Of a stretch of DNA of 64,000 nt, positions 1 through 64,000 are shown piece after piece. The notes below the pieces were generated by a model that did not search any database, was not told the origin of the DNA, and worked only from the letters and a program-made list of their open reading frames with translations. This DNA comes from Desulfobulbus sp. (GTDB taxonomy: Bacteria > Desulfobacterota > Desulfobulbia > Desulfobulbales > Desulfobulbaceae), in NCBI GenBank assembly GCA_003604995.1, contig QZJD01000069.1:20302-84301 (forward strand). Direction: 5' to 3'. Made by a program: the position numbers and the translations under genes. The number at the start of each line of letters is the position of its first letter. The first letter of the stretch is position 1.

Positions 1-1317
1 CTTTACCCTGGAAACACCGATCTTTTCCGCGAACGGATCGGGATAACGAAGGTAATACAATTTGGCGACAACGGCAAACTCCGGCCCGATATCCTTGGGG
101 ACCGAAAACGTGAAAAATTCCTTTCTGACTTCATCTGCCTGCAGCCTGTTGTCAAACACGATTTTTGCCGCATCGTGGGAAAAAAAGGTCTGGCTGCCGC
201 CGGAATCAACGCAGACCGCCCGGTACAGCCGGCGGCCCTGCGGGAAATGCTCACCCAGAAATTCGGCATCCGCACCGCTTTTACCGGAAACATCATATAA
301 TTCATCATTAGGTGAACTGGCGGGGAGTTGGATGATCGTCTCACCGTCCTGGAGGTACAGCTCCAGGTAGACCACCCGAAGTTCGGCGGTTCCGGTAGGG
401 AGTTTGTGTCCGGACTTCGAATTGTCGACCAGAACACTGATGACCGCCTCTTCCCCGGGCACCAGCGCGGCGCTATCCACCTGCATATACAGATTGATTG
501 CGCCCTTGACCTGCGTTTCCGAATGGGCGCCGGGAAAACCATGGGTATACAGCTTGCTGCGGGCGGGGGAACCGGCCAGCGTATTCTGAGAGGCCCTGCC
601 GGATTCGAACACCGCCTTGCCGGCGGTCAGGAAGCCTTTGGCATTCATATGACAATCCTGACATTGAATACCCTCCTTTGCATACCGGCTTGCCTTCCAC
701 TCCGAGTAGGTCGAAATGATCTCCAGCCCGAATCGGTTCACCCGATTGTGGCAGATTGCGCAAACTTCACTTTTGGTCTGCAATTCAGAATAGACATGAT
801 GCCAATCCGTCTCCCGCTGAAACGGCCCGAATTTTTGCGTGCCGGGGACAGCCTCATAGTTACCGTTGCCCGGCTCATCGCCCTTATATCCGGTAATCCT
901 GTGGCAGAGGTCGCACTCTACGCCTGACAGCTCGGGGTTGACCTGCTCTTTTGCGCTCACCTTTCCTCCGGTCCGGAGAAAGGTCACCGGCGAATGACAG
1001 GCGATACACCCCTTCATCTCCTCCGCCAGATTTTCCTCCTGGCCGCTTCGTTTCAACAGCACATCAAAATAGATCTTTCGGAACACAAGATTATCAAACG
1101 ATTTAGCGTGCATGGATTTTGCATGCTGCTCAAATATATGCTGATGGCAAATACTGCACGAGGTCGAGTGTTCAAAAGCCGTGACGGTTTTTTTGCCCCA
1201 TTGCGGAGGGACCGCCGCTGTTTTCCCTGAAATATCATCAGCCGGCGCAATCCCCGCGGCAAGGACCATAATCAGTACCAGGAGACTACAGCGTAAGATG
1301 GTAGGTGGTGCAGGCAT
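1..1317 (-). CDS. multiheme c-type cytochrome (cytochrome c554-like), 3' end beyond left window edge
   Basis: Own translation of minus strand from ATG at 1317: MPAPPTILRCSLLVLIMVLAAGIAPADD (signal peptide), then CSICH, CIACH, CDLCH, CAICH, CQDCH; frame stays open to base 1, so the complete-ORF track omits it. Confidence 0.85.
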   Translation of the reverse strand, partial: MPAPPTILRCSLLVLIMVLAAGIAPADDISGKTAAVPPQWGKKTVTAFEHSTSCSICHQHIFEQHAKSMHAKSFDNLVFRKIYFDVLLKRSGQEENLAEEMKGCIACHSPVTFLRTGGKVSAKEQVNPELSGVECDLCHRITGYKGDEPGNGNYEAVPGTQKFGPFQRETDWHHVYSELQTKSEVCAICHNRVNRFGLEIISTYSEWKASRYAKEGIQCQDCHMNAKGFLTAGKAVFESGRASQNTLAGSPARSKLYTHGFPGAHSETQVKGAINLYMQVDSAALVPGEEAVISVLVDNSKSGHKLPTGTAELRVVYLELYLQDGETIIQLPASSPNDELYDVSGKSGADAEFLGEHFPQGRRLYRAVCVDSGGSQTFFSHDAAKIVFDNRLQADEVRKEFFTFSVPKDIGPEFAVVAKLYYLRYPDPFAEKIGVSRVK

Positions 1318-2127
1318 AATGCGTCCTCCGGCCGGACCAGAATTTTGCCAGTAAGAATCGTTCATGATTTCATCGCAGGCTCCGCAGGCAAAAAAGAACG
1401 CCCAGACCCGGTACCTCAAGACGAGGCCAGGTCTCTGCATGCTCCTTCTCCCTTAGAGGTTATAGCTCTTTTGGTCTCAAAAATTCAAGGCCCCTGCCCC
1501 TTCTTTTCCGAAAAGGATTTGCCGAAACCCTCAAAACGCCCCCTTGATTTGCTGACCAAACACCTGGAATCCATCGACAATCCCACCATGCACCGGGGTG
1601 CGACAATTTGCCGTGTTGCAAAAGCATGACAACCTGATTAGGAAGTAAAAAATTCCTGTTTAGAAGTAGAAATTATTTCCGTTAGCAGGTGAACGGTGTT
1701 TTCTGTCCCGCTCGGTCGCTTCCGATACGAGACGAAAAATTAACCCGCGTACGAGACGAATAATGCTCCCCTTTCCTTATCTCTCCTAGCGGCACACCAA
1801 TGCTGCCATCCGCCGATCAATTACACCAGGTAATAAAACGGTTGGACTTTCGGTTCCTGTTGGTGATATGATAAAGCTGTAAGAACAGAAAGGTCTTTGG
1901 GCGACCTGAATCCGCCTGAAATATAGGAAACTGATCACGATTGGCCTGATAAATCAATATCAATCAAAAAACTGCATCATACCATAGCATAAAAAATACC
2001 GCTTTCAGATACTTTGCTATACAGTTTACAACTATTACAGTTATTTTACATTAACGACAAAAAACAGGTTTTTTATGTAGACTCAAGTCAACCCTATTAA
2101 CTCCATAGCAAAAGGAGGTTGAAAATC

Positions 2128-3303
2128 ATGTCCATTTCAACCAGAGGTATCCTTTTCCTTGCCGGATTTATTCTGGCCCTCTGCCTGCCCCCCCCATCGG
2201 CAAGCGCCGCCGATGAGGAGGCGTGCCTTGTCTGCCACAAGTATTCAGGGCTGGCCAGAATAGATCAAAAGACAGGTAAGGTCCGGCTGTATTACGTTCC
2301 CGGCGACAAGTACCAGAACTCCGTCCACGGCAAGGTTCTGTGCCGCAACTGTCACCTCAATCTGGACGTCATCCCCCACGTCGACGCCAAAAAGGTTGAC
2401 TGCTCGACCAAATGCCACCTCAAGGAGCCCTCGACGGACGTTGATTTCTCCCACGCCAACCTCTTTCAGGAGGTCAACAAAAGCATCCATGGCAAGGGGT
2501 CAGAGGCAGATCAGAAAAAGTTTCCCCAGGACATGCCCGGATGCACGGATTGCCATATCAACACCGTCTACCAGCCGGTCCAGGGCCTGGATCAGAACCC
2601 GGGCATATCCAGAGACGCCCTGCGGCGCTGCATAGGATGCCATACCACCCAGGAGTGGGCCAACCGCTATTACCAGCACTTCACCCACCGGCTGCACCGA
2701 TCCAAAACAGCCCTGGAGACCGTGAACCTCTGCCTGAACTGCCATCAGGACGAGCAGATGATGGCCCGGCATAACCTGCCGGCCACCTCCAATTACCGTG
2801 ATACCTTTCACTGGAAAGGCGTCCTCTACGGGGATCCCAACGCGCCGGACTGCATCAGTTGCCATGCGCCGGTGGGATTTTCCGTCCACTCCCTCGCCTC
2901 CATGCAGTCCAAGGATTCCCCTGTTCACCCGCAGAACCTGCAAAAAACCTGCGCCAATGACCTCGGGACCCAGAAGTGCCACCCCAATGCCGTGGAATCC
3001 TTTGCCCGGGGCAAGATCCATCAGACCGGCCTGGGCTTCGACGACACGATTACCGCGGTGATCAAAGGCGAAGCCGCCCTGGACAATATCAGCGCCCTCA
3101 ATAAAGAGAGGAGATTCCGCAATCTCATGGATATCGACGATGAGGAGCTCGCCGCCCTCAACGAGGTGGAACGCTTTCAGCACAAGGTCTACCTTATCGT
3201 CAAATTTGCCTATACCCTCCTGATCACCCTGGTCATCGGTGGCATGCTGATCCACCAGCTCATGGATCTGTACAGGACGGTCAAAAACCGGCATACCCAT
3301 TGA
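2128..3303 (+). CDS. multiheme cytochrome c with C-terminal TM helix
   Basis: Six CXXCH plus CSTKCH and CANDLGTQKCH; signal peptide; C-terminal TM. Start moved to ATG 2128 behind AAAGGAGG (track start 2119 is TTG). Confidence 0.85.
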   Translation: MSISTRGILFLAGFILALCLPPPSASAADEEACLVCHKYSGLARIDQKTGKVRLYYVPGDKYQNSVHGKVLCRNCHLNLDVIPHVDAKKVDCSTKCHLKEPSTDVDFSHANLFQEVNKSIHGKGSEADQKKFPQDMPGCTDCHINTVYQPVQGLDQNPGISRDALRRCIGCHTTQEWANRYYQHFTHRLHRSKTALETVNLCLNCHQDEQMMARHNLPATSNYRDTFHWKGVLYGDPNAPDCISCHAPVGFSVHSLASMQSKDSPVHPQNLQKTCANDLGTQKCHPNAVESFARGKIHQTGLGFDDTITAVIKGEAALDNISALNKERRFRNLMDIDDEELAALNEVERFQHKVYLIVKFAYTLLITLVIGGMLIHQLMDLYRTVKNRHTH

Positions 3304-3316
3304 GAGGATGATCGAT

Positions 3317-4909
3317 ATGAATACACCCAACTCTGCACACGATTATTGCGGCGAAGGCGATACCGGCGGACCGGCCACGGAAGTCATCCGTCTTAACTGC
3401 CACGAGCGGATTCAGCACCTGCTGGTGCTCGTCACCTTCATCATCCTGGTTATCACCGGCTATATGCTCAAGATCCCGGAGAGCTGGATTATCGGGATGG
3501 GCGACTGGGGAGAACTGATCTTTGCCTACCGCGGACTGGCGCATCGAATCTGCGGCGTGGCCATGATCCTCACCTCGTTCTACCACCTTGCCTATATAGC
3601 AGTATGCAAGGACGGCCGCTCCTTCCTGAAGGAGATGATCCCCACCTGGAAGGACGCCAAGGACATTGTCCACAATATCGGCTATTACCTGGGCACAAGG
3701 CCCGAACCGCCAAAGTTCAAGCGGTTTGATTACCGGGAAAAAGCAGAGTATCTGGCGCTGGTCGCCGGCACGATCATCATTTCGGTAACCGGCATTCTGC
3801 TCTGGTCCGAGGCGTACTGGAGCAAATTTGTTCTCGATCTATCCCTGCTGATTCACGGCATGGAGGCCATCCTGGCCACCCTGGCCATCATCGTCTGGCA
3901 TTTTTATGCCGTGCACTGGAAACCCGGACAGTTCCCCATGAGCACTGTCTGGCTTGACGGCAAAATGTCCGCCCACCATCTTCGAATGGAACATCCCCTG
4001 CAGTATGAGGAGCTGGTACAGGCGGGCAAGCTGGTCCCGGTGGAGGACGGTGACCATGGCCACGGACATGACGGGACGGGCGGCTCCCGATCGTTCGGTA
4101 AAGGGGTGCTGGGGCTGTTGTCGTTCGGTTCCATCTTTTTCTTTGCCTTTGTGTCCGTCCTGCTGCTCAAAATGCTCTATTTTCCCCCCTCGGTAACCAG
4201 CGTAACCCAGACGCCCGACCACAACAAGCTTATGGAGTTTATCTCCTCGGGACAGGCAAAGAAAACCGACACCCATTTCCACAACACCGATGAAACCGTC
4301 AAGCTGATCATTGCCCAGCCCCCCATCTGCGTAACGTGCCACGGCACCCTGCCCCACGGCAAGTCACCTGATATCCGTTCATTTCTCAATATGCACAATT
4401 ATTTCATGGCCTGTGAGACCTGCCATATCCGTCAGGCCGATGCCCCGGGGGAAGTGCACTATGTATGGTATGACAATCTGACCGAGGATATCGTAACGGC
4501 AATAGATGAGAAGAAAAACGGAAACTATTCGGCACGACTTGTTCCGGTGGCCACGGTGGACGGCCGGACCAAGCGATTGGACGAACCGACCAATCCCGAC
4601 TTCATCAAGGAGTATATCGCCCAGAAGGATCGCCTGACCCCGGAAGAGCAGGCGCGGGCAAAGGTCGTCCTCCATCGGGATATGTCGAAGAAGCCGCTGC
4701 AATGCACCGAATGCCACGGACGGGAGCCTTATATCAACTTCCATCAGGTCGGCTACAGCAAGGAAAGGGCGGAAAGTCTGTATCGAACGGAAGTTGCCGA
4801 CATGATCGACAGGTACATGAAGTTCTATCTGCCGACGATGTTCGACTCCGACCTGATGAAAAAACAGAAAATGGAAGAGCTGGAGCTGGAAGACCGGTCC
4901 ACCAATTGA
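3317..4909 (+). CDS. membrane cytochrome b (FdnI/HydC-like) fused to periplasmic triheme c region
   Basis: Four to five TM helices with conserved His, then CVTCH, CETCH, CTECH; directly follows the multiheme gene. Confidence 0.8.
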   Translation: MNTPNSAHDYCGEGDTGGPATEVIRLNCHERIQHLLVLVTFIILVITGYMLKIPESWIIGMGDWGELIFAYRGLAHRICGVAMILTSFYHLAYIAVCKDGRSFLKEMIPTWKDAKDIVHNIGYYLGTRPEPPKFKRFDYREKAEYLALVAGTIIISVTGILLWSEAYWSKFVLDLSLLIHGMEAILATLAIIVWHFYAVHWKPGQFPMSTVWLDGKMSAHHLRMEHPLQYEELVQAGKLVPVEDGDHGHGHDGTGGSRSFGKGVLGLLSFGSIFFFAFVSVLLLKMLYFPPSVTSVTQTPDHNKLMEFISSGQAKKTDTHFHNTDETVKLIIAQPPICVTCHGTLPHGKSPDIRSFLNMHNYFMACETCHIRQADAPGEVHYVWYDNLTEDIVTAIDEKKNGNYSARLVPVATVDGRTKRLDEPTNPDFIKEYIAQKDRLTPEEQARAKVVLHRDMSKKPLQCTECHGREPYINFHQVGYSKERAESLYRTEVADMIDRYMKFYLPTMFDSDLMKKQKMEELELEDRSTN

Positions 4910-5003
4910 CCGAACGCGCAGCCTTACGGCACCGGTAGCAACGGGCACCGGAGGTGAAAAGCGAGCCTTCTCCGCTGCACCGGCTTGACCAGGACATTCC
5001 TTT

Positions 5004-5954
5004 ATGCGCAAGACCATGCCAAGTCGGAAGCCACTGCCCCGGCGCCTTTTGCTGGCGCTGGGGCCCACATTGCTCCTCTTTGCTCTGGTCTGTCAGGCTC
5101 AGGAAAACCGGCTCAACACCATCGCCTGCCGCCAGGCCCTGGTGATCACTGACCAGCTCCGTCTGCCCAGCGATGTCGGGGTGGACGGCCGGGGGCGGAT
5201 CTACATCCTCGACGGCACCGCCTCCGTGGTCCGAATCTATGACCGGCTGGGAATGCCGGCGGGCACCCTGGGCGGCGCCTCCGTGCTCAGGGAACCGCTG
5301 GGGATTGATGTTTCGGCCGGGGGCGATGTCCTGGTAGCTGATTCCGGCAACCGCCGCCTCGTCCTTTTCCCGGCGGATCACATCAATTCCCCCCGGTTCA
5401 TCACCATCCCCGCCCCGCCCGGCACACCGCCGCCCGATCCCACGGATGCCGTCTTCGGCTTGCAGCCGGGCACCTTCCATGTCGTGGACAACGACAACCA
5501 TCGGATCGTCACCCTAGACCAGAACGGCTCCCTGCTCTGGTCCACGGGAATCATGGGCCGCAATCGCGAAGAATTCCGCTTTCCCTTCATGCTGGACCTG
5601 GACGGCGAGGGCAACATTTATATCGTCGAGGTCATCAATACCCGGGTCCAGGTCCTCACCGCCAACGGCACATACAGCAGATTTATCGGTGACTGGGGCA
5701 TAGAGCCCGGCCAGCTTTTCCGGCCCAAAGGGGTGGCGGTCAGCGACCGCAATGAGGTGTTCGTCTCCGACAGCTACCTGGGGGTCATCCAGGTTTTTTC
5801 CCGGGAGGGCCGCTTTCTGGGAGTTGTCGGTGACGAAGACGGCAACCTTCTGAAATTTACCACCCCAGTGGGCATGACCTTGGCGGGAAACCGATTGTTT
5901 CTCATTGAAATGTGGAACAACCGGCTCTTGGTCCTGGAAAGGATCGCGCCGTAA
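5004..5954 (+). CDS. NHL-repeat / 6-bladed beta-propeller secreted protein
   Basis: Signal peptide; repeated LPSDVGVDGRGRIYILDG / FPFMLDLDGEGNIYIVE / RPKGVAVSDRNEVFVSDS blades. Confidence 0.8.
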   Translation: MRKTMPSRKPLPRRLLLALGPTLLLFALVCQAQENRLNTIACRQALVITDQLRLPSDVGVDGRGRIYILDGTASVVRIYDRLGMPAGTLGGASVLREPLGIDVSAGGDVLVADSGNRRLVLFPADHINSPRFITIPAPPGTPPPDPTDAVFGLQPGTFHVVDNDNHRIVTLDQNGSLLWSTGIMGRNREEFRFPFMLDLDGEGNIYIVEVINTRVQVLTANGTYSRFIGDWGIEPGQLFRPKGVAVSDRNEVFVSDSYLGVIQVFSREGRFLGVVGDEDGNLLKFTTPVGMTLAGNRLFLIEMWNNRLLVLERIAP

Positions 5955-5958
5955 GCCC

Positions 5959-8679
5959 ATGCGCAGCTCTCCGGTTCCATTTCTGGCCCTCCTATTGTTG
6001 CTGCTCGCGGCCTGCCCCGGTGCCGCGCCGGCCGCGGGCAACCTGACCCAGAATTCGTCTCGCGAATGCGCCATTTGCCATTTTCGGTGGATCGACCAGT
6101 TCGTTCAGGGGCACGGCACCGCGCTGGCGGAGTACGAAAAAGAGGATGTGGCCGGCGACGAGTTGATGTGTTTCAGTTGCCATGACGGCTCCACCGAGGA
6201 TTCACGGAGCAAGGTCTGGCTGCTGGACATGCACAAGACCGGCATGAAGCCCTCCGACAAGGTGAAGATCCCCAAACTCTTTCCCCTGTCCCACGACGGC
6301 AAGATGATGTGCGCCACCTGCCACTCCGCCCACTCCAACCCGACGGACACCAGCATCGAGCGAAGCATCTTTCTACGGATCACCAACAATGATTCCATCA
6401 TGTGCGAGATGTGCCATGTCGCCCAGTTGCCCAAGATGGAAAACCACCCCCTGCACGCGGGCAAGAATCCCCTGCCGGACCGGATTTTTGCCGAGGGCGC
6501 CACGCGATCCTTCACCGATCCCAAGCATGTCATCTGCGAAAGCTGCCATACGCCGCATGCCGGCGTGGAAAAAAATTTGGTGTACACGATGACCGCCTCG
6601 GCCCTCTGCCTGATCTGCCATGCCGACAAGATCGATGACCCAGCCGGCCCCCCCTCGCAACAGGTCAACCATCCGCTCCATGTGGAATTTAAAACCGATC
6701 CGAGCCGGGAAATCACCCTGGCGGCCGGGGAAAAACACTCCCTGCAGTGCCTGTCCTGCCACAAGGTCCACCTGCACGCCAAGGAGACCAAGGCGCTGGT
6801 GGCGAAAAAGGAAGTGCTCTGCGGCTACTGTCACCCCGACAAGGAAAACAGGGAGCAACCGCCAGCCACGCGGGCCAACCATCCCGTGGCGGTTGCCTTC
6901 AAGGCACCTTCGGGAGGCGACTTTGTCCCCGCAACCGGTGAAAACAACACCGTGCAGTGTTACTCCTGCCACGCCACGCATCAGCATGCCCCTGCCACCA
7001 AGGGGTTGCCGGCCCCGCGGGACGTCCTCTGCGCGGGCTGCCATGCCGATCGTTACCTGGTTGAAGGCACCGACCATGATTTCCGGGTCACCGCCCCGAC
7101 CGATATCAATATGCTGGAACAGGGCAGCAGTCAGTTCGGCCCGTGCGTCACCTGCCACGTCCCGCACAAGGCCGGCGGTCCCTATCTCTGGTCTCGGCAG
7201 AATCCGAAAGCTGAGCTTACCCCCTCCGGACTCTGCCTGTCCTGTCACCAGGAAAAAGGTCCGGCCGAAAAGAAAGGGGTCGGCCTTCATTCCCACCCCG
7301 TTTCCGTGGAGCTCAAAAATGTCCCGCCGCTTCCCCCTTCCCTCACTGCATTGGGTCTCGGCCTGCCGACCGCACAGGGACAGGAGGCGGACATGCCGCT
7401 TCCCCTGTATGTCCATCCTGACGGCCGCTCCCTGGTGGAATGCCATACCTGCCATGATCCCCATCAATGGCAGCCCGGCCGCAAGCAGAAAGGCCAGGGC
7501 AGCAATGTCGAAGGCGACGGCGCCAGCAGCTTCCTGCGGCAGCAGGTCGGGGTTGCCGAGAACCTCTGCGCCTCCTGCCATGCCGACCAGTTCCTGGTGG
7601 AGGGCACGGATCATGACCTGAGGATCACCGCCCGGGAAGAAACCAACGCAGCAGGCAAAAAGGCGGGCGAGGCAGGGGTGTGCGGTGCCTGCCACGTACC
7701 CCACAACGGCCAGGGGCCGATGCTCTGGGCCAAGCCCCTGAGCGAAGAGCGGGAATCCCATTCCTTTCTCTGTCTTTCCTGCCACCGGAAGGAAGGGGTC
7801 GCCGGGAAAAAGACCCTTGGCGAATATTCGCACCGGGTAGGCACCCCGGTGCAGGGAACGCCAAACCTGCCTCTGGCCGAACGGAACAAGGATCAGTGGG
7901 TGACGGAATGCGCCACCTGTCATAATCCGCACAGCTGGCTTCCAGACGGCAAGACCAGGGGAAGCGGTGAAAACACGGAAGGCGACGACGCCAGCAGCTT
8001 TCTCAGAAAATCAAGCCAAGGCCGGGCCGAACTCTGCCTGGAGTGCCACAAACAGCAGGGCAACGTGGTCGGCACGGATCATGACCTGCGGATTACCGCT
8101 CCCGACGCAACGGATCGGCAGGGCAAGACCGCGGCGCAGGGATCGGTGTGCTCGCCCTGCCACGCGGTGCATAACGCCTTGAACCAGGGCGGGCTGTGGA
8201 ACGGCCCCGTGGCCGCGCCGGGCAAGGATTTCATGGCCCGGGCCTGCTACGGCTGTCATCGGCCGGAAGCATCGGGCAAGGATAAGCTGGTCGAGGTAGC
8301 CGGTCACCCGGAACGGTTCTATTTCGGCTACCACCAGCCCTACACGATTTCCGAACATTACCGGCTGGGCGACCAGATTGAATATCCGCTGTTCGACGCC
8401 GCCGGCAACAGAACCGCCAAGGGAGAGATCACCTGCCCCACCTGTCACGATCCGCACATCTGGCATCCGGATCGGGTCGAACCGGGTCCCGGCAAGAATG
8501 TCGAGGGTACTCCGGTGGACAGCTTTCTCAGAAAGGATATCCGCAATGACCTGTGCTATGCCTGCCACGGCTTAAAAACGCTTTTTCTGTACCGCTACTA
8601 TCATGTGGACAAGGAGCGGAGAAAGATGATCGGGCACTCTCCTCCCACAAGATCTTTTTTCGAGCCTGTCAGCAAATAA
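5959..8679 (+). CDS. 22-CXXCH multiheme cytochrome c (about 906 aa)
   Basis: 22 CXXCH counted by hand; signal peptide MRSSPVPFLALLLLLLAACPG; start ATG 5959, after upstream stop. Confidence 0.9.
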   Translation: MRSSPVPFLALLLLLLAACPGAAPAAGNLTQNSSRECAICHFRWIDQFVQGHGTALAEYEKEDVAGDELMCFSCHDGSTEDSRSKVWLLDMHKTGMKPSDKVKIPKLFPLSHDGKMMCATCHSAHSNPTDTSIERSIFLRITNNDSIMCEMCHVAQLPKMENHPLHAGKNPLPDRIFAEGATRSFTDPKHVICESCHTPHAGVEKNLVYTMTASALCLICHADKIDDPAGPPSQQVNHPLHVEFKTDPSREITLAAGEKHSLQCLSCHKVHLHAKETKALVAKKEVLCGYCHPDKENREQPPATRANHPVAVAFKAPSGGDFVPATGENNTVQCYSCHATHQHAPATKGLPAPRDVLCAGCHADRYLVEGTDHDFRVTAPTDINMLEQGSSQFGPCVTCHVPHKAGGPYLWSRQNPKAELTPSGLCLSCHQEKGPAEKKGVGLHSHPVSVELKNVPPLPPSLTALGLGLPTAQGQEADMPLPLYVHPDGRSLVECHTCHDPHQWQPGRKQKGQGSNVEGDGASSFLRQQVGVAENLCASCHADQFLVEGTDHDLRITAREETNAAGKKAGEAGVCGACHVPHNGQGPMLWAKPLSEERESHSFLCLSCHRKEGVAGKKTLGEYSHRVGTPVQGTPNLPLAERNKDQWVTECATCHNPHSWLPDGKTRGSGENTEGDDASSFLRKSSQGRAELCLECHKQQGNVVGTDHDLRITAPDATDRQGKTAAQGSVCSPCHAVHNALNQGGLWNGPVAAPGKDFMARACYGCHRPEASGKDKLVEVAGHPERFYFGYHQPYTISEHYRLGDQIEYPLFDAAGNRTAKGEITCPTCHDPHIWHPDRVEPGPGKNVEGTPVDSFLRKDIRNDLCYACHGLKTLFLYRYYHVDKERRKMIGHSPPTRSFFEPVSK

Positions 8680-8690
8680 GGATGATAGAT

Positions 8691-10331
8691 ATGCGCGAGA
8701 CACCTTACCCAGAGAGCCATGGCCGCTTGCTCCTCATTCTGGTCGTTCTTCTCCTCACCCTTTTCCTTCCGCCGGCGAACGGGGCGACGGTTCCGGCCGG
8801 TGATACGGCGGGCATGAACGACCCCGCGGCCGGCGCCCTGAGCAACGATGCTCCCCCTGCCGGCAGCGGCCCGGATCCGCATGGCCGGCTGGACTGCGCG
8901 GAATGCCATGGGGAGCAAACAGCGGGACAATCTCCCTCCGCAACGACTCTCCCCGCGGACGACGTGCAGCTCTGCCAGGGCTGCCACCCGGTTGCCCACC
9001 TGCATCCGTTGGGCGTTGCCCCCCAGCCCTGGTCGGTGCAGGAAAAGGATTTCCCACTGCCCCTGGGCAAGGGCATCCAGGAAGGACGGATCGTCTGCCT
9101 TACCTGCCATATGATCCACCGCAATGACCAGAATCCTTATCTGCTCCGTGAGTTTGATCCCCGGGACGGCAGGGGACGGAACGCCCTGTGTTTTCACTGT
9201 CACCTGGATCAGTTCCCCGGCAAATCTCCTCACTCCGGCGATACGGCGGACTGCAAGTTCTGTCATGTCAGCCTCCCGCAGCAAAATCCACCTCCGGCCG
9301 CCCCCCCCGATGCCCACATGCAGGCCGCATGCCTTCTGTGCCATAGCAATCTGCCGGACGCCCATTTTGCCGGCGTCAATCCTTTTCTGGACGAAACCGT
9401 TAAACAGGAAACGCTCAAGGGTCAAATTTTCTTTGCTGACGGCCGGGTCGTTTGTACCAGCTGCCATTCACCCCATGCCGGGCGGGACGACAAATTTCTC
9501 CTCCGTCCGGACTATCTGGCTCTGGCCAAGGATTCACGGGCCATGAATCCCCACAGAAGAAATTACCTGTGCCTGTCCTGCCACCTGGCGAAGCCGGTGA
9601 AGGAGCAGGCCCCTCTGCGTGACGGGGGGGATACCGTCAAGCTCTGCAATCGATGCCATCACTCGGAATACGCCCGTCCCGATATCCATCCGGTGGAAAT
9701 AAAACCCTCGCACAATGTCCGCATCCCGGAAGACCTGCCTCTGCAGGACGAACAACTTACCTGCGCGACCTGCCATGATTCCCTGCTGCAGATGAGCTGC
9801 CAAAACGACGCCGCCCGGGGCAATCCCTATTTTCTGCGCAGAAAAACCGAGTCCAGGAATGCTTTTTGTTTTCTCTGCCATATTGCCGAATCCTACAAAC
9901 GTCTCAACCCGCACAAGCAGCTCAATGAACAGGGAGAAATCGTGGAGAAAACCTGTCTTTTCTGTCATGCCGCCATTCCGGACGTCAACTACATCGGTCC
10001 GGAACGGGTCAGCTTCATTGTCCAGGACCCCAACGAGTACTGCATCGGCTGCCATCCGGGGTTCACCGGCAATCACCCGGCCGGCGTCAACCACCTGGTC
10101 GCCCCCTCGCCGAAGATCAAGGCGGCCGTCAGGACTTCGGTGCAACGGATCGGGGTGGAGTTGCCCCTCTATAAAGGGAAAATCATCTGCGCGACCTGCC
10201 ATAACCCCCACCAGGAAGGCGTTATCAAAATTGATGCGGCCGCGACTGGAACGGAGCGCGCAAACAAGTTGCGACTGAAGCCGGGCCGAAATCTCAGTAC
10301 CGAATGTATCGGTTGCCATTGGGACAAATAG
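8691..10331 (+). CDS. 15-CXXCH multiheme cytochrome c (about 546 aa)
   Basis: 15 CXXCH counted; signal peptide/TM; AAGGA upstream of ATG 8691. Confidence 0.88.
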   Translation: MRETPYPESHGRLLLILVVLLLTLFLPPANGATVPAGDTAGMNDPAAGALSNDAPPAGSGPDPHGRLDCAECHGEQTAGQSPSATTLPADDVQLCQGCHPVAHLHPLGVAPQPWSVQEKDFPLPLGKGIQEGRIVCLTCHMIHRNDQNPYLLREFDPRDGRGRNALCFHCHLDQFPGKSPHSGDTADCKFCHVSLPQQNPPPAAPPDAHMQAACLLCHSNLPDAHFAGVNPFLDETVKQETLKGQIFFADGRVVCTSCHSPHAGRDDKFLLRPDYLALAKDSRAMNPHRRNYLCLSCHLAKPVKEQAPLRDGGDTVKLCNRCHHSEYARPDIHPVEIKPSHNVRIPEDLPLQDEQLTCATCHDSLLQMSCQNDAARGNPYFLRRKTESRNAFCFLCHIAESYKRLNPHKQLNEQGEIVEKTCLFCHAAIPDVNYIGPERVSFIVQDPNEYCIGCHPGFTGNHPAGVNHLVAPSPKIKAAVRTSVQRIGVELPLYKGKIICATCHNPHQEGVIKIDAAATGTERANKLRLKPGRNLSTECIGCHWDK

Positions 10332-10715
10332 CGACGTCCTTCAACCCCGTCTGTCCCGGCCGAGATCCGGAGAGCAACTCCATCTCCCCGCCCCCCGGCA
10401 TGGATGCCGCTTCTTCCCGGAGCGCCCTGTCATGCTGCATAGCCGGGCCTGCGCGGAACAGATCATCAAACTTCCTGCCCCCATCGCATCCCATTGTTTT
10501 TCCTTTAATAAAATACCAACCGCAGGCCTTTCCGTGCCACAATGTGCCTGCTTCCCCTTGCCATTCCTCAGCTCATTCTTATTGTTTCATGGGTAATGAT
10601 TATCCTTCTCGTTCAAACAGGGGTCGGTCCGCCCCTGTTTTGCAGACGCTGGCGAACAATTCAACGGGAAGGATCAGTCTCATTGAAAATTCAGGACAAT
10701 GCTGCAGGTATGATT

Positions 10716-12296
10716 ATGAAACATTTATTTCTCACCTGGGTCGTGACCGCCTTCGTTCTCTCCACTTTCTCCTGCGCCGCTGCCGATGATCCTCCGAACA
10801 ACCGCCCCTTCCTGGAACCTGTCTACAAACTCCTCCTGACCTCGCACCGCCCCCCGACCGTGCCTCCCGGAGGGTCGCATGCCGACCTGCTTTACAGCGA
10901 ATACCCGCAAAACTGTCTCGGCTGCCACACGGTGCAGGCCAATGAAATGTTCGGCTCAACCCATTATCAATGGCTGGGAAACGCGCCCGATATGGTGAAT
11001 GGCCCTGCAATTCTTCAGGGTAAGCTGACCAATGCCGTCAACAGTTACTGTATCAATATCGAAGGGAATTGGCCGGTATGCGGCTCCTGCCACGCCGGTC
11101 GCGGCAAGCGGCCCGACGATCCGGCGGCCGGCCTGGAGAACATCGACTGCCTGATCTGCCACAGTGAGGAATATGCCGCGGCCAGAATCCGCCTGCCGGA
11201 CGGCTCCCTGGGCGTAGAGAAGCCCCAGGACTCCATGGTCCGGAACATCCAGGCGCCGACCAGGGCCAACTGCTTGAAATGCCACGCCACGGCCGGGGGC
11301 GGCGACGGGGTGAAGCGAGGCGACCTCTCCCTGGCGACCATCGCCAACAGCGACCCCCATTTTGACGTGCACATGAACACTTCCGGCAGCGATCTCGCCT
11401 GCCAGTCCTGTCATGTCTTCATCGGCCACCGGGTCATCGGCAAGGGCTCGGATCTCCGGGCCACGGATGACCCGGGACGGGGTTCCGAGATCCAGTGCGT
11501 CAGCTGTCACGAAGGCAAGGATGGCGCAGGCGGCCATGACGATGCGACCATCGGCAGGCACGTAGCCCGGGTGGCCTGCCAGAGCTGCCACATCCCGACC
11601 TATGCCAAAGTTGCAACGGAAACCCACCGCGACTGGCGCAGCCATGATGACGGCAGTCCGGCCGACGGGGTGAGCGGGCCGGGACATCCTTTCACCCGCA
11701 AGGAAGCCAACCTCGTCCCGGTCTACCGATTCTGGAACCGGCTGAGCGACAATTATCTTCTCGGCGATGATGCCGCCCGGACCTACGATGCGGCAAAAAA
11801 TACCTACCCGACCTCCCGGCCCCTCGGCGATAACCGGGACGGCAAGCTCTATCCCTTCAAGTACAAAACCGCCAGCCAGCCGAAAACCCTCGGCGACGAC
11901 CGGCTGATTGCCCTGGATACCTTTGAATTCCTGAAGGGGACCGGCAATGTCGAGACCGCCATCGAAAAAGGCCTGCAGAACATGGGGTATTCCGCCGCCG
12001 AGCCCTACGAATGGATCGAGACCGATACCTATCAGATGCTCAATCATGGGGTGGCGCCCTCTTCCGCGGCGCTCACCTGCGTGAGCTGTCACGACAATCC
12101 CGCCCGGATGGACCTGCAGGGAGAGCTGGGCTACGGGTTGAAAGGAAGCAGCGGCACGGTCTGCACCCAATGTCATGGCCAGAAGTCAGGCGCCGATTTT
12201 GTGAAAATACATGACAAGCATGTCCAGTCCAAAAGGTATGACTGCTCCTGGTGTCATACTTTTTCAAGGCCGGAACGCGGTTTGACCATGCCGTAG
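10716..12296 (+). CDS. 10-CXXCH cytochrome, octaheme tetrathionate reductase (OTR)-family-like
   Basis: 10 CXXCH; OTR-like NCLGCHTVQ..HYQWLG..YCINIEGNWPVCGSCHAGRG; signal peptide at MKHLFLTWVVTAFVLSTFSCAAA. Confidence 0.75.
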   Translation: MKHLFLTWVVTAFVLSTFSCAAADDPPNNRPFLEPVYKLLLTSHRPPTVPPGGSHADLLYSEYPQNCLGCHTVQANEMFGSTHYQWLGNAPDMVNGPAILQGKLTNAVNSYCINIEGNWPVCGSCHAGRGKRPDDPAAGLENIDCLICHSEEYAAARIRLPDGSLGVEKPQDSMVRNIQAPTRANCLKCHATAGGGDGVKRGDLSLATIANSDPHFDVHMNTSGSDLACQSCHVFIGHRVIGKGSDLRATDDPGRGSEIQCVSCHEGKDGAGGHDDATIGRHVARVACQSCHIPTYAKVATETHRDWRSHDDGSPADGVSGPGHPFTRKEANLVPVYRFWNRLSDNYLLGDDAARTYDAAKNTYPTSRPLGDNRDGKLYPFKYKTASQPKTLGDDRLIALDTFEFLKGTGNVETAIEKGLQNMGYSAAEPYEWIETDTYQMLNHGVAPSSAALTCVSCHDNPARMDLQGELGYGLKGSSGTVCTQCHGQKSGADFVKIHDKHVQSKRYDCSWCHTFSRPERGLTMP

Positions 12297-12323
12297 CAAC
12301 GCGTCGTTACGGCCTGCGCCAGC

Positions 12324-12350
12324 AAAGGGGGCTGACCGCCCCCTTTTTTT
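12324..12350 (+). terminator. intrinsic terminator
   Basis: AAAGGGGGC-TGACC-GCCCCCTTTTTTT downstream of the cytochrome run. Confidence 0.8.
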
Positions 12351-12407
12351 CTTCCTCCATCCGGATTGTTTCCCGGCGTCCTGGCCCTTCGCAAACCCCG
12401 GCCTTTC

Positions 12408-13373
12408 CTAAAATCGTTCAAACCCTTGCTCGCCCAGGTCCGCTCTGTCGAGGGCCGCCGCCCGGGCCGGGGCGGACGCGCCGTTGCCCGCCGAATTTCG
12501 TCCGCGGGCGCCCAGCCTCTCCCTCACCTGAAAGAACGCGCATATGCCCTGGAGCTGTTCAGCCTGTGAGGACAATTCCTCGGCTACCCCCGCATTCTGC
12601 TGGATGACCTGGTTCAGCTGCTGGATCGCACTGTTGATCTCATTGGCGCCGCCCTTCTGTTCCTTTGATGCGGCGGTAATCTCCTGGACCAGTTCGGCTG
12701 TCCTTTGAATATCCGGAACCAGTTTCGCAAGAAGTCCGCCCGCGCGCTCAGCGACCGCCACGCTGGAATTCGACAGATCCATGATCTCGCCGGCGGACAC
12801 CTGGCTCCGCTCGGCAAGCTTTCGCACCTCGGCCGCCACGACCGCAAAGCCCTTGCCGTGCTCGCCGGCCCGCGCCGCCTCGATGGCCGCGTTCAGCGCG
12901 AGCAGATTGGTCTGGCGGGCTATTTCCTCGATGACTGAAATCCTGGAAGCAATGTCCTTCATGGCACTGACCGTTTTCGCAACCGCTTCTCCGCTTTCCT
13001 CGGCATCCGCGGCGGATTTCAAGGCAATCTTTTCGGTCTGCTGGACATTTTCCGCATTCTGCCTGATCGTAGCACTCATCTCCTCCACCGACGAGGACGC
13101 CTGCTCGGCCGTTCCCTGGGAGGTCTGCTGGGCAGCCTCGGAAAGATGCTCGCTGCCTGCGGCGACGTTGTCCGCCGCATTCTTGACCCCGAGAATAACT
13201 TCATTGAACTTCTCGATCATGGTTTTCATGGCCGCCATGAGCCGGCCGGCCTCATCGGCGCTCTCGATTTTGACCTCGACCGCGAGATCACCCCGGGCCA
13301 GCCTGTCCGCCGCGGCAATGCCCTGGTTCAAAGGCCGGGTGATGCTGCCGGCCAGAACCATGGCGAAGACCAC
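12408..13373 (-). CDS. methyl-accepting chemotaxis protein, C-terminal part (likely 5'-truncated)
   Basis: HAMP and MCP signalling hairpin ([43 protein letters not shown]). Upstream in-frame stop at 13494-13496 precludes a full sensor domain. Confidence 0.8.
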
Positions 13374-13542
13374 GGAGCCGATGGCGGCTATGGCAAAGAG
13401 GAGGACCTGGAGGTTTCTCTTTTGCCGCAGACCCGATATCTCCTTGTCCTTGGTCTCGGTGGCAATTGCTCGGTATTTCGGACTGTCGCCAGGTTATTAT
13501 TTTGAATCTCGCTGAGGTCGGGCCGCGCCCACAAATAACAAA

Positions 13543-13569
13543 AGGCCCTGCATGTTGCATGCAGGGCCT
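13543..13569 (-). terminator. intrinsic terminator of the SHOCT gene
   Basis: Perfect 12-bp stem AGGCCCTGCATG..CATGCAGGGCCT followed on minus strand by TTTTGTTATTT. Confidence 0.75.
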
Positions 13570-13599
13570 CTGCCATGGCCAGGAATGGTCCGAACGAAA

Positions 13600-13857
13600 C
13601 TACCGGTTCAGGATTTCGCGCATCCGCTGATACTCCTCAGCCGAGATCTCGCCGCGGGCATACCGGACCCGGAGGATTTCCAGGGAATCGTTGCTGTCCC
13701 GGTGCGCATGGTCGCGTCCAATAGAGGGGCGGGCGAGGCGGACCAGGACCATGCCAACAATAATAACCAGCAGCGCGGCAATAAGCAGGCCGAAGGGGCC
13801 GTGACCGAAAAACCAGCCGCCATGCGCAAAGGGAAGACCCGAGATACAGTATCCCAT
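13600..13857 (-). CDS. SHOCT domain-containing small membrane protein
   Basis: TM segment and C-terminal LRVRYARGEISAEEYQRMREIL. Confidence 0.75.
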   Translation of the reverse strand: MGYCISGLPFAHGGWFFGHGPFGLLIAALLVIIVGMVLVRLARPSIGRDHAHRDSNDSLEILRVRYARGEISAEEYQRMREILNR

Positions 13858-13895
13858 TTTTTCCTCCGTATCAAAAATGATGAATTGTCAGCTGA

Positions 13896-14351
13896 TCAGC
13901 GGCAGGGGCCATTGCCGGGGCCGCAGCCCTGTCCGTAGCCGGGACCGTTGCCGCCGCGACAGCCGCCGCCGAAGCCACGCGGACCGTTACAGAGCTGGCC
14001 GCCGGTGCCGGGACCGCTGATATTAGCCTCCCGGGCGATCTCCGCCACCTTTTCCTGATTGTCGACGATGGTCGCGGTCAATTCGCGCACCCGCTTGGCA
14101 TCAGGCTCCTTGCCGGCCATCAGGGCGTCCAGTTCGGCGCGGTCCACCGCGATGGTCTTGCGCAGAGCCGCGGTGTCGTCCAGGAATTTCTTGTAGTCGG
14201 CATCATTGACATTCGCGCTGTAGCCGCCGCCCCAGCCGCGCATGCCGCAACCGCCGCCACCGGGACCATAACCCACCGCAAAGGCGCTGACCGCGGACAA
14301 GACCAGACCGATAATTGCCACACCAATCACTGTTTTCATTCCTTTGTTCAT
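13896..14351 (-). CDS. ZraP/Spy-like periplasmic metal-binding protein
   Basis: Signal peptide, helical LDDTAALRKTIAVDRAELDALMAGKEPDAKRVRELTATIVDNQEKVAEIA, Gly/Cys-rich tail; ATG 14351 behind TGGAGG. Confidence 0.7.
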   Translation of the reverse strand: MNKGMKTVIGVAIIGLVLSAVSAFAVGYGPGGGGCGMRGWGGGYSANVNDADYKKFLDDTAALRKTIAVDRAELDALMAGKEPDAKRVRELTATIVDNQEKVAEIAREANISGPGTGGQLCNGPRGFGGGCRGGNGPGYGQGCGPGNGPCR

Positions 14352-14401
14352 GAGAACCTCCATTCAATTTTAAGGATAAGGGTTGCAGTTACCTCAAACA
14401 T

Positions 14402-14417
14402 TACAAAATGTGTGCCA
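14402..14417 (-). promoter_or_regulatory. putative sigma-54 (-24/-12) promoter of the zraP-like gene
   Basis: Minus strand TGGCAC-ACATT-TTGTA versus consensus TGGCAC-N5-TTGCW. Confidence 0.7.
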
Positions 14418-14513
14418 GTTTTTGGAAAAATAACATAATTTGTTGAAATTACATAATTTCTATCTATGCCCCCCTGATGTTCTCTTGCCAGAAGGGCCTT
14501 TATTGTTTATAAA

Positions 14514-14552
14514 TTGGACAATAGGAAAAATAAGTGTCCAAAATTTAGACAC
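14514..14552. promoter_or_regulatory. inverted-repeat cluster, candidate activator site
   Basis: TTGGACA(14514-14520)...TGTCCAA(14535-14541) and GTGTC..GACAC(14534-14552). Confidence 0.5.
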
Positions 14553-14576
14553 TCAATCCCTGTGAGAGCCTCCTGC

Positions 14577-16379
14577 ATGTCCTCTTCACCATCGGCCCAG
14601 CGAGGGCTGATCACCACCTGGATCATCATCGGCACCGGACTGATTCTGGTCGCGGCGATGAGTGTCCTGGCCATGGTCAACTACAACCGGGAAAAAGAGG
14701 TGATGGAGCAGGTGCTCCGGGAAAAAGGAGCGGCGCTGATCCGCTCCTTTGAAGCCGGCGCCAGGACAGGGATGATGGGGATGTTCGGCGGCGAGTCCCG
14801 GCTGCAGACCCTGCTCACCGAGACCGCGGCCCAGGAGGATATCCTCTATATCGCCCTGGTGGACAGAACCGGCCAGATCCTTGCCCACAACGAGCCGGAG
14901 ACCATCGGCACGCACTTTGCCGACGCCGGGACAATGAAGACCCTGGCCGCGACTCCGCAAACCGGCTGGCGAATCATCGAGGAAGCAGGAAAGGCGGTTT
15001 CCTTCGAAGTCTACAAAGTCTTCCAGCCGCTGCGGCCCAGGCCTTCCTCACCCCGGCAGCACGACATGATGCACCGCCGCGGCGAGGGACGGGAAGGGGT
15101 CTGGTGCCAGCCGGGCTGGCTGGAAGGCCTGCCCGAGGAGCGCATTCTTGATCCCGATGATCGGCCGCTGATCTTCATCGGCATGGATCCGGGCCCCTAT
15201 GTGGACGCCATGGCCAAGGAGTTCCGGCAAACGCTCCTGACTTCCGGCCTGATCGTGCTTCTCGGCCTGGCCGGCGTGGTGTCGCTTTTCTGGGCGCAGA
15301 GCTCCCGCCGGTCGCGCAAGCTCCTCCAGGATACCCGTGCCTTTGCCGCGGAAATGGTGGCCAACCTGCCGGAAGGGATCATCGTGGCCGGACCGGATCG
15401 GAAGATCACCTTCCTCAACCCCATCGCCGCGGGCATGCTGGGCATAGGCGACCGGCAGACCGTGGGATTGGTAGTGGCGGCCCTCCTGCCTCCAGACCTG
15501 GCCGTCCTGTTTGATGATTGCGCAAAGCAGCGGCGAATCCTCTCCAAAGAGCTGACCCTTGCCGGTACGGATGGCCGGGAACGGAACCTGTCCGTCAACT
15601 GCACCGGGATCACCACCGAAGACGGAGACACGGTGGGAACCATGCTCATTCTTCACGACCTCACCGAGATCAAACAGCTGCAGGCATCCCTGCAGAAGCA
15701 GGAAAAGCTGGCGGCCATCGGCAACCTTGCCGCGGGCGTGGCCCACGAGGTGCGTAACCCGCTCAGTTCGATCAAGGGCTATGCCACCTATTTCGCCTCC
15801 CTGTTCGAGGAGGGCAGCGAGCGAAAAAAGGCCGCCGAGGTGATGAGCGCCGAGGTGGAACGGCTGAACCGGGTCATCTCCGAACTGCTGGAGATCGCCC
15901 GCCCCTCGGACATCAAGCCCAAGGCCACCGACGTTTCCTTTCTCCTCGCCTCGTCCCTGCGTCTGGTCCAGCAGGAGGCGGAGAGCGCCGGGGTTAGCCT
16001 TAAAACCGACATCAGCGACGGGCTGCCGCCCTTTGCCCTGGATCCGGACCGCCTGAGCCAGGCCCTGCTCAATCTCTACATCAATGCCATCCAGGCCATG
16101 CCCTCCGGCGGCCAGCTGGCGGTCAGCGCGGCGCAGAGCAGCGCCGGTCTCGAGATTACGGTGAGCGACAGCGGGGCGGGCATCCGCCCCGAGGAGGTCG
16201 ACAAAATTTTCGACCCCTACTATACGACCAAGAATACGGGCACCGGCCTGGGCCTGGCCGTGGTACAGAAGGTGGTGGAGGCCCACGGCGGCGCCATTCA
16301 GGTGCGCAGCGAAACCGGCCGGGGCACCAGCTTCACCATCACCCTGCCCGGAAAGGAACCCGAGGAAAAACGGCCATGA
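14577..16379 (+). CDS. two-component sensor histidine kinase (ZraS/HydH-like)
   Basis: TM, periplasmic sensor, PAS, HisKA (VAHEVRNPLSSIKGYATYF), HATPase_c (DSGAGIRPEEVDKIFDPYYTTKNTGTGLGLAV). Confidence 0.88.
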   Translation: MSSSPSAQRGLITTWIIIGTGLILVAAMSVLAMVNYNREKEVMEQVLREKGAALIRSFEAGARTGMMGMFGGESRLQTLLTETAAQEDILYIALVDRTGQILAHNEPETIGTHFADAGTMKTLAATPQTGWRIIEEAGKAVSFEVYKVFQPLRPRPSSPRQHDMMHRRGEGREGVWCQPGWLEGLPEERILDPDDRPLIFIGMDPGPYVDAMAKEFRQTLLTSGLIVLLGLAGVVSLFWAQSSRRSRKLLQDTRAFAAEMVANLPEGIIVAGPDRKITFLNPIAAGMLGIGDRQTVGLVVAALLPPDLAVLFDDCAKQRRILSKELTLAGTDGRERNLSVNCTGITTEDGDTVGTMLILHDLTEIKQLQASLQKQEKLAAIGNLAAGVAHEVRNPLSSIKGYATYFASLFEEGSERKKAAEVMSAEVERLNRVISELLEIARPSDIKPKATDVSFLLASSLRLVQQEAESAGVSLKTDISDGLPPFALDPDRLSQALLNLYINAIQAMPSGGQLAVSAAQSSAGLEITVSDSGAGIRPEEVDKIFDPYYTTKNTGTGLGLAVVQKVVEAHGGAIQVRSETGRGTSFTITLPGKEPEEKRP

Positions 16380-17755
16380 GCGGCGCCCTGCTGGTGGTAG
16401 ACGACGACCGGGCCCACCTGTCCATGCTGCGAACGGTCCTCGCCGGCTGGGGGTACCGGGTGACCGGGGTGGAGGACGGGGGCGAGGCGGTGGCCGCGGT
16501 CCGGGAACGGCCCTTTGACGGCGTGCTCATGGACGTGCGCATGGCCAAGGTGGGCGGCATCGAGGCCCTGCAGCGGATCAAGGCCTACAACCCGGCGATC
16601 CCGGTGATCATCATGACCGCCTACTCATCGGTGGATACCGCGGTGGAGGCCATGAAGCGCGGGGCCTACGATTACCTGACCAAGCCGCTGAACTTCGACG
16701 ATCTGCGCTTCACCCTGGAACGGGCCCTGGAGCACATGGCCCTGGCCAGGGAAAACAAGTCCCTGCGGGAGCAGCTTGCCGGGGACGCGGTGCTGGGCGG
16801 AATCATCGGCGCAAGCAAGGTCATGCGCGACCTGCTCGATACCGTGGTTACCGTTGCCGTCACCGAGGCCACCGTGCTGATCACCGGTGAGAGCGGCACC
16901 GGCAAGGAGCTGATCGCCCGGGCCATCCATGCCAACAGTGCCCGCCGGGAAGGCCCCCTGGTCACCGTCAACTGTGCCGCCCTGACCGACACCCTGCTGG
17001 AGTCCGAGCTGTTCGGCCACGAGAAGGGCGCCTTTACCGGCGCGGACCGCAAGCGCGACGGCCGCTTCATGCAGGCCCAGGACGGCAGCATCTTTCTCGA
17101 CGAGGTGGGCGAGATCCCCCTGGCCATGCAGGCCAAGCTCCTGCGCGCCATCCAGGAACGCGAAATCCAGCGGCTGGGCAGCGACTCCGTGCTCAAGGTG
17201 GACGTCCGGATCATCGCCGCCACCAACCGCGACCTCCTCGCCGACGTTCAGGCCGGCAGGTTCCGCGAGGACCTCTACTACCGGCTGAACGTGGTCAACC
17301 TGCGGATGCCGGCCCTGCGCGAACGCAGCGAGGACATCCCCCTGCTGGCCCGCCATTTCCTGGAACGATTCGCCGCCAGGAACCGCAAGGAGGTCAAAGG
17401 GTTCACCCCGGCGGCCATGGATATCCTGGTCCGTTACCCCTGGCCGGGCAACGTCCGGGAGTTGGAAAACGCCTTGGAGCGGGCGGTGATCATGGCGGTG
17501 GGCGACTACCTGACCGAGCGAGAACTGCCGACCAATATCGTCGCCCTGGTACGCGGCGGCCGGGCGGCGGAAGCGCAGCCTTCCTCCATGGCCGGGCTGG
17601 CCCTGGAGGAGGTCGAAAAGGCGGCGATCAGCCAGACCCTCAAGGAAACCGGCTGGAACAAGAGTGAGGCGGCCAAGCTCCTGGGGATCACCCGTACCAC
17701 CCTCAACAGCAAGATCAAAAAATACGGGATACTCGAGAACGATCCGGCCCGATAA
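16376..17755 (+). CDS. sigma-54-dependent response regulator (ZraR/HydG-like)
   Basis: Receiver domain, AAA+ GESGTGKELIARAIH and ELFGHEKGAFTGA, C-terminal Fis HTH; ATGA overlap with kinase gene. Confidence 0.92.
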   Translation: MSGALLVVDDDRAHLSMLRTVLAGWGYRVTGVEDGGEAVAAVRERPFDGVLMDVRMAKVGGIEALQRIKAYNPAIPVIIMTAYSSVDTAVEAMKRGAYDYLTKPLNFDDLRFTLERALEHMALARENKSLREQLAGDAVLGGIIGASKVMRDLLDTVVTVAVTEATVLITGESGTGKELIARAIHANSARREGPLVTVNCAALTDTLLESELFGHEKGAFTGADRKRDGRFMQAQDGSIFLDEVGEIPLAMQAKLLRAIQEREIQRLGSDSVLKVDVRIIAATNRDLLADVQAGRFREDLYYRLNVVNLRMPALRERSEDIPLLARHFLERFAARNRKEVKGFTPAAMDILVRYPWPGNVRELENALERAVIMAVGDYLTERELPTNIVALVRGGRAAEAQPSSMAGLALEEVEKAAISQTLKETGWNKSEAAKLLGITRTTLNSKIKKYGILENDPAR

Positions 17756-17796
17756 CGAAGTAAAAACAAAGCGGGGGGAGCCCGCAAGGAGGAACC

Positions 17797-19200
17797 ATGC
17801 ATCCGCACATCTGTCGACCGATCATCTTGTGCTGCCTGCTGGTGCTGCTGGCCCACGGCCCGGCCGGCGCCCTGACCTATGCACCCGGCTTCAGTCTGGA
17901 CAAGATCCCTGACCCGCTGGCCGCGGTCAACCCGGAATATCCCCTCCTGGCCATGGCCCGGCCCTTGGCGGGAGTGCCCTTTTACGACCTCCGCTTCGGC
18001 ACGGTCCTGACCAGGGCGACCCAGGCCACCAATCTGCGCCACGAGTACGCCCGCTTCGACCCGTTCAACGCCGACCGGTCGATGCTCATCCTCCACGAGA
18101 TCTTTAACGGCGATTTCGTGGTCTATCGCACCACCGGCTTCCCCTATGACGCGGCCGCCAACCGGGTCACCGCCCTCCATCCCCTGGAGGAGCCGCGCTG
18201 GGACCCGGTGGAGCCGAACACGGTCTGGGGCTTTGAGGGATTCCGCATTCTGAAAATGGACATGGCGACCGAGCAGTTCAGCACGGTCAAGGATTTCGCC
18301 GCCGACCCGGTCATCGGACCCCTGATCAGCTCGAACCCGCACCTGGGCCTGTACCGGATCACCACCTTGCAGGAAGGGGAATCCTCCACGGACAAGCGCT
18401 ACTGGGCCCTCGCCCTCCAGGGTAGCGCCGACGGCGACCGGCTCCAGTACCTGTTCTGCTGGGACCGGGTGCTGAACCAGGTAGTGGGGGTGACCCCCCT
18501 GAGCGGCGAGGAGGCGGCCCTGGTCGACTGGGTGGGGATGTCGCCGCAGGGCAACTGGGTCCTGATCGGCGGCGACCTCGGCAGCGGCCGGACCGCCGGG
18601 CTGACCATCGCCAACCGTGAGCTGACCACCTTCCACAAGCTGGCCCCGGCCACCGCCCACGCGGACGTCGGTCTGGACAGCCAGGGCAAGGAGGTGGTGG
18701 TCATGCAGAACACGGCCACCGACTACATCGACCTGATCCCCCTCGCCCAGGACACCCTGCCGGTGATCAGCTTTGAGGGATATGCCGCCAGCACCATCGT
18801 CCCCCTGCTCCGCCTCTACTATGCCGGCGACGGCAACGGCTTCCAGGGCGGGGTGCACATCTCCTGCAACTGCGACGGCTGGTGCGTCGTCTCCACCTAT
18901 ACCGCACCGGACCTGCCCGAACAGAACTGGCTGGACCGCACCATCGTCCTGACCCGCCTGGACCGGAACAGCCCGGCCGCCTGGTACCTGGCCAAGGTGT
19001 ACAACACCAGCGGCTCCTACTGGGAGGAAACCCACGCCACCATGAGCAGCGACGGCAGCAAGGTGGTCTGGGCCTCCAACTGGGGACAGGATGTTGGGCT
19101 GGAACAGGTCTTTGTCATGCAGCTGGACATGCCGCCCCTGCCCGGGACGGGACCGGCACGGCGAGGCCTGCCCTGGAGCCTGCTCCTGCTGAAAGATTAG
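17797..19200 (+). CDS. secreted hypothetical protein, possible beta-propeller
   Basis: 467 aa, signal peptide, repetitive beta-rich sequence, RBS AAGGAGG; C-terminus GLPWSLLLLKD. Confidence 0.6.
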   Translation: MHPHICRPIILCCLLVLLAHGPAGALTYAPGFSLDKIPDPLAAVNPEYPLLAMARPLAGVPFYDLRFGTVLTRATQATNLRHEYARFDPFNADRSMLILHEIFNGDFVVYRTTGFPYDAAANRVTALHPLEEPRWDPVEPNTVWGFEGFRILKMDMATEQFSTVKDFAADPVIGPLISSNPHLGLYRITTLQEGESSTDKRYWALALQGSADGDRLQYLFCWDRVLNQVVGVTPLSGEEAALVDWVGMSPQGNWVLIGGDLGSGRTAGLTIANRELTTFHKLAPATAHADVGLDSQGKEVVVMQNTATDYIDLIPLAQDTLPVISFEGYAASTIVPLLRLYYAGDGNGFQGGVHISCNCDGWCVVSTYTAPDLPEQNWLDRTIVLTRLDRNSPAAWYLAKVYNTSGSYWEETHATMSSDGSKVVWASNWGQDVGLEQVFVMQLDMPPLPGTGPARRGLPWSLLLLKD

Positions 19201-19280
19201 CGGAGATGCTGTCCACCAGGCATCAGCTCCGGACCTGGCCCTTCAGCGATCAGGAACAGAGCGCACCCCGGTTGAGCTCT

Positions 19281-21674
19281 TTAAAAGCGGACTTGCAGGC
19301 CGCCGCCGAATCCGTATTCAGTGTGGTAATTACCGATGAGAGAGATGTTTTTCCTGATAAGATAGGTGAGGGCAATGCCCCCCTCCCAATCCTCATGCGT
19401 ATCGTACCTGACCTCGCCGGCAAGAGTCAGACGGGGAGTCAGGTCCAGGGTTTTTTCCAGGGCGGCTCTCGCCCCTCCGTCGGTGTCGACCCATGCCCTG
19501 GCCTCCAGGTTGAGCGGCAGCAGATAGCGGAAGCCGAATACGCCGCGGGTCTCGTCGATCTCGCCGTCCTCCCCCTCCATATCCAGCCCGCCCAGCAGGG
19601 AGAAAAACCGGTTAACGTACCGGTTATAGGAGACGAGCACTTCCCACTCGACTTCGTCCACCTCCTGCCAGCCGGCTTCCCACTCCGCAGTGAGGATATT
19701 GCGGGTGTTTGCCAGGGAGAACATTCCTTCGGTCATGTTGCTGAGGATGTCGGCCTCGCCCCATAAATACCAGTGATCCGCATAGAGATTGGGACGGATG
19801 GCGGCAAGCGCCGGATCGATGACAAAGTCTTCGTATTCCACCAGGCGCGCCATTCCGCTTTCCATGTGGTAGAGCAGGTGACAGTGAAAAAACCAATCTC
19901 CGACCTCGTCTGCGTCGAATTCAATGACCGTGGTGGCCATGGGCGCAACGTCAACGGTATGTTTGAGCGGGGCGTAATCGCCCTGTTTGTTGACAACCCG
20001 GAAAAAGTGGCCGTGCAGATGCATCGGATGGTGCATCATGGTCCGGTTGATCATGATAAACCGCGTCACTTCGCCCTGCCTGACCAGGATCGAGTCGCTC
20101 TCGGCAAGGGTTTTGTTGTTCAGCGTCCAGACGTAGCGTTCCATATCGCCATCCAGGGTGAGGCGGATTTCCCGGACCGGCCTGGCCGCCGCAAAAGCCG
20201 TGGACTTGAGCGCCTTGAGGTCTCCATAGGGCGTCCCCGGGCGTTCCGGGCCCATGCCGTCTACCGCAAGATTCTTCGCGGATGCGGTATCCGCCCCCAG
20301 AAGACTGAAATCATTCCCGTATTTTTTGCCTGCCCGCAGGTCCTGGTGAGGGGTCATTGCTGAGTGGCTCTCCGTTGCCATACCTGAGGCGGGGGTTTGC
20401 GGGGTGTCCATCCGCATGCCGGAATGAGGGGCCATTGCCGTCCCGCTCATCGGCTGGTGATCCATGTGCTCCATTGTCATCGGGACTGATCCGGCATCAT
20501 GGGTCATGTGCTCCATGTGCTGCATGGCCCCCATGTCCATTTCGCCCATGCCCATCATGCCCGGCCGGTCAAATTCGCCCGCTTGCACATCGCTGTCGGC
20601 CATGCCCATCACCCCTGCCGGGGTGATGGCGAAGATATCCTTCCAACTGAAATGGCCCATACCCTGATACAGGTTCGGCCGGGGTATGGCAGGCGCCGGT
20701 TGGGGACTGCCCGAACCGATCCAGACCGAAGCATATCCGGACCCGTCGTGGGCGGTGGCCCGGAATTCAAAACTGCCGGCCTCTTTGAGCTGGACCAGGA
20801 CATCATATGTCTCTGCCACCCCGATGAGGAACCGGCCGGAGGTGAATGGCTCCACATCCTGCCCGTCCGCGGCAACAATGGCCATGGGGCCGCCGGCAAA
20901 CTCCAGGTGGAAGTAGGTGGTGGCCGACCCGTTAATGATGCGCAGGCGGACGGTCTCACCGGGCCGGGCCGCAAGGTTGGATTCGGTTTTGCCGTTGGCC
21001 AGAAAGCGGTCATAGGCAACGTCCGAGATATCCATCGGCGGCATGCGCTGCAGCTCGCGCTGGAAGTAGCTGCCGAGCATGCCGAGGCGAGCGGCACCCA
21101 GGATGCTCTGGCCGCTGCCCTTCTCAATCGTATACCACTCGCTGCCGCGCTTCAGGGTGCGCAGCACCGAATGGGGATCTTCATCGGTCCAGTCCGAAAG
21201 AAGGACGACACGGTCACGGTCCGCGTGGCCGGCGTGTCCCCGGGGCTGGATAACGATCGCTCCGTATACCCCGCTTTGCTCCTGGAGGGCGCTGTGGGAA
21301 TGATACCAGTAGGTGCCGCTCTGGCGGATCGGAAATTCATAGGTAAAGGTCGCATCCGGTGCTATGGGTGGGAAGCTGATGTAGGGGACGCCGTCCATCC
21401 CCGGCGGGACAAGGAGGCCGTGCCAATGGATCGAGGTATCCGCATCCATCCTGTTGCGGACCTTGATGCGGGCGAGGTCCCCCTCGGTAAAGCGCAGGAC
21501 CGGCCCGGGAATGGCGCTGTTGATGGTCATGGCCTGCACCGGTTTGCCGCTGATAGTGACTTCCTGCCTGGCGATGGTGAGTTCGTATTCGACGGTTTCT
21601 GCCCCGGCCTGTATGCCGTTGCCCAAAACAAAAAGAAGCAGGGCTGCACTTATTCTGGAAATTCCGGTCAACAT
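19281..21674 (-). CDS. CopA-type multicopper oxidase fused to C-terminal CopB-like beta-barrel
   Basis: HWHG, YWYHSH, HHPMHLHG, HCHLLYHMESGM; Met/His-rich insert; C-terminal YLLPLNLEARAWVDTDG..EVRYDTHEDWEGGIALTYLIRK..GGGLQVRF. Start ATG 21674 behind AAAGGAG. Confidence 0.85.
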   Translation of the reverse strand: MLTGISRISAALLLFVLGNGIQAGAETVEYELTIARQEVTISGKPVQAMTINSAIPGPVLRFTEGDLARIKVRNRMDADTSIHWHGLLVPPGMDGVPYISFPPIAPDATFTYEFPIRQSGTYWYHSHSALQEQSGVYGAIVIQPRGHAGHADRDRVVLLSDWTDEDPHSVLRTLKRGSEWYTIEKGSGQSILGAARLGMLGSYFQRELQRMPPMDISDVAYDRFLANGKTESNLAARPGETVRLRIINGSATTYFHLEFAGGPMAIVAADGQDVEPFTSGRFLIGVAETYDVLVQLKEAGSFEFRATAHDGSGYASVWIGSGSPQPAPAIPRPNLYQGMGHFSWKDIFAITPAGVMGMADSDVQAGEFDRPGMMGMGEMDMGAMQHMEHMTHDAGSVPMTMEHMDHQPMSGTAMAPHSGMRMDTPQTPASGMATESHSAMTPHQDLRAGKKYGNDFSLLGADTASAKNLAVDGMGPERPGTPYGDLKALKSTAFAAARPVREIRLTLDGDMERYVWTLNNKTLAESDSILVRQGEVTRFIMINRTMMHHPMHLHGHFFRVVNKQGDYAPLKHTVDVAPMATTVIEFDADEVGDWFFHCHLLYHMESGMARLVEYEDFVIDPALAAIRPNLYADHWYLWGEADILSNMTEGMFSLANTRNILTAEWEAGWQEVDEVEWEVLVSYNRYVNRFFSLLGGLDMEGEDGEIDETRGVFGFRYLLPLNLEARAWVDTDGGARAALEKTLDLTPRLTLAGEVRYDTHEDWEGGIALTYLIRKNISLIGNYHTEYGFGGGLQVRF

Positions 21675-21696
21675 CCTGGCTGCTCCTTTGTCCATT

Positions 21697-24072
21697 TTAC
21701 GTAATGTGTATCCGCCGCAGCCTGAGGGAGTTGCCGACAACCGAAACAGACGAGAGGCTCATCGCCGCCGCCGCGATCATCGGCGAGAGCAGGATCCCCA
21801 GAAACGGATAGAGCACCCCGGCGGCCACCGGGACACCCAGCGAGTTGTAAACAAAGGCGAAAAAAAGGTTCTGCCTGATGTTCGCCATGGTGGCGCGGGA
21901 GAGTTTTCGTGCCCGGACGATGCCGGTGAGGTCGCCTTTGACCAGGGTGACCCCTGCCGATTCCATGGCCACATCGGTGCCGGTGCCCATGGCGATGCCC
22001 ACATGGGCCTGGGCCAGGGCAGGCGCATCGTTGATCCCGTCTCCGGCCATGGCAACCATTTTCCCCTCATCCTGCAACCGCTTGACCTCCGCCGCCTTTT
22101 CCTCGGGCAGCACCTCGGCCACCACTCCATCAATGCCCAGTTTTGCAGCCACGGCCTCGGCGGTAGCCCGGTTGTCACCGGTGAGCATCACCACCCGCAA
22201 CCCCTCATCGTGCAGCGCACGGATGGCCTGCGGCGTGGTTTCCTTGATCGGGTCGGAGACCGCCAGCAGTCCGGCAAGTTTGCCGGCGGCGGCAACGAAC
22301 ATGACCGTCTGGGCCTCCTTGCGCATATCTTCAGCGCGTTTCGCCAGTTCCGCGATTTCGACGCCGAAATCCTCCATCAGCCTGAGGTTGCCGAGCAGTA
22401 CCCTGCTCCCCTCAACCGTTCCGGAAACCCCTTTGCCGGTATGCGACGCAAAGTCGGCCGCTTCCAGGGGATTGACACCACGTTCCCCGGCGCCGGCCAC
22501 GATGGCTGCCGCCAGGGGGTGTTCGCTTGCCTTCTCCAGGCTGGCCGCAAACTTCAGGAGTGTTTCCTCGGCCATGCCCTCCGCTGTCACCACCCCGGTC
22601 AGTTTCGGCTTGCCAAGGGTCAGGGTGCCGGTCTTGTCCACCACCAGGGTATCGATCCGGCGCAGGGTCTCGATGGCCTCGGCGTTCTTGAACAGTACCC
22701 CCATGGTGGCGCCCTTGCCGGTGGCCACCATGATGGACATGGGGGTGGCGAGCCCCAGGGCGCACGGACAGGCAATGATCAGCACCGATACCGCGACGAT
22801 CAGGGCATACGCCAGGCGCGGATCAGGGCCGAAATAATACCAGATGATAAAGGCGGCAAGGGCGACCGAAATAACCACCGGGACAAACCAGCCGGAAACG
22901 GTATCGGCCAGCTTCTGGATCGGCGCCCGTGATCGTTGCGCCTCCGCCACCATTTTGACAATCTGCGCGAGCAGGGTCTCGCTGCCCACCTTTTCGGCAC
23001 GCATGGTGAGCGCGCCGGTGGTGTTGACCGTGGCGCCGATCACCTTGTCGCCCGGCTGTTTTTTGACCGGGATCGGCTCGCCGGAAATCATCGACTCGTC
23101 CACCGAGCTTGCGCCGTCGACCACCGTGCCGTCCACCGGCACCTTCTCGCCCGGCCTGATCCTGAGCACATCCCCTTTCTGGACATGCTCCAGGGGGATA
23201 TCGGTCTCGCTGCCGTCGTCATTGATCTTCCGCGCCGTCTTCGGCGCCAGCCCCAGGAGTGCCCTGATGGCGGCGCCGGTCTGGCCGCGGGCTTTCAGCT
23301 CCATGACCTGGCCCAGCAGAATCAAGGTGACGATCACCGCCGCCGCCTCGAAGTACACGCCAACGGCGCCGTCATGGCCGCGCATTTCGTCAGGAAAGAC
23401 CGCCGGGAACAGAACGGCGATCACGCTGTAGACATACGCCACCGATACGCCCAGGCCGATCAGGGTGAACATGTTGAGACTTTTGTTGAGGAGCGATTGC
23501 ACAGCCCGGACATGAAACACCCAGCCGGCCCAGAGCACCACCGGCGTGGCCAGGACCAGCTCCAGCAGGGCCAGAGCGCGGGGCGAGGCCAGGTTTTCCA
23601 GGAGACGGCCGCCCGGCAGCATATCGCGCATGGCAATGATGACCAGGGGGGCGCTGAGGACCGCGCTCAGAATGAACCGGCGGCGCATGACCGCATATTC
23701 CGGGCTTTCCTCAGAGCCGTCAGCGTCGGCCAGCAGCGGCTCGAGGGCCATGCCGCATTTTGGACAGCTGCCCGGCCCATCCCGAATTATTTCCGGATGC
23801 ATGGGACAGGTGTACCGCATGCCCGCGGCCGCTGGAGACTCCGGCTCGGATGCGGCCCGGTCCGCCGCCGGCAAAAGATAGGATTGGGGATGCGCCTGGA
23901 ATTTGCCCAGGCAGTGCTCGCCGCAGAAATAATAGGCTTGGCCGCCGTGCTCATGGCGGATGAATTGGCCGGGATCGTCGGTGGACATGCCGCAGACCGG
24001 ATCGGTGACTTTTCCCGGCAGGCCCTGATGCTCTTCACCCGCCAAATGGTGTTTTTGCGTCGTGCCCGGCAT
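21697..24072 (-). CDS. copA: copper-translocating P-type ATPase with N-terminal YHS and heavy-metal-binding domains
   Basis: [17 protein letters not shown] motif, [41 protein letters not shown]. Confidence 0.93.
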
Positions 24073-24170
24073 GGTTGTCTCCTCCTGTGTACAGTATGTT
24101 TACGATCCCCAGGAATAATTGCTCGGCAAAATCCTCTTCTTGTCTCCGTTGGGATGGTGGCGGCCTGAAC

Positions 24171-25706
24171 TCAAGGACGCGGCGCCTTGTTCATAATCGC
24201 CGGCAGGAACAGGTTCCAGGGGAAAGGATCAGGGCCGGCCAGCTTGCAGACAAAGATGTCCTCAAACCCGGCGCTGGTCAGGTTGAGGGCTCCGGCGCCC
24301 GGATCGAAATCGGCTGCTCCCTGGAAAACACCGGTGGCATGGACGGTGCCGTCCGCGGATGCGGCAAGGTCAAAGCCGTAATCGGCCGATGGCCCGCCCA
24401 TGGCCCCGGCCCAGACCAGGTGGCCGCTCGCGGTCAGCTTGCTGATAAAAATATCCTCGGCACCGGCACTGACCAGATTGAAGGTCCCGGCGCCCGGGTC
24501 AAAATCGGCGGTGCCGTTGAACCCGCCGGTGGTGAAGACGTTATTCGCACCATCCACGGCAATGCCGTAGCCCACGTCGGCCGCGAGCCCCCCCATGGCC
24601 CGGGCCCAGAGAAAATTGCCGTCGCCGTCCAGCTTGCTGACGAAAATATCGGAAGCACTGAGGGGATCGGTGACCAGATTGACTATCCCGGCGCCCGGGT
24701 CAAAATCAGCGGTGCCGATGAACCAGCCCGTGGATAAAACATTGCCCATGGAGTCGACGGCGACGGCCTGGCCGATATCCTCGGAAATTCCGCCCATGGC
24801 CCTGGACCAGAGAAAATTGCCGCTGCTGTCCAGTTTGCTGACATAGATATCCCTGCTGCCGCCGGCGCTGGTCAGCTGCTCGGCGCCAAAGTCCACCGTA
24901 CCCTGGAACCAGCCGGTGAGATACACGTTGCCGGTCGAATAGAGCGAAATGCCCAGCCCCACGTCAGCTGAAGTGCCCCCGATGGTTTTGGCCCAAACAA
25001 AGGTGCCGTTATTGTCCAGCTTGCTGATAAAGATATCTTCGACATTAACACTGGCACTGCTCAGGTTGGCTGTTCCCTGCCCAGGATCAAAATCCACCGT
25101 GTTCTTGAAATAACCCGTGGTATAGATATTTCCGCCACCATCAACGAGAATGCCGTAGCCGTAATCATCCGCCGTGCCGCCCATGGTCCAGGCCCCGACA
25201 AAATTCCCGTTGCCGTCCAGCTTGCTGATGAAGATATCGGAACTGCCTTCGCTGGTACGAGGTTCGCTGCCCGCGCCCGGATCAAAATCAACGGTGCCGA
25301 CGAAATAGCCTGTCGTATAGACGTTACCCAGGGCATCCGTAACGATCCCCCATCCCTCATCCGAAGAGGAACCTCCGATCGCCCGGGCCCAGACCAGGCC
25401 GCCACTGCTGTCCAGCTTGCTGATAAAAACATCCTTGCTGTTTGCAACGCTGGACAACTCGACCGTTCCGGGGCCCGGATCAAAATCGGCCGTCCCCCGG
25501 AAGTAGCCGGTAGTGTACACATTGCCGGCCGCATCGACATGGATGTCGTAACCCTCATCGTTAAAAGTTGATCCAAACCCCTTGGCCCAGAGCAGATCAC
25601 CAGCCGCGGCATGAACCGGAGCGGCCGGCAGGCCACAAAAAAATAACGCAGCCAGCACGTAACCGGCCGGATTCAGGAGACAAAGAAGCAGACGTAGTGT
25701 TTTCAT
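24171..25706 (-). CDS. secreted SBBP-like beta-propeller repeat protein
   Basis: Seven or more repeats of DIFISKLD..GNFVWARAMGG..DxGxGIAVDGxGNVYTTGYFxGTADFDPGAG; signal peptide; C-terminus PFPWNLFLPAIMNKAPRP. Confidence 0.85.
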   Translation of the reverse strand: MKTLRLLLCLLNPAGYVLAALFFCGLPAAPVHAAAGDLLWAKGFGSTFNDEGYDIHVDAAGNVYTTGYFRGTADFDPGPGTVELSSVANSKDVFISKLDSSGGLVWARAIGGSSSDEGWGIVTDALGNVYTTGYFVGTVDFDPGAGSEPRTSEGSSDIFISKLDGNGNFVGAWTMGGTADDYGYGILVDGGGNIYTTGYFKNTVDFDPGQGTANLSSASVNVEDIFISKLDNNGTFVWAKTIGGTSADVGLGISLYSTGNVYLTGWFQGTVDFGAEQLTSAGGSRDIYVSKLDSSGNFLWSRAMGGISEDIGQAVAVDSMGNVLSTGWFIGTADFDPGAGIVNLVTDPLSASDIFVSKLDGDGNFLWARAMGGLAADVGYGIAVDGANNVFTTGGFNGTADFDPGAGTFNLVSAGAEDIFISKLTASGHLVWAGAMGGPSADYGFDLAASADGTVHATGVFQGAADFDPGAGALNLTSAGFEDIFVCKLAGPDPFPWNLFLPAIMNKAPRP

Positions 25707-25794
25707 GGTTCCTCGAATTGTACAAATCTCTCAACCGGCAGGGCCGCCGTCGGTTCAGATACCATACCAGGTTCATGCACGTGTTGCCATGGCC

Positions 25795-27267
25795 CTACTC
25801 CCGCATATTTTGCCCGGCAATGGGCTGCACGAAGAGCTGCCACGGGAAGGGGCTCAACCGCCGATAGGCCGCCCCGACATCGAGCAGGCCGTAGCCGTAG
25901 GTATGATCCGGGCCCGGATCGCCCAGGTCACGGGCGGTAAGGCGCAGCAGGTCTTCAAGTTCGGCCACGCTGAGCTGCGGGGCCATACCGAGCAGAAGGG
26001 CCATGGCCCCGGCGACATGGGGCGCGGCAAAAGAGGTGCCGGAGACAAAAGCGTATGAATAAGGAACGGTGCCCCCCCCGGTCAGATCCGTTGTCCGGAC
26101 GTTGACCCCCGGGGCAACGATGCTCGGAAAGATCGAACCGTCGCAGGCGGACGGACCGCGGCTGCTGTCTTCGGCGACCAGCAGGGTGTCGGCAACGCTG
26201 CCCACCGAATAGCTCTCCGGATAGTTGGCCGGACTCAAGCTCGTCGCCGGCGCCGACCCGGAATTGCCGGCGGCAACGACCACCGCCACCTCAGCGGCCT
26301 TCAGGGCCTGAATATCCGCCTGATACACCGTATCGCACACATTAACCTCATCAACCAGCCCCCAGGAAATGTTCACCACGTCCGGCAGGTCGTCGGTACC
26401 CGGATTGCCGTCCGGATCGAGCAGCCACTGGAACCCCAGATGGATGGCGCTCTCCGTTGCCTTGTTCGCATCGTTGAAGACCTTGACCGCGATCCATTGG
26501 GCGCCCGGCGCCACCCCGATAGCGGTCCCGCCCGCATCGCCCCCGACCATGATCCCCATGGTCCGAGTGCCGTGCCCGTTCAGATCGGAGGGTGTTGGAT
26601 GCTCGCCGTTGGGGTCGTACCAGCTGTTGGCGCCGCCGCGCCATCTGGGCCCGATATCCGGGTGCAGGGCATCGACCCCGGTGTCCATGCCGGCCACCAC
26701 CACCCCGCTCCCGGTATGCCCGCGGCTCCAGAGAACCGGCGCCCTGATCGCGCTCAGGTTCCATTCAGGCGCGGCCGCCAAGGCCAGGTCGGGCTCAGGC
26801 AGGGCCAGGGTTTTGTCGAGGCGAACGCTCATCACTTCCGGGCGCGCGGCCAGCTCACCGACCTGATCGGCCCGGAGGGTCACGGCCATGCCGTTGAAAA
26901 TCCAGAAGGGAGTGAGGCGCAGGGCCTTTTGCTTCCTAAGAAATTCGTGAAGAGGCCGCTGGCTCTTCTCCGCCCTGGCGCGCAGGGCACGACCGATTTT
27001 TGCCCTGCGTACCTCCTTGCCCAGGCCGCGGAAGCGGTGGAAGTCCTCCTGATCGGTCAGGGTGACGATAACCGCAATCTCCTGTTCAGGCGGCAGGCTC
27101 AGGAGCCGGGCCTGCAGGCCGGGCTGGATGGTACCGGCCTGCACAGGGGATACAACGGCGAGAATGGCCACCAGCGAGAGGACAATGAACCAAGGGTGTT
27201 TCGAGATCGCAAGCGACCGGACCGCCGTGGCCGGAAATGGAACTGATTGACGCCGGGAGAAAACCAC
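25795..27267 (-). CDS. S8 subtilisin-like serine protease, secreted
   Basis: VVAGMDTGVDALHPDI, NGHGTRTMGIM, GTSFAAPHVAGAMAL catalytic motifs; C-terminus SPFPWQLFVQPIAGQNMRE. Start (GTG 27267) uncertain. Confidence 0.85.
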   Translation of the reverse strand: MVFSRRQSVPFPATAVRSLAISKHPWFIVLSLVAILAVVSPVQAGTIQPGLQARLLSLPPEQEIAVIVTLTDQEDFHRFRGLGKEVRRAKIGRALRARAEKSQRPLHEFLRKQKALRLTPFWIFNGMAVTLRADQVGELAARPEVMSVRLDKTLALPEPDLALAAAPEWNLSAIRAPVLWSRGHTGSGVVVAGMDTGVDALHPDIGPRWRGGANSWYDPNGEHPTPSDLNGHGTRTMGIMVGGDAGGTAIGVAPGAQWIAVKVFNDANKATESAIHLGFQWLLDPDGNPGTDDLPDVVNISWGLVDEVNVCDTVYQADIQALKAAEVAVVVAAGNSGSAPATSLSPANYPESYSVGSVADTLLVAEDSSRGPSACDGSIFPSIVAPGVNVRTTDLTGGGTVPYSYAFVSGTSFAAPHVAGAMALLLGMAPQLSVAELEDLLRLTARDLGDPGPDHTYGYGLLDVGAAYRRLSPFPWQLFVQPIAGQNMRE

Positions 27268-27277
27268 GCGGGAGGGG

Positions 27278-27754
27278 CTACTCGACCACCAGGTGTTCGG
27301 CCCGAAAATCGCCGATAACCACCGTTGCCCTGCTCCCTGGCTTGACCAGCCCGGTGGTATTGCCGAAAAACATCCAGTAGATGCTGCCTTCCTTGATGTC
27401 GCCTGTTGTGCGCAACGGGCCGATCTTAGCCGTGGTCGGGACCGAAAGCACTTTTCCGCTCGCCTCATCGATCAGATATGCCTTGTTGCGCCGGTCGAAC
27501 AGGGGGCGCGCCTTTTCGGCATTCAGGACGCGGTAGCGGAAATCGATCATGTGGCCGGCGGCGGTCATCCGCAGGCTGGTGATCTCGATACCCCAGCGTT
27601 CCCGGGTATCGGCTTCCCCGGCCCGGCCGCCCTGATCAATCGCGGCACAGGCGCTCAGGAGGAGGAGCAGCCCCCAGCACGCCCATGCCGCAATGAATCG
27701 CGGGAAAGCAGATCGCCCTGCAACAGCCTTTCTGCGCAACGGTTTCCTCTTCAC
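27278..27754 (-). CDS. predicted lipoprotein, unknown function
   Basis: Lipobox-like LLLSACAA; 158 aa; lies in the same-strand run. Confidence 0.6.
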   Translation of the reverse strand: MKRKPLRRKAVAGRSAFPRFIAAWACWGLLLLLSACAAIDQGGRAGEADTRERWGIEITSLRMTAAGHMIDFRYRVLNAEKARPLFDRRNKAYLIDEASGKVLSVPTTAKIGPLRTTGDIKEGSIYWMFFGNTTGLVKPGSRATVVIGDFRAEHLVVE

Positions 27755-27772
27755 TTCAGCCCGGTCGCCCGG

Positions 27773-28753
27773 TTACCGGCCCGCACCGGTGATCGCCGGC
27801 ATGAACAGGATCCACGGGAACGGCTGGACGTTCAGGTAGACCAGCATCCCGCCGCCGGGCGCACCGTTGCTGCTCAAGGACAGGCTGCGGTCGTACAGGG
27901 CGTGGGTCCCGGACTGTTCCGGCCGCCAGATGGCGTCCAGGGTCTTGCCCGCGGCGAGCAGGACGGAATACTGCTCCCGGGCATAGGGATAAGGATTGCC
28001 GTCCTCGGCGATTATCTTCATGTACGGGCCCTGCATGACCGGGACATGGGCCATCAAACCGGCATTGACGAACCGGAGGAGCAGGTTCTTGTTGACCTGG
28101 GCGTTTGCGGAGACCACCGGCACCGCCTGTCCCGCGGCAAAGGCATCCCCGTTGATCAGGAAATATTTGGGTTTGTAGGTCAGAGGCGTTGCCGCCGCGG
28201 CCGTCGCGTGCAGGGCCGGATCAATCTCGCTGTAGAGGAGAAGGGCCTCATCGGTGGCCTGGTAATACGTGCCGACGGTCAGGGCGCCGTAAAGCCCCAT
28301 ATGGACCTGCTTGGCCGGATTGCTGCCGCTCTGATACAAAAAGGTGCCGGCCTTGATATTGTTCCAGGTATAGCTTGCCGTGCCGCCGGCCGGGGCCTCG
28401 TGGGTAAAGGCCGTGACCCTGTTTCCCTGGACCACCGGGGTCAAGGTCGCGTTCTGACCGGGAATGACCAGGGAAACCGGCTCGCTCAGGCAATTACGCA
28501 GGTTGATGGTCAGCGTCGCGCCGGGCGAACCGACCTGCAACGGGCCGACATCCCAGGCCACCGGCCCAGCCGGACAGGAGCCCGGATCGGCGATGAAACC
28601 CCACATGGGTATCGGCGTCGCCGAGTCCGGTGGAGTCCACTCGGCCTCTACCGCCGCCAGATCGATGGCTGAGACTGGCGAGGCCACGGAGAAAAACGCT
28701 GCCAGGAGGATAACCGGCACCCTCAGGCTTTTGCTTATGTTTGTCATGTTCAT
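27773..28753 (-). CDS. cupredoxin/MCO-like secreted protein with degenerate copper motifs
   Basis: Cupredoxin-like TYTWNNIKAGTFLYQSGSNPAKQVHMGLYGALTV; lacks HxH motifs; C-terminus PFPWILFMPAITGAGR. Confidence 0.65.
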   Translation of the reverse strand: MNMTNISKSLRVPVILLAAFFSVASPVSAIDLAAVEAEWTPPDSATPIPMWGFIADPGSCPAGPVAWDVGPLQVGSPGATLTINLRNCLSEPVSLVIPGQNATLTPVVQGNRVTAFTHEAPAGGTASYTWNNIKAGTFLYQSGSNPAKQVHMGLYGALTVGTYYQATDEALLLYSEIDPALHATAAAATPLTYKPKYFLINGDAFAAGQAVPVVSANAQVNKNLLLRFVNAGLMAHVPVMQGPYMKIIAEDGNPYPYAREQYSVLLAAGKTLDAIWRPEQSGTHALYDRSLSLSSNGAPGGGMLVYLNVQPFPWILFMPAITGAGR

Positions 28754-28771
28754 ACCTCTCCCCTTTCTCCG

Positions 28772-30115
28772 TTAATGGATCATGACACCCGGTGCTTCAA
28801 TGATCAGCATGGTCATCATGCCGCCGGGGAAAATATCATAATTGACCATTTCCTTTTCGGTGTGCGAGTGCCACATGTACGTATAGCCGCCGTTGGGATT
28901 CATCCCGCCCTCTCCCGGCGGCAGGGATTGCACCAGTCCGAGGAACGGACTGCCGCTGTAAAACCCGCCGAAGGTCAGCTCCAGGCTGCCGGGCAGGGTC
29001 ACCGGAAAGGGTTTGTAATGATCTGGGCAGTACTCGTGGGTCATGTCATCAAAATCATCGTTATCCATGTCCATGCACTCGTGGACATATTCCGGGCCCT
29101 CCGCGGGAGAACCGTAAATATCCCAGCCGAGCCCCTGGCCGGTCCACCCGAAGATGGCGTCCACCGTGCTGCCGGGCTGCGACTGGATGGTGAACAGCTC
29201 GTGGCTGAGATCAGGACCGGCGCCGGGGGTGCTTTCCAGGAGCCGTCCGTCGCGGGCAATGACCCTGGCATGGTTGCCGTGAAAATGGAAAGGATGCATA
29301 TCGCGGCCGCCGCCGATGACCCGCATCAGGAGCCTGTCTCCCGGATTCATCATGGGCATGCAGTTGTACGGCTGATTGGGCAGCCAGGGCACCCCGTTGT
29401 CGGCCATGGTGTCAGGCGCCGCCCTGCCGTTGATGAACCAGAGGACCGGAAAATAGTTGGCAAGGTAGCCGGTGGCCGCCACCGCATCCGGACCGAAGGT
29501 TTCCACCACCTGGTGGATCCGCGGATCCATCTCGCTGAGGAGAAACAGGGTTTCCCTGTCAAACTGCGTATCCGGATGGTTATAGGCGTAATTGGCGCCG
29601 CTGGCGGGTCGGACGATCATCGCGCCGATGAGGCCCATTTCCACCTGGAGCGCCGAATCGGTGCCGCTGTAATAAGTATAGGTCCCCGGTTTGGCGGCCG
29701 TGAACTGGTAGGTCACCGTCCCGCCCGGAGCGGCCTCATTGGCCAGGATCCCCGGAATACCGGGGTCGGTGGGCGAGACCACCACGTGCTGGCCCGGAAA
29801 AACAATAGACACGTTGGGCGCCGGGCCGGCCCCGGCCACGGTCAGGCTGTTGGTCAGTTTGACCTGCACCTGATCGCCTTCGTTGACAATGATCGTCGGA
29901 CCCGGATACTGGGCCAGCCCGGCACCGTTGGCATAGCCCCAGATCAGATAACTGCCGCTGTCCGGGGTCGAGATATGGCCGGTGGTAGCGGTCAGGTTGA
30001 ACGAGGTGCCGGTAATCCCCTGGATCATCGCCCCTGCATTGACGGCCAGCAGGACCATGAACACCCCGCCAAGCACGGTCACCTGCAACGCCCTTCTGAT
30101 TACTCTTGTCTGCAT
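28772..30115 (-). CDS. multicopper oxidase-domain protein (T2/T3-type motifs only)
   Basis: MHPFHFHG and YMWHSHTEKEM motifs in C-terminal cupredoxin; N-terminal cupredoxin degenerate. Confidence 0.8.
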   Translation of the reverse strand: MQTRVIRRALQVTVLGGVFMVLLAVNAGAMIQGITGTSFNLTATTGHISTPDSGSYLIWGYANGAGLAQYPGPTIIVNEGDQVQVKLTNSLTVAGAGPAPNVSIVFPGQHVVVSPTDPGIPGILANEAAPGGTVTYQFTAAKPGTYTYYSGTDSALQVEMGLIGAMIVRPASGANYAYNHPDTQFDRETLFLLSEMDPRIHQVVETFGPDAVAATGYLANYFPVLWFINGRAAPDTMADNGVPWLPNQPYNCMPMMNPGDRLLMRVIGGGRDMHPFHFHGNHARVIARDGRLLESTPGAGPDLSHELFTIQSQPGSTVDAIFGWTGQGLGWDIYGSPAEGPEYVHECMDMDNDDFDDMTHEYCPDHYKPFPVTLPGSLELTFGGFYSGSPFLGLVQSLPPGEGGMNPNGGYTYMWHSHTEKEMVNYDIFPGGMMTMLIIEAPGVMIH

Positions 30116-30130
30116 CTTGCTCTCCCTTAT

Positions 30131-31366
30131 TCAGTTGACCCTGATTTCCGTCATCATCCCGCCGAAGGGCTCCGTATTGTTGCTCAGATAATTCAGGTTG
30201 GTGGTATACAGAAAATACTTCGTGCCCGCTGCCGCATCGACGGGAATTTCAATAATCGCATCCACCGACTCGCCGCCGCCCAAGGTGACCGAATTGGTTT
30301 TGTAATACAGATCCTTGCCATCCGGTCCCCGGAGCAGCTTGGCATTCATGCCCACCACGGTCATGTCCACGCCCAGGGTGGCCAGGGTATAGAACCGGGT
30401 CACATTCAGGTTGGAGATACGAAGCAGCACCCGTTCGCCGGGCGCCGCTTCAATGAGGGAACTTTCTTTCTGAGAGGCCTTGCCACCGTTCACGTTGCCG
30501 GCCGGCGGCGGCAGAGCCGCCGGGTTGACCGTGTCCGGATAGCCCCGACCGTTCAACATGGGATAGTCGTCCTCCATCAGGGCGAAGGGCAGCGGCTGCA
30601 CCGTAAGGCTGGCATTGTGAAAAGCGGAATCCATGGAGCCGATCTGAATCGGATAGTCTTTGTCATAGCCGGTGGAGCCGTCGCCGTCGTTGTAGGCGAA
30701 CTTCGTATAGTCGCGGCCGCCGTAGGTGTAGGTGGTTCCGTCCTGGACCGGCCGCACATAGAGGTTGCCGAGCATGCCCATCTGCATGTGCTCGGTGGCC
30801 TCCACATGACAATGATACATATAGGTGCCCGGATCATTGATCTTGTAGTAATAGGTCAGGCTGGACCCCATGTTGATCGAAATCGAGGCGTCCGGCACCC
30901 CGTCAAAGATCGGCGCCGCCTCGGGAAAGCCGTGGTAGTGCACGGAATGGGGGTCAAAGAGATCCGGCCGCATCATCATCCCGACGTTGGTCAGGGTCAG
31001 ATAGAATTCGTCCCCCTCGTCGAGCATGATGGGCGGCGCGGGAAAACTGGCGCCCAGCATGCCCTCCATCATGACGTCATCGCCGGTATCCGGCGGCACC
31101 GGCTTGGTCACCAGGCCGGTGAGGTCGGAAAAACCGAAAATATACTGGGTTGCGCCATCCGCCATGGTGATGAACCCGTCTCCGGCCCCCAGATGCATGC
31201 ATTTGGTGTTCGGCGGCTGGACCTCGCCAGCGTCCCAGGTCGCGGAGCCATTGGTGTCGCCCGGGCATTGCACGTTAATTGCGGCATACCCGGGGAGCGG
31301 CGCCAGCATGGCGAGGAAACCACCCAGAGTTGCCCCCATCAATGAATATCTGCGCTTAGTGGTCAT
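30131..31366 (-). CDS. multicopper oxidase-domain protein (T1-type motifs)
   Basis: DPHSVHYHG and YMYHCHVEATEHMQMGM motifs; signal peptide. Confidence 0.8.
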   Translation of the reverse strand: MTTKRRYSLMGATLGGFLAMLAPLPGYAAINVQCPGDTNGSATWDAGEVQPPNTKCMHLGAGDGFITMADGATQYIFGFSDLTGLVTKPVPPDTGDDVMMEGMLGASFPAPPIMLDEGDEFYLTLTNVGMMMRPDLFDPHSVHYHGFPEAAPIFDGVPDASISINMGSSLTYYYKINDPGTYMYHCHVEATEHMQMGMLGNLYVRPVQDGTTYTYGGRDYTKFAYNDGDGSTGYDKDYPIQIGSMDSAFHNASLTVQPLPFALMEDDYPMLNGRGYPDTVNPAALPPPAGNVNGGKASQKESSLIEAAPGERVLLRISNLNVTRFYTLATLGVDMTVVGMNAKLLRGPDGKDLYYKTNSVTLGGGESVDAIIEIPVDAAAGTKYFLYTTNLNYLSNNTEPFGGMMTEIRVN

Positions 31367-34300
31367 ATATCACTCCTCTTCTCCTCATCCCGTCCTTTTT
31401 GGAACTTGGGCATAATGATAAAGCAGAACACCAAGGCCAGGCCGATCAGAATAAGGCCGGCCAGCGAATAGCCGAGCGCGCTACCGCCCGATCCCTTCTG
31501 TCCCCGCTTGCGGTTTTCCAGGGCGTTTTCTTCGGATTCTTCCGAATCAGTCAGGGACAGGGGAGCCCGTTCCGAACGGACCGGAGAAAGCGATGCATCG
31601 CCCGGGCCCGGATCGGGCGAGGACTGCGGGACCATCTGCTCCGCCGGCAACGGCAGCGGCACGATAGCCGCCCGATCCATCCCTTCAGCCGCCGGCGACG
31701 GAAGTACCGCCCCGGCCGGGGCCGGCCCGCGCCCTGTTTCCCTGCCGGCTCCAGCGGGAGCAGCGGAAGGCTTCGGCCCGGAGACAACCCCCTCCGCCAG
31801 CCCGGTAAGGTTTTCCTTCACCGTGGCGAGCACGGCATCGATTCCTCCGGCGATCACTTCCGCCGGGACCGTGCCCGGGCCTTGCGGAGTCGAGCCGGCC
31901 GAAGCGGTATTGGTCATCGGTCCTGCGTCGGTCAGCAGGCCGGTGGTTCCCTTGGCCCCATCGGAGGTCAGCAGAGCGGGCGCGGCCATAATGACCGCGC
32001 CCTGGACTTCGTCGGCCCCGATATCCGAGGGATTCGCGTCATAGGGCCGGGGCCCGCCGTCGAAATCGACGGTGAGTTCCGGAAAGGTGGCCAGCAGAGC
32101 ATCCGTCCCCGTATTCCATGCCTGGGCCTGACCAATATGGTAATTGCCGGCCGAAGCGGACAAGGGGGTGAAACGGATGTTGATGGCGTTGCCGCCTTCA
32201 TCCACGATGGTGGTGGATTCGACCTCGTTGAAATAAGGACTCAGGAATCCCGGGGAGACCGAACTGTTGGTCGCATCCGCACCACCCAGGGTATAATCGA
32301 AGCCGGTGGCCGGGTTGGTAAGGCTGGTCAGGATGCAGTAATCGGGATTCAGATGGGGATCCGTCGAAGCGACCGAGCCCATGACGTGGATGTCCCAGTA
32401 CTGGCCGGCCGGGTTGGGCGCCAGCCCGCCGGCGCCTGCGTTCAGCGTGGCGTCGTTGTACCAGGAACGGTTCTGCCAGACGATATTGTTCACCAGCAGC
32501 GGGTCGGAATAGCCCGGCTGGGCTAGCCCGAACAGCCCTTGCAGGATGGCGCTGTGCACTCCGGCGGCAATGCCCGCCGGCTGCGGCGTGGAATTGGCCT
32601 GTCCGGCCTGGAAGGCCAGAGCACTGGTCGCGGTGCTGTCATTGCGGGCTATGGTGTTGTTGACAATATTGGCCCTGGCGACATCCTGGAGCGAGATCCC
32701 TGCCCCGGAATTGCCGGCCACATTGTTGACGATCATGTTGTTGAAAATGTTCAGCCGGTACCAGGAGGTATCGTCAGCGGGCGAGTCGGCCACATCCTGG
32801 CCGTTCACCGCAAATGCGCGGATGCCGCCGCCGTTGCCGGAACCGGTCATGTTGCCCTGGATCAGGTTCCCGTCGATGGTCACCGATCCGGAACCAGTTC
32901 CGCCGGCCGTGTCGCCGCCGATGTATATACCCGCACCGTCGCCGGCCAGCGCGAGGAGCGCCCCGTAAAAGATCTCGTTGAACAGGATCCGGTTTTTGCG
33001 GATGACATTGTTGCCGAGACTCAGGCCGCGGTGCTGGATGCCGCCGCCGTTATAGCGACCGAAGTTACCGAAGATGATGTTCTCCTCGACCAGATAACCG
33101 TCGGACCCTTCATTGAGGGCCATACCGCCGCCACCCTGGATACCGCCGTTGCGGTGGATCTTGTTGTGCCGGATGATGATCCCGTCGTTCCCCGGATCAA
33201 AGCCGAGTCCCGCCAGGCCAAGTTCCGGCGCGCCGATGACGATGCCGCCGGCATAGGTGCCCTGGTTGCCGGTGATGTTGTTGTTGCTGATCACCAGACC
33301 CAGGGCGCCGCTGAAGGCAAAGATCGCGCCGCCGGCCTTGGAGCCGGAGATGGTGAAGCCGTCAATGGCCGCCTGGCCTGGCACGGTGAAGGGATTGCCC
33401 GGATTGAAGTCCTGGCCGTTGGGGAAGGGGGTCTCGCCCACCACGAAAATGCCGGGCGCCTCGCCAGCCGAGAACGGGGTCCTGAGGTTATATTCAGTGA
33501 TGATCTGGCCGGACGGATCAAGGGTTTCCACCCGGTCGTGCCAGAGGTCCAGACGATCCAGGGGGACCGGATTGCCGTTGATGAACGTGCCGACGCCGGC
33601 GCCCTGCAGACGGACCGGCTTGTCCATGATCACGTTCTCGTTGAAGCCGCCGGTGCCTACCAGGATGATGTCGCCCGCCGCTGCCGCGTCAACAGCGGCC
33701 TGAATGGAGCCGCCGACCGCAACGGTGTGCACGGTGAGACCGCTGCAATCCAGTATGTTCAGGGTCACGCCGATCTCAGAGGTCAGGCCGTTGTCCCTGG
33801 TCACCAGGACCCGGCCCGTGGCGCTCCCATCAGGCACGTTGACCTGGATCTGGGTATTGGTCCAGGAAGCCACGGGCAGATCAACCCCGTCCAGGGTGAC
33901 CCTGCCGGTGCCTTGAACAGCGCCGAAACCGACATCCCGGGTGATGGTGGGCTGGGTGCTCAGATTCGGATACAGCGGGTTGCGGATGATTATCGTCCCG
34001 CCCGGAGGGGTATTGATGGTGAGCACCGCGGGCAGAACGTTCGTATCGGTGCAGACCAGGGGACCTGCCTGCGAATCGGTTGCCGTGGCATAAATAACCG
34101 GGGTGCCGTTGGCCGGGCCGGTGTCCAGCCGCACGTCGTTGGCGACAAAGGCGGCCACCGGCACGATGGGCGTATCCAGGTAGCTGGTCGCCCCCGGCAT
34201 ATAATTGAAGGTCCAGGACGTCACCGCGTAGTCGGGATCATGGAACGAATCGGGAGTTACGCCGTCGGCCTGGTAAGGGTCGTTCAGGATCAGGGTGATC

Positions 34301-37194
34301 ATGTTCGGCGATATCCCGGTGGGCGACGGGACGTTGACCGTGTAGGTTGAAGGCAGCATGGTGTTGTAGCTGCCGAACTCGTCGGTGTAGATCCGGGTCA
34401 GCTCGTTCCCCTTCCAGTCCCTGAAGGAGACGGGTATCCAGGGCGCCGCCAGCTTTTCGCCGTACACCGGACTGGCCTGGTTGAACTCGGCGGCCAGGTC
34501 GTTGTTGACAAAGCCGACCGCCCGGGCCGCCTTGGGCACCTGGGTAAAGAGGAAGAAATCCGCCGCGGCGTTCTGGCCGGCGCTCAGGATAACCTGTTTG
34601 CGATCGCACAGGGGACGGGTCTGGCCGGCAAACGGCGCCGCGGTAACCCCGTCAAACGACAGGAAAGGCGGCACCAGGTGCGGGTCGCCCACGCAGACCG
34701 GCGGCAGCAGCAGCGGACTCGGGATGTAGGTGTCGCCGAAGTCCACGTTCTTGTCCTCCTCCTTGAGCAGTGTATAGCCCGGAGGCGGGACCGATTCGAC
34801 AATGTAGTAGCCGCTGGGCAGGCCCGCCGTCTCCGGACTGCCCGAAAAGATCCCGCCGGGGTGGTAGGAGTCGAAGGCATACCCGCCGTCAAAGACGCCG
34901 GGGCGGACCTGATTCCAGGTGCCGAAGTTGTCGGCGCACTCGTTGATCGCCCCGAGGCCGGGCAGGACCGGCAGGTCCTGGATACAGCCGCTGGGCTTGT
35001 TGTCGTCCCAGCTGTCCGTGGTGGTGATCTGGATGGCGTCGCCCGGATCAAAGGTTCCGGACAGGTTGTGATCCACATCCTCCGGCCCCTTGATCCCGGT
35101 ATATTCGGGATTCGGAGTGACCCCGTCGTCAAGGAACTGGTACATGGGCGCCCACTGGAACGGATAATTGTCCACATCCGCCGGATTCACGCCATCGACA
35201 TCATCGAGGTCGTCAATGATCCCGTCGCTGCCGGGCAGGCCGGTGGCGTTGACCACCATGTCCGCGTAGAGATTGACCTGCACCCTGGGGATGCCGGGCT
35301 CCCAGCCATCGCCCACCGCGTAGCGCGGATCATTCTCGGCGCGGGTCACCGCGTAAAAGATGATGCCGGAAATGCCGCCGTTTTCGCCCGGTCCGTAGCT
35401 GCTCTTGCCCCATTCGATCAGGTTGGTCTGGCCGAGGAAGAGGTGCATGGCCTGGGTGAGAACCGGGCCGGTCTCGGTGCGGTAATCCAGGGTGCCGTAC
35501 TCGTTAAAGGGATCGGCCGGATCCTGGGGTTGCGGATTCTTGTTGCCGTTGGCCGGCCAGTCGGGTCCCGGAATGGGGCCGCCGTAATCCACCGCCGTGG
35601 TCATGCCGGTGGCCTTGAAGCGGGCGAAGTCGACCTCCACCACCAGCCACTTGAAGAAGGGGAAGACCTCGTCAAACGGCACAAAGCCCTCCGTATCCGT
35701 GGGAAACGCCTGGTAGATGGTCCCGTCCCGGAAGCGGAGATTGACGTTCTGCTCCGCGATGCCCGGTTCACCCGGATCCCGGAAGCCGTCCTCGTCCGCA
35801 TCGTAGAACACCACATTTTCCAGGGAACCGAACCAGCGGAAGGTGAGGACGTCGCCCAGATCGACGGCTTCGCCCGTGCCGCCGGCGCCCGGGGGAACGG
35901 TCACGGTGTGAAAACCGAAAAGGGTATCCAGGTAGGTGTCCCAGGTCACCAGCTGATAGGTGCCGGGCGGGACGTTGGCAATGGTGAACGAGCCGTCGGC
36001 GTTGCAGCGCGCCGCATACTTGCCGGCCACGCCGCCCCCGTCTCCCGGCTGGACCAGCGGATCATTGAGACCGACCCAGCCGCTGGGGATGGTGATCCCC
36101 GGAAAATAGCCCTGGAGCATGGGCGGCCGGGAGAAATGGTTCGCCCGGAGGGTGCCGGTGATGGTCCCGGTCCCGGTGGGCGGGGTCTGATTCCACTCCA
36201 GGGTGGTGAAGGTCTGGCCCTTGAAAGTGGAAGTGGCCGGGCTTTCCTTGACGAATCCGTAAAAGACGTGGTTGAAGCCCGTGCCGAAACCTTCCACAAA
36301 GCGGCTGGGCTCGTTGGCCTTGACCCAGGCATCCACGGTGGGGGTCCCCTCGATGGTGGAGGTCAGGGACCAGTTCATCGCCGCGCCGTCGTCGTCAAAG
36401 CCGGGCGGCACGACCCGGACCCCGTACTTGCCCGGGACCAGATACTTGATCATCGCCTCGCCGACCCGAAGGTTGTAGGGATTTTCCATGCCGCCCGCGT
36501 CGAACTGCTCCTGGGTCAGGGTGGTGATGACCCCGCTGCCGGTCATGGTCACGATCGGGTTGCCGTCGCCGTCAAGAACCGCCTGGCCGGTGATCGGATC
36601 GAACTGATACTGGGTGCCCAGCGGATTGCCGAAGGCATCCTGCATGACCTGACCGGCGGCGTCTGAGATCAGAATCGTCGCGCCGCCGAGTCCCTGTTCC
36701 TGCGGATCAGGGACATTGTTGATCGGGTTGTGATCGACAAAGGCATAGAGGGAGATCTGCGCCGTGGGCAGGGGCAGCGGATTCACCGTGACGGTGACGC
36801 TGCCCGCCCCCGGCTCCACCACTGCGCCGCTGATGGAGTAGCCGTCGGCAGGCAGCACGGAGACGAAATAGCGCTTGGCCGGATCCAGCGGGCTGCCGTT
36901 GGCATCCACGGTAATATCAGCGCTGTTGGTGCCCGTCCCTTCCGCCACCACCGGGGCATGGCTGTTGTGGATGTCGGTGCCGATGCTGACCCGGACCGGC
37001 ACCCCGGGCACGGTGACGTTGGTGTTGTCCTCCTCCAGCAGCCAGCGGAAGTCGCCCACCGTCCCGGCATCGGAGCCCACCACGTTAACGACGAATGCCC
37101 TGGCCTGTCCGGCAAACAGCATGCCCACGGCCAGTACGATACAAAGAATGGCCCTGGATCTGTTTTGCCTGTCCGTCAGTTGCTCTTTCTTCAT
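31363..37194 (-). CDS. giant secreted/surface protein: SdrD-like B repeats, right-handed beta-helix region, C-terminal TM anchor
   Basis: About 1944 aa; SdrD-like YYIVESVPPPGYTLLKEEDKNVDFGDTY; IPT/TIG-like; parallel beta-helix (GSIQAAVDAAAAGDIILVGTGGFNENV, IISNNNITGN..); Pro/Ala-rich stalk and TM GLILIGLALVFCFIIMPKF plus charged tail; start ATG 37194 after GGAGGAG. Confidence 0.85.
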   Translation of the reverse strand: MKKEQLTDRQNRSRAILCIVLAVGMLFAGQARAFVVNVVGSDAGTVGDFRWLLEEDNTNVTVPGVPVRVSIGTDIHNSHAPVVAEGTGTNSADITVDANGSPLDPAKRYFVSVLPADGYSISGAVVEPGAGSVTVTVNPLPLPTAQISLYAFVDHNPINNVPDPQEQGLGGATILISDAAGQVMQDAFGNPLGTQYQFDPITGQAVLDGDGNPIVTMTGSGVITTLTQEQFDAGGMENPYNLRVGEAMIKYLVPGKYGVRVVPPGFDDDGAAMNWSLTSTIEGTPTVDAWVKANEPSRFVEGFGTGFNHVFYGFVKESPATSTFKGQTFTTLEWNQTPPTGTGTITGTLRANHFSRPPMLQGYFPGITIPSGWVGLNDPLVQPGDGGGVAGKYAARCNADGSFTIANVPPGTYQLVTWDTYLDTLFGFHTVTVPPGAGGTGEAVDLGDVLTFRWFGSLENVVFYDADEDGFRDPGEPGIAEQNVNLRFRDGTIYQAFPTDTEGFVPFDEVFPFFKWLVVEVDFARFKATGMTTAVDYGGPIPGPDWPANGNKNPQPQDPADPFNEYGTLDYRTETGPVLTQAMHLFLGQTNLIEWGKSSYGPGENGGISGIIFYAVTRAENDPRYAVGDGWEPGIPRVQVNLYADMVVNATGLPGSDGIIDDLDDVDGVNPADVDNYPFQWAPMYQFLDDGVTPNPEYTGIKGPEDVDHNLSGTFDPGDAIQITTTDSWDDNKPSGCIQDLPVLPGLGAINECADNFGTWNQVRPGVFDGGYAFDSYHPGGIFSGSPETAGLPSGYYIVESVPPPGYTLLKEEDKNVDFGDTYIPSPLLLPPVCVGDPHLVPPFLSFDGVTAAPFAGQTRPLCDRKQVILSAGQNAAADFFLFTQVPKAARAVGFVNNDLAAEFNQASPVYGEKLAAPWIPVSFRDWKGNELTRIYTDEFGSYNTMLPSTYTVNVPSPTGISPNMITLILNDPYQADGVTPDSFHDPDYAVTSWTFNYMPGATSYLDTPIVPVAAFVANDVRLDTGPANGTPVIYATATDSQAGPLVCTDTNVLPAVLTINTPPGGTIIIRNPLYPNLSTQPTITRDVGFGAVQGTGRVTLDGVDLPVASWTNTQIQVNVPDGSATGRVLVTRDNGLTSEIGVTLNILDCSGLTVHTVAVGGSIQAAVDAAAAGDIILVGTGGFNENVIMDKPVRLQGAGVGTFINGNPVPLDRLDLWHDRVETLDPSGQIITEYNLRTPFSAGEAPGIFVVGETPFPNGQDFNPGNPFTVPGQAAIDGFTISGSKAGGAIFAFSGALGLVISNNNITGNQGTYAGGIVIGAPELGLAGLGFDPGNDGIIIRHNKIHRNGGIQGGGGMALNEGSDGYLVEENIIFGNFGRYNGGGIQHRGLSLGNNVIRKNRILFNEIFYGALLALAGDGAGIYIGGDTAGGTGSGSVTIDGNLIQGNMTGSGNGGGIRAFAVNGQDVADSPADDTSWYRLNIFNNMIVNNVAGNSGAGISLQDVARANIVNNTIARNDSTATSALAFQAGQANSTPQPAGIAAGVHSAILQGLFGLAQPGYSDPLLVNNIVWQNRSWYNDATLNAGAGGLAPNPAGQYWDIHVMGSVASTDPHLNPDYCILTSLTNPATGFDYTLGGADATNSSVSPGFLSPYFNEVESTTIVDEGGNAINIRFTPLSASAGNYHIGQAQAWNTGTDALLATFPELTVDFDGGPRPYDANPSDIGADEVQGAVIMAAPALLTSDGAKGTTGLLTDAGPMTNTASAGSTPQGPGTVPAEVIAGGIDAVLATVKENLTGLAEGVVSGPKPSAAPAGAGRETGRGPAPAGAVLPSPAAEGMDRAAIVPLPLPAEQMVPQSSPDPGPGDASLSPVRSERAPLSLTDSEESEENALENRKRGQKGSGGSALGYSLAGLILIGLALVFCFIIMPKFQKGRDEEKRSDI

Positions 37195-37275
37195 AACTCT
37201 CCTCCACATATCCTTGTATTCCGAGAATACACGTAACAACGCGATGAGATCGCCGGGCAGAACGTCTGCCGGGAG

Positions 37276-37566
37276 CTATTCTCCCTTCCGGTACAAATGG
37301 TCGATTTGCGGCGGTTCCGTGAGGATGGTTTCGAGGCCGAGCAGCGCCGCGAACAGCTTGGACTTGAGAAGACCATCCAGCTCCTCACTGCTCCGCCACT
37401 CCTGCACGTTATAGAAAACGTTCTTGTCCTCCATGTCCTGGTAGCAGTTCACCCCGACGCAGCCTTTGCACTGCCGAACCTGGTCGGCAATTCCCCTGAT
37501 CGTCTGGGCGATTTCCAGACGCTTGTCCTCCCGCCCTTTCAACTTCACCGTGGTGATAATCATCAT
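37276..37566 (-). CDS. antibiotic biosynthesis monooxygenase (ABM)-like protein
   Basis: MIITTVKLKGREDKRLEIAQTIRGIADQVRQCKGCVGVNCYQDMEDKNVFYNVQEWRSSEELDGLLKS. Confidence 0.75.
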   Translation of the reverse strand: MMIITTVKLKGREDKRLEIAQTIRGIADQVRQCKGCVGVNCYQDMEDKNVFYNVQEWRSSEELDGLLKSKLFAALLGLETILTEPPQIDHLYRKGE

Positions 37567-37723
37567 GACCTCGCTAAACGGAAAAAAACCCGCCTTTCCC
37601 CCTGCGGCTTCCCCAGGTTCTACGGCTTCCCGGCCTGAGCCGAATTCCTTTCTTTCCCCCCGGTCAAGATCGTACGAGTCGCCTCGTCCCGCATGATCGT
37701 TCACAAACCACTCTTTGATACAA

Positions 37724-37739
37724 TACAATATTCATGCCA
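37724..37739 (-). promoter_or_regulatory. putative sigma-54 promoter for the ABM/giant-protein/MCO run
   Basis: Minus strand TGGCAT-GAATA-TTGTA versus TGGCAC-N5-TTGCW. Confidence 0.6.
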
Positions 37740-37835
37740 CAATGAAGGATGAGCGAAACGAGACGCAACCTGTTGCCTGGTGCCGGTCCACAAAAAAAAT
37801 AACAGGCATGGCCGACTGGAAAATGAAACGGAAAA

Positions 37836-37870
37836 GGTCATATTTGACCTATTGGTCGCATAGGACCAAT
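37836..37870. promoter_or_regulatory. two adjacent palindromes, candidate enhancer site for the neighbouring activator
   Basis: GGTCA-TATT-TGACC (37836-37849) and ATTGGTC-GCATAG-GACCAAT (37851-37870), about 100 bp upstream of the sigma-54 candidate. Confidence 0.6.
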
Positions 37871-38017
37871 AATCACTCTCAGGCGAGCGCGAGAAAACTA
37901 CGCTGAACGGCGGTGTAGATTTTGTCGGCAAGAAAAAAGAGGGGTCGCCGCCGAGAGCCCTGGACCTTGTTGAAATTCCGACGGCGGACGCGCAGGGGCT
38001 TGGCTTGTAGGGGACCA

Positions 38018-39874
38018 TCAGGGTTTGCGGATACCGAGCTTTTTCATCCTCGCCCGTAAGGTACTCCGGTCGATATCCAGAATCTCGGCGGCGCTGTTCT
38101 TGCCGCTCACCTTCCAGCCGGTCTTTTCCAGGACCTTGAGGATGTAGTCGCGCTCCATGGCGCTCAAGGGTTTGAGCTGGTGACTGTTTTCTTCCGGCCC
38201 ATTGATCTTCAGGCCGTCAGGCAGCCGGAGTCTCGGCCCGGTGGTGCTGATCACCGCCCGCTCGATGACATTTTCCAGCTCCCGGACATTGCCGGGCCAG
38301 GAATAGCGCTTTAGGGCGGTCATCACCGCTACGGAAACCGTGGGGACGGTTTTACCGTGCTTCCTGGCAAACAGGGCAACGAAATGATCGACCAGCAAGG
38401 GGATATCCTCGACCCGGTCGCGCAGCGGCGGCACGGTCAGCGGGAATACGTTGAGCCGGAACCAGAGGTCCCGGCGGAACCGTCCCAGCCGGACGTCTTC
38501 CTCCAGGTCCCGGTTGGTTGCGGCAATCACCCGGACATCCACCTTGATCGTCCGGCTGCTGCCCAGCCGCTCAAATTCCCCTTCCTGCAAGACCCTGAGC
38601 AACTTGCCCTGCAGCTCCAAGGGCAATTCCCCTATTTCGTCCAGAAACAGGGTTGTGCCGTCCGCCACCTCGAAACGGCCGGCATGTCGCTTATCCGCAC
38701 CGGTGAATGCCCCCCTCTCATAGCCGAACAGCTCACTCTCGATGAGGTTGGCCGGCAGAGCGGCGCAGTTCACCTTGACCAGGGGGCGCTTGGCCCGGCG
38801 GCTGGCGTTGTGAATCGCCCTGGCCACCAGCTCCTTGCCCGTCCCCGTCTCGCCCAGAATCAAGGCCAGGGTATCCGTGGCCGCGATCTGCTCCACCTTG
38901 AACAGGACATACTGCAGTGCATTGCTCTGTCCGATGATATTGCGAAAGTTATGTTCCAGGTTGATTTCTTCCCGCAGGTAGGCGGATTCCTCCTCAAGCT
39001 TCTTCTCCAGTCCACTGATCTCGACCAGGGCCCGGCGCAACTCCTCCTCCGTTTCCTTGCGCCGGGTTATGTCGCGATTGCTGGCGCGGAAGCCCACAAG
39101 CTTTTCTCCCTCCACCGCGGCCGGCTGGCAGGCGTGCTCGATCCAACGGACCGAACCGTCCCGGTGCACGATGCGGAACTGAATTTCCTGGGGAGCAGCC
39201 TTTGCCTCGGACTCCCGATAATGCCGCTCCCAAATCTCCCGGTCTTCCGGCAGAACGATTTCATGGACCAGGTTGGGATTCTCCAGGAAGGCCCTGGGCG
39301 GGTAGCCGGTGATCCGTTCACATGAGGGCGACACATATAAGAAGGGGCCATCCGGATGCCGCCAGTATTCCCAGTCATAGGTGAAATCGGAAATGGCGCG
39401 GTAGAGCAGCTCGGTCTGGCGGATCTTTTCGTCTCTGATCACCCGGGCGCTGATGTCCTGGAGCAGGCCCAGGAAGCCGATGGTTCGGCCCTGGTCATCC
39501 TTCATCGCGGCCCCGACGACCTCGCCCGGAAACGAGGCGCCGTTTTTGCGTCGGTAGGTCACCTGAAGCGGCTCCGGGTTATCCTCGGTCTGCAGGCCCC
39601 TCCTCACCCGCCCCATCCTTTCGAATTCCTCCCAGCTGGGATACAGGATCTCGCTTTCCCGGCCGATCAGTTCCGCCTCCGTATAGCCGAAAATTTTCTC
39701 CATGGCGGGGTTGACCATGATGATCCGACGATCGTGATCAGTGAACACAACGCCCAGGGGCAGCGCCTTGAAGATGCTCCGGAACCAGACGGCGAACTGC
39801 TTGTGTTCCTGCAGATCCCTGCACAGTTCGCTGATTTTCCGTTCCAGATTCCGGATGGTCGATTGATCGGACAT
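38018..39874 (-). CDS. PAS-domain sigma-54-dependent Fis-family transcriptional activator
   Basis: Two PAS domains, [29 protein letters not shown]-terminal HTH. Confidence 0.92.
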
Positions 39875-40310
39875 GGAATGCCTTGCGGTTGTTCTCTTGT
39901 GAACTCCTGAAGCGAATCGCGGCGTTTCCCAGGCTCACGCACGGGTGGAGCCGGGGGCTTCAGGGGAAAATCCCTGCCGATAATAATAGAGGACTCCGCC
40001 GCCGGAGTCAAACACAAGAATTACCGGCACCCCTCCCGGAAAAAAACGCGCCCGGGAGCGCCTCGCCAAATCCGAGCGTTTTGGGTTGAACAGGGAGTTC
40101 CTCTATGGTAAAGGATCTGCTGGTGAATAGAGATTCATCGTATTTCACATCTGGTACGTGCCGGTTTTCCACAGAAAACTTCTCTGACATCCCGCGCGGT
40201 TTCGGGGGCTTCGCTCCTGCTTCCCGCCGACCGCGCTGATGCCGGGAGTTGTCCACCAGGATATGCCCTTCCACCAGGGCGTTCCGATAAACCATTGAAC
40301 AGGGAGAATC

Positions 40311-40796
40311 ATGCGGCTCCTCTTCATTGCAATCATTATCCTGCTGCTCGGCGGCTGCGCGGCCAACACCCCGCCCCCCCCAAGCGACTTCGTCGGTCAA
40401 CACCCGGCCCCCGCCGAGGAGTCGCGAAATTCGCTCACGGTTGGCGCTCTTCTCCAACAGTACTCCTCCTGGGAGGGCACACGCTACCGGGCAGGCGGCC
40501 TCAGCCGCAAGGGAGTCGACTGTTCCGGCTTTGTCTATCTGACCTTCCAGGACCTGCTGGGAATCGAACTGCCCAGAAGCGCCAGCCGGCAGGCACAGGT
40601 GGGAAAAGAGGTTACGGCTACGGAATTGCATACGGGCGACTTGGTCTTTTTCAAGACCGGCCGGCGCGGCAGGCATGTGGGGATATACCTCGCCGAGGGC
40701 AGATTCATTCATGCATCGACCACCATCGGCGTGACGATTTCCAGCCTGGACGACCGCTACTGGGCCCGCAGGTACTGGAAAGCGATGCGGGTCTAG
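40311..40796 (+). CDS. NlpC/P60 family lipoprotein peptidase
   Basis: Lipobox LLGGCAA; KGVDCSGFVYLTFQDLLGIELPRSASRQ; GDLVFFKTG..HVGIYL. Confidence 0.88.
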   Translation: MRLLFIAIIILLLGGCAANTPPPPSDFVGQHPAPAEESRNSLTVGALLQQYSSWEGTRYRAGGLSRKGVDCSGFVYLTFQDLLGIELPRSASRQAQVGKEVTATELHTGDLVFFKTGRRGRHVGIYLAEGRFIHASTTIGVTISSLDDRYWARRYWKAMRV

Positions 40797-40814
40797 CCTC
40801 CCGCCGGCCCGCGC

Positions 40815-41972
40815 TTACGGCCTGTTGTCCCCGACGGCGCGGATCAGCCCGGACAGATCCGAGATATCGCCGAGCAGTACCGCACCGATGAGACGGTTTT
40901 CCTGATCAAAAACCCTTTTGCGGTAGACGCCCTCTCCCTCCTCCACCTCCGATCGATACCGACCTTCCGCATCGATCTCGCCCACCGCGGCCAGATCAAT
41001 CCCCGCCACCTTCAGCTTGTTGGCCGCCACCGTTCCGCGGTAGCGCTGGGAGCCACCGGCCATGTTCGTGCCGGCAATCCGCCCTTGCTCCGCGGCAGCC
41101 GGCCAGATGCCGTAGACATTGCCTTCGAACTCAGTCACGTCGCCCGCGGCAAAGACCTCAGGCCTGCTGGTTCGCAGCAGATCGTCCACCAGGATTCCCT
41201 TGTTCCGAGCCACCCCGAGATGGCCGGCCAGATCCAGGTTGGGTCGGACCCCGGCGGCAATGAGCACCAAATCCGCGGTCAGGACTTCGCAATCGTCCAG
41301 CACCACCCGCTCCACGGTTGTTCCGCCCTGAATTTCATGCACGGAAATGTTGAGGTGAAAAGAAAAACCCATGCCCTCCATGATCTCCCGCAGCTTCTCC
41401 GCACCGGTGGGATCAAGCTGCCGGGGGAGCAGACGGGGCAGAAACTCGACCACCGTCACCTGCATTCCCCGCCGCCTGAGGGAATTGCCGGCCTCCAGCC
41501 CCAGCAGCCCGCCGCCGATGACCACCGCCTCTCCCCCGGCCCGGCAGCGGGAGACGATTTGCCTTGCGTCGGCAATATTGCGGAGAGCAAAGCTACCCAG
41601 CTTGTCGGAACCGATGATCGGCGGGATGAAGGAGTGGCTGCCGCTGGCCAGCAGCAGGAGATCATAGGGGATTTCCCCACCCCGGTCAAATGTGACCACC
41701 CGGCGGTCAGGGTCGGCGCCGGTCACCCTGGTGCCGGTACGCAGTTCGATACGCTGCTGTGCATACCACTCCGGCGCCCTGATCACCAGTTCCGCTTCGT
41801 CAACATCGCCCGCCAGATAGTCGATCAGGCGGATACGGGAATAAAAGGGAAGATCCTCCTCAGTGAGGAGGATGATCCTGCCCTCCTCATCGTTTTTCCG
41901 AATATGTTCCGCGGCCGTGGTTCCGGCGACTCCATTACCGACAATGACGTAGCGCTTGCTCTGTGCGGCCAT
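40815..41972 (-). CDS. FAD-dependent NAD(P)-disulfide oxidoreductase family protein
   Basis: YVIVGNGVAGTTAAEHIR, AVVIGGGLLGLEAG, EVFAAGDVTEF. Confidence 0.85.
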   Translation of the reverse strand: MAAQSKRYVIVGNGVAGTTAAEHIRKNDEEGRIILLTEEDLPFYSRIRLIDYLAGDVDEAELVIRAPEWYAQQRIELRTGTRVTGADPDRRVVTFDRGGEIPYDLLLLASGSHSFIPPIIGSDKLGSFALRNIADARQIVSRCRAGGEAVVIGGGLLGLEAGNSLRRRGMQVTVVEFLPRLLPRQLDPTGAEKLREIMEGMGFSFHLNISVHEIQGGTTVERVVLDDCEVLTADLVLIAAGVRPNLDLAGHLGVARNKGILVDDLLRTSRPEVFAAGDVTEFEGNVYGIWPAAAEQGRIAGTNMAGGSQRYRGTVAANKLKVAGIDLAAVGEIDAEGRYRSEVEEGEGVYRKRVFDQENRLIGAVLLGDISDLSGLIRAVGDNRP

Positions 41973-41990
41973 GCTTCCTCTCTGCTGCCT

Positions 41991-43601
41991 CTATGTTCCC
42001 GGGGGACCGGAAGTCTGCACCGCCCGACCCGCCTTGGCCGCGAACTGCTTGAAATTCTCGGCAAACATCCCGGCGAGCCGCCTGGCCTGGCGGTCATACT
42101 CCTGCTTCCGGCGCCAGGCGGCGCGGGGATTGAGCGTCTCGGCCGACACGCCCGGGCAGCTGAGCGGAACGTGCAGGCCGAAAAAGGCTTCCTGCTCGGT
42201 GGGCACGTCATCCAGAGAGCCGTCCAGCACTGCTCTGACCATGGACCTGGTCAGCGGCAGGGGAATGCGCTTGCCCGTGGAACAGCTGCCCCCGGTCCAG
42301 CCGGTATTGATCAGCCAGACCTGCGAACCGTGCCGGTCAAGCTTTTTGCCGAGCAGCTCCGCGTAGCGCAGGGGATGAAGCGGCATAAACGGAGCGCCGT
42401 AGCAGGCACTGAACACCGGCGTCGGCTCCTTGATTCCCCGCTCGGTGTCGGCCACCCGCGCCGTATAGCCGGAGAGAAAATGATAGATGGCCTGATCGCG
42501 GGTCAATCGGGCAATGGCCGGCAGGACGCCGAAGGCGTCCGCCGAGAGAAAAATGATGGTCTTCGGATGGCATCCCAGGCCACTCCTGCTGGCGTTGGGG
42601 ATTGCGGAAATGTGGTAGGACCCTCTGGTGTTTTCGGTAAAGGCGGCATCGTCATAGTCGACCTGCCTGGTGGCGGCATCCAGTGCCACATTTTCCAAAA
42701 TGGTGCCGAAACGCCTGGTGGCCCCATAGATCTCCGGTTCCCTTTCCCGGGAGAGGTGAAGCAGCTTGGCGTAACAGCCTCCTTCGAAGTTAAAGACCCC
42801 CTCGTCGCTCCAGCCATGCTCATCGTCGCCGATCAGGGTTCGACCGGCGTCGGAGGCGAGAGTGGTCTTGCCGGTACCGCTCAGCCCGAAAAACAGGGCG
42901 GTATCCTCGTCCCTGCCGCTGGTTGCCGAGCAGTGCATGGGCAGCACGCCCTGCTTGGGCATCAGGTAATTCATGATCGTGAAGACCGCCTTCTTTATCT
43001 CCCCGGCATAGCTGGTCCCCCCGATCAGCACGAGCCGTTTCTTGAAATTGATGAGGATGAAGGTCTCTGAACTGGTCCCGTCCAGGCTGGGCGAGGCATG
43101 GAAGCGGGGGGCATTGATCACGGTGAATTCGGGAACATGATTTGCCAGTTCCCTGGGGGTGGCCTGAAGGAACATGTTGCGGGCGAAAAGGCTGTGCCAG
43201 GCACACTGGGTGATGACCCGGATCGGCAACCGGTAATCGGGATCAGCGCCGACAAAACAATCCTGCACGAAAATATCGTGGGTCTGCAGATGCATGGCCA
43301 TCCGGGCATGCAGCTGATCGAAATACTTTTCGCTGATCGGGGGGTTGATCGTGCCCCAGTTGATGTCCTTCCTGGTTGATGATTCCTGGACAATAAACTT
43401 GTCGTCGGCGGAGCGGCCGGTATGATGGCCGGTGCGTACCGTGATCGGCCCGAGATGGGAAAGGCGTCCTTCTCCGCGGACCATGATCTTCTCGTAGAGA
43501 CGGGGGGTGGGGAGGTTCCAGAACTCCTCCCCCAAATTGGTCAGCCCGTGGTGTTCCAGACCGAATCGACTCCGGCGTCCCTGATTTTTCACCGATCTCA
43601 T
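41991..43601 (-). CDS. pckA: phosphoenolpyruvate carboxykinase (ATP)
   Basis: FFGLSGTGKTTLASD, LIGDDEHGWSDEGVFNFEGGCYAK. Confidence 0.95.
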   Translation of the reverse strand: MRSVKNQGRRSRFGLEHHGLTNLGEEFWNLPTPRLYEKIMVRGEGRLSHLGPITVRTGHHTGRSADDKFIVQESSTRKDINWGTINPPISEKYFDQLHARMAMHLQTHDIFVQDCFVGADPDYRLPIRVITQCAWHSLFARNMFLQATPRELANHVPEFTVINAPRFHASPSLDGTSSETFILINFKKRLVLIGGTSYAGEIKKAVFTIMNYLMPKQGVLPMHCSATSGRDEDTALFFGLSGTGKTTLASDAGRTLIGDDEHGWSDEGVFNFEGGCYAKLLHLSREREPEIYGATRRFGTILENVALDAATRQVDYDDAAFTENTRGSYHISAIPNASRSGLGCHPKTIIFLSADAFGVLPAIARLTRDQAIYHFLSGYTARVADTERGIKEPTPVFSACYGAPFMPLHPLRYAELLGKKLDRHGSQVWLINTGWTGGSCSTGKRIPLPLTRSMVRAVLDGSLDDVPTEQEAFFGLHVPLSCPGVSAETLNPRAAWRRKQEYDRQARRLAGMFAENFKQFAAKAGRAVQTSGPPGT

Positions 43602-43769
43602 CTCCGCGCCCTCCGCTCTCTCGCAAAATCATCTCTTCCCATCATATACCTGAATCGGGCAGCTGTCCAATAACCCGTGGGGGCTTGCCGGGGACGGCGC
43701 GGCTTTCACCCGGAACGAGCGTATCCGCCAAAAAACCTCATGGGCTCGGATCCGCCGGGGGCCGGAGTT

Positions 43770-44279
43770 TCATTCCGGACAAAGGGATGTCCAGCCTGCG
43801 GGCAGCGAGGTCGTCTCCAGGGCAAGTTCAAAACAGAAGGCCTCCAAATCACCGACGCCGCAGTTCACCGACGAGGTGCGCCGGCCGGCCCTGACCTCCA
43901 GCAGTTCGTTGTCGAGAAAGGCAAGCAGGGCACGGGCCACCGTTTCTCTGAAGCCGGGACACTGCCCGTTGATCCTCCCGCAGAACGCCTGCAACCGCCG
44001 CCAATTGACCAGAGAGCGGGCCACCCCCCGGTAAATCCGCAGATCCCGGTTACGCGGATCCAGGTCCCGCAGAACGATTTCTTTTGCCCGGGCCAGAGCG
44101 GCCTGGTAAAGGAGCCGACGTTCATCGTCTCGCAACGTGAGATGCGGTCCGTCCTCGTCCTCGCTCAGAAAATAGAGGCTGGCGTGCAGGGCAATTTCTG
44201 GAATCTCGCCGGAATTGCGGACGAGAATAAGCTCCTCCTCCAGGAGGGCTTTGCGATCACTCTCCCTCGTTCCGATCAT
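43770..44279 (-). CDS. hypothetical protein overlapping hemA 3' end
   Basis: Codon-coherent MIGTRESDRKALLEEELILVRNSGEIPEIALHASLYFL..., translationally coupled overlap with hemA. Confidence 0.55.
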   Translation of the reverse strand: MIGTRESDRKALLEEELILVRNSGEIPEIALHASLYFLSEDEDGPHLTLRDDERRLLYQAALARAKEIVLRDLDPRNRDLRIYRGVARSLVNWRRLQAFCGRINGQCPGFRETVARALLAFLDNELLEVRAGRRTSSVNCGVGDLEAFCFELALETTSLPAGWTSLCPE

Positions 44280-45567
44280 CCGGATTCCCGTTGCTCCCTT
44301 CCAACCGAAAAAGATCGCGCACCATGTTGATCCGAGTCCGCCGATCCGTGCCATGGTCGTTGCTCTCGCTTTTCAAAAACTGCAAAGGATGGTGGAGCAT
44401 CTTGTTGACAATGGCCGAGGCCATCTTCTCGATGGACTTCTGCTCGGCTGGTTCCAGGTTGCGCAGCCGGGCCAGGGTCTTTTCCAGTTCGCCCCGGCAG
44501 ATCGCCTCCGCCATCCGCCGCAGCTCGACAATGGTCGGGGTGGCCTCCATGTTTTCCAGCCAGCCGCTGAATTTAAGGGTTTCCTCGGCGACGATCCGCT
44601 CCGCCCTGACCGCTTCGCGGTCCCGTTCGGCCCTGTTCATCTCCACCACGTTGGTCAGGTCATCGATATCATAGAGATAGACGTTGTCCAGGTCGTTGAT
44701 GTCCTGATCCAGATCCCTGGGGACGGCGATATCGATGAAAAAGAGCGGGCGCTGGCGGCGCTCGCGCATCACCGGCTTGATGTCCTCCTTGCCGAGGATG
44801 GTCCCGGTGGCGCCGGTGGAACTGATGATGATGTCCACATTGAGCAGCTGGTCCTTCAGCTCCTCAAGGGAGGCGGCCTCACCGTTGAAGCGGCGGGCCA
44901 GCTTGACCGCCCGCTCCAGGGTCCGGTTGACCACCACCACCTTGGCCACCCCCTGACCGATCAAATGCTCCGCGGCCAGTTCCGCCATCTCGCCCGCGCC
45001 GATCAGCATCACCCGTTTGTCGTCCAGCTGACCGAAGATCTTGCGGGCCAGTTCCACCGCCGCGTAGCTGATGGACACCGCGCTGGCGCCGATGCGCGTT
45101 TCGGTGCGCACCCGCTTGGCCACAAAAAAGGCCTTGTGCAACAACTTGTTCAGGACCAGGCCGCTGCACTTCATCTCAGCGGCATGGCGGTAGGCCTCCT
45201 TGAGCTGGCCCAGGATCTGCGCCTCGCCCACGATCATGGAGTCCAGGCTGGAGGCGACCATGAACAGGTGCCGCACCGCCTCCTCGTTCGCATACTGGTA
45301 GACATACCTGGCCAGTTCCTCGGCCGGCACGGCCTTGCCGAAAAGCAGGGCCAGTACCGCGGCCCTGGTCTCGGCGGGATCATCGGTGGTATAGAGGACT
45401 TCCACCCGGTTGCAGGTGGAGAGGAGATAATATTCCTTCAGCCCGGCAATTTCGCCGAGCGCGCTGAGCGGTTCGGCATAGCCCCCGGCCAGGGCCATCT
45501 TTTCCCGGACAGCGAGGGGGGTGGTCTTATGGTTGACGCCGAGCAGGACGATGGACTCACTTGGCAT
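44257..45567 (-). CDS. hemA: glutamyl-tRNA reductase
   Basis: LLGVNHKTTPLAVREK, STCNRVEVLY, EAQILGQLKEAY. Confidence 0.95.
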   Translation of the reverse strand: MPSESIVLLGVNHKTTPLAVREKMALAGGYAEPLSALGEIAGLKEYYLLSTCNRVEVLYTTDDPAETRAAVLALLFGKAVPAEELARYVYQYANEEAVRHLFMVASSLDSMIVGEAQILGQLKEAYRHAAEMKCSGLVLNKLLHKAFFVAKRVRTETRIGASAVSISYAAVELARKIFGQLDDKRVMLIGAGEMAELAAEHLIGQGVAKVVVVNRTLERAVKLARRFNGEAASLEELKDQLLNVDIIISSTGATGTILGKEDIKPVMRERRQRPLFFIDIAVPRDLDQDINDLDNVYLYDIDDLTNVVEMNRAERDREAVRAERIVAEETLKFSGWLENMEATPTIVELRRMAEAICRGELEKTLARLRNLEPAEQKSIEKMASAIVNKMLHHPLQFLKSESNDHGTDRRTRINMVRDLFRLEGSNGNPDDRNEGE

Positions 45568-46375
45568 AGGAATGGATTCCGCCCAGCAGATAGTTGACGC
45601 CCCACAGGGTAAAAAGCACGGCCAGAAAGGCGACGATGGTCATGATCGCCGCCGGCCGCCCCCGCCAGCCCACGGTAAAACGAAGATGCACCAAGGCCGC
45701 GTAGAGGAACCAGGTGATCAGGGACCAGGTTTCCTTGGGATCCCAGTGCCAATAGGCACCCCACGCCTGCTTGGCCCATACCGAACCGGAGATGATCCCC
45801 AGGGTCAGGAGCGGGAATCCCACGGACAGGCAGTGCTGGTTCAGTTTGTCCAGGGCCTCCAAAGACGGCAGGCGGGAGAAGAACAGGCCGAAGCGCTTGC
45901 GCTTGATTTCGCGTTCCTGCAGCAAGTACATGATGCCGCCGATGCAGGCCAGCCCCAGGAATCCGTCGGCGATGATGGAAATTGACGCATGGACCGGCAG
46001 CCACCAGCTCTGCAAGGCCGGTACCAGAGGCAGGATCTCCCGGGAAGCCAGGGCGGCGATCAGCATGAACCCGACGGTCAGGATGCTGACAAAGGTGCCG
46101 AAATTCTTGACCGTATAGCGCCAGCGAAACGAGAGATATCCCCAGGCGATGGCCCAGGCGAAAAAGGAGACCGTTTCGTGCTGGGAGGTGATGGGGGTGT
46201 GACCCGCTTCAAAATAACGGGCGATGATATTCAGGGTATGAAGAATCGCGCCGGTGGTGAATATCCCCCGGGCCACCGTACGGACCCTGTTGTTCTGGGA
46301 GACAAAAAAGCCGACGTACGCCGCCATGGCCAGAAAATACACGACAAAACTGATCTGAAACAGCGGGTAGCTCAT
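45557..46375 (-). CDS. ccsB: c-type cytochrome biogenesis protein CcsB/CcsA (ResC-type)
   Basis: WWD-like VWAKQAWGAYWHWDPKETWSLITWFLYA. Confidence 0.9.
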   Translation of the reverse strand: MSYPLFQISFVVYFLAMAAYVGFFVSQNNRVRTVARGIFTTGAILHTLNIIARYFEAGHTPITSQHETVSFFAWAIAWGYLSFRWRYTVKNFGTFVSILTVGFMLIAALASREILPLVPALQSWWLPVHASISIIADGFLGLACIGGIMYLLQEREIKRKRFGLFFSRLPSLEALDKLNQHCLSVGFPLLTLGIISGSVWAKQAWGAYWHWDPKETWSLITWFLYAALVHLRFTVGWRGRPAAIMTIVAFLAVLFTLWGVNYLLGGIHSYAK

Positions 46376-47037
46376 GCGATATCCAGTTTCAAGGCTTTGC
46401 ACTCCAGGTCCAGGCCGGGCCCAAGCACGCTCCGCAGATGCGCCCGCAGGGTATCGATCTCGCCCCTGCGTATCCACGCAACTATATCGTCATGGAGAAT
46501 TTTTTTATAGATTTTTTTCCGCTGCGCCTGCGAATACCCGCCCCCAACCACCTGGCGCCGGACCTGGGCCATGAGGTTCAGCAGCACCTCGTATTCCGGC
46601 CCGAACTCCCCCTCGAGCCGCGCTCTGATCATGGCGGCCACCGCCGGGCTCTTGCCGCCGGTGGCTATGGCAATGGTCAGATCCCCCCGGCGCAGGGCGG
46701 CGGGTACCTGAAAATCGCAGCAATGCGGATCATCCGCCACATTGACCAGCTGTCCGTTGCCGGCCGCCTGTCGACAAATCTCCGCCTGCACTGCCCGATC
46801 ATCGGTGACCGCAAAGACCAGCAGGGCGCCGGCGAGATCTTCCGGGGCATATGTTTTCCGCTGCCAGTCGATTCTCTTCTCATCTGCCAGCTCCGCCAAC
46901 TCCGGCTCGACCCGCGGACTGATCAAGCGGACCCTTGCCTCCGCGGCAAGCAATCCCTGAACCTTGCGCAGGGCTACCTCGCCGCCGCCGATTACCACGC
47001 ACAGCCTGTTCTTGATATCGAGGCAGACGGGATACAC
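46372..47037 (-). CDS. siroheme synthase N-domain: precorrin-2 dehydrogenase/sirohydrochlorin ferrochelatase
   Basis: CVVIGGGEVALRKVQGLL, NVADDPHCCDFQVPA, IATGGKSPAVA. Confidence 0.9.
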   Translation of the reverse strand: MYPVCLDIKNRLCVVIGGGEVALRKVQGLLAAEARVRLISPRVEPELAELADEKRIDWQRKTYAPEDLAGALLVFAVTDDRAVQAEICRQAAGNGQLVNVADDPHCCDFQVPAALRRGDLTIAIATGGKSPAVAAMIRARLEGEFGPEYEVLLNLMAQVRRQVVGGGYSQAQRKKIYKKILHDDIVAWIRRGEIDTLRAHLRSVLGPGLDLECKALKLDIA

Positions 47038-47049
47038 AGCCGGGACCGC

Positions 47050-47742
47050 CTAACCTCTGGGAGTGAGCCTGTTCAACAGGATCTCCCGGTCCTCGTCCAG
47101 GTTGCGCAAGGTGCGCTTTGACGCGGCGATGACATACTCCGCCTCGGCCATTTCCAGAAAGGGCCGCAGGCTCTGTCGCCGGATATCATGGGCCAGATAG
47201 ACCACCCCGCCGGGCTTGAGCGCCCCGCGCATCACCTGCAGGAGCGGCGCAAAAAATTCCTCGCGAAAGAGAATCTCGGCCCCGACGATGATATCGAACC
47301 GCTCCATGGGAGGGGGGGCCAACCAGTCCAGCAGCAGGCAGTCGACATCGGTGACCCCGCTCGCCGCCGCGCTGACCCGCTCGAACTCGAGAATATGCTC
47401 TTCATAATCGGTCAGGGTTACGCTACAGCCGGCAGCTGCGGCGGCAAGACCGGGCGCGCCGAGCCCCGCGCCGAGTTCGAGCAGGCGGGTGCCCGGGGCG
47501 AATTGCTGGGCGGCCAGGTACTGGGCAAGGACAATGGCGGCTTCCCACAGCTTGACCCAGAAGGGAAAGGTGGAAGGATCCTTCAGCGGGTCCTTGCCGG
47601 CAAGCAACGGCTCCAGATCGGTCACCTTGAGCAGGTTCAGCCGTACCGGCCCCAGCTCCAGGGGATCAAAAGCCACCCGGTACTCGTTCCTCAACTTCTG
47701 ATACAGCGCCTGCTCTACGGCAGGCAAGGTCTGCGGATCCAT
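47050..47742 (-). CDS. class I SAM-dependent methyltransferase
   Basis: LLELGAGLGAPGLAAAAAGCSVTLTDYEEHILEF. Confidence 0.8.
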   Translation of the reverse strand: MDPQTLPAVEQALYQKLRNEYRVAFDPLELGPVRLNLLKVTDLEPLLAGKDPLKDPSTFPFWVKLWEAAIVLAQYLAAQQFAPGTRLLELGAGLGAPGLAAAAAGCSVTLTDYEEHILEFERVSAAASGVTDVDCLLLDWLAPPPMERFDIIVGAEILFREEFFAPLLQVMRGALKPGGVVYLAHDIRRQSLRPFLEMAEAEYVIAASKRTLRNLDEDREILLNRLTPRG

Positions 47743-47793
47743 GCACTCCTCTCTTGAATTGCTCCCTGCCCCGCCGCCTGCGGATCTCGACGA

Positions 47794-48612
47794 TCAGCCA
47801 AGGAATTGCCAGGCAAGACCGAGACCGGAAACCGCCAGGCAGTAATAACCGAACCAGAACAGTTTACCCTGCCGGGCAATACTCAGCAACAGGACAATCG
47901 CCCCGTATCCGGTTATCAGGGAAGCAAAGGTACCGGCGGCGATGGCGACGAACTCCGCAGCCGGAAGCGGAGCGGCAAAAACATCCCCCACCTCGAGGAC
48001 CACGGCGCCGACAATGGCTGGAATCGACATGATAAAGGAAAAACGGGCTGCCGTTTCCCGGTTGATACCGAGCAGCATTCCGGTGAAAATAGTACTGCCG
48101 CTGCGGGACAGGCCGGGGAGAATGGCCATGGCCTGCGCGCCTCCGATGGCCAGCGCCCGCGCCCAGGTCACCTCGGCCCCTTTTTCTCGCAGAAACGGAG
48201 TCAGCAGCATGAGGATTCCGGAGACCGCCAGCATGACATAGGCGACAAGGACGCTGTCGAAGATCACTTCGACAGCGTCCTTGAAAAAAAGACCGACCAC
48301 CACCGCCGGGAGGGTAGCCACGACAATATTGACGTCCCAGCGAAAAAAACGGGCAAGCTCGGGATCCGCGCGACGGACGGCAGGCGAAACAAACAGGGCC
48401 CTGACCATCTGCCGCAGTTCGTTCTTGAAAACGAGCAGAACCGCGAACAGGGTTCCGCAGTGGAGGGCCACCTCAAAAAAAATGCCCGGCTTATGAAAGC
48501 CGAGGATCTGGGCGCCGATGACCAGATGGCCGGAGCTGGAGACCGGGAGAAACTCGGTGAGCCCCTGCACCATGCCCAGGAGGACCGCCTTCAGCACTGT
48601 CAACAGATCCAT
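47794..48612 (-). CDS. uppP: undecaprenyl-diphosphatase
   Basis: GMVQGLTEFLPVSSSGHL and LPGLSRSGSTI. Confidence 0.95.
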   Translation of the reverse strand: MDLLTVLKAVLLGMVQGLTEFLPVSSSGHLVIGAQILGFHKPGIFFEVALHCGTLFAVLLVFKNELRQMVRALFVSPAVRRADPELARFFRWDVNIVVATLPAVVVGLFFKDAVEVIFDSVLVAYVMLAVSGILMLLTPFLREKGAEVTWARALAIGGAQAMAILPGLSRSGSTIFTGMLLGINRETAARFSFIMSIPAIVGAVVLEVGDVFAAPLPAAEFVAIAAGTFASLITGYGAIVLLLSIARQGKLFWFGYYCLAVSGLGLAWQFLG

Positions 48613-48633
48613 GCCCGCCCTTGAAAATAAAAA

Positions 48634-48667
48634 AAGAGTCGGTTGATGCGCGCATCAACCGACTCTT
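48634..48667 (-). terminator. intrinsic terminator
   Basis: Perfect 17-bp stem AAGAGTCGGTTGATGCG/CGCATCAACCGACTCTT then T-rich run on minus strand. Confidence 0.85.
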
Positions 48668-48691
48668 GCGAATGACAAAAGACGAAGGAAA

Positions 48692-48892
48692 TCAGCAGCC
48701 TTCGACAGCCTTCTTAGCCTTCTTGCCCTTTACTTCCACGGCATCCCCGGCTTTCAGCTTATCGGCGCCGTCACAGGTCAGGGTTACCTTGTCCCCGTCA
48801 ACACTGTCGACGGTGCATTTTGCAGCCATGACCATCCCGGCTGAGCTCAAGGCGAATGCCACTACCAATACTGCGGTTACCAGCTTTTTCAT
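48692..48892 (-). CDS. small secreted hypothetical protein (66 aa)
   Basis: Signal peptide MKKLVTAVLVVAFALSSAGMVMA, then CTVDSVDGDKVTLTCDGADKLKAGDAVEVKGKKAKKAVEGC; strong downstream terminator. Confidence 0.7.
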   Translation of the reverse strand: MKKLVTAVLVVAFALSSAGMVMAAKCTVDSVDGDKVTLTCDGADKLKAGDAVEVKGKKAKKAVEGC

Positions 48893-49029
48893 GTTTTTCT
48901 CCTTTTGCTGAAATTAAAACAGATTCCCCCTGCCCAAAACCTCGTAAGGTGATCAAACTTATTCCGTTGTTTTCTCCTTGTCAAGTAAAACCCGGGAGAT
49001 TTTCGATGAATGACGCCTCATTTTTTATC

Positions 49030-49213
49030 TAGAGCCTCTTGCAAAATGAACGTCGCCGCGAGATCGAGAGAAAAATATTCCGGGTAAGGATGAGTTGTGA
49101 AATCGCCCGGAAGCGAAGCAGCGCTCCGTTGAGGACGATTTCACAAGGAAGACGCCGCCCGGGATATTTTTAGCCGATCGGAGCAGGTCGGTCATTTTGC
49201 AAGAGGCACTCTA
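49030..49213. repeat. MITE-like foldback element A (about 184 bp)
   Basis: Termini GCCTCTTGCAAAATGA (16 bp) inverted at both ends; imperfect palindrome along almost the whole length. Confidence 0.75.
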
Positions 49214-49693
49214 TAAAAGAGAAACGATATCCTTTTCCAGGAGGGAATGGGGCACATAGCCGGGATAGCGCTTGACCACTTCTCCCTTCCGGTTAATCAG
49301 AAACGAGGTCGGGACGCCCACCACCCCGCCGAAATCCCGGGCCGTTTTCGAACCTGCCATGAGAACCGGATAGTTAATGCTCTCTTTTTCAATGAGTTTG
49401 ACCACCACGGAAGCCCCTTTTTCATCCATGGACAGGCCGATCACCGAAAAACCCTTGGCGGCATGGTCGTTCTGCAACCGGATCAGACTCGGAATCTCCT
49501 GGCGGCAGGGCGGACACCAGGTGGTAAAAAAGGTGATAAGCAAAACCTTGCCCTGGAAGCTGGTGCTGTCTACATTTTTCCCATCCAAGGCCGAAGCCAG
49601 TGAAAAGTCGGGCAGCTTCTCGACCGCCGCCCCAGAGCCGGCGGCCATCATCAGAATGGTTACGCCAAGCAGCACCATGGATATTTTCTTCAT
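49211..49693 (-). CDS. TlpA-like thioredoxin-fold protein
   Basis: Signal peptide; TTWCPPCRQEIPSL; GVPTSFLINRKGEVVKRYPGY. Confidence 0.88.
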   Translation of the reverse strand: MKKISMVLLGVTILMMAAGSGAAVEKLPDFSLASALDGKNVDSTSFQGKVLLITFFTTWCPPCRQEIPSLIRLQNDHAAKGFSVIGLSMDEKGASVVVKLIEKESINYPVLMAGSKTARDFGGVVGVPTSFLINRKGEVVKRYPGYVPHSLLEKDIVSLL

Positions 49694-49843
49694 CACCTGC
49701 CTGCCCCGTGGTCTCATGTCCTTGCCTGAAAAAAAATTTATCCGAAGAGGCTTGCGCCCGCCACACAGGCCGGGTGTTTCACCGTACCGCACTCTTTTTC
49801 GGCACGGGCCCACTGCGTTACCAATTTTATATATTATGCATTC

Positions 49844-50464
49844 TCATCCGCTCTGACAACCATTATCATCGCTGCGGCTGAGCCCGCGCAGGTCCGCCGG
49901 GCAATTCAGGTTGCGCCAGGAACCATGCAGTTGCGCAGGCGGCTGCGGGGTGACCACTCCGGCCTGACCCGCAAGCCGGCTGAGCCTGGCGGATCCGCCG
50001 GCAGCCAGACCTTCCAACAGATCCCGGCAGCGGCGATCATAGTAGGCCAGCAACGGCTCGACCTGACCATCTCCCAGCAGGTCGGGGATCACCGCCCGCA
50101 CCTCAGGACCGCGACAGGACAGCAGCCAGAGCAGCGCCTCCCGCTCAAGATAAGGCATATCGCAGGCCGCGACCAGCCAGGACGCTTGCGGATGCCCCCG
50201 GAATGCCGCCAGTACTCCGGCCAGAGGCCCCTGCAAACCGGGGACATCGGTCAGCACCGGCAACGCGGCAAGGGACGGCGGAGCTTCCCCCCGGCCGACC
50301 AGAACGACCTGCTCGACCAGCCCCTGGAATTGCCGAACGATCAGTTCAAGCCAGGTTTGCCCCTCCATGGGGATCAAATGTTTCGGCCTGCCCATCCTGG
50401 TGCTCCGCCCGCCGATGAGCACGCACCCCCAGACCGGCGCGGGTCCGGTCACGTCCTGAGCCAT
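49844..50464 (-). CDS. mobA: molybdenum cofactor guanylyltransferase
   Basis: GCVLIGGRSTRMGRPKHLI, VAACDMPYLE. Confidence 0.85.
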   Translation of the reverse strand: MAQDVTGPAPVWGCVLIGGRSTRMGRPKHLIPMEGQTWLELIVRQFQGLVEQVVLVGRGEAPPSLAALPVLTDVPGLQGPLAGVLAAFRGHPQASWLVAACDMPYLEREALLWLLSCRGPEVRAVIPDLLGDGQVEPLLAYYDRRCRDLLEGLAAGGSARLSRLAGQAGVVTPQPPAQLHGSWRNLNCPADLRGLSRSDDNGCQSG

Positions 50465-51288
50465 GGCTCAGCCTCCGTTGCCGGAAATATTCCGGCGGCC
50501 CGGCCGCGTCGAAGCAGTTCCGTCACCGCCGCCCGGCCCTCCTCGCCGATCTCCAGAGAGAAATCATTCACATACAGGGAAATATGATCCCGCAGCACTG
50601 CACTGTTCATCTCCTGGGCATTCGTCCTTATATAGGCCATGCCCCCTTCCGGATTGCTCCTGGCCCAGAGGAGGCTTTCCCGGATCGCGCCCTCGATATC
50701 CGCGAGAACGCTCACGGGAAATTCTTTCCTTGCGGCAATACACCCCAGCGGAATCGGCAGCCCGGTTTCCTCTTCCCACCACCGGCCGAGATCTTGCAGG
50801 CAACAGAGCCCCTGCTCCTGGTAAGTGAAGCGGCTCTCATGGATGATCACCCCGCAATCCACCTCGCCCTTCACCACCGCCCCCATTATCCGGTCAAAGG
50901 GCAGCACGCGGAGTCGGCTAATCCCGGGCGCGTAAAGACGCAGGAGCATGGCCGCGGTGGTGTACGCTCCCGGAATGGCAATGGTGCAGGTCGCGATATC
51001 AGGCCGCCGGCCGGGTCCGGCCACCAGCAGGGGGCCGCAGCCCCGCCCCAGGGCCGCGCCGGCGGAGAGCAGAACATAGCGGTCCAGAACATGGCCCAGC
51101 GCGTGGAAAGAAAGCTTGCTCACGTCGAGCTTCCCTTCCATGGCCCAGAGGTTCAAGGTTTCCACGTCGGCATGGACCGGCGGCGCGAAGGAAATGCGAT
51201 CGCGGGAGATCAGGCCGTGGGCCAGGGCATAAAAAATAAAGGTGTCATTGGGACAGGGCGAATAGCCGATGGTCAGCGCCCTGTTCAT
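50449..51288 (-). CDS. mqnD: 1,4-dihydroxy-6-naphthoate synthase (futalosine pathway)
   Basis: LTIGYSPCPNDTFIFYALAHG; DCGVIIHESRFTYQEQGL. Confidence 0.9.
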   Translation of the reverse strand: MNRALTIGYSPCPNDTFIFYALAHGLISRDRISFAPPVHADVETLNLWAMEGKLDVSKLSFHALGHVLDRYVLLSAGAALGRGCGPLLVAGPGRRPDIATCTIAIPGAYTTAAMLLRLYAPGISRLRVLPFDRIMGAVVKGEVDCGVIIHESRFTYQEQGLCCLQDLGRWWEEETGLPIPLGCIAARKEFPVSVLADIEGAIRESLLWARSNPEGGMAYIRTNAQEMNSAVLRDHISLYVNDFSLEIGEEGRAAVTELLRRGRAAGIFPATEAEPWLRT

Positions 51289-51971
51289 TGCCGGGTCTCC
51301 TTTCGGGGCGTCTGCGCCAGCAGGCCAGCCAGGACCAAGGCGGCCGCTTCCCCGGCCCGGCGACAGGCCCCGCCCAACTGCCATCGGCTGGTATCCCGAT
51401 CCTCCACCAGATTGCTGATACAGCGCAGCTCAAGACACGGCAAAGCAAATTCCTTGCACACCCTGGCAACAGCCGCGCCCTCCATGTTTTCGCATAGTCC
51501 CTGATGGCGCCGGGCCAGCATCTCGCCCCGCCGGGCCGTGCCACTGGCGCAACTCACCGTGACAAAGACGCCGCGAAAATACGAAAAGCGCTCCGCGGCC
51601 AGGGCCTTTTCCGCCCGAGCCAGCAAATCGCCGTCCATCTCGAATACCCCGGGCGGCCGGAGCTTCTTACCGGCAACCGGCTCGATGCGATCACCGAGAC
51701 AGACTCCTAGGTCACCCAAAACTTCCCGCTCGGCCAGGCAGATATCCAGGAGTTCGGGAGTGTCCCCGCGGCGGGGCTGGATATAAGCGCCGGCCACGCC
51801 GATATTGACAACGCTGCTGATGGTGCCGGCATTACCGTGCAGCCAGGAAGATAACCGGACCGCCGTCTCCACCGGACCGATGCCGGTGACCAGGTTCACC
51901 ACGGATTCGTGCCGAAAGACGCTCAGCAAGGGTCCCATTTCCAGATCCGTGGCGGCGGTTACCAGCAACAT
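51285..51971 (-). CDS. mqnB: futalosine hydrolase
   Basis: MLLVTAATDLEMGPLL, VVNIGVAGAY, ENMEGAAVARVC; ATGA overlap with mqnD. Confidence 0.85.
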   Translation of the reverse strand: MLLVTAATDLEMGPLLSVFRHESVVNLVTGIGPVETAVRLSSWLHGNAGTISSVVNIGVAGAYIQPRRGDTPELLDICLAEREVLGDLGVCLGDRIEPVAGKKLRPPGVFEMDGDLLARAEKALAAERFSYFRGVFVTVSCASGTARRGEMLARRHQGLCENMEGAAVARVCKEFALPCLELRCISNLVEDRDTSRWQLGGACRRAGEAAALVLAGLLAQTPRKETRQ

Positions 51972-52228
51972 GTGATTCCTTTTCAGCTCAGGCTGCGGTA
52001 TAATAACTATTTTCAGGGGCGGATACCGACCGGAAAACGGCCGGCCCGTACCCAGTGTAAATGAGCCTGCCCCTGTTTGCAAGGTCTCTCCACAGGGTGG
52101 AATGTTCGCCCAAGCCAACAATGATGATTCCGCAAAAAGTCAAAACCATGTGCATCCGTCACTGTGATTTCAACGAGTTATACGGGCAGGCGGCGTCAGC
52201 CCGGTGCTTTTTTTCAGGACCGGCGGTA

Positions 52229-53359
52229 ATGGCTGCAAAGGCGCCTGTCGCCCCTCTGAAAAATGATTTTCAACTCTCGGCCTATGATTATCATCTGCCC
52301 GAGGAAAATATCGCCCAGCATCCCGTAGACCGCAGGGACCAGTCGCGCCTGCTGGTGCTTGACTGCCCGGCCGACACCATCGCTCATCGCCGGTTTGCCG
52401 ATATCACCGAACTCCTCATGCCCGGCGACCTGCTGGTGGCCAACAATACCAGGGTCTTCCCGGCCCGACTGTTCGGGGTCAAAGAAAGCGGGGGCAAGGT
52501 GGAAATCCTTCTCCTGCACTATCCGGAAGCCCGCGCAGCCTCCGGCAAAAGCGATTTCCAGAATACGGCCGAAGCCCTGGTCCTGCTGAAAAGCTCCAAG
52601 CGGCCCCGGCCCGGCAGCAGACTTCTTTTCGGCGAGGATTTGCAGGCCACGGTCCTGGAACTTTTTCCCGACGGCAAGGTCCGGCTGGCGCTGCACTTTT
52701 CCCTGCCGACGGGACAGCATCTGGCCGACCTGCTCGCCCGCCTCGGGCAGATGCCGCTGCCGCCTTACATCAAACGGCCGGCCGGCACCACCGGCGAAGA
52801 TTTCGAGCGCTACCAGACCCGTTTCGCCGTTCACACCGGCTCGGTGGCAGCGCCCACCGCCGGACTCCACTTCTCCGATGAGCTGCTGGCGACCATCCGG
52901 GAGCGGGGCGTCACCCAGGCCACCGTCACCCTGCACGTAGGCTACGGCACCTTCGCACCGGTACGCTGCGACAACATCCACGAACACCGGATCCACGCCG
53001 AATTCGCGGAGGTTCCGCTGGAAACCGCCGAGGCGGTGAATCGAACCAGGAGGGAGGGCGGCCGGATCTGGGCCGTGGGGACGACCACCACCAGAACCCT
53101 GGAATTCTGCGCGGACGAACAGGGACGGCTCAAACCCTTTCAGGGTGCCTGTGATCTTTTTATTGTCCCCGGCTACCGGTTCAGGGTGGTGGACAACCTC
53201 ATCACCAACTTTCACCTGCCGCAGTCATCCCTTCTCTTCCTTGTATCAGCCCTGGCCGGTCGAGAACGGATCCTGGCCGCGTACGCCAGGGCGGTCGAAA
53301 TGGGGTACCGCTTCTACAGCTACGGCGACGCCATGGCGATCCTGACCAGACCTCGCTGA
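52229..53359 (+). CDS. queA: S-adenosylmethionine:tRNA ribosyltransferase-isomerase
   Basis: YDYHLPEENIAQHPVDRRDQSRLLVLD, GSVAAPTAGLHFSDELL, THL-type NFHLPQSSLLFLVSA. Confidence 0.95.
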   Translation: MAAKAPVAPLKNDFQLSAYDYHLPEENIAQHPVDRRDQSRLLVLDCPADTIAHRRFADITELLMPGDLLVANNTRVFPARLFGVKESGGKVEILLLHYPEARAASGKSDFQNTAEALVLLKSSKRPRPGSRLLFGEDLQATVLELFPDGKVRLALHFSLPTGQHLADLLARLGQMPLPPYIKRPAGTTGEDFERYQTRFAVHTGSVAAPTAGLHFSDELLATIRERGVTQATVTLHVGYGTFAPVRCDNIHEHRIHAEFAEVPLETAEAVNRTRREGGRIWAVGTTTTRTLEFCADEQGRLKPFQGACDLFIVPGYRFRVVDNLITNFHLPQSSLLFLVSALAGRERILAAYARAVEMGYRFYSYGDAMAILTRPR

Positions 53360-53385
53360 TCTGGCTGGAGCTGCTGCGACATCCT

Positions 53386-53585
53386 AATCTTGATGAACCC
53401 GCAAAAACATAAAATTACGCCGCCGATGGCTAAGCACAAAAGTTCGATATACAGGTAAGCGAACGGAGTGAGACTCCGAGGCGTGGTGGTGTCTGCCATG
53501 CACAGGCGTACACAGGGTACGCCGAGCATTGGCCGAACCCGCCACAACGCGGTAGATCGGACTTTTTGCGACGCCATCAATCTTT
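53386..53585. repeat. possible degenerate MITE-like element C
   Basis: Imperfect terminal inverted repeat TTGATGAACCCGCAAAAA versus TTGATGGCGTCGCAAAAA (14/18), intergenic. Confidence 0.4.
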
Positions 53586-53683
53586 GACAGTTGAAAAAAC
53601 AGGTGTATACTATCCATTAATGCTCAACCGGGCTGTCATGCCGCCGAAAATCGGATGATGCCGGCAATTCAAGGAGGTTCGTC

Positions 53684-53992
53684 ATGGCAATTCAAAAGAA
53701 ATATCTGAAATCCAAACCGGTGTGCAAAGTGACCTTCCGCCTGCCGAAGGAGGCGGTGGGATCGGCCAGGAAAGTCTGCATCGTCGGAGACTTCAATGCC
53801 TGGAAAAAAAAGGCGACTCCGCTCAAAAGACTCAAAAGCGGTGAATGCAAGATCACCCTTGACCTTGCGTGCGGCAGGGAATACCAGTTCCGCTACCTGC
53901 TGGACAATACCACCTGGGAAAATGACTGGGATGCAGACAAATATGTGCCCTCAGCCTACCATGACGTGGAAAATTCGGTGGTGATCGTCTGA
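53684..53992 (+). CDS. isoamylase early-set (AMPK-GBD/CBM48-like) protein
   Basis: KVCIVGDFNAWKKKATPLKRLKSGECKITLDLACGREYQFRYLLDNTTWENDWDADKYVPS. Confidence 0.85.
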   Translation: MAIQKKYLKSKPVCKVTFRLPKEAVGSARKVCIVGDFNAWKKKATPLKRLKSGECKITLDLACGREYQFRYLLDNTTWENDWDADKYVPSAYHDVENSVVIV

Positions 53993-54000
53993 CCGGTTCC

Positions 54001-54062
54001 TCTGCCGAACAGCGCCGGGCCGTTCGGCAGAGGCGCAATAAAAAACCCGGCCGCAGCCGGGT
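54001..54062. terminator. tandem hairpins, probable bidirectional terminator
   Basis: CTGCCGAACAGCGCCGGGCCGTTCGGCAG and ACCCGGCCGCAGCCGGGT flanking AATAAAAA, between convergent genes. Confidence 0.65.
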
Positions 54063-54085
54063 CGTGAAGCAATAAAAACCTCCGG

Positions 54086-54367
54086 TCAGGCCGCTGCCGC
54101 CGGGCAGCTCTTGCAGCCTCCGCCGCCCGGGCAAGCCGGGGGTGCGGCACTGTCCTTCTTGGCGACGGAATCGCCCTTGCCGTTGGACAAGCCGCTGTAG
54201 CCGTCGGTATACCAGCCGCCGCCCTTGAGTTGAAAGGAACTCACCGACACCAGTTTCCGTACCTCGCCTTCACAGGCCGGACAATTTTTGAGCGGTTCAT
54301 CGCTCATCCGCTGCTGCACTTCAAAGACCTTGTCGCAGGACGGGCATTCATATTCATAGACCGGCAT
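54086..54367 (-). CDS. FmdB-family zinc ribbon protein
   Basis: MPVYEYECPSCDKVFEVQQRMSDEPLKNCPACEGEVRKLVS. Confidence 0.9.
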   Translation of the reverse strand: MPVYEYECPSCDKVFEVQQRMSDEPLKNCPACEGEVRKLVSVSSFQLKGGGWYTDGYSGLSNGKGDSVAKKDSAAPPACPGGGGCKSCPAAAA

Positions 54368-54935
54368 GACCCCACCTCATATAAAAAAATTAATAAATTA
54401 AAAAAGTTAAAGAAAAAACCGAAACGTCTTCAGTTTTTTTTCGAACCTACAATAATCCCGGCGGCCCCTGCTGTCAACCTCCGGTTGCCGAAGATACGCC
54501 CCCCTCTTCCATCGGCGCAAAAGATCCTGCCCCCCCCTCTCTCTTTACTTTTTTGCCATTAGCATTGATCCTTTTACCATGCAGCACTTCGCGCCAGCAG
54601 ATGTAATTCGAGTCCGGTGCCGGTTCCGATGCCATGGAACAGTCGTCCCGTCCAGTTGCCTCGCCAGCCATCCTCGCCGCAATGCCCCCCTTGCCCGATC
54701 CTCGCCCTAAATGACAACAATAATTGTTCTTTACTTCCCATTCCTGAAGACGTTATCGCTCTCCTCCTCTAATCCACCCTTCGGTGTTGTCATCGTAAGC
54801 GCTCTTCCTTCTCCAGATCTTTGCAACATGCCGAAAAAATACAGCGCATTGTAACGACCGCCTTTTTTGCCATCTTTTTTCAACCACCAGTAAATAAAAA
54901 AAAGAGAATAAAACAATTGCGTTTTTACAGTACAT

Positions 54936-54968
54936 TTACTATCATGTTTCAGTTTTTATTGATAGTAA
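54936..54968. promoter_or_regulatory. inverted repeat upstream of mucR-like gene
   Basis: TTACTATCA - 15 bp - TGATAGTAA, 33 bp before the ATG. Confidence 0.4.
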
Positions 54969-55000
54969 CCTTGCAATCAAAAACTAGGAGATGAGGAAAA

Positions 55001-55435
55001 ATGAGTAAATCTCTTGTTGAAATGACCGCGGAAATCGTCCAGGCGCAAATCAGCACCAAAGACATGTCCAAGGATGACATCAAGGCAGCGCTGCACGACA
55101 CCTTCCTGACCCTGAAGGGGCTGCAGGACGCTGAATTGTCGGGACACTCTCTGGACCAGGCCGAAAGCAAGCCCGCCATGGCCCCGGAAAAATCCATCCA
55201 GAAAAACCAGGTGGTCTGCCTTGAATGCGGTCAGGCCTTCAAGATGCTCTCTCCCAAGCATTTGAAAAGCCACGACTTGACTCCCAAGGAGTACCGCAAG
55301 AAATACGGCTTTTCCATGCGGCAGCCGCTGTGCGCCAAGTCTCTGTCGGAGCGGCGTTCCGCTTCCGGCAAGAGCAGAGGGCTTCCCGAGAATCTGAAAA
55401 AGGCCATTGCCGCCCGGACCAAAAAGAAAAAATAA
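55001..55435 (+). CDS. MucR/Ros-family zinc-finger transcriptional regulator
   Basis: VCLECGQAFKMLSPKHLKSHDLTPKEYRKKYGF. Confidence 0.9.
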   Translation: MSKSLVEMTAEIVQAQISTKDMSKDDIKAALHDTFLTLKGLQDAELSGHSLDQAESKPAMAPEKSIQKNQVVCLECGQAFKMLSPKHLKSHDLTPKEYRKKYGFSMRQPLCAKSLSERRSASGKSRGLPENLKKAIAARTKKKK

Positions 55436-55477
55436 GCCTTCGGTTCACGCCGCCCATCCGCGCAAAGCTTTTTTTCC

Positions 55478-56266
55478 ATGATCGGCATCTTTGATTCCGG
55501 TGTCGGCGGCATGACCGTGGCCCGGGCGATAGAACATCTCTGTCCGGACCTGCCGCTGGTCTACTTCGGCGACATCGCCCGCACGCCCTACGGCTCCAAA
55601 AGTCCGGATACCATCATCAGGTATTCCCGGTTCAACACTGATTTCCTGCTGGAGCAGGGCGCGAAACTCATCGTCGTTGCCTGCAACTCGGCTTCCAGCG
55701 CGGCCGCCGACGCCCTGCGCTTCCACTATTCAGTGCCGGTTCTGGACGTCATCACCCCGGCAACGATCAAAGCGGCGGAGCTCAGCGGTGCCGGCCGAAT
55801 CGGGATCATCGGCACCAGGGCCACTGTGAAGAGCGGCATCTATCCGCAGCGGATCCGGGAGATCAGGCCTGACGCCAAGGTGTTCAGCCAGGCCTGCCCG
55901 CTCCTGGTCCCCCTGGTTGAGGAAGGATGGTTGAACAAGCGGGAGACCAAAATGATCCTGCGCGGCTACCTGCATCCCCTGCGCCTTAAAAAAATCGATA
56001 CCCTGGTCCTCGGCTGCACCCATTATCCGCTGCTCAAGCAGCTGATCGGCCCCCGGATCGGCAATCAGGTCCGGCTCATCGACTCGTCGGTGGAGATGGC
56101 CCTGCATGTGCAGGCCTATCTGGATGCCCATCCCGAGCTGAAGGAACGGCTGCGCGGCAAGGGTGGTGCCAGCCGTTTTTATGTGTCGGACTGCACCGAG
56201 GCTGTCGAACAGATGGCCGCACGAATTTTCGGCCGCCCCTTGGAACTGCAAACCATAGCGACTTGA
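55478..56266 (+). CDS. murI: glutamate racemase
   Basis: IGIFDSGVGGMTVARAIE, VVACNSASSAA, LVLGCTHYPLL. Confidence 0.95.
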   Translation: MIGIFDSGVGGMTVARAIEHLCPDLPLVYFGDIARTPYGSKSPDTIIRYSRFNTDFLLEQGAKLIVVACNSASSAAADALRFHYSVPVLDVITPATIKAAELSGAGRIGIIGTRATVKSGIYPQRIREIRPDAKVFSQACPLLVPLVEEGWLNKRETKMILRGYLHPLRLKKIDTLVLGCTHYPLLKQLIGPRIGNQVRLIDSSVEMALHVQAYLDAHPELKERLRGKGGASRFYVSDCTEAVEQMAARIFGRPLELQTIAT

Positions 56267-56270
56267 GACC

Positions 56271-57014
56271 ATGTCCCCTCACTGCCTGCCAAAACGCGTT
56301 CTTTCCCTCTGGGTAATTCTCCTGGCCCTGCTCGTCCCCTGCCGACCGTTGCCGGCCCAGGAGTCCCCGGAGACCGAGACCGAGGCCCTGGCCAGAAGGC
56401 TACAGCACGTGTACGCCGGCCTGACCAGCCTGACCTTTGATTTTCAACAGGTCACCAGGACCGGCGGCCGGGAACGGAGCGGCCAGGGCAATGCCGTATT
56501 TTATAAGCCTTTGACAACGGCGGGAAAACCCGAGGCCGGCGAGCGATCGCGCAGCGTCATGCGCTGGAATTACACTGAACCCGATCGCCAGGTGATCATC
56601 AATGATGGTCGCACCCTGTCCATTTACACCGAAAAAGACCAGCAGCTGATCAGGACCCCGGCCAAGGAGCTCGAATCCGACATCACCTACGCCTTTTTTG
56701 CCGGGACCAGGAACCTGCTGGACGACTTCGAGGCTCAGGCGCCCGCGGAAGAGGTCCTCGCCTCCCGGGTCGGTGCGCCGAGAACCTTGCTGCTGGTGCC
56801 CCGCACCCCGCACAATCAGATCAAGTCGGTGCAGATCTGGCTTGATGAGCGCGACATCATCCAGCGCCTCCTGCTCACCGACCACTTTGACGCGGAAACA
56901 GAGCTGCTCTTTTCCCGGATCATGCTCAACAGCCTGCCGCCGGACGACCCCCGGCAAATAGAGGAGATCATCTCCTTTCAGCCGCCAGCGGGCACCGAAG
57001 TCATCACCCGGTAA
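56271..57014 (+). CDS. lolA: outer-membrane lipoprotein carrier protein
   Basis: Signal peptide; LTSLTFDFQQVTRTGGRERSGQGNAVF; MRWNYTEPDRQVIINDGRTLSIYTEKDQQLI. Confidence 0.85.
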   Translation: MSPHCLPKRVLSLWVILLALLVPCRPLPAQESPETETEALARRLQHVYAGLTSLTFDFQQVTRTGGRERSGQGNAVFYKPLTTAGKPEAGERSRSVMRWNYTEPDRQVIINDGRTLSIYTEKDQQLIRTPAKELESDITYAFFAGTRNLLDDFEAQAPAEEVLASRVGAPRTLLLVPRTPHNQIKSVQIWLDERDIIQRLLLTDHFDAETELLFSRIMLNSLPPDDPRQIEEIISFQPPAGTEVITR

Positions 57015-57016
57015 AC

Positions 57017-58822
57017 GTGCGGGTCATCCTCGCCTCCATGCCCTGGGCGATCTTTCATCGCCCCTCCATCCAGCTGGCCGCGCTCAAGGGATACCTGCAG
57101 GCCATGGACAAAAGTATCAGCGTTACCGCCAGCCATCCCTGCCTGGCGGCGGCCGGGGCCATCGGCACCGAAGCCTACCGCCTGCTCTCCGAGCACTGCT
57201 GGGCCGGGGAGGCCCTGTACAGCAGCCTGCTTTTTCCGGAGCAGCGCGAAAGGGCCATGCGGGTCTTTCGCCGTGATCTCGGCCCCGGCACGCTCCGCCG
57301 CCTGCCGGACTTTGACCGGCTCGCCGGACAGCTCGACGAGCAGCTGGACGTTTGGCTAGCCGGCCTCTCCACGGTTGATTATGATCTGGTCGGCTTTTCC
57401 GTCTGCTTCAGCCAATTGCCGGCGACCCTGCTGGCCGCGCATCGCCTGAAGCAGCGCCGCCCGGATCTTCCGGTCGTTCTGGGCGGTTCGACCTGCGCGC
57501 CGGCCATCGCTTCCTCGCTGCTGGCCGTCTTTCCCCAAATCGACTTCATCATCACCGGCGAGGGCGAAATCCCCCTGCTGTCGCTCTGCCGATTTCTGGC
57601 CGGCAAGGATCCGGAGCCCGACGCCCGGGTTCTGACCCGTTCCCGCCCTGCCCGCGAAACCGCGGATCAGCCCTGTTCTGCTACGGTTGCCGGCCAGATC
57701 AAAGACCTCGACAGCCTGCCCATCCCGCCCTACGAAGATTATTTTACGGAACTGCGCCAATCAGGGCTGAACTTTATCCCGGAGCTCCCGCTGGAATTTT
57801 CACGGGGCTGCTGGTGGAACCGCTGCGCCTTCTGCAACCTGAACCTGCAATGGCAGGGGTTCCGGCGCAAAAGCAGCGAGCGGATGCTCAAGGAAGTGGC
57901 GGAACTGCGCAGGAACTACCGCTGCCTCGATTTCTGCTTCACCGACAACTCCCTGCCGGTCGCCGAGGCGCAGCGTTTTTTTGCCGAAACGGCAAAGCAG
58001 GATGCGGACCTCTCCTTTTTCGGCGAAATACGCATCCTGAAAAATCCCGAGGCCTACGCCCGTTACCGGCAAGGGGGACTGCGCTCCGTCCAGATCGGCA
58101 TCGAGGCCCTTGCCGACTCCCTGCTGACAAAGATAAACAAAGGGACCTCGGTCATGGACAATGTGGCGGCCATGAAGTACTGCCAGGCCGCCGGCATCCG
58201 CCTGGACGGCAATTTGATCGTTGAATTTCCTTCCAGCACGAGCGAGGAGGTCGCGGAAACCCTGCGCGTCCTCGATTTTGTCCTGCCCTTCCGTCCTCTT
58301 GCCGCCGCCTCTTTCTTTCTCGGGCACGGCAGCCCGGTCTGGCAACGGCCGGCGGACTTCGGGCTCACTGGACGCGGCCAGCATCCCTGGAACCGCGACC
58401 TGTACCCCCGGGAGGTCCTCGCCCGGCTCTCCATGCTCATCGACACGGGTAAAGGCGGGCGCGGACGCCAACGAGACCTCTGGCAACCGGTCAGAAAAAA
58501 AATGAGGGAATGGTCAGCGTTCCACCGGCAGCGGTCCGAGCAGGGACCGGCCCTCAGCTACCGCGACGGCGGCGACTTCCTGATCATTCGCCAGGAGCGG
58601 CCGGGCCAGCCGGTCCTTCACCACCGCCTGCACGGCCTTTCCCGGGAACTGTACCTCGCCTGCGCCACCCCGGCGACGAAAAAAGACTTGCTCAAAAAAG
58701 GCAAGTCGATTACCGGTCAGCAGCTTGACGCCTTTCTGGGCGATCTGGAACAAAAACAGCTCCTGTTCCGTCACGGCGACCTTTCCCTGGCCCTGGCGGT
58801 CCGGGTGCCAAAGCGGCCCTGA
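57017..58822 (+). CDS. B12-binding radical SAM protein, RiPP-maturase (rSAM_ocin)-like
   Basis: Cobalamin-binding N-domain (VVLGGSTCAPAIA..FIITGEGE), SRGCWWNRCAFCNLNLQWQGFRRKS, FTDNSLP.., IQIGIEAL-like core, helical C-terminal domain. Confidence 0.8.
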   Translation: MRVILASMPWAIFHRPSIQLAALKGYLQAMDKSISVTASHPCLAAAGAIGTEAYRLLSEHCWAGEALYSSLLFPEQRERAMRVFRRDLGPGTLRRLPDFDRLAGQLDEQLDVWLAGLSTVDYDLVGFSVCFSQLPATLLAAHRLKQRRPDLPVVLGGSTCAPAIASSLLAVFPQIDFIITGEGEIPLLSLCRFLAGKDPEPDARVLTRSRPARETADQPCSATVAGQIKDLDSLPIPPYEDYFTELRQSGLNFIPELPLEFSRGCWWNRCAFCNLNLQWQGFRRKSSERMLKEVAELRRNYRCLDFCFTDNSLPVAEAQRFFAETAKQDADLSFFGEIRILKNPEAYARYRQGGLRSVQIGIEALADSLLTKINKGTSVMDNVAAMKYCQAAGIRLDGNLIVEFPSSTSEEVAETLRVLDFVLPFRPLAAASFFLGHGSPVWQRPADFGLTGRGQHPWNRDLYPREVLARLSMLIDTGKGGRGRQRDLWQPVRKKMREWSAFHRQRSEQGPALSYRDGGDFLIIRQERPGQPVLHHRLHGLSRELYLACATPATKKDLLKKGKSITGQQLDAFLGDLEQKQLLFRHGDLSLALAVRVPKRP

Positions 58823-58870
58823 CACCTGCCCGCCGGCCGGGCAAAACCCTTCGTACCAACTGGAAGAATC

Positions 58871-60037
58871 ATGAGCGAAGAACGATTCGAAGACCTGTTC
58901 GGCGACAAAAAGATCAAAACCCCGAAATTGAAGCCAGGCGACCGGATCGAGGCGATGGTGGCCGGGATCAGCGGCGAAAGCGTCTTTCTCGACATCGGCG
59001 GCAAAAGCGAGGGCGTCATGGCCGCCTCGGAGCTACTGGACGAGAACGGCGAGGTCCGGGTCAAGACCGGCGATACCCTCAGCGTTTTTTTCCTGGCCGA
59101 CCGCCGGGGCGAGCTCCTCTTCACCACCCGTCTGGGCTCCGGCCACACCACGGTCCGCGAACTGGAGGACGCCTTTAATTCGGGCATTCCGGTCCAGGGC
59201 CGGGTCAGCGGCGAGATCAAGGGCGGCTTCGAGGTACAGGTGGCCGGCCAGCGGGGCTTTTGTCCCTATTCACAGATGGATCTCCGGCGCATCGAAGACC
59301 CGGCCGCCTACCTGGACCAGGTCTTCTCCTTCCGGATCATGGAATACGGAAACCAGGGCCGCAACCTCATCCTCTCGGCCAGGGCAGTGCTGGAGGAGGA
59401 ACGGGCCGAACGGCGGGAGAACCTGATCCAAACCCTGAAGGAGGGCGACCGGGTGCGGGGCACCGTCACCTCGCTGCGTGATTTCGGGGCCTTTGTCGAT
59501 ATCGGCGGGGTGGACGGGCTGATCCCGATCTCCGAGCTGGCCTGGGGCCAGGTGGGCCGGGTCGAGGATGTCCTGAGCCGCGGCCAGGAAGTGGAGGTGG
59601 TGGTCAGAAAGCTGGACTGGGACCATGACCGGATCAGCCTCAGCCTGAAGGAAACCCTGGAAAACCCGTGGCAGCGGGTTCTGGAAAAATACCCGGTCGG
59701 CTCCATCCACCGGGGCCATGTCTCCCGGCTTGCCCAGTTCGGCGCCTTTCTCACCCTGGAACCCGGGGTCGACGGCCTGCTCCACATCTCCAAACTGGGG
59801 GCCGGCCGCAAAATTCATCACCCAAGGGAGGCAGTAGAGGTCGGCCAGGAACTCACCGTCCGGGTGGAATCCATCGACCAGGAAAAGCAGCGCATCTCCC
59901 TCCAGCCGGAAGACTATGCGGAGAGTGCGGAAACCGACGCCAAGACCAAGGAAAAACCCTTTGTGCCGTCAGCGCCCCGATCGCTGGGTACCCTGGGCGA
60001 CGTGCTGGCGGCGTCCATGCAGAAGAAAAAACGGTGA
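58871..60037 (+). CDS. S1 RNA-binding domain protein (ribosomal protein S1-like)
   Basis: Multiple S1 repeats: VRGTVTSLRDFGAFVDIGGVDGLIPISELAWG; RGHVSRLAQFGAFLTLEPGVDGLLHISKL. Confidence 0.9.
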   Translation: MSEERFEDLFGDKKIKTPKLKPGDRIEAMVAGISGESVFLDIGGKSEGVMAASELLDENGEVRVKTGDTLSVFFLADRRGELLFTTRLGSGHTTVRELEDAFNSGIPVQGRVSGEIKGGFEVQVAGQRGFCPYSQMDLRRIEDPAAYLDQVFSFRIMEYGNQGRNLILSARAVLEEERAERRENLIQTLKEGDRVRGTVTSLRDFGAFVDIGGVDGLIPISELAWGQVGRVEDVLSRGQEVEVVVRKLDWDHDRISLSLKETLENPWQRVLEKYPVGSIHRGHVSRLAQFGAFLTLEPGVDGLLHISKLGAGRKIHHPREAVEVGQELTVRVESIDQEKQRISLQPEDYAESAETDAKTKEKPFVPSAPRSLGTLGDVLAASMQKKKR

Positions 60038-60179
60038 TACCAGTTGCTCAAGGGATGGCGCATAATCACCCCATCGAGCCACAACCCTGTTCAGCAGATT
60101 CGATTACATCTGCATGGTTACGGATAACCTGAGATTCGGGAATTGAGTTGTTTTGACAAATTGCTCTTGGGTCGGGCCG

Positions 60180-60577
60180 CCCTCTTCCCTCTTAATGCTG
60201 AGCTCAACATAAAAAATGATTGTTGAGCAACACCCACGCGTAGCATTTGCTGCCAGTTTGGGAAAGGGCCGTTTCCTAAGGGCCTGGAAAGAAATAAGTG
60301 TTACAAATAGGCGCTCAGATTTGGGTCAGATTTGGGCGGGCCGATTGAACAAAACCGCAGGCGTAGCAGCGCTACATCGAGGATTTTGTGATTGAGGCCC
60401 GGCCGAAGATGGCCCGAAGATGAGATGCATAGTGTTACAGTTATTTCTTTCCAGGCCCTAACGACCGAGGAAATCGATCCGGTCCTTGTCGCCAAGAAAG
60501 ATATCCTGGCGGTTCAGCCCTTTGGCTATAATGCGGGGGACTGCCCGGGGGACATCGATACGTTGATGTCTCGGCAT
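60180..60577 (-). pseudogene. REP-associated tyrosine transposase (RAYT, TnpA_REP) remnant, interrupted
   Basis: Minus strand MPRHQRIDVPRAVPRIIAKGLNRQDIFLGDKDRIDFLGR up to element B, then beyond it ETALSQTGSKCYAWVLLNNHF followed by frameshift/stops. Confidence 0.7.
60280..60458. repeat. MITE-like foldback element B (about 179 bp)
   Basis: GGGCCTGGAAAGAAATAA inverted at both ends, flanked by TAA/TAA (60277-60279, 60459-60461); full-length imperfect palindrome. Confidence 0.75.
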
Positions 60578-60651
60578 GGTTTTTATCATGCAAGCCAAAA
60601 CAATCTTATCAATTAACCTATTAAACTAACTCCCCCCTCTACCCTTTCCTG

Positions 60652-60948
60652 TTATACCGTTATCTCTTCCGTTGGCAAGATTTGCCGGCCATGTCTTACT
60701 GTTAAAATGCAGACTTTGCTTGTTATAACAGCGTAAATGATACGATAATTTCCATAAATTATTTCACGTATATCATCCCTCTGAGTTTCAGGAACTATTC
60801 TTCCTGACATTGGCGACGATTTTAAAACACCAACTTTTTCAAACAATGCCTCGATCCATTTTGCTGCTGCAATGGGGTTGTCTTGAGCAATATACTCCGA
60901 GATTTCTGATGCTCTTTCTATAGCAAGTGGGGACCATATAATTTTCAT
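60652..60948 (-). CDS. ParE/RelE-family toxin
   Basis: MKIIWSPLAIERASEISEYIAQDNPIAAAKWIEALFEKV..REIIYGNYRIIYAVI..ILTVRHGRQIL. Confidence 0.88.
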   Translation of the reverse strand: MKIIWSPLAIERASEISEYIAQDNPIAAAKWIEALFEKVGVLKSSPMSGRIVPETQRDDIREIIYGNYRIIYAVITSKVCILTVRHGRQILPTEEITV

Positions 60949-61226
60949 TTTATTATACGTTCCATAATTTTCGTTTTTGCATCGTTATGATTGACGCCTT
61001 CGCCAGCTTGAACCTGTGCCATAGCAGTGTGTATGTCTTGCAGAACTTCGATTTTTTCCTGCATGGCCTCGTATTCCCCAACGTCAATTAAAACTGCGAC
61101 ACCTTTCCCGTGTTGTGTGATAACTAGAGGTCTTTTGGTGTCGTGAACTTGTTTTAAAAAAGATGCAATTCCTGTCCGGAATTCTGACATGGGTCGAATG
61201 TCTTGATCGATTTTGAGCCTTTGCAT
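60945..61226 (-). CDS. Phd/YefM-family antitoxin
   Basis: RPMSEFRTGIASFLKQVHDTKRPLVITQHGKGVAVLIDVGEYEAMQEKIEVLQDI; overlaps toxin start (ATGA). Confidence 0.88.
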   Translation of the reverse strand: MQRLKIDQDIRPMSEFRTGIASFLKQVHDTKRPLVITQHGKGVAVLIDVGEYEAMQEKIEVLQDIHTAMAQVQAGEGVNHNDAKTKIMERIIK

Positions 61227-61299
61227 AATGCACCTCCTGCATTCTATTTAGTACATTATAGCGTACATAAAAGTGTCGGTCAAGGTGTGGGGAGGTAGT

Positions 61300-61400
61300 T
61301 GAGATAGACCCGCCAGTTAACCGACCGCCCTCTCGCAGATCCCTGCGTGCGGTTCTCCGCACAGGACTCTTCAGTATTGTTCGCTTCGTACAAGCGCAAA
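61300..61400 (-). mobile_element. group II intron 3' fragment (domain V/VI-like)
   Basis: Minus strand GAGTCCTGTGCGGAGAACCGCACGCAGGGATC (61338-61369) folds as domain V with 2-nt CG bulge, followed by GGCGGTCGGTTAACTGGCGGGTCTATCTCAAC. No RT ORF nearby. Confidence 0.65.
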
Positions 61401-61481
61401 GGTTGAACTAAGCGCAAGATGCGAGAAGGAATAGAGATGTATTGAGTTTCTTAGTTTCTTATGGATGTCCCGCTTGCCCCG

Positions 61482-63896
61482 TTAATTCAGGGCGTCTTTT
61501 GTTAAAGTGGCCTCCAGTACGTCGAAGGGCTGCCTGGTAACTTTCATGATATATTCGGCTTCCGATTTTTTAGACCATTTCCCTTTGACGTAATCGGAAA
61601 AATCTCTTGAGAACATCCGGTCAATGAGGTCTTCAAGGTCCTCTTTCTTGACCTCAATGCCATTGTCGTTACCAGAAAAAGGATCCTTAATCATCACCTT
61701 GGAGGGCATCATCCAGTGGGTGCCGAATGTGCCTTTTGCACGCATGGCATCCGGCATAGGCAGGTATACGAGCCGTATTTTGTTTTTTTGCTTGGAGATC
61801 GATTCATGCAGCTGTTCCACGTGGGTGAAGAGTTCCTTGATCAGACCGTCGGCAATTTTCTCGGAGGCTCCGAATTTTGCCCCCACCCCTCGGTCGCTCT
61901 TGTAATCAGGACCAAAAGCGGATGCATCCGCAATGATAATACTAATTTCCGGCAGAGCCAGAACCTGACCGCGCTTTTGCAGGGTTTCAAGGGCCTCGAC
62001 CAGTGCAAGTAAAACGGAGATGATGCCCCGATTTTCCACTGCTCCGCCGTCTGTCACCCAAAATGGTTTCCCGTCAATCGTAACTGCGGCATTTGAAAAT
62101 ACAGGCGGGAAATTTGCACTCAACGATGCGGCGTTAACCAATTTTGCCTGCGGGTCGTTTACAATTTTATAAGGGAGGTCGAATCCCCAGACACCATCGC
62201 CGGTTGCGGGTTTCCTGCTGAAATTCGAAGCAAGGTTCGTCACCACAAGCAGCCCGCCCGCGGAGGAGGCGGTGGTTTTCTGATATACAGAACCCTCGGT
62301 TGCTGGAGATCCGCAAAGCGAGGTATTGAAGATAAGCCCCATGTCTCTGATTTCACCGAGAATCTCCCGCCGTTTGACTTCTTCGGATACTCCGGCGTGA
62401 AGGAACCGGCGCTGAAAGCTTTCGGTCAGAAGTTGACCGAGCCGTATGCTGGATACGACACGCCACTCACCGGCACCGGCGATGACGTCTTCAATGAAAG
62501 GAGAGGCGAGGGTTTTCCGCATCTTAACCCATGCTTCGTCGTTTTTTTGGCGCAGGGATGGTTTGTGGATTGCAAAGTAGGAAAGGGCTGCGCTGCCCCC
62601 GGAAACCCCGCTTGCCAGAATCAGACGATCTATCTGGTCGAGACGCCAGATGCCATGCAGGACAGCTGTAGTATAAAGCGCAGCACGAGTACCGCCGCCG
62701 GAAGCGGCAAGCATGATAACGGGCTTTTCTCCGGATGCCAGCAGGGACTCGGAGAGGTCATAGGTACGCGCTTCCGTGCTTTCCGCAACAAGGCCGGGCT
62801 CCTGGTCCAGGCGATGCAGGGTTACACCGAGAATGACAAGAACAGCAACAAAAGATAACGAACAAACTCCCGCGAAGACCCGGAATCGCTGAACAACTCT
62901 GACCGCCTCTTCCCGGAGGTCTGATCGCGCGGATTCCGGGGCTGTCTGGACAATTTGATTCAGGAATTCCGAGGGTTCAAACATACGCATGTTTTTACCC
63001 TGCTTGCTTGGAATCACGGCAATGCGGCCCCCGCCGTGGCGTTCGATCCTGCCGGTTGGATTCTTGAACCTGTCAAAGTCGCTTAACAGATCCAGGGTCG
63101 CCTGGTCGATCCAGAAGTCATAGAACCAGAAAAGCGAATAGGTGGAAAAAATATAGGAGAAAATAAGCAGCTTTGATCCGGCATCAAATATGGTTGTAAC
63201 GTAGCTTACCCCGGCAAGCCGGAGGATGGCGAGAAGCACTATGGCCAAGGTTACCAACAGCGTGCCGCCGGTGAAAAAAACGTGGTGAACAAGGCGGACG
63301 AATGCGTCTCGATCAGGGTCATAGCTGCCTGCCGCAAAAAGCATCCATGAAAAGAATAAAGCAGTGATGGCCCATGGCCAGATGGGGTCCTGAGGGACAA
63401 CCAACACCACAAGGGCAACAGGCGTGATCATGTGCAGGGGTTTGCGCATGATCACCAGGAGGAAAGCGCCGATAACATCCCATTTGTTAAAACCTTTCGG
63501 GCTTCCCTGATCCGCTATCTTGTTGGCATCAAAATGATCAGCCGAATTAAACTTTCTGATGGCATCGTCCGGTAGTGCAAAAACTTTCCAGCGCATCAGC
63601 ATATAGGCAATGGGCACGGCGATAGACAGTGCAAGCAAGGACAGGCCGCTATAATAGTGGCGGTAAATGACATGGGTTGCCTGGGCATGATTGTCCCCTA
63701 TGATCCATGTTGAAAAAACCAAAGCGGTGATCAGCCCGAACTGGAGCCATGCCATTCCATGCCAATTATTCTGAAGAAAGTAGCTGAGCTGGATGACCAG
63801 AGCCAAGGTAAGCAGAAAGACAGCCGCCCAAATGTTGAGCCACCCCCTATCACCACCGTGGCCCCAGGCTAACGTGGGGCCGAACAGGATAAACAC
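61482..63896 (-). CDS. multi-TM patatin-like phospholipase
   Basis: ASGGGTRAALY oxyanion loop, ASGVSGGSAAL (GxSxG), VTDGGAVENRG catalytic Asp; about 7 TM helices before the hydrolase. Track start (63932) lies inside the IS end; GTG 63896 proposed. Confidence 0.8.
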   Translation of the reverse strand: MFILFGPTLAWGHGGDRGWLNIWAAVFLLTLALVIQLSYFLQNNWHGMAWLQFGLITALVFSTWIIGDNHAQATHVIYRHYYSGLSLLALSIAVPIAYMLMRWKVFALPDDAIRKFNSADHFDANKIADQGSPKGFNKWDVIGAFLLVIMRKPLHMITPVALVVLVVPQDPIWPWAITALFFSWMLFAAGSYDPDRDAFVRLVHHVFFTGGTLLVTLAIVLLAILRLAGVSYVTTIFDAGSKLLIFSYIFSTYSLFWFYDFWIDQATLDLLSDFDRFKNPTGRIERHGGGRIAVIPSKQGKNMRMFEPSEFLNQIVQTAPESARSDLREEAVRVVQRFRVFAGVCSLSFVAVLVILGVTLHRLDQEPGLVAESTEARTYDLSESLLASGEKPVIMLAASGGGTRAALYTTAVLHGIWRLDQIDRLILASGVSGGSAALSYFAIHKPSLRQKNDEAWVKMRKTLASPFIEDVIAGAGEWRVVSSIRLGQLLTESFQRRFLHAGVSEEVKRREILGEIRDMGLIFNTSLCGSPATEGSVYQKTTASSAGGLLVVTNLASNFSRKPATGDGVWGFDLPYKIVNDPQAKLVNAASLSANFPPVFSNAAVTIDGKPFWVTDGGAVENRGIISVLLALVEALETLQKRGQVLALPEISIIIADASAFGPDYKSDRGVGAKFGASEKIADGLIKELFTHVEQLHESISKQKNKIRLVYLPMPDAMRAKGTFGTHWMMPSKVMIKDPFSGNDNGIEVKKEDLEDLIDRMFSRDFSDYVKGKWSKKSEAEYIMKVTRQPFDVLEATLTKDALN

Positions 63897-63902
63897 ATAA
63901 AC

Positions 63903-64000
63903 TGTCAATCGGCGTTTAAAATTGACCCCCAATCGGCGTCCAATTTTGACCCCCCATTGGTAAAAAAATATTCATCATGACGGTGGTCACTGTCTGTTTC
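63903..64000 (+). mobile_element. IS21-like insertion sequence terminus (continues past right edge)
   Basis: Tandem repeats CAATCGGCGTTTAAAATTGACCCCC (63906-63930) and CAATCGGCGTCCAATTTTGACCCCC (63930-63954), preceded by TGT end, typical of IS21-family multiple terminal repeats. Confidence 0.65.

Follow-up and report, generated by a model that had tools for sequence, protein, structure and literature searches.

Two-domain multicopper oxidases (MCOs) are trimers in which the ligands of the trinuclear cluster come from two neighbouring protomers, and in those of type C the T1 copper lies in the N-terminal domain (PMC13151041). A type C enzyme has one gene, three identical subunits and three active sites. 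Ceruloplasmin and the MnxG and MofA-OmpB oxidases are single chains of six cupredoxin domains, of which most lack a complete copper site, with T1 copper in even-numbered domains and one trinuclear cluster. The partners found in the Mnx complex, MnxE/F, are not known to be MCO chains. In bacterial six-domain MCOs T1 is reported to be in domain 2 and the cluster to lie between domains 2 and 3 (PMC3600357).

A third described system is a gene cluster of Sideroxydans lithotrophicus ES-1, for which the accessible parts of two reports provide the following description. Three tandem extracellular MCO genes were reported by He et al. 2017 (PMC5566968), and in a 2025 study the levels of the Slit_1816-1818 proteins on magnetite exceeded those on Fe(II)-citrate (PMC12016527). 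Two of these proteins have canonical MCO motifs, whereas the third is larger and motif-free, with adhesin- and polysaccharide-lyase-like domains, and SCO1/SenC and cytochrome genes adjoin the three (PMC12016527). The authors named Paraburkholderia as carrying similar clusters (PMC5566968, PMC12016527). In those parts the Slit_1812-1818 cluster appears as three uncharacterised cupredoxins, two of them with 'typical' motifs, and there is no mention of half a site per motif-bearing protein (PMC5566968, PMC12016527).

The locus analysed here lies in a stretch of 64,000 nucleotides of Desulfobulbus sp. DNA (the window), in which an earlier note had read three adjacent genes, here called A, B and C, as encoding a heteromeric MCO.

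Copper ligands of the three proteins

The coordinates that the earlier note gave for the three genes were correct, and we add that all three are on the minus strand (Table 1). Transcription runs in the order BIG, A, B, C; the 3' end of BIG shares 4 bases with the start of A, and gaps of 15 and 18 bases separate A from B and B from C, respectively. A, B and C are all in one reading frame, and read-through of the DNA crosses two stop codons. BIG contains SdrD-like, polysaccharide-lyase fn3-like (polysaccharide-lyase-4) and right-handed beta-helix parts and a C-terminal hydrophobic segment. Relatives of the small exported protein encoded downstream of C were found near the trio in 44 of the 80 related loci described below. 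No Rfam elements were found in window positions 24000-40000.

Table 1. Positions in the window of the genes and motifs discussed; ligand roles are predicted
Feature	Coordinates	Strand	Description
BIG	31363..37239	-	1958 aa, exported; proposed surface scaffold
Subunit A	30131..31366	-	411 aa; two-domain cupredoxin with apparent secretion signal
A motif HSVHYHG	30929..30949	-	T1 His140; cluster His143, His145
A motif HCHVEATEHMQMGM	30773..30814	-	cluster His185, His187; T1 Cys186, His193, Met198
Subunit B	28772..30115	-	447 aa; two-domain cupredoxin with apparent secretion signal
B motif HPFHFHG	29276..29296	-	cluster His277, His279; His274 also invariant
B motif WHSHTEKE	28850..28873	-	cluster His416, His418; Glu420 invariant
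Subunit C	27773..28753	-	326 aa; two-domain cupredoxin with apparent secretion signal, no copper ligands
Small exported protein	27278..27754	-	158 aa, lipoprotein-like signal; downstream of C
Subtilase	25795..27468	-	
SBBP beta-propeller protein	24171..25706	-	
YHS copper P-type ATPase	21697..24072		
CopA-type MCO	19281..21740	-	
Multihaem c-type cytochromes	5905..12296	+	

The Pfam MCO domains PF07732/PF07731/PF00394 were found above cut-off in A, B and C. In protein A, domain 1 contains a full T1 set and the only two HxH motifs of the chain, and domain 2 is degenerate; B likewise has exactly two HxH motifs, both in domain 2, with no T1 site and a degenerate domain 1; and C has zero HxH motifs. 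The four HxH motifs and the T1 Cys/His/His/Met are reached by A and B jointly and by no single chain. These findings bear out what the earlier note had claimed from the motifs, namely a T1 site and two HxH in A, HPFHFHG and WHSH in the second domain of a B with a degenerate first domain, and one complete MCO copper set among the three proteins. Its account of C was right as to the lack of HxH and wrong in taking C for a single cupredoxin, as C is a two-domain chain like A and B. The alternative that it had named, independent homotrimers with complete sites, was not borne out: in the known geometry, neither an A-only nor a B-only assembly would contain the four HxH.

The copper-ligand columns were compared in 78-81 homologues, from alignments comprising 80 A, 81 B and 79 C sequences, and each column was invariant, save for gaps and one substitution of the T1 Met (M198L), which sits in a sequence broken by a frameshift. 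The stray extra HxH seen in a few homologues were all outside the ligand columns. At the positions of the missing motifs, domain 1 of B has the conserved non-ligand sequences VSIVFPGQ and SGT..LQ.EMGL.GA, and domain 1 of C has VSIVIPGQ and SGT..VQ..MGLYG; this replacement by conserved sequence indicates that the loss of the motifs is old and fixed and not a sequencing error. Judged from the alignments, the ligand pattern is well beyond chance.

Copper nitrite reductases have a type 2 copper on three His at a subunit interface and no HCH. A site of that kind was ruled out for the trio, as A has an HCH and B two HxH, which is the trinuclear ligand set. In Thalassotalea sp. ND16A (L094:5073-6382) gene A is in two frames, with an apparent frameshift at the T1 motif that may reflect error or decay.

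Distribution, gene order and fusions

Homologues of B came from the genomes of the order and from 85,462 species genomes that were scanned, the latter giving 156 relatives, from which 80 loci were kept. Among 243 genomes of the order A was present in 16, B in 17 and C in 16, with all three in 15; the two genomes without a full trio have genes cut at contig ends. Conservation of the gene trio had been named in the earlier note as a check, and the genes are indeed kept together, none of the 243 genomes having A, B or C alone. The titles of the 80 loci name Desulfobacterota, Beta- and Gammaproteobacteria, Nitrospirae, Acidobacteria, Myxococcota, Bdellovibrionales, Planctomycetes and Hydrogenedentes, about nine phyla overall. 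The order A-B-C with an adjacent BIG was found at every one of these loci not cut by a contig end, the nearest (L050) having a B 81% identical to that in the window. Distances among A, among B and among C sequences are correlated (Mantel r 0.72-0.76), as a unit inherited together would show; linkage and common descent predict such a correlation too.

BIG is fused in front of A at four loci (L074, L087, L095, L099) and behind C at seven (L094, L096, L101, L102, L109, L114, L122), and a C-BIG fusion is also present in Cupriavidus metallidurans CH34 and Paraburkholderia; single-chain fusions of A to B were found at none of the 80 loci. The BIG-A and C-BIG fusions suggest that BIG, A and C are members of one complex. 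Genes assigned by eye from sequence as SCO1-like and MofC-like lie near 17-18 of the 80 loci, and Pfam confirmed a cytochrome c plus a periplasmic-binding protein at the Paraburkholderia locus.

These arrangements resemble the Slit_1812-1818 cluster as its reports describe it. Both have three tandem cupredoxin/MCO genes, the motif-free third protein of Sideroxydans resembles the C-BIG fusions, and its SCO1/SenC and cytochrome neighbours recur at several of our loci; the same A, B, C(-BIG) organisation is seen in the Paraburkholderia and Cupriavidus loci. From the likeness to A, B and C-BIG, the SdrD-like and polysaccharide-lyase parts of BIG, the SCO1-like neighbours and the Paraburkholderia copy, the cluster would be one already known, that of the Slit_1816-1818 type, an identity drawn from the published description and from Paraburkholderia. 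The three-gene cluster itself thus appears to be known; what would be new is the split of the active site between A and B.

At four loci (L059, L060, L063, L085) genes that are type II secretion-like by sequence lie close to the trio. Geobacter OmpB has been linked to an atypical type II system.

Relation to type C enzymes and structure models

Comparison of single-domain profiles gave two homologous sets, one comprising A1/B1/C1 and the other A2/B2/C2, in which B and C were closest. The best solved-structure match was 3g5w for A and C and 2zwn for B, both of which we take to be type C two-domain MCOs. This kinship and the two cupredoxin domains per chain suggest that A, B and C derive as paralogues from a single two-domain MCO chain of type C, with which the trio shares a T1 site in domain 1 (in A only) and the T1 loop HCHVxxxEH. 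In type C enzymes the homotrimer has its full ligand set in one product, with HxH pairs in both domains of one chain, whereas here the pairs are split between A1 and B2, and three genes with at most one functional domain each would make one predicted active site. Because no single chain has all four HxH at ligand positions, we file the trio as a probable derivative of type C and not a member.

For structure prediction by AlphaFold, A, B and C were entered as one read-through chain, with the signal peptides acting as linkers. A mixed A/B/C alignment had misplaced paralogues, and the three-chain alignment was rebuilt mostly from natural in-frame read-through stretches, its paired rows coming from such stretches in other genomes (A-B, B-C and one A-B-C). 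The resulting three-chain model had a pTM of 0.85 and a mean pLDDT of 82; confidence was low chiefly at the linkers and in a few loops.

The earlier note had likened the trio to a six-domain MnxG/OmpB-type oxidase broken into pieces. There are indeed six cupredoxin domains in total, and in Foldseek comparisons with the PDB these align one by one, in order, with those of ceruloplasmin and MnxG; moreover, SCO1/SenC-like and MofC-like genes lie near some copies of the trio, as is the case for mofA/ompB (PMC5566968). However, T1 is in a first-type domain, domain 1 of A, and not in domain 2 of a single chain as in the bacterial six-domain MCOs (PMC3600357), the nearest relatives of known structure are two-domain enzymes of type C, and the three-chain model did not superimpose as a whole on ceruloplasmin or MnxG (TM about 0.2, 9bxa included; 0.27-0.29 for a model of A and B on folds of this type). 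The low whole-model TM indicates that the ring order of the trio is not that of ceruloplasmin and MnxG. A single MnxG/MofA/OmpB-type chain split into three genes is thus unsupported, and we regard it as extremely improbable.

The three-domain laccase of Thermus aligned with the three-chain model at TM 0.69-0.73 (normalised to the laccase) over 771 and 754 columns, and with the A-B model at TM 0.63 over 712 columns. Most other laccases aligned with the A-B model at TM 0.38-0.51 over 555-655 columns, which fits A1-A2-B1, whereas the span of the Thermus laccase on the same model is best explained by A1-A2-B2. By this inference B2 would sit on A1 as laccase domain 3 does on domain 1, which is the geometry of the trinuclear cluster; the ring order proposed below rests on these alignment spans and TM-scores.

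The A-B model, built without C, had a pTM of only 0.57, and parts of A domain 2 lost confidence at a similar depth of the A alignment, although B was covered less deeply in the A-B alignment than in the three-chain alignment, which confounds the drop from 0.85. This result bears on whether A and B are the active pair, as A-B dimers or larger rings, with C an accessory or chaperone outside the ring. The ligands are on A and B only, and conservation is lowest in C (a mean column identity of 42%, compared with 54-55% for A and B), which often has additional C-terminal domains. In contrast, C is retained as strictly as A and B and still has the same two-domain cupredoxin fold as they do, and the model is much less confident without it; we consider an active pair without C unlikely. 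It is also conceivable that the three proteins act as separate copper-binding cupredoxins, A as a T1 electron carrier and B holding copper of its own, with no shared cluster, and serve as a surface copper store or relay. A blue T1 copper may form on A alone, and the assembly is itself deduced from sequences and models. Against this, the HCH and HxH pairs are split exactly complementarily and are invariant across phyla, the genes keep their order and co-occur, and the joint model is confident, so that we find such singly acting proteins very unlikely.

Proposed assembly, function and neighbouring genes

The heteromeric MCO proposed in the earlier note is well supported by the complementary invariant ligands, strict co-occurrence, kept gene order, operon spacing, the fusions to a common partner, BIG, and a three-chain model that is confident, and less so without C. 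We consider it likely that the trio makes one copper enzyme, an A-B-C heterotrimer with a single active site comprising T1 in A and a trinuclear cluster between A1 and B2. Its ancestor would have been a type C chain forming a homotrimer with a trinuclear cluster at each of three subunit interfaces; duplication of the homotrimer gene and specialisation, each copy losing different sites, would give the trio as seen, with A keeping domain 1, B keeping domain 2 and C keeping neither.

We infer the ring order, copper occupancy, oxidase activity and location of A-B-C as follows. The ring would assemble outside the cytoplasm. Its one complete active site would lie where domain 2 of B contacts domain 1 of A, and copper-free contacts between A domain 2 and C domain 1 and between C domain 2 and B domain 1 would close the ring. 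Electrons from the substrate would pass to the T1 copper of A and on, via the His-Cys-His link, to the cluster that A shares with B, where O2 would be reduced to water. BIG would display the enzyme on the cell surface. The surface location, BIG and the ES-1 data favour, tentatively, a metal or mineral oxidase, and we guess at a reduced metal, possibly one bound in a mineral, as the substrate; other possible functions are copper detoxification and phenol oxidation.

To our knowledge, an oxygen-reducing centre built from two proteins with half the ligands each is undescribed for this enzyme class, and our search of the open literature for heteromeric MCOs found nothing relevant. We lean towards regarding the trio as the first heteromeric MCO, a ring of three paralogues with one cluster made by two genes, tethered to a giant surface protein, present in many phyla including metal- and sulfur-oxidising lineages, and maybe an extracellular mineral-metal oxidase. 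In the literature and in the output of annotation tools alike, the genes appear as encoding two or three separate MCO or cupredoxin proteins; should the site be split, an assay of any one protein alone would give a false negative. If the proposal is true, a homotrimeric metalloenzyme would have become an obligate heterotrimer through complementary active-site loss, by an evolutionary route parallel to that behind single-chain ceruloplasmin, and the cluster induced during magnetite oxidation gains a concrete, testable meaning.

Protein C, the subtilase and the SBBP beta-propeller protein have a common C-terminal tail, PFPWxLF, extended to PFPWxLFxPAI in C and the beta-propeller protein. The whole genome has four occurrences of the corresponding DNA pattern, of which these genes account for three, and similar tails are present at the ends of C and of downstream proteins in relatives; the tail is possibly a sorting or processing signal. 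Elsewhere in the window is a complete three-domain CopA-type MCO with a Met/His-rich insert, whose gene adjoins that for the YHS copper P-type ATPase. Its C-terminal extension of ~185 aa has no Pfam match and by eye resembles a CopB-type outer-membrane barrel; the protein is possibly a CopA-CopB fusion. The large multihaem c-type cytochromes form a series on the plus strand, and two of them are weakly similar to MtrC/MtrF domains.
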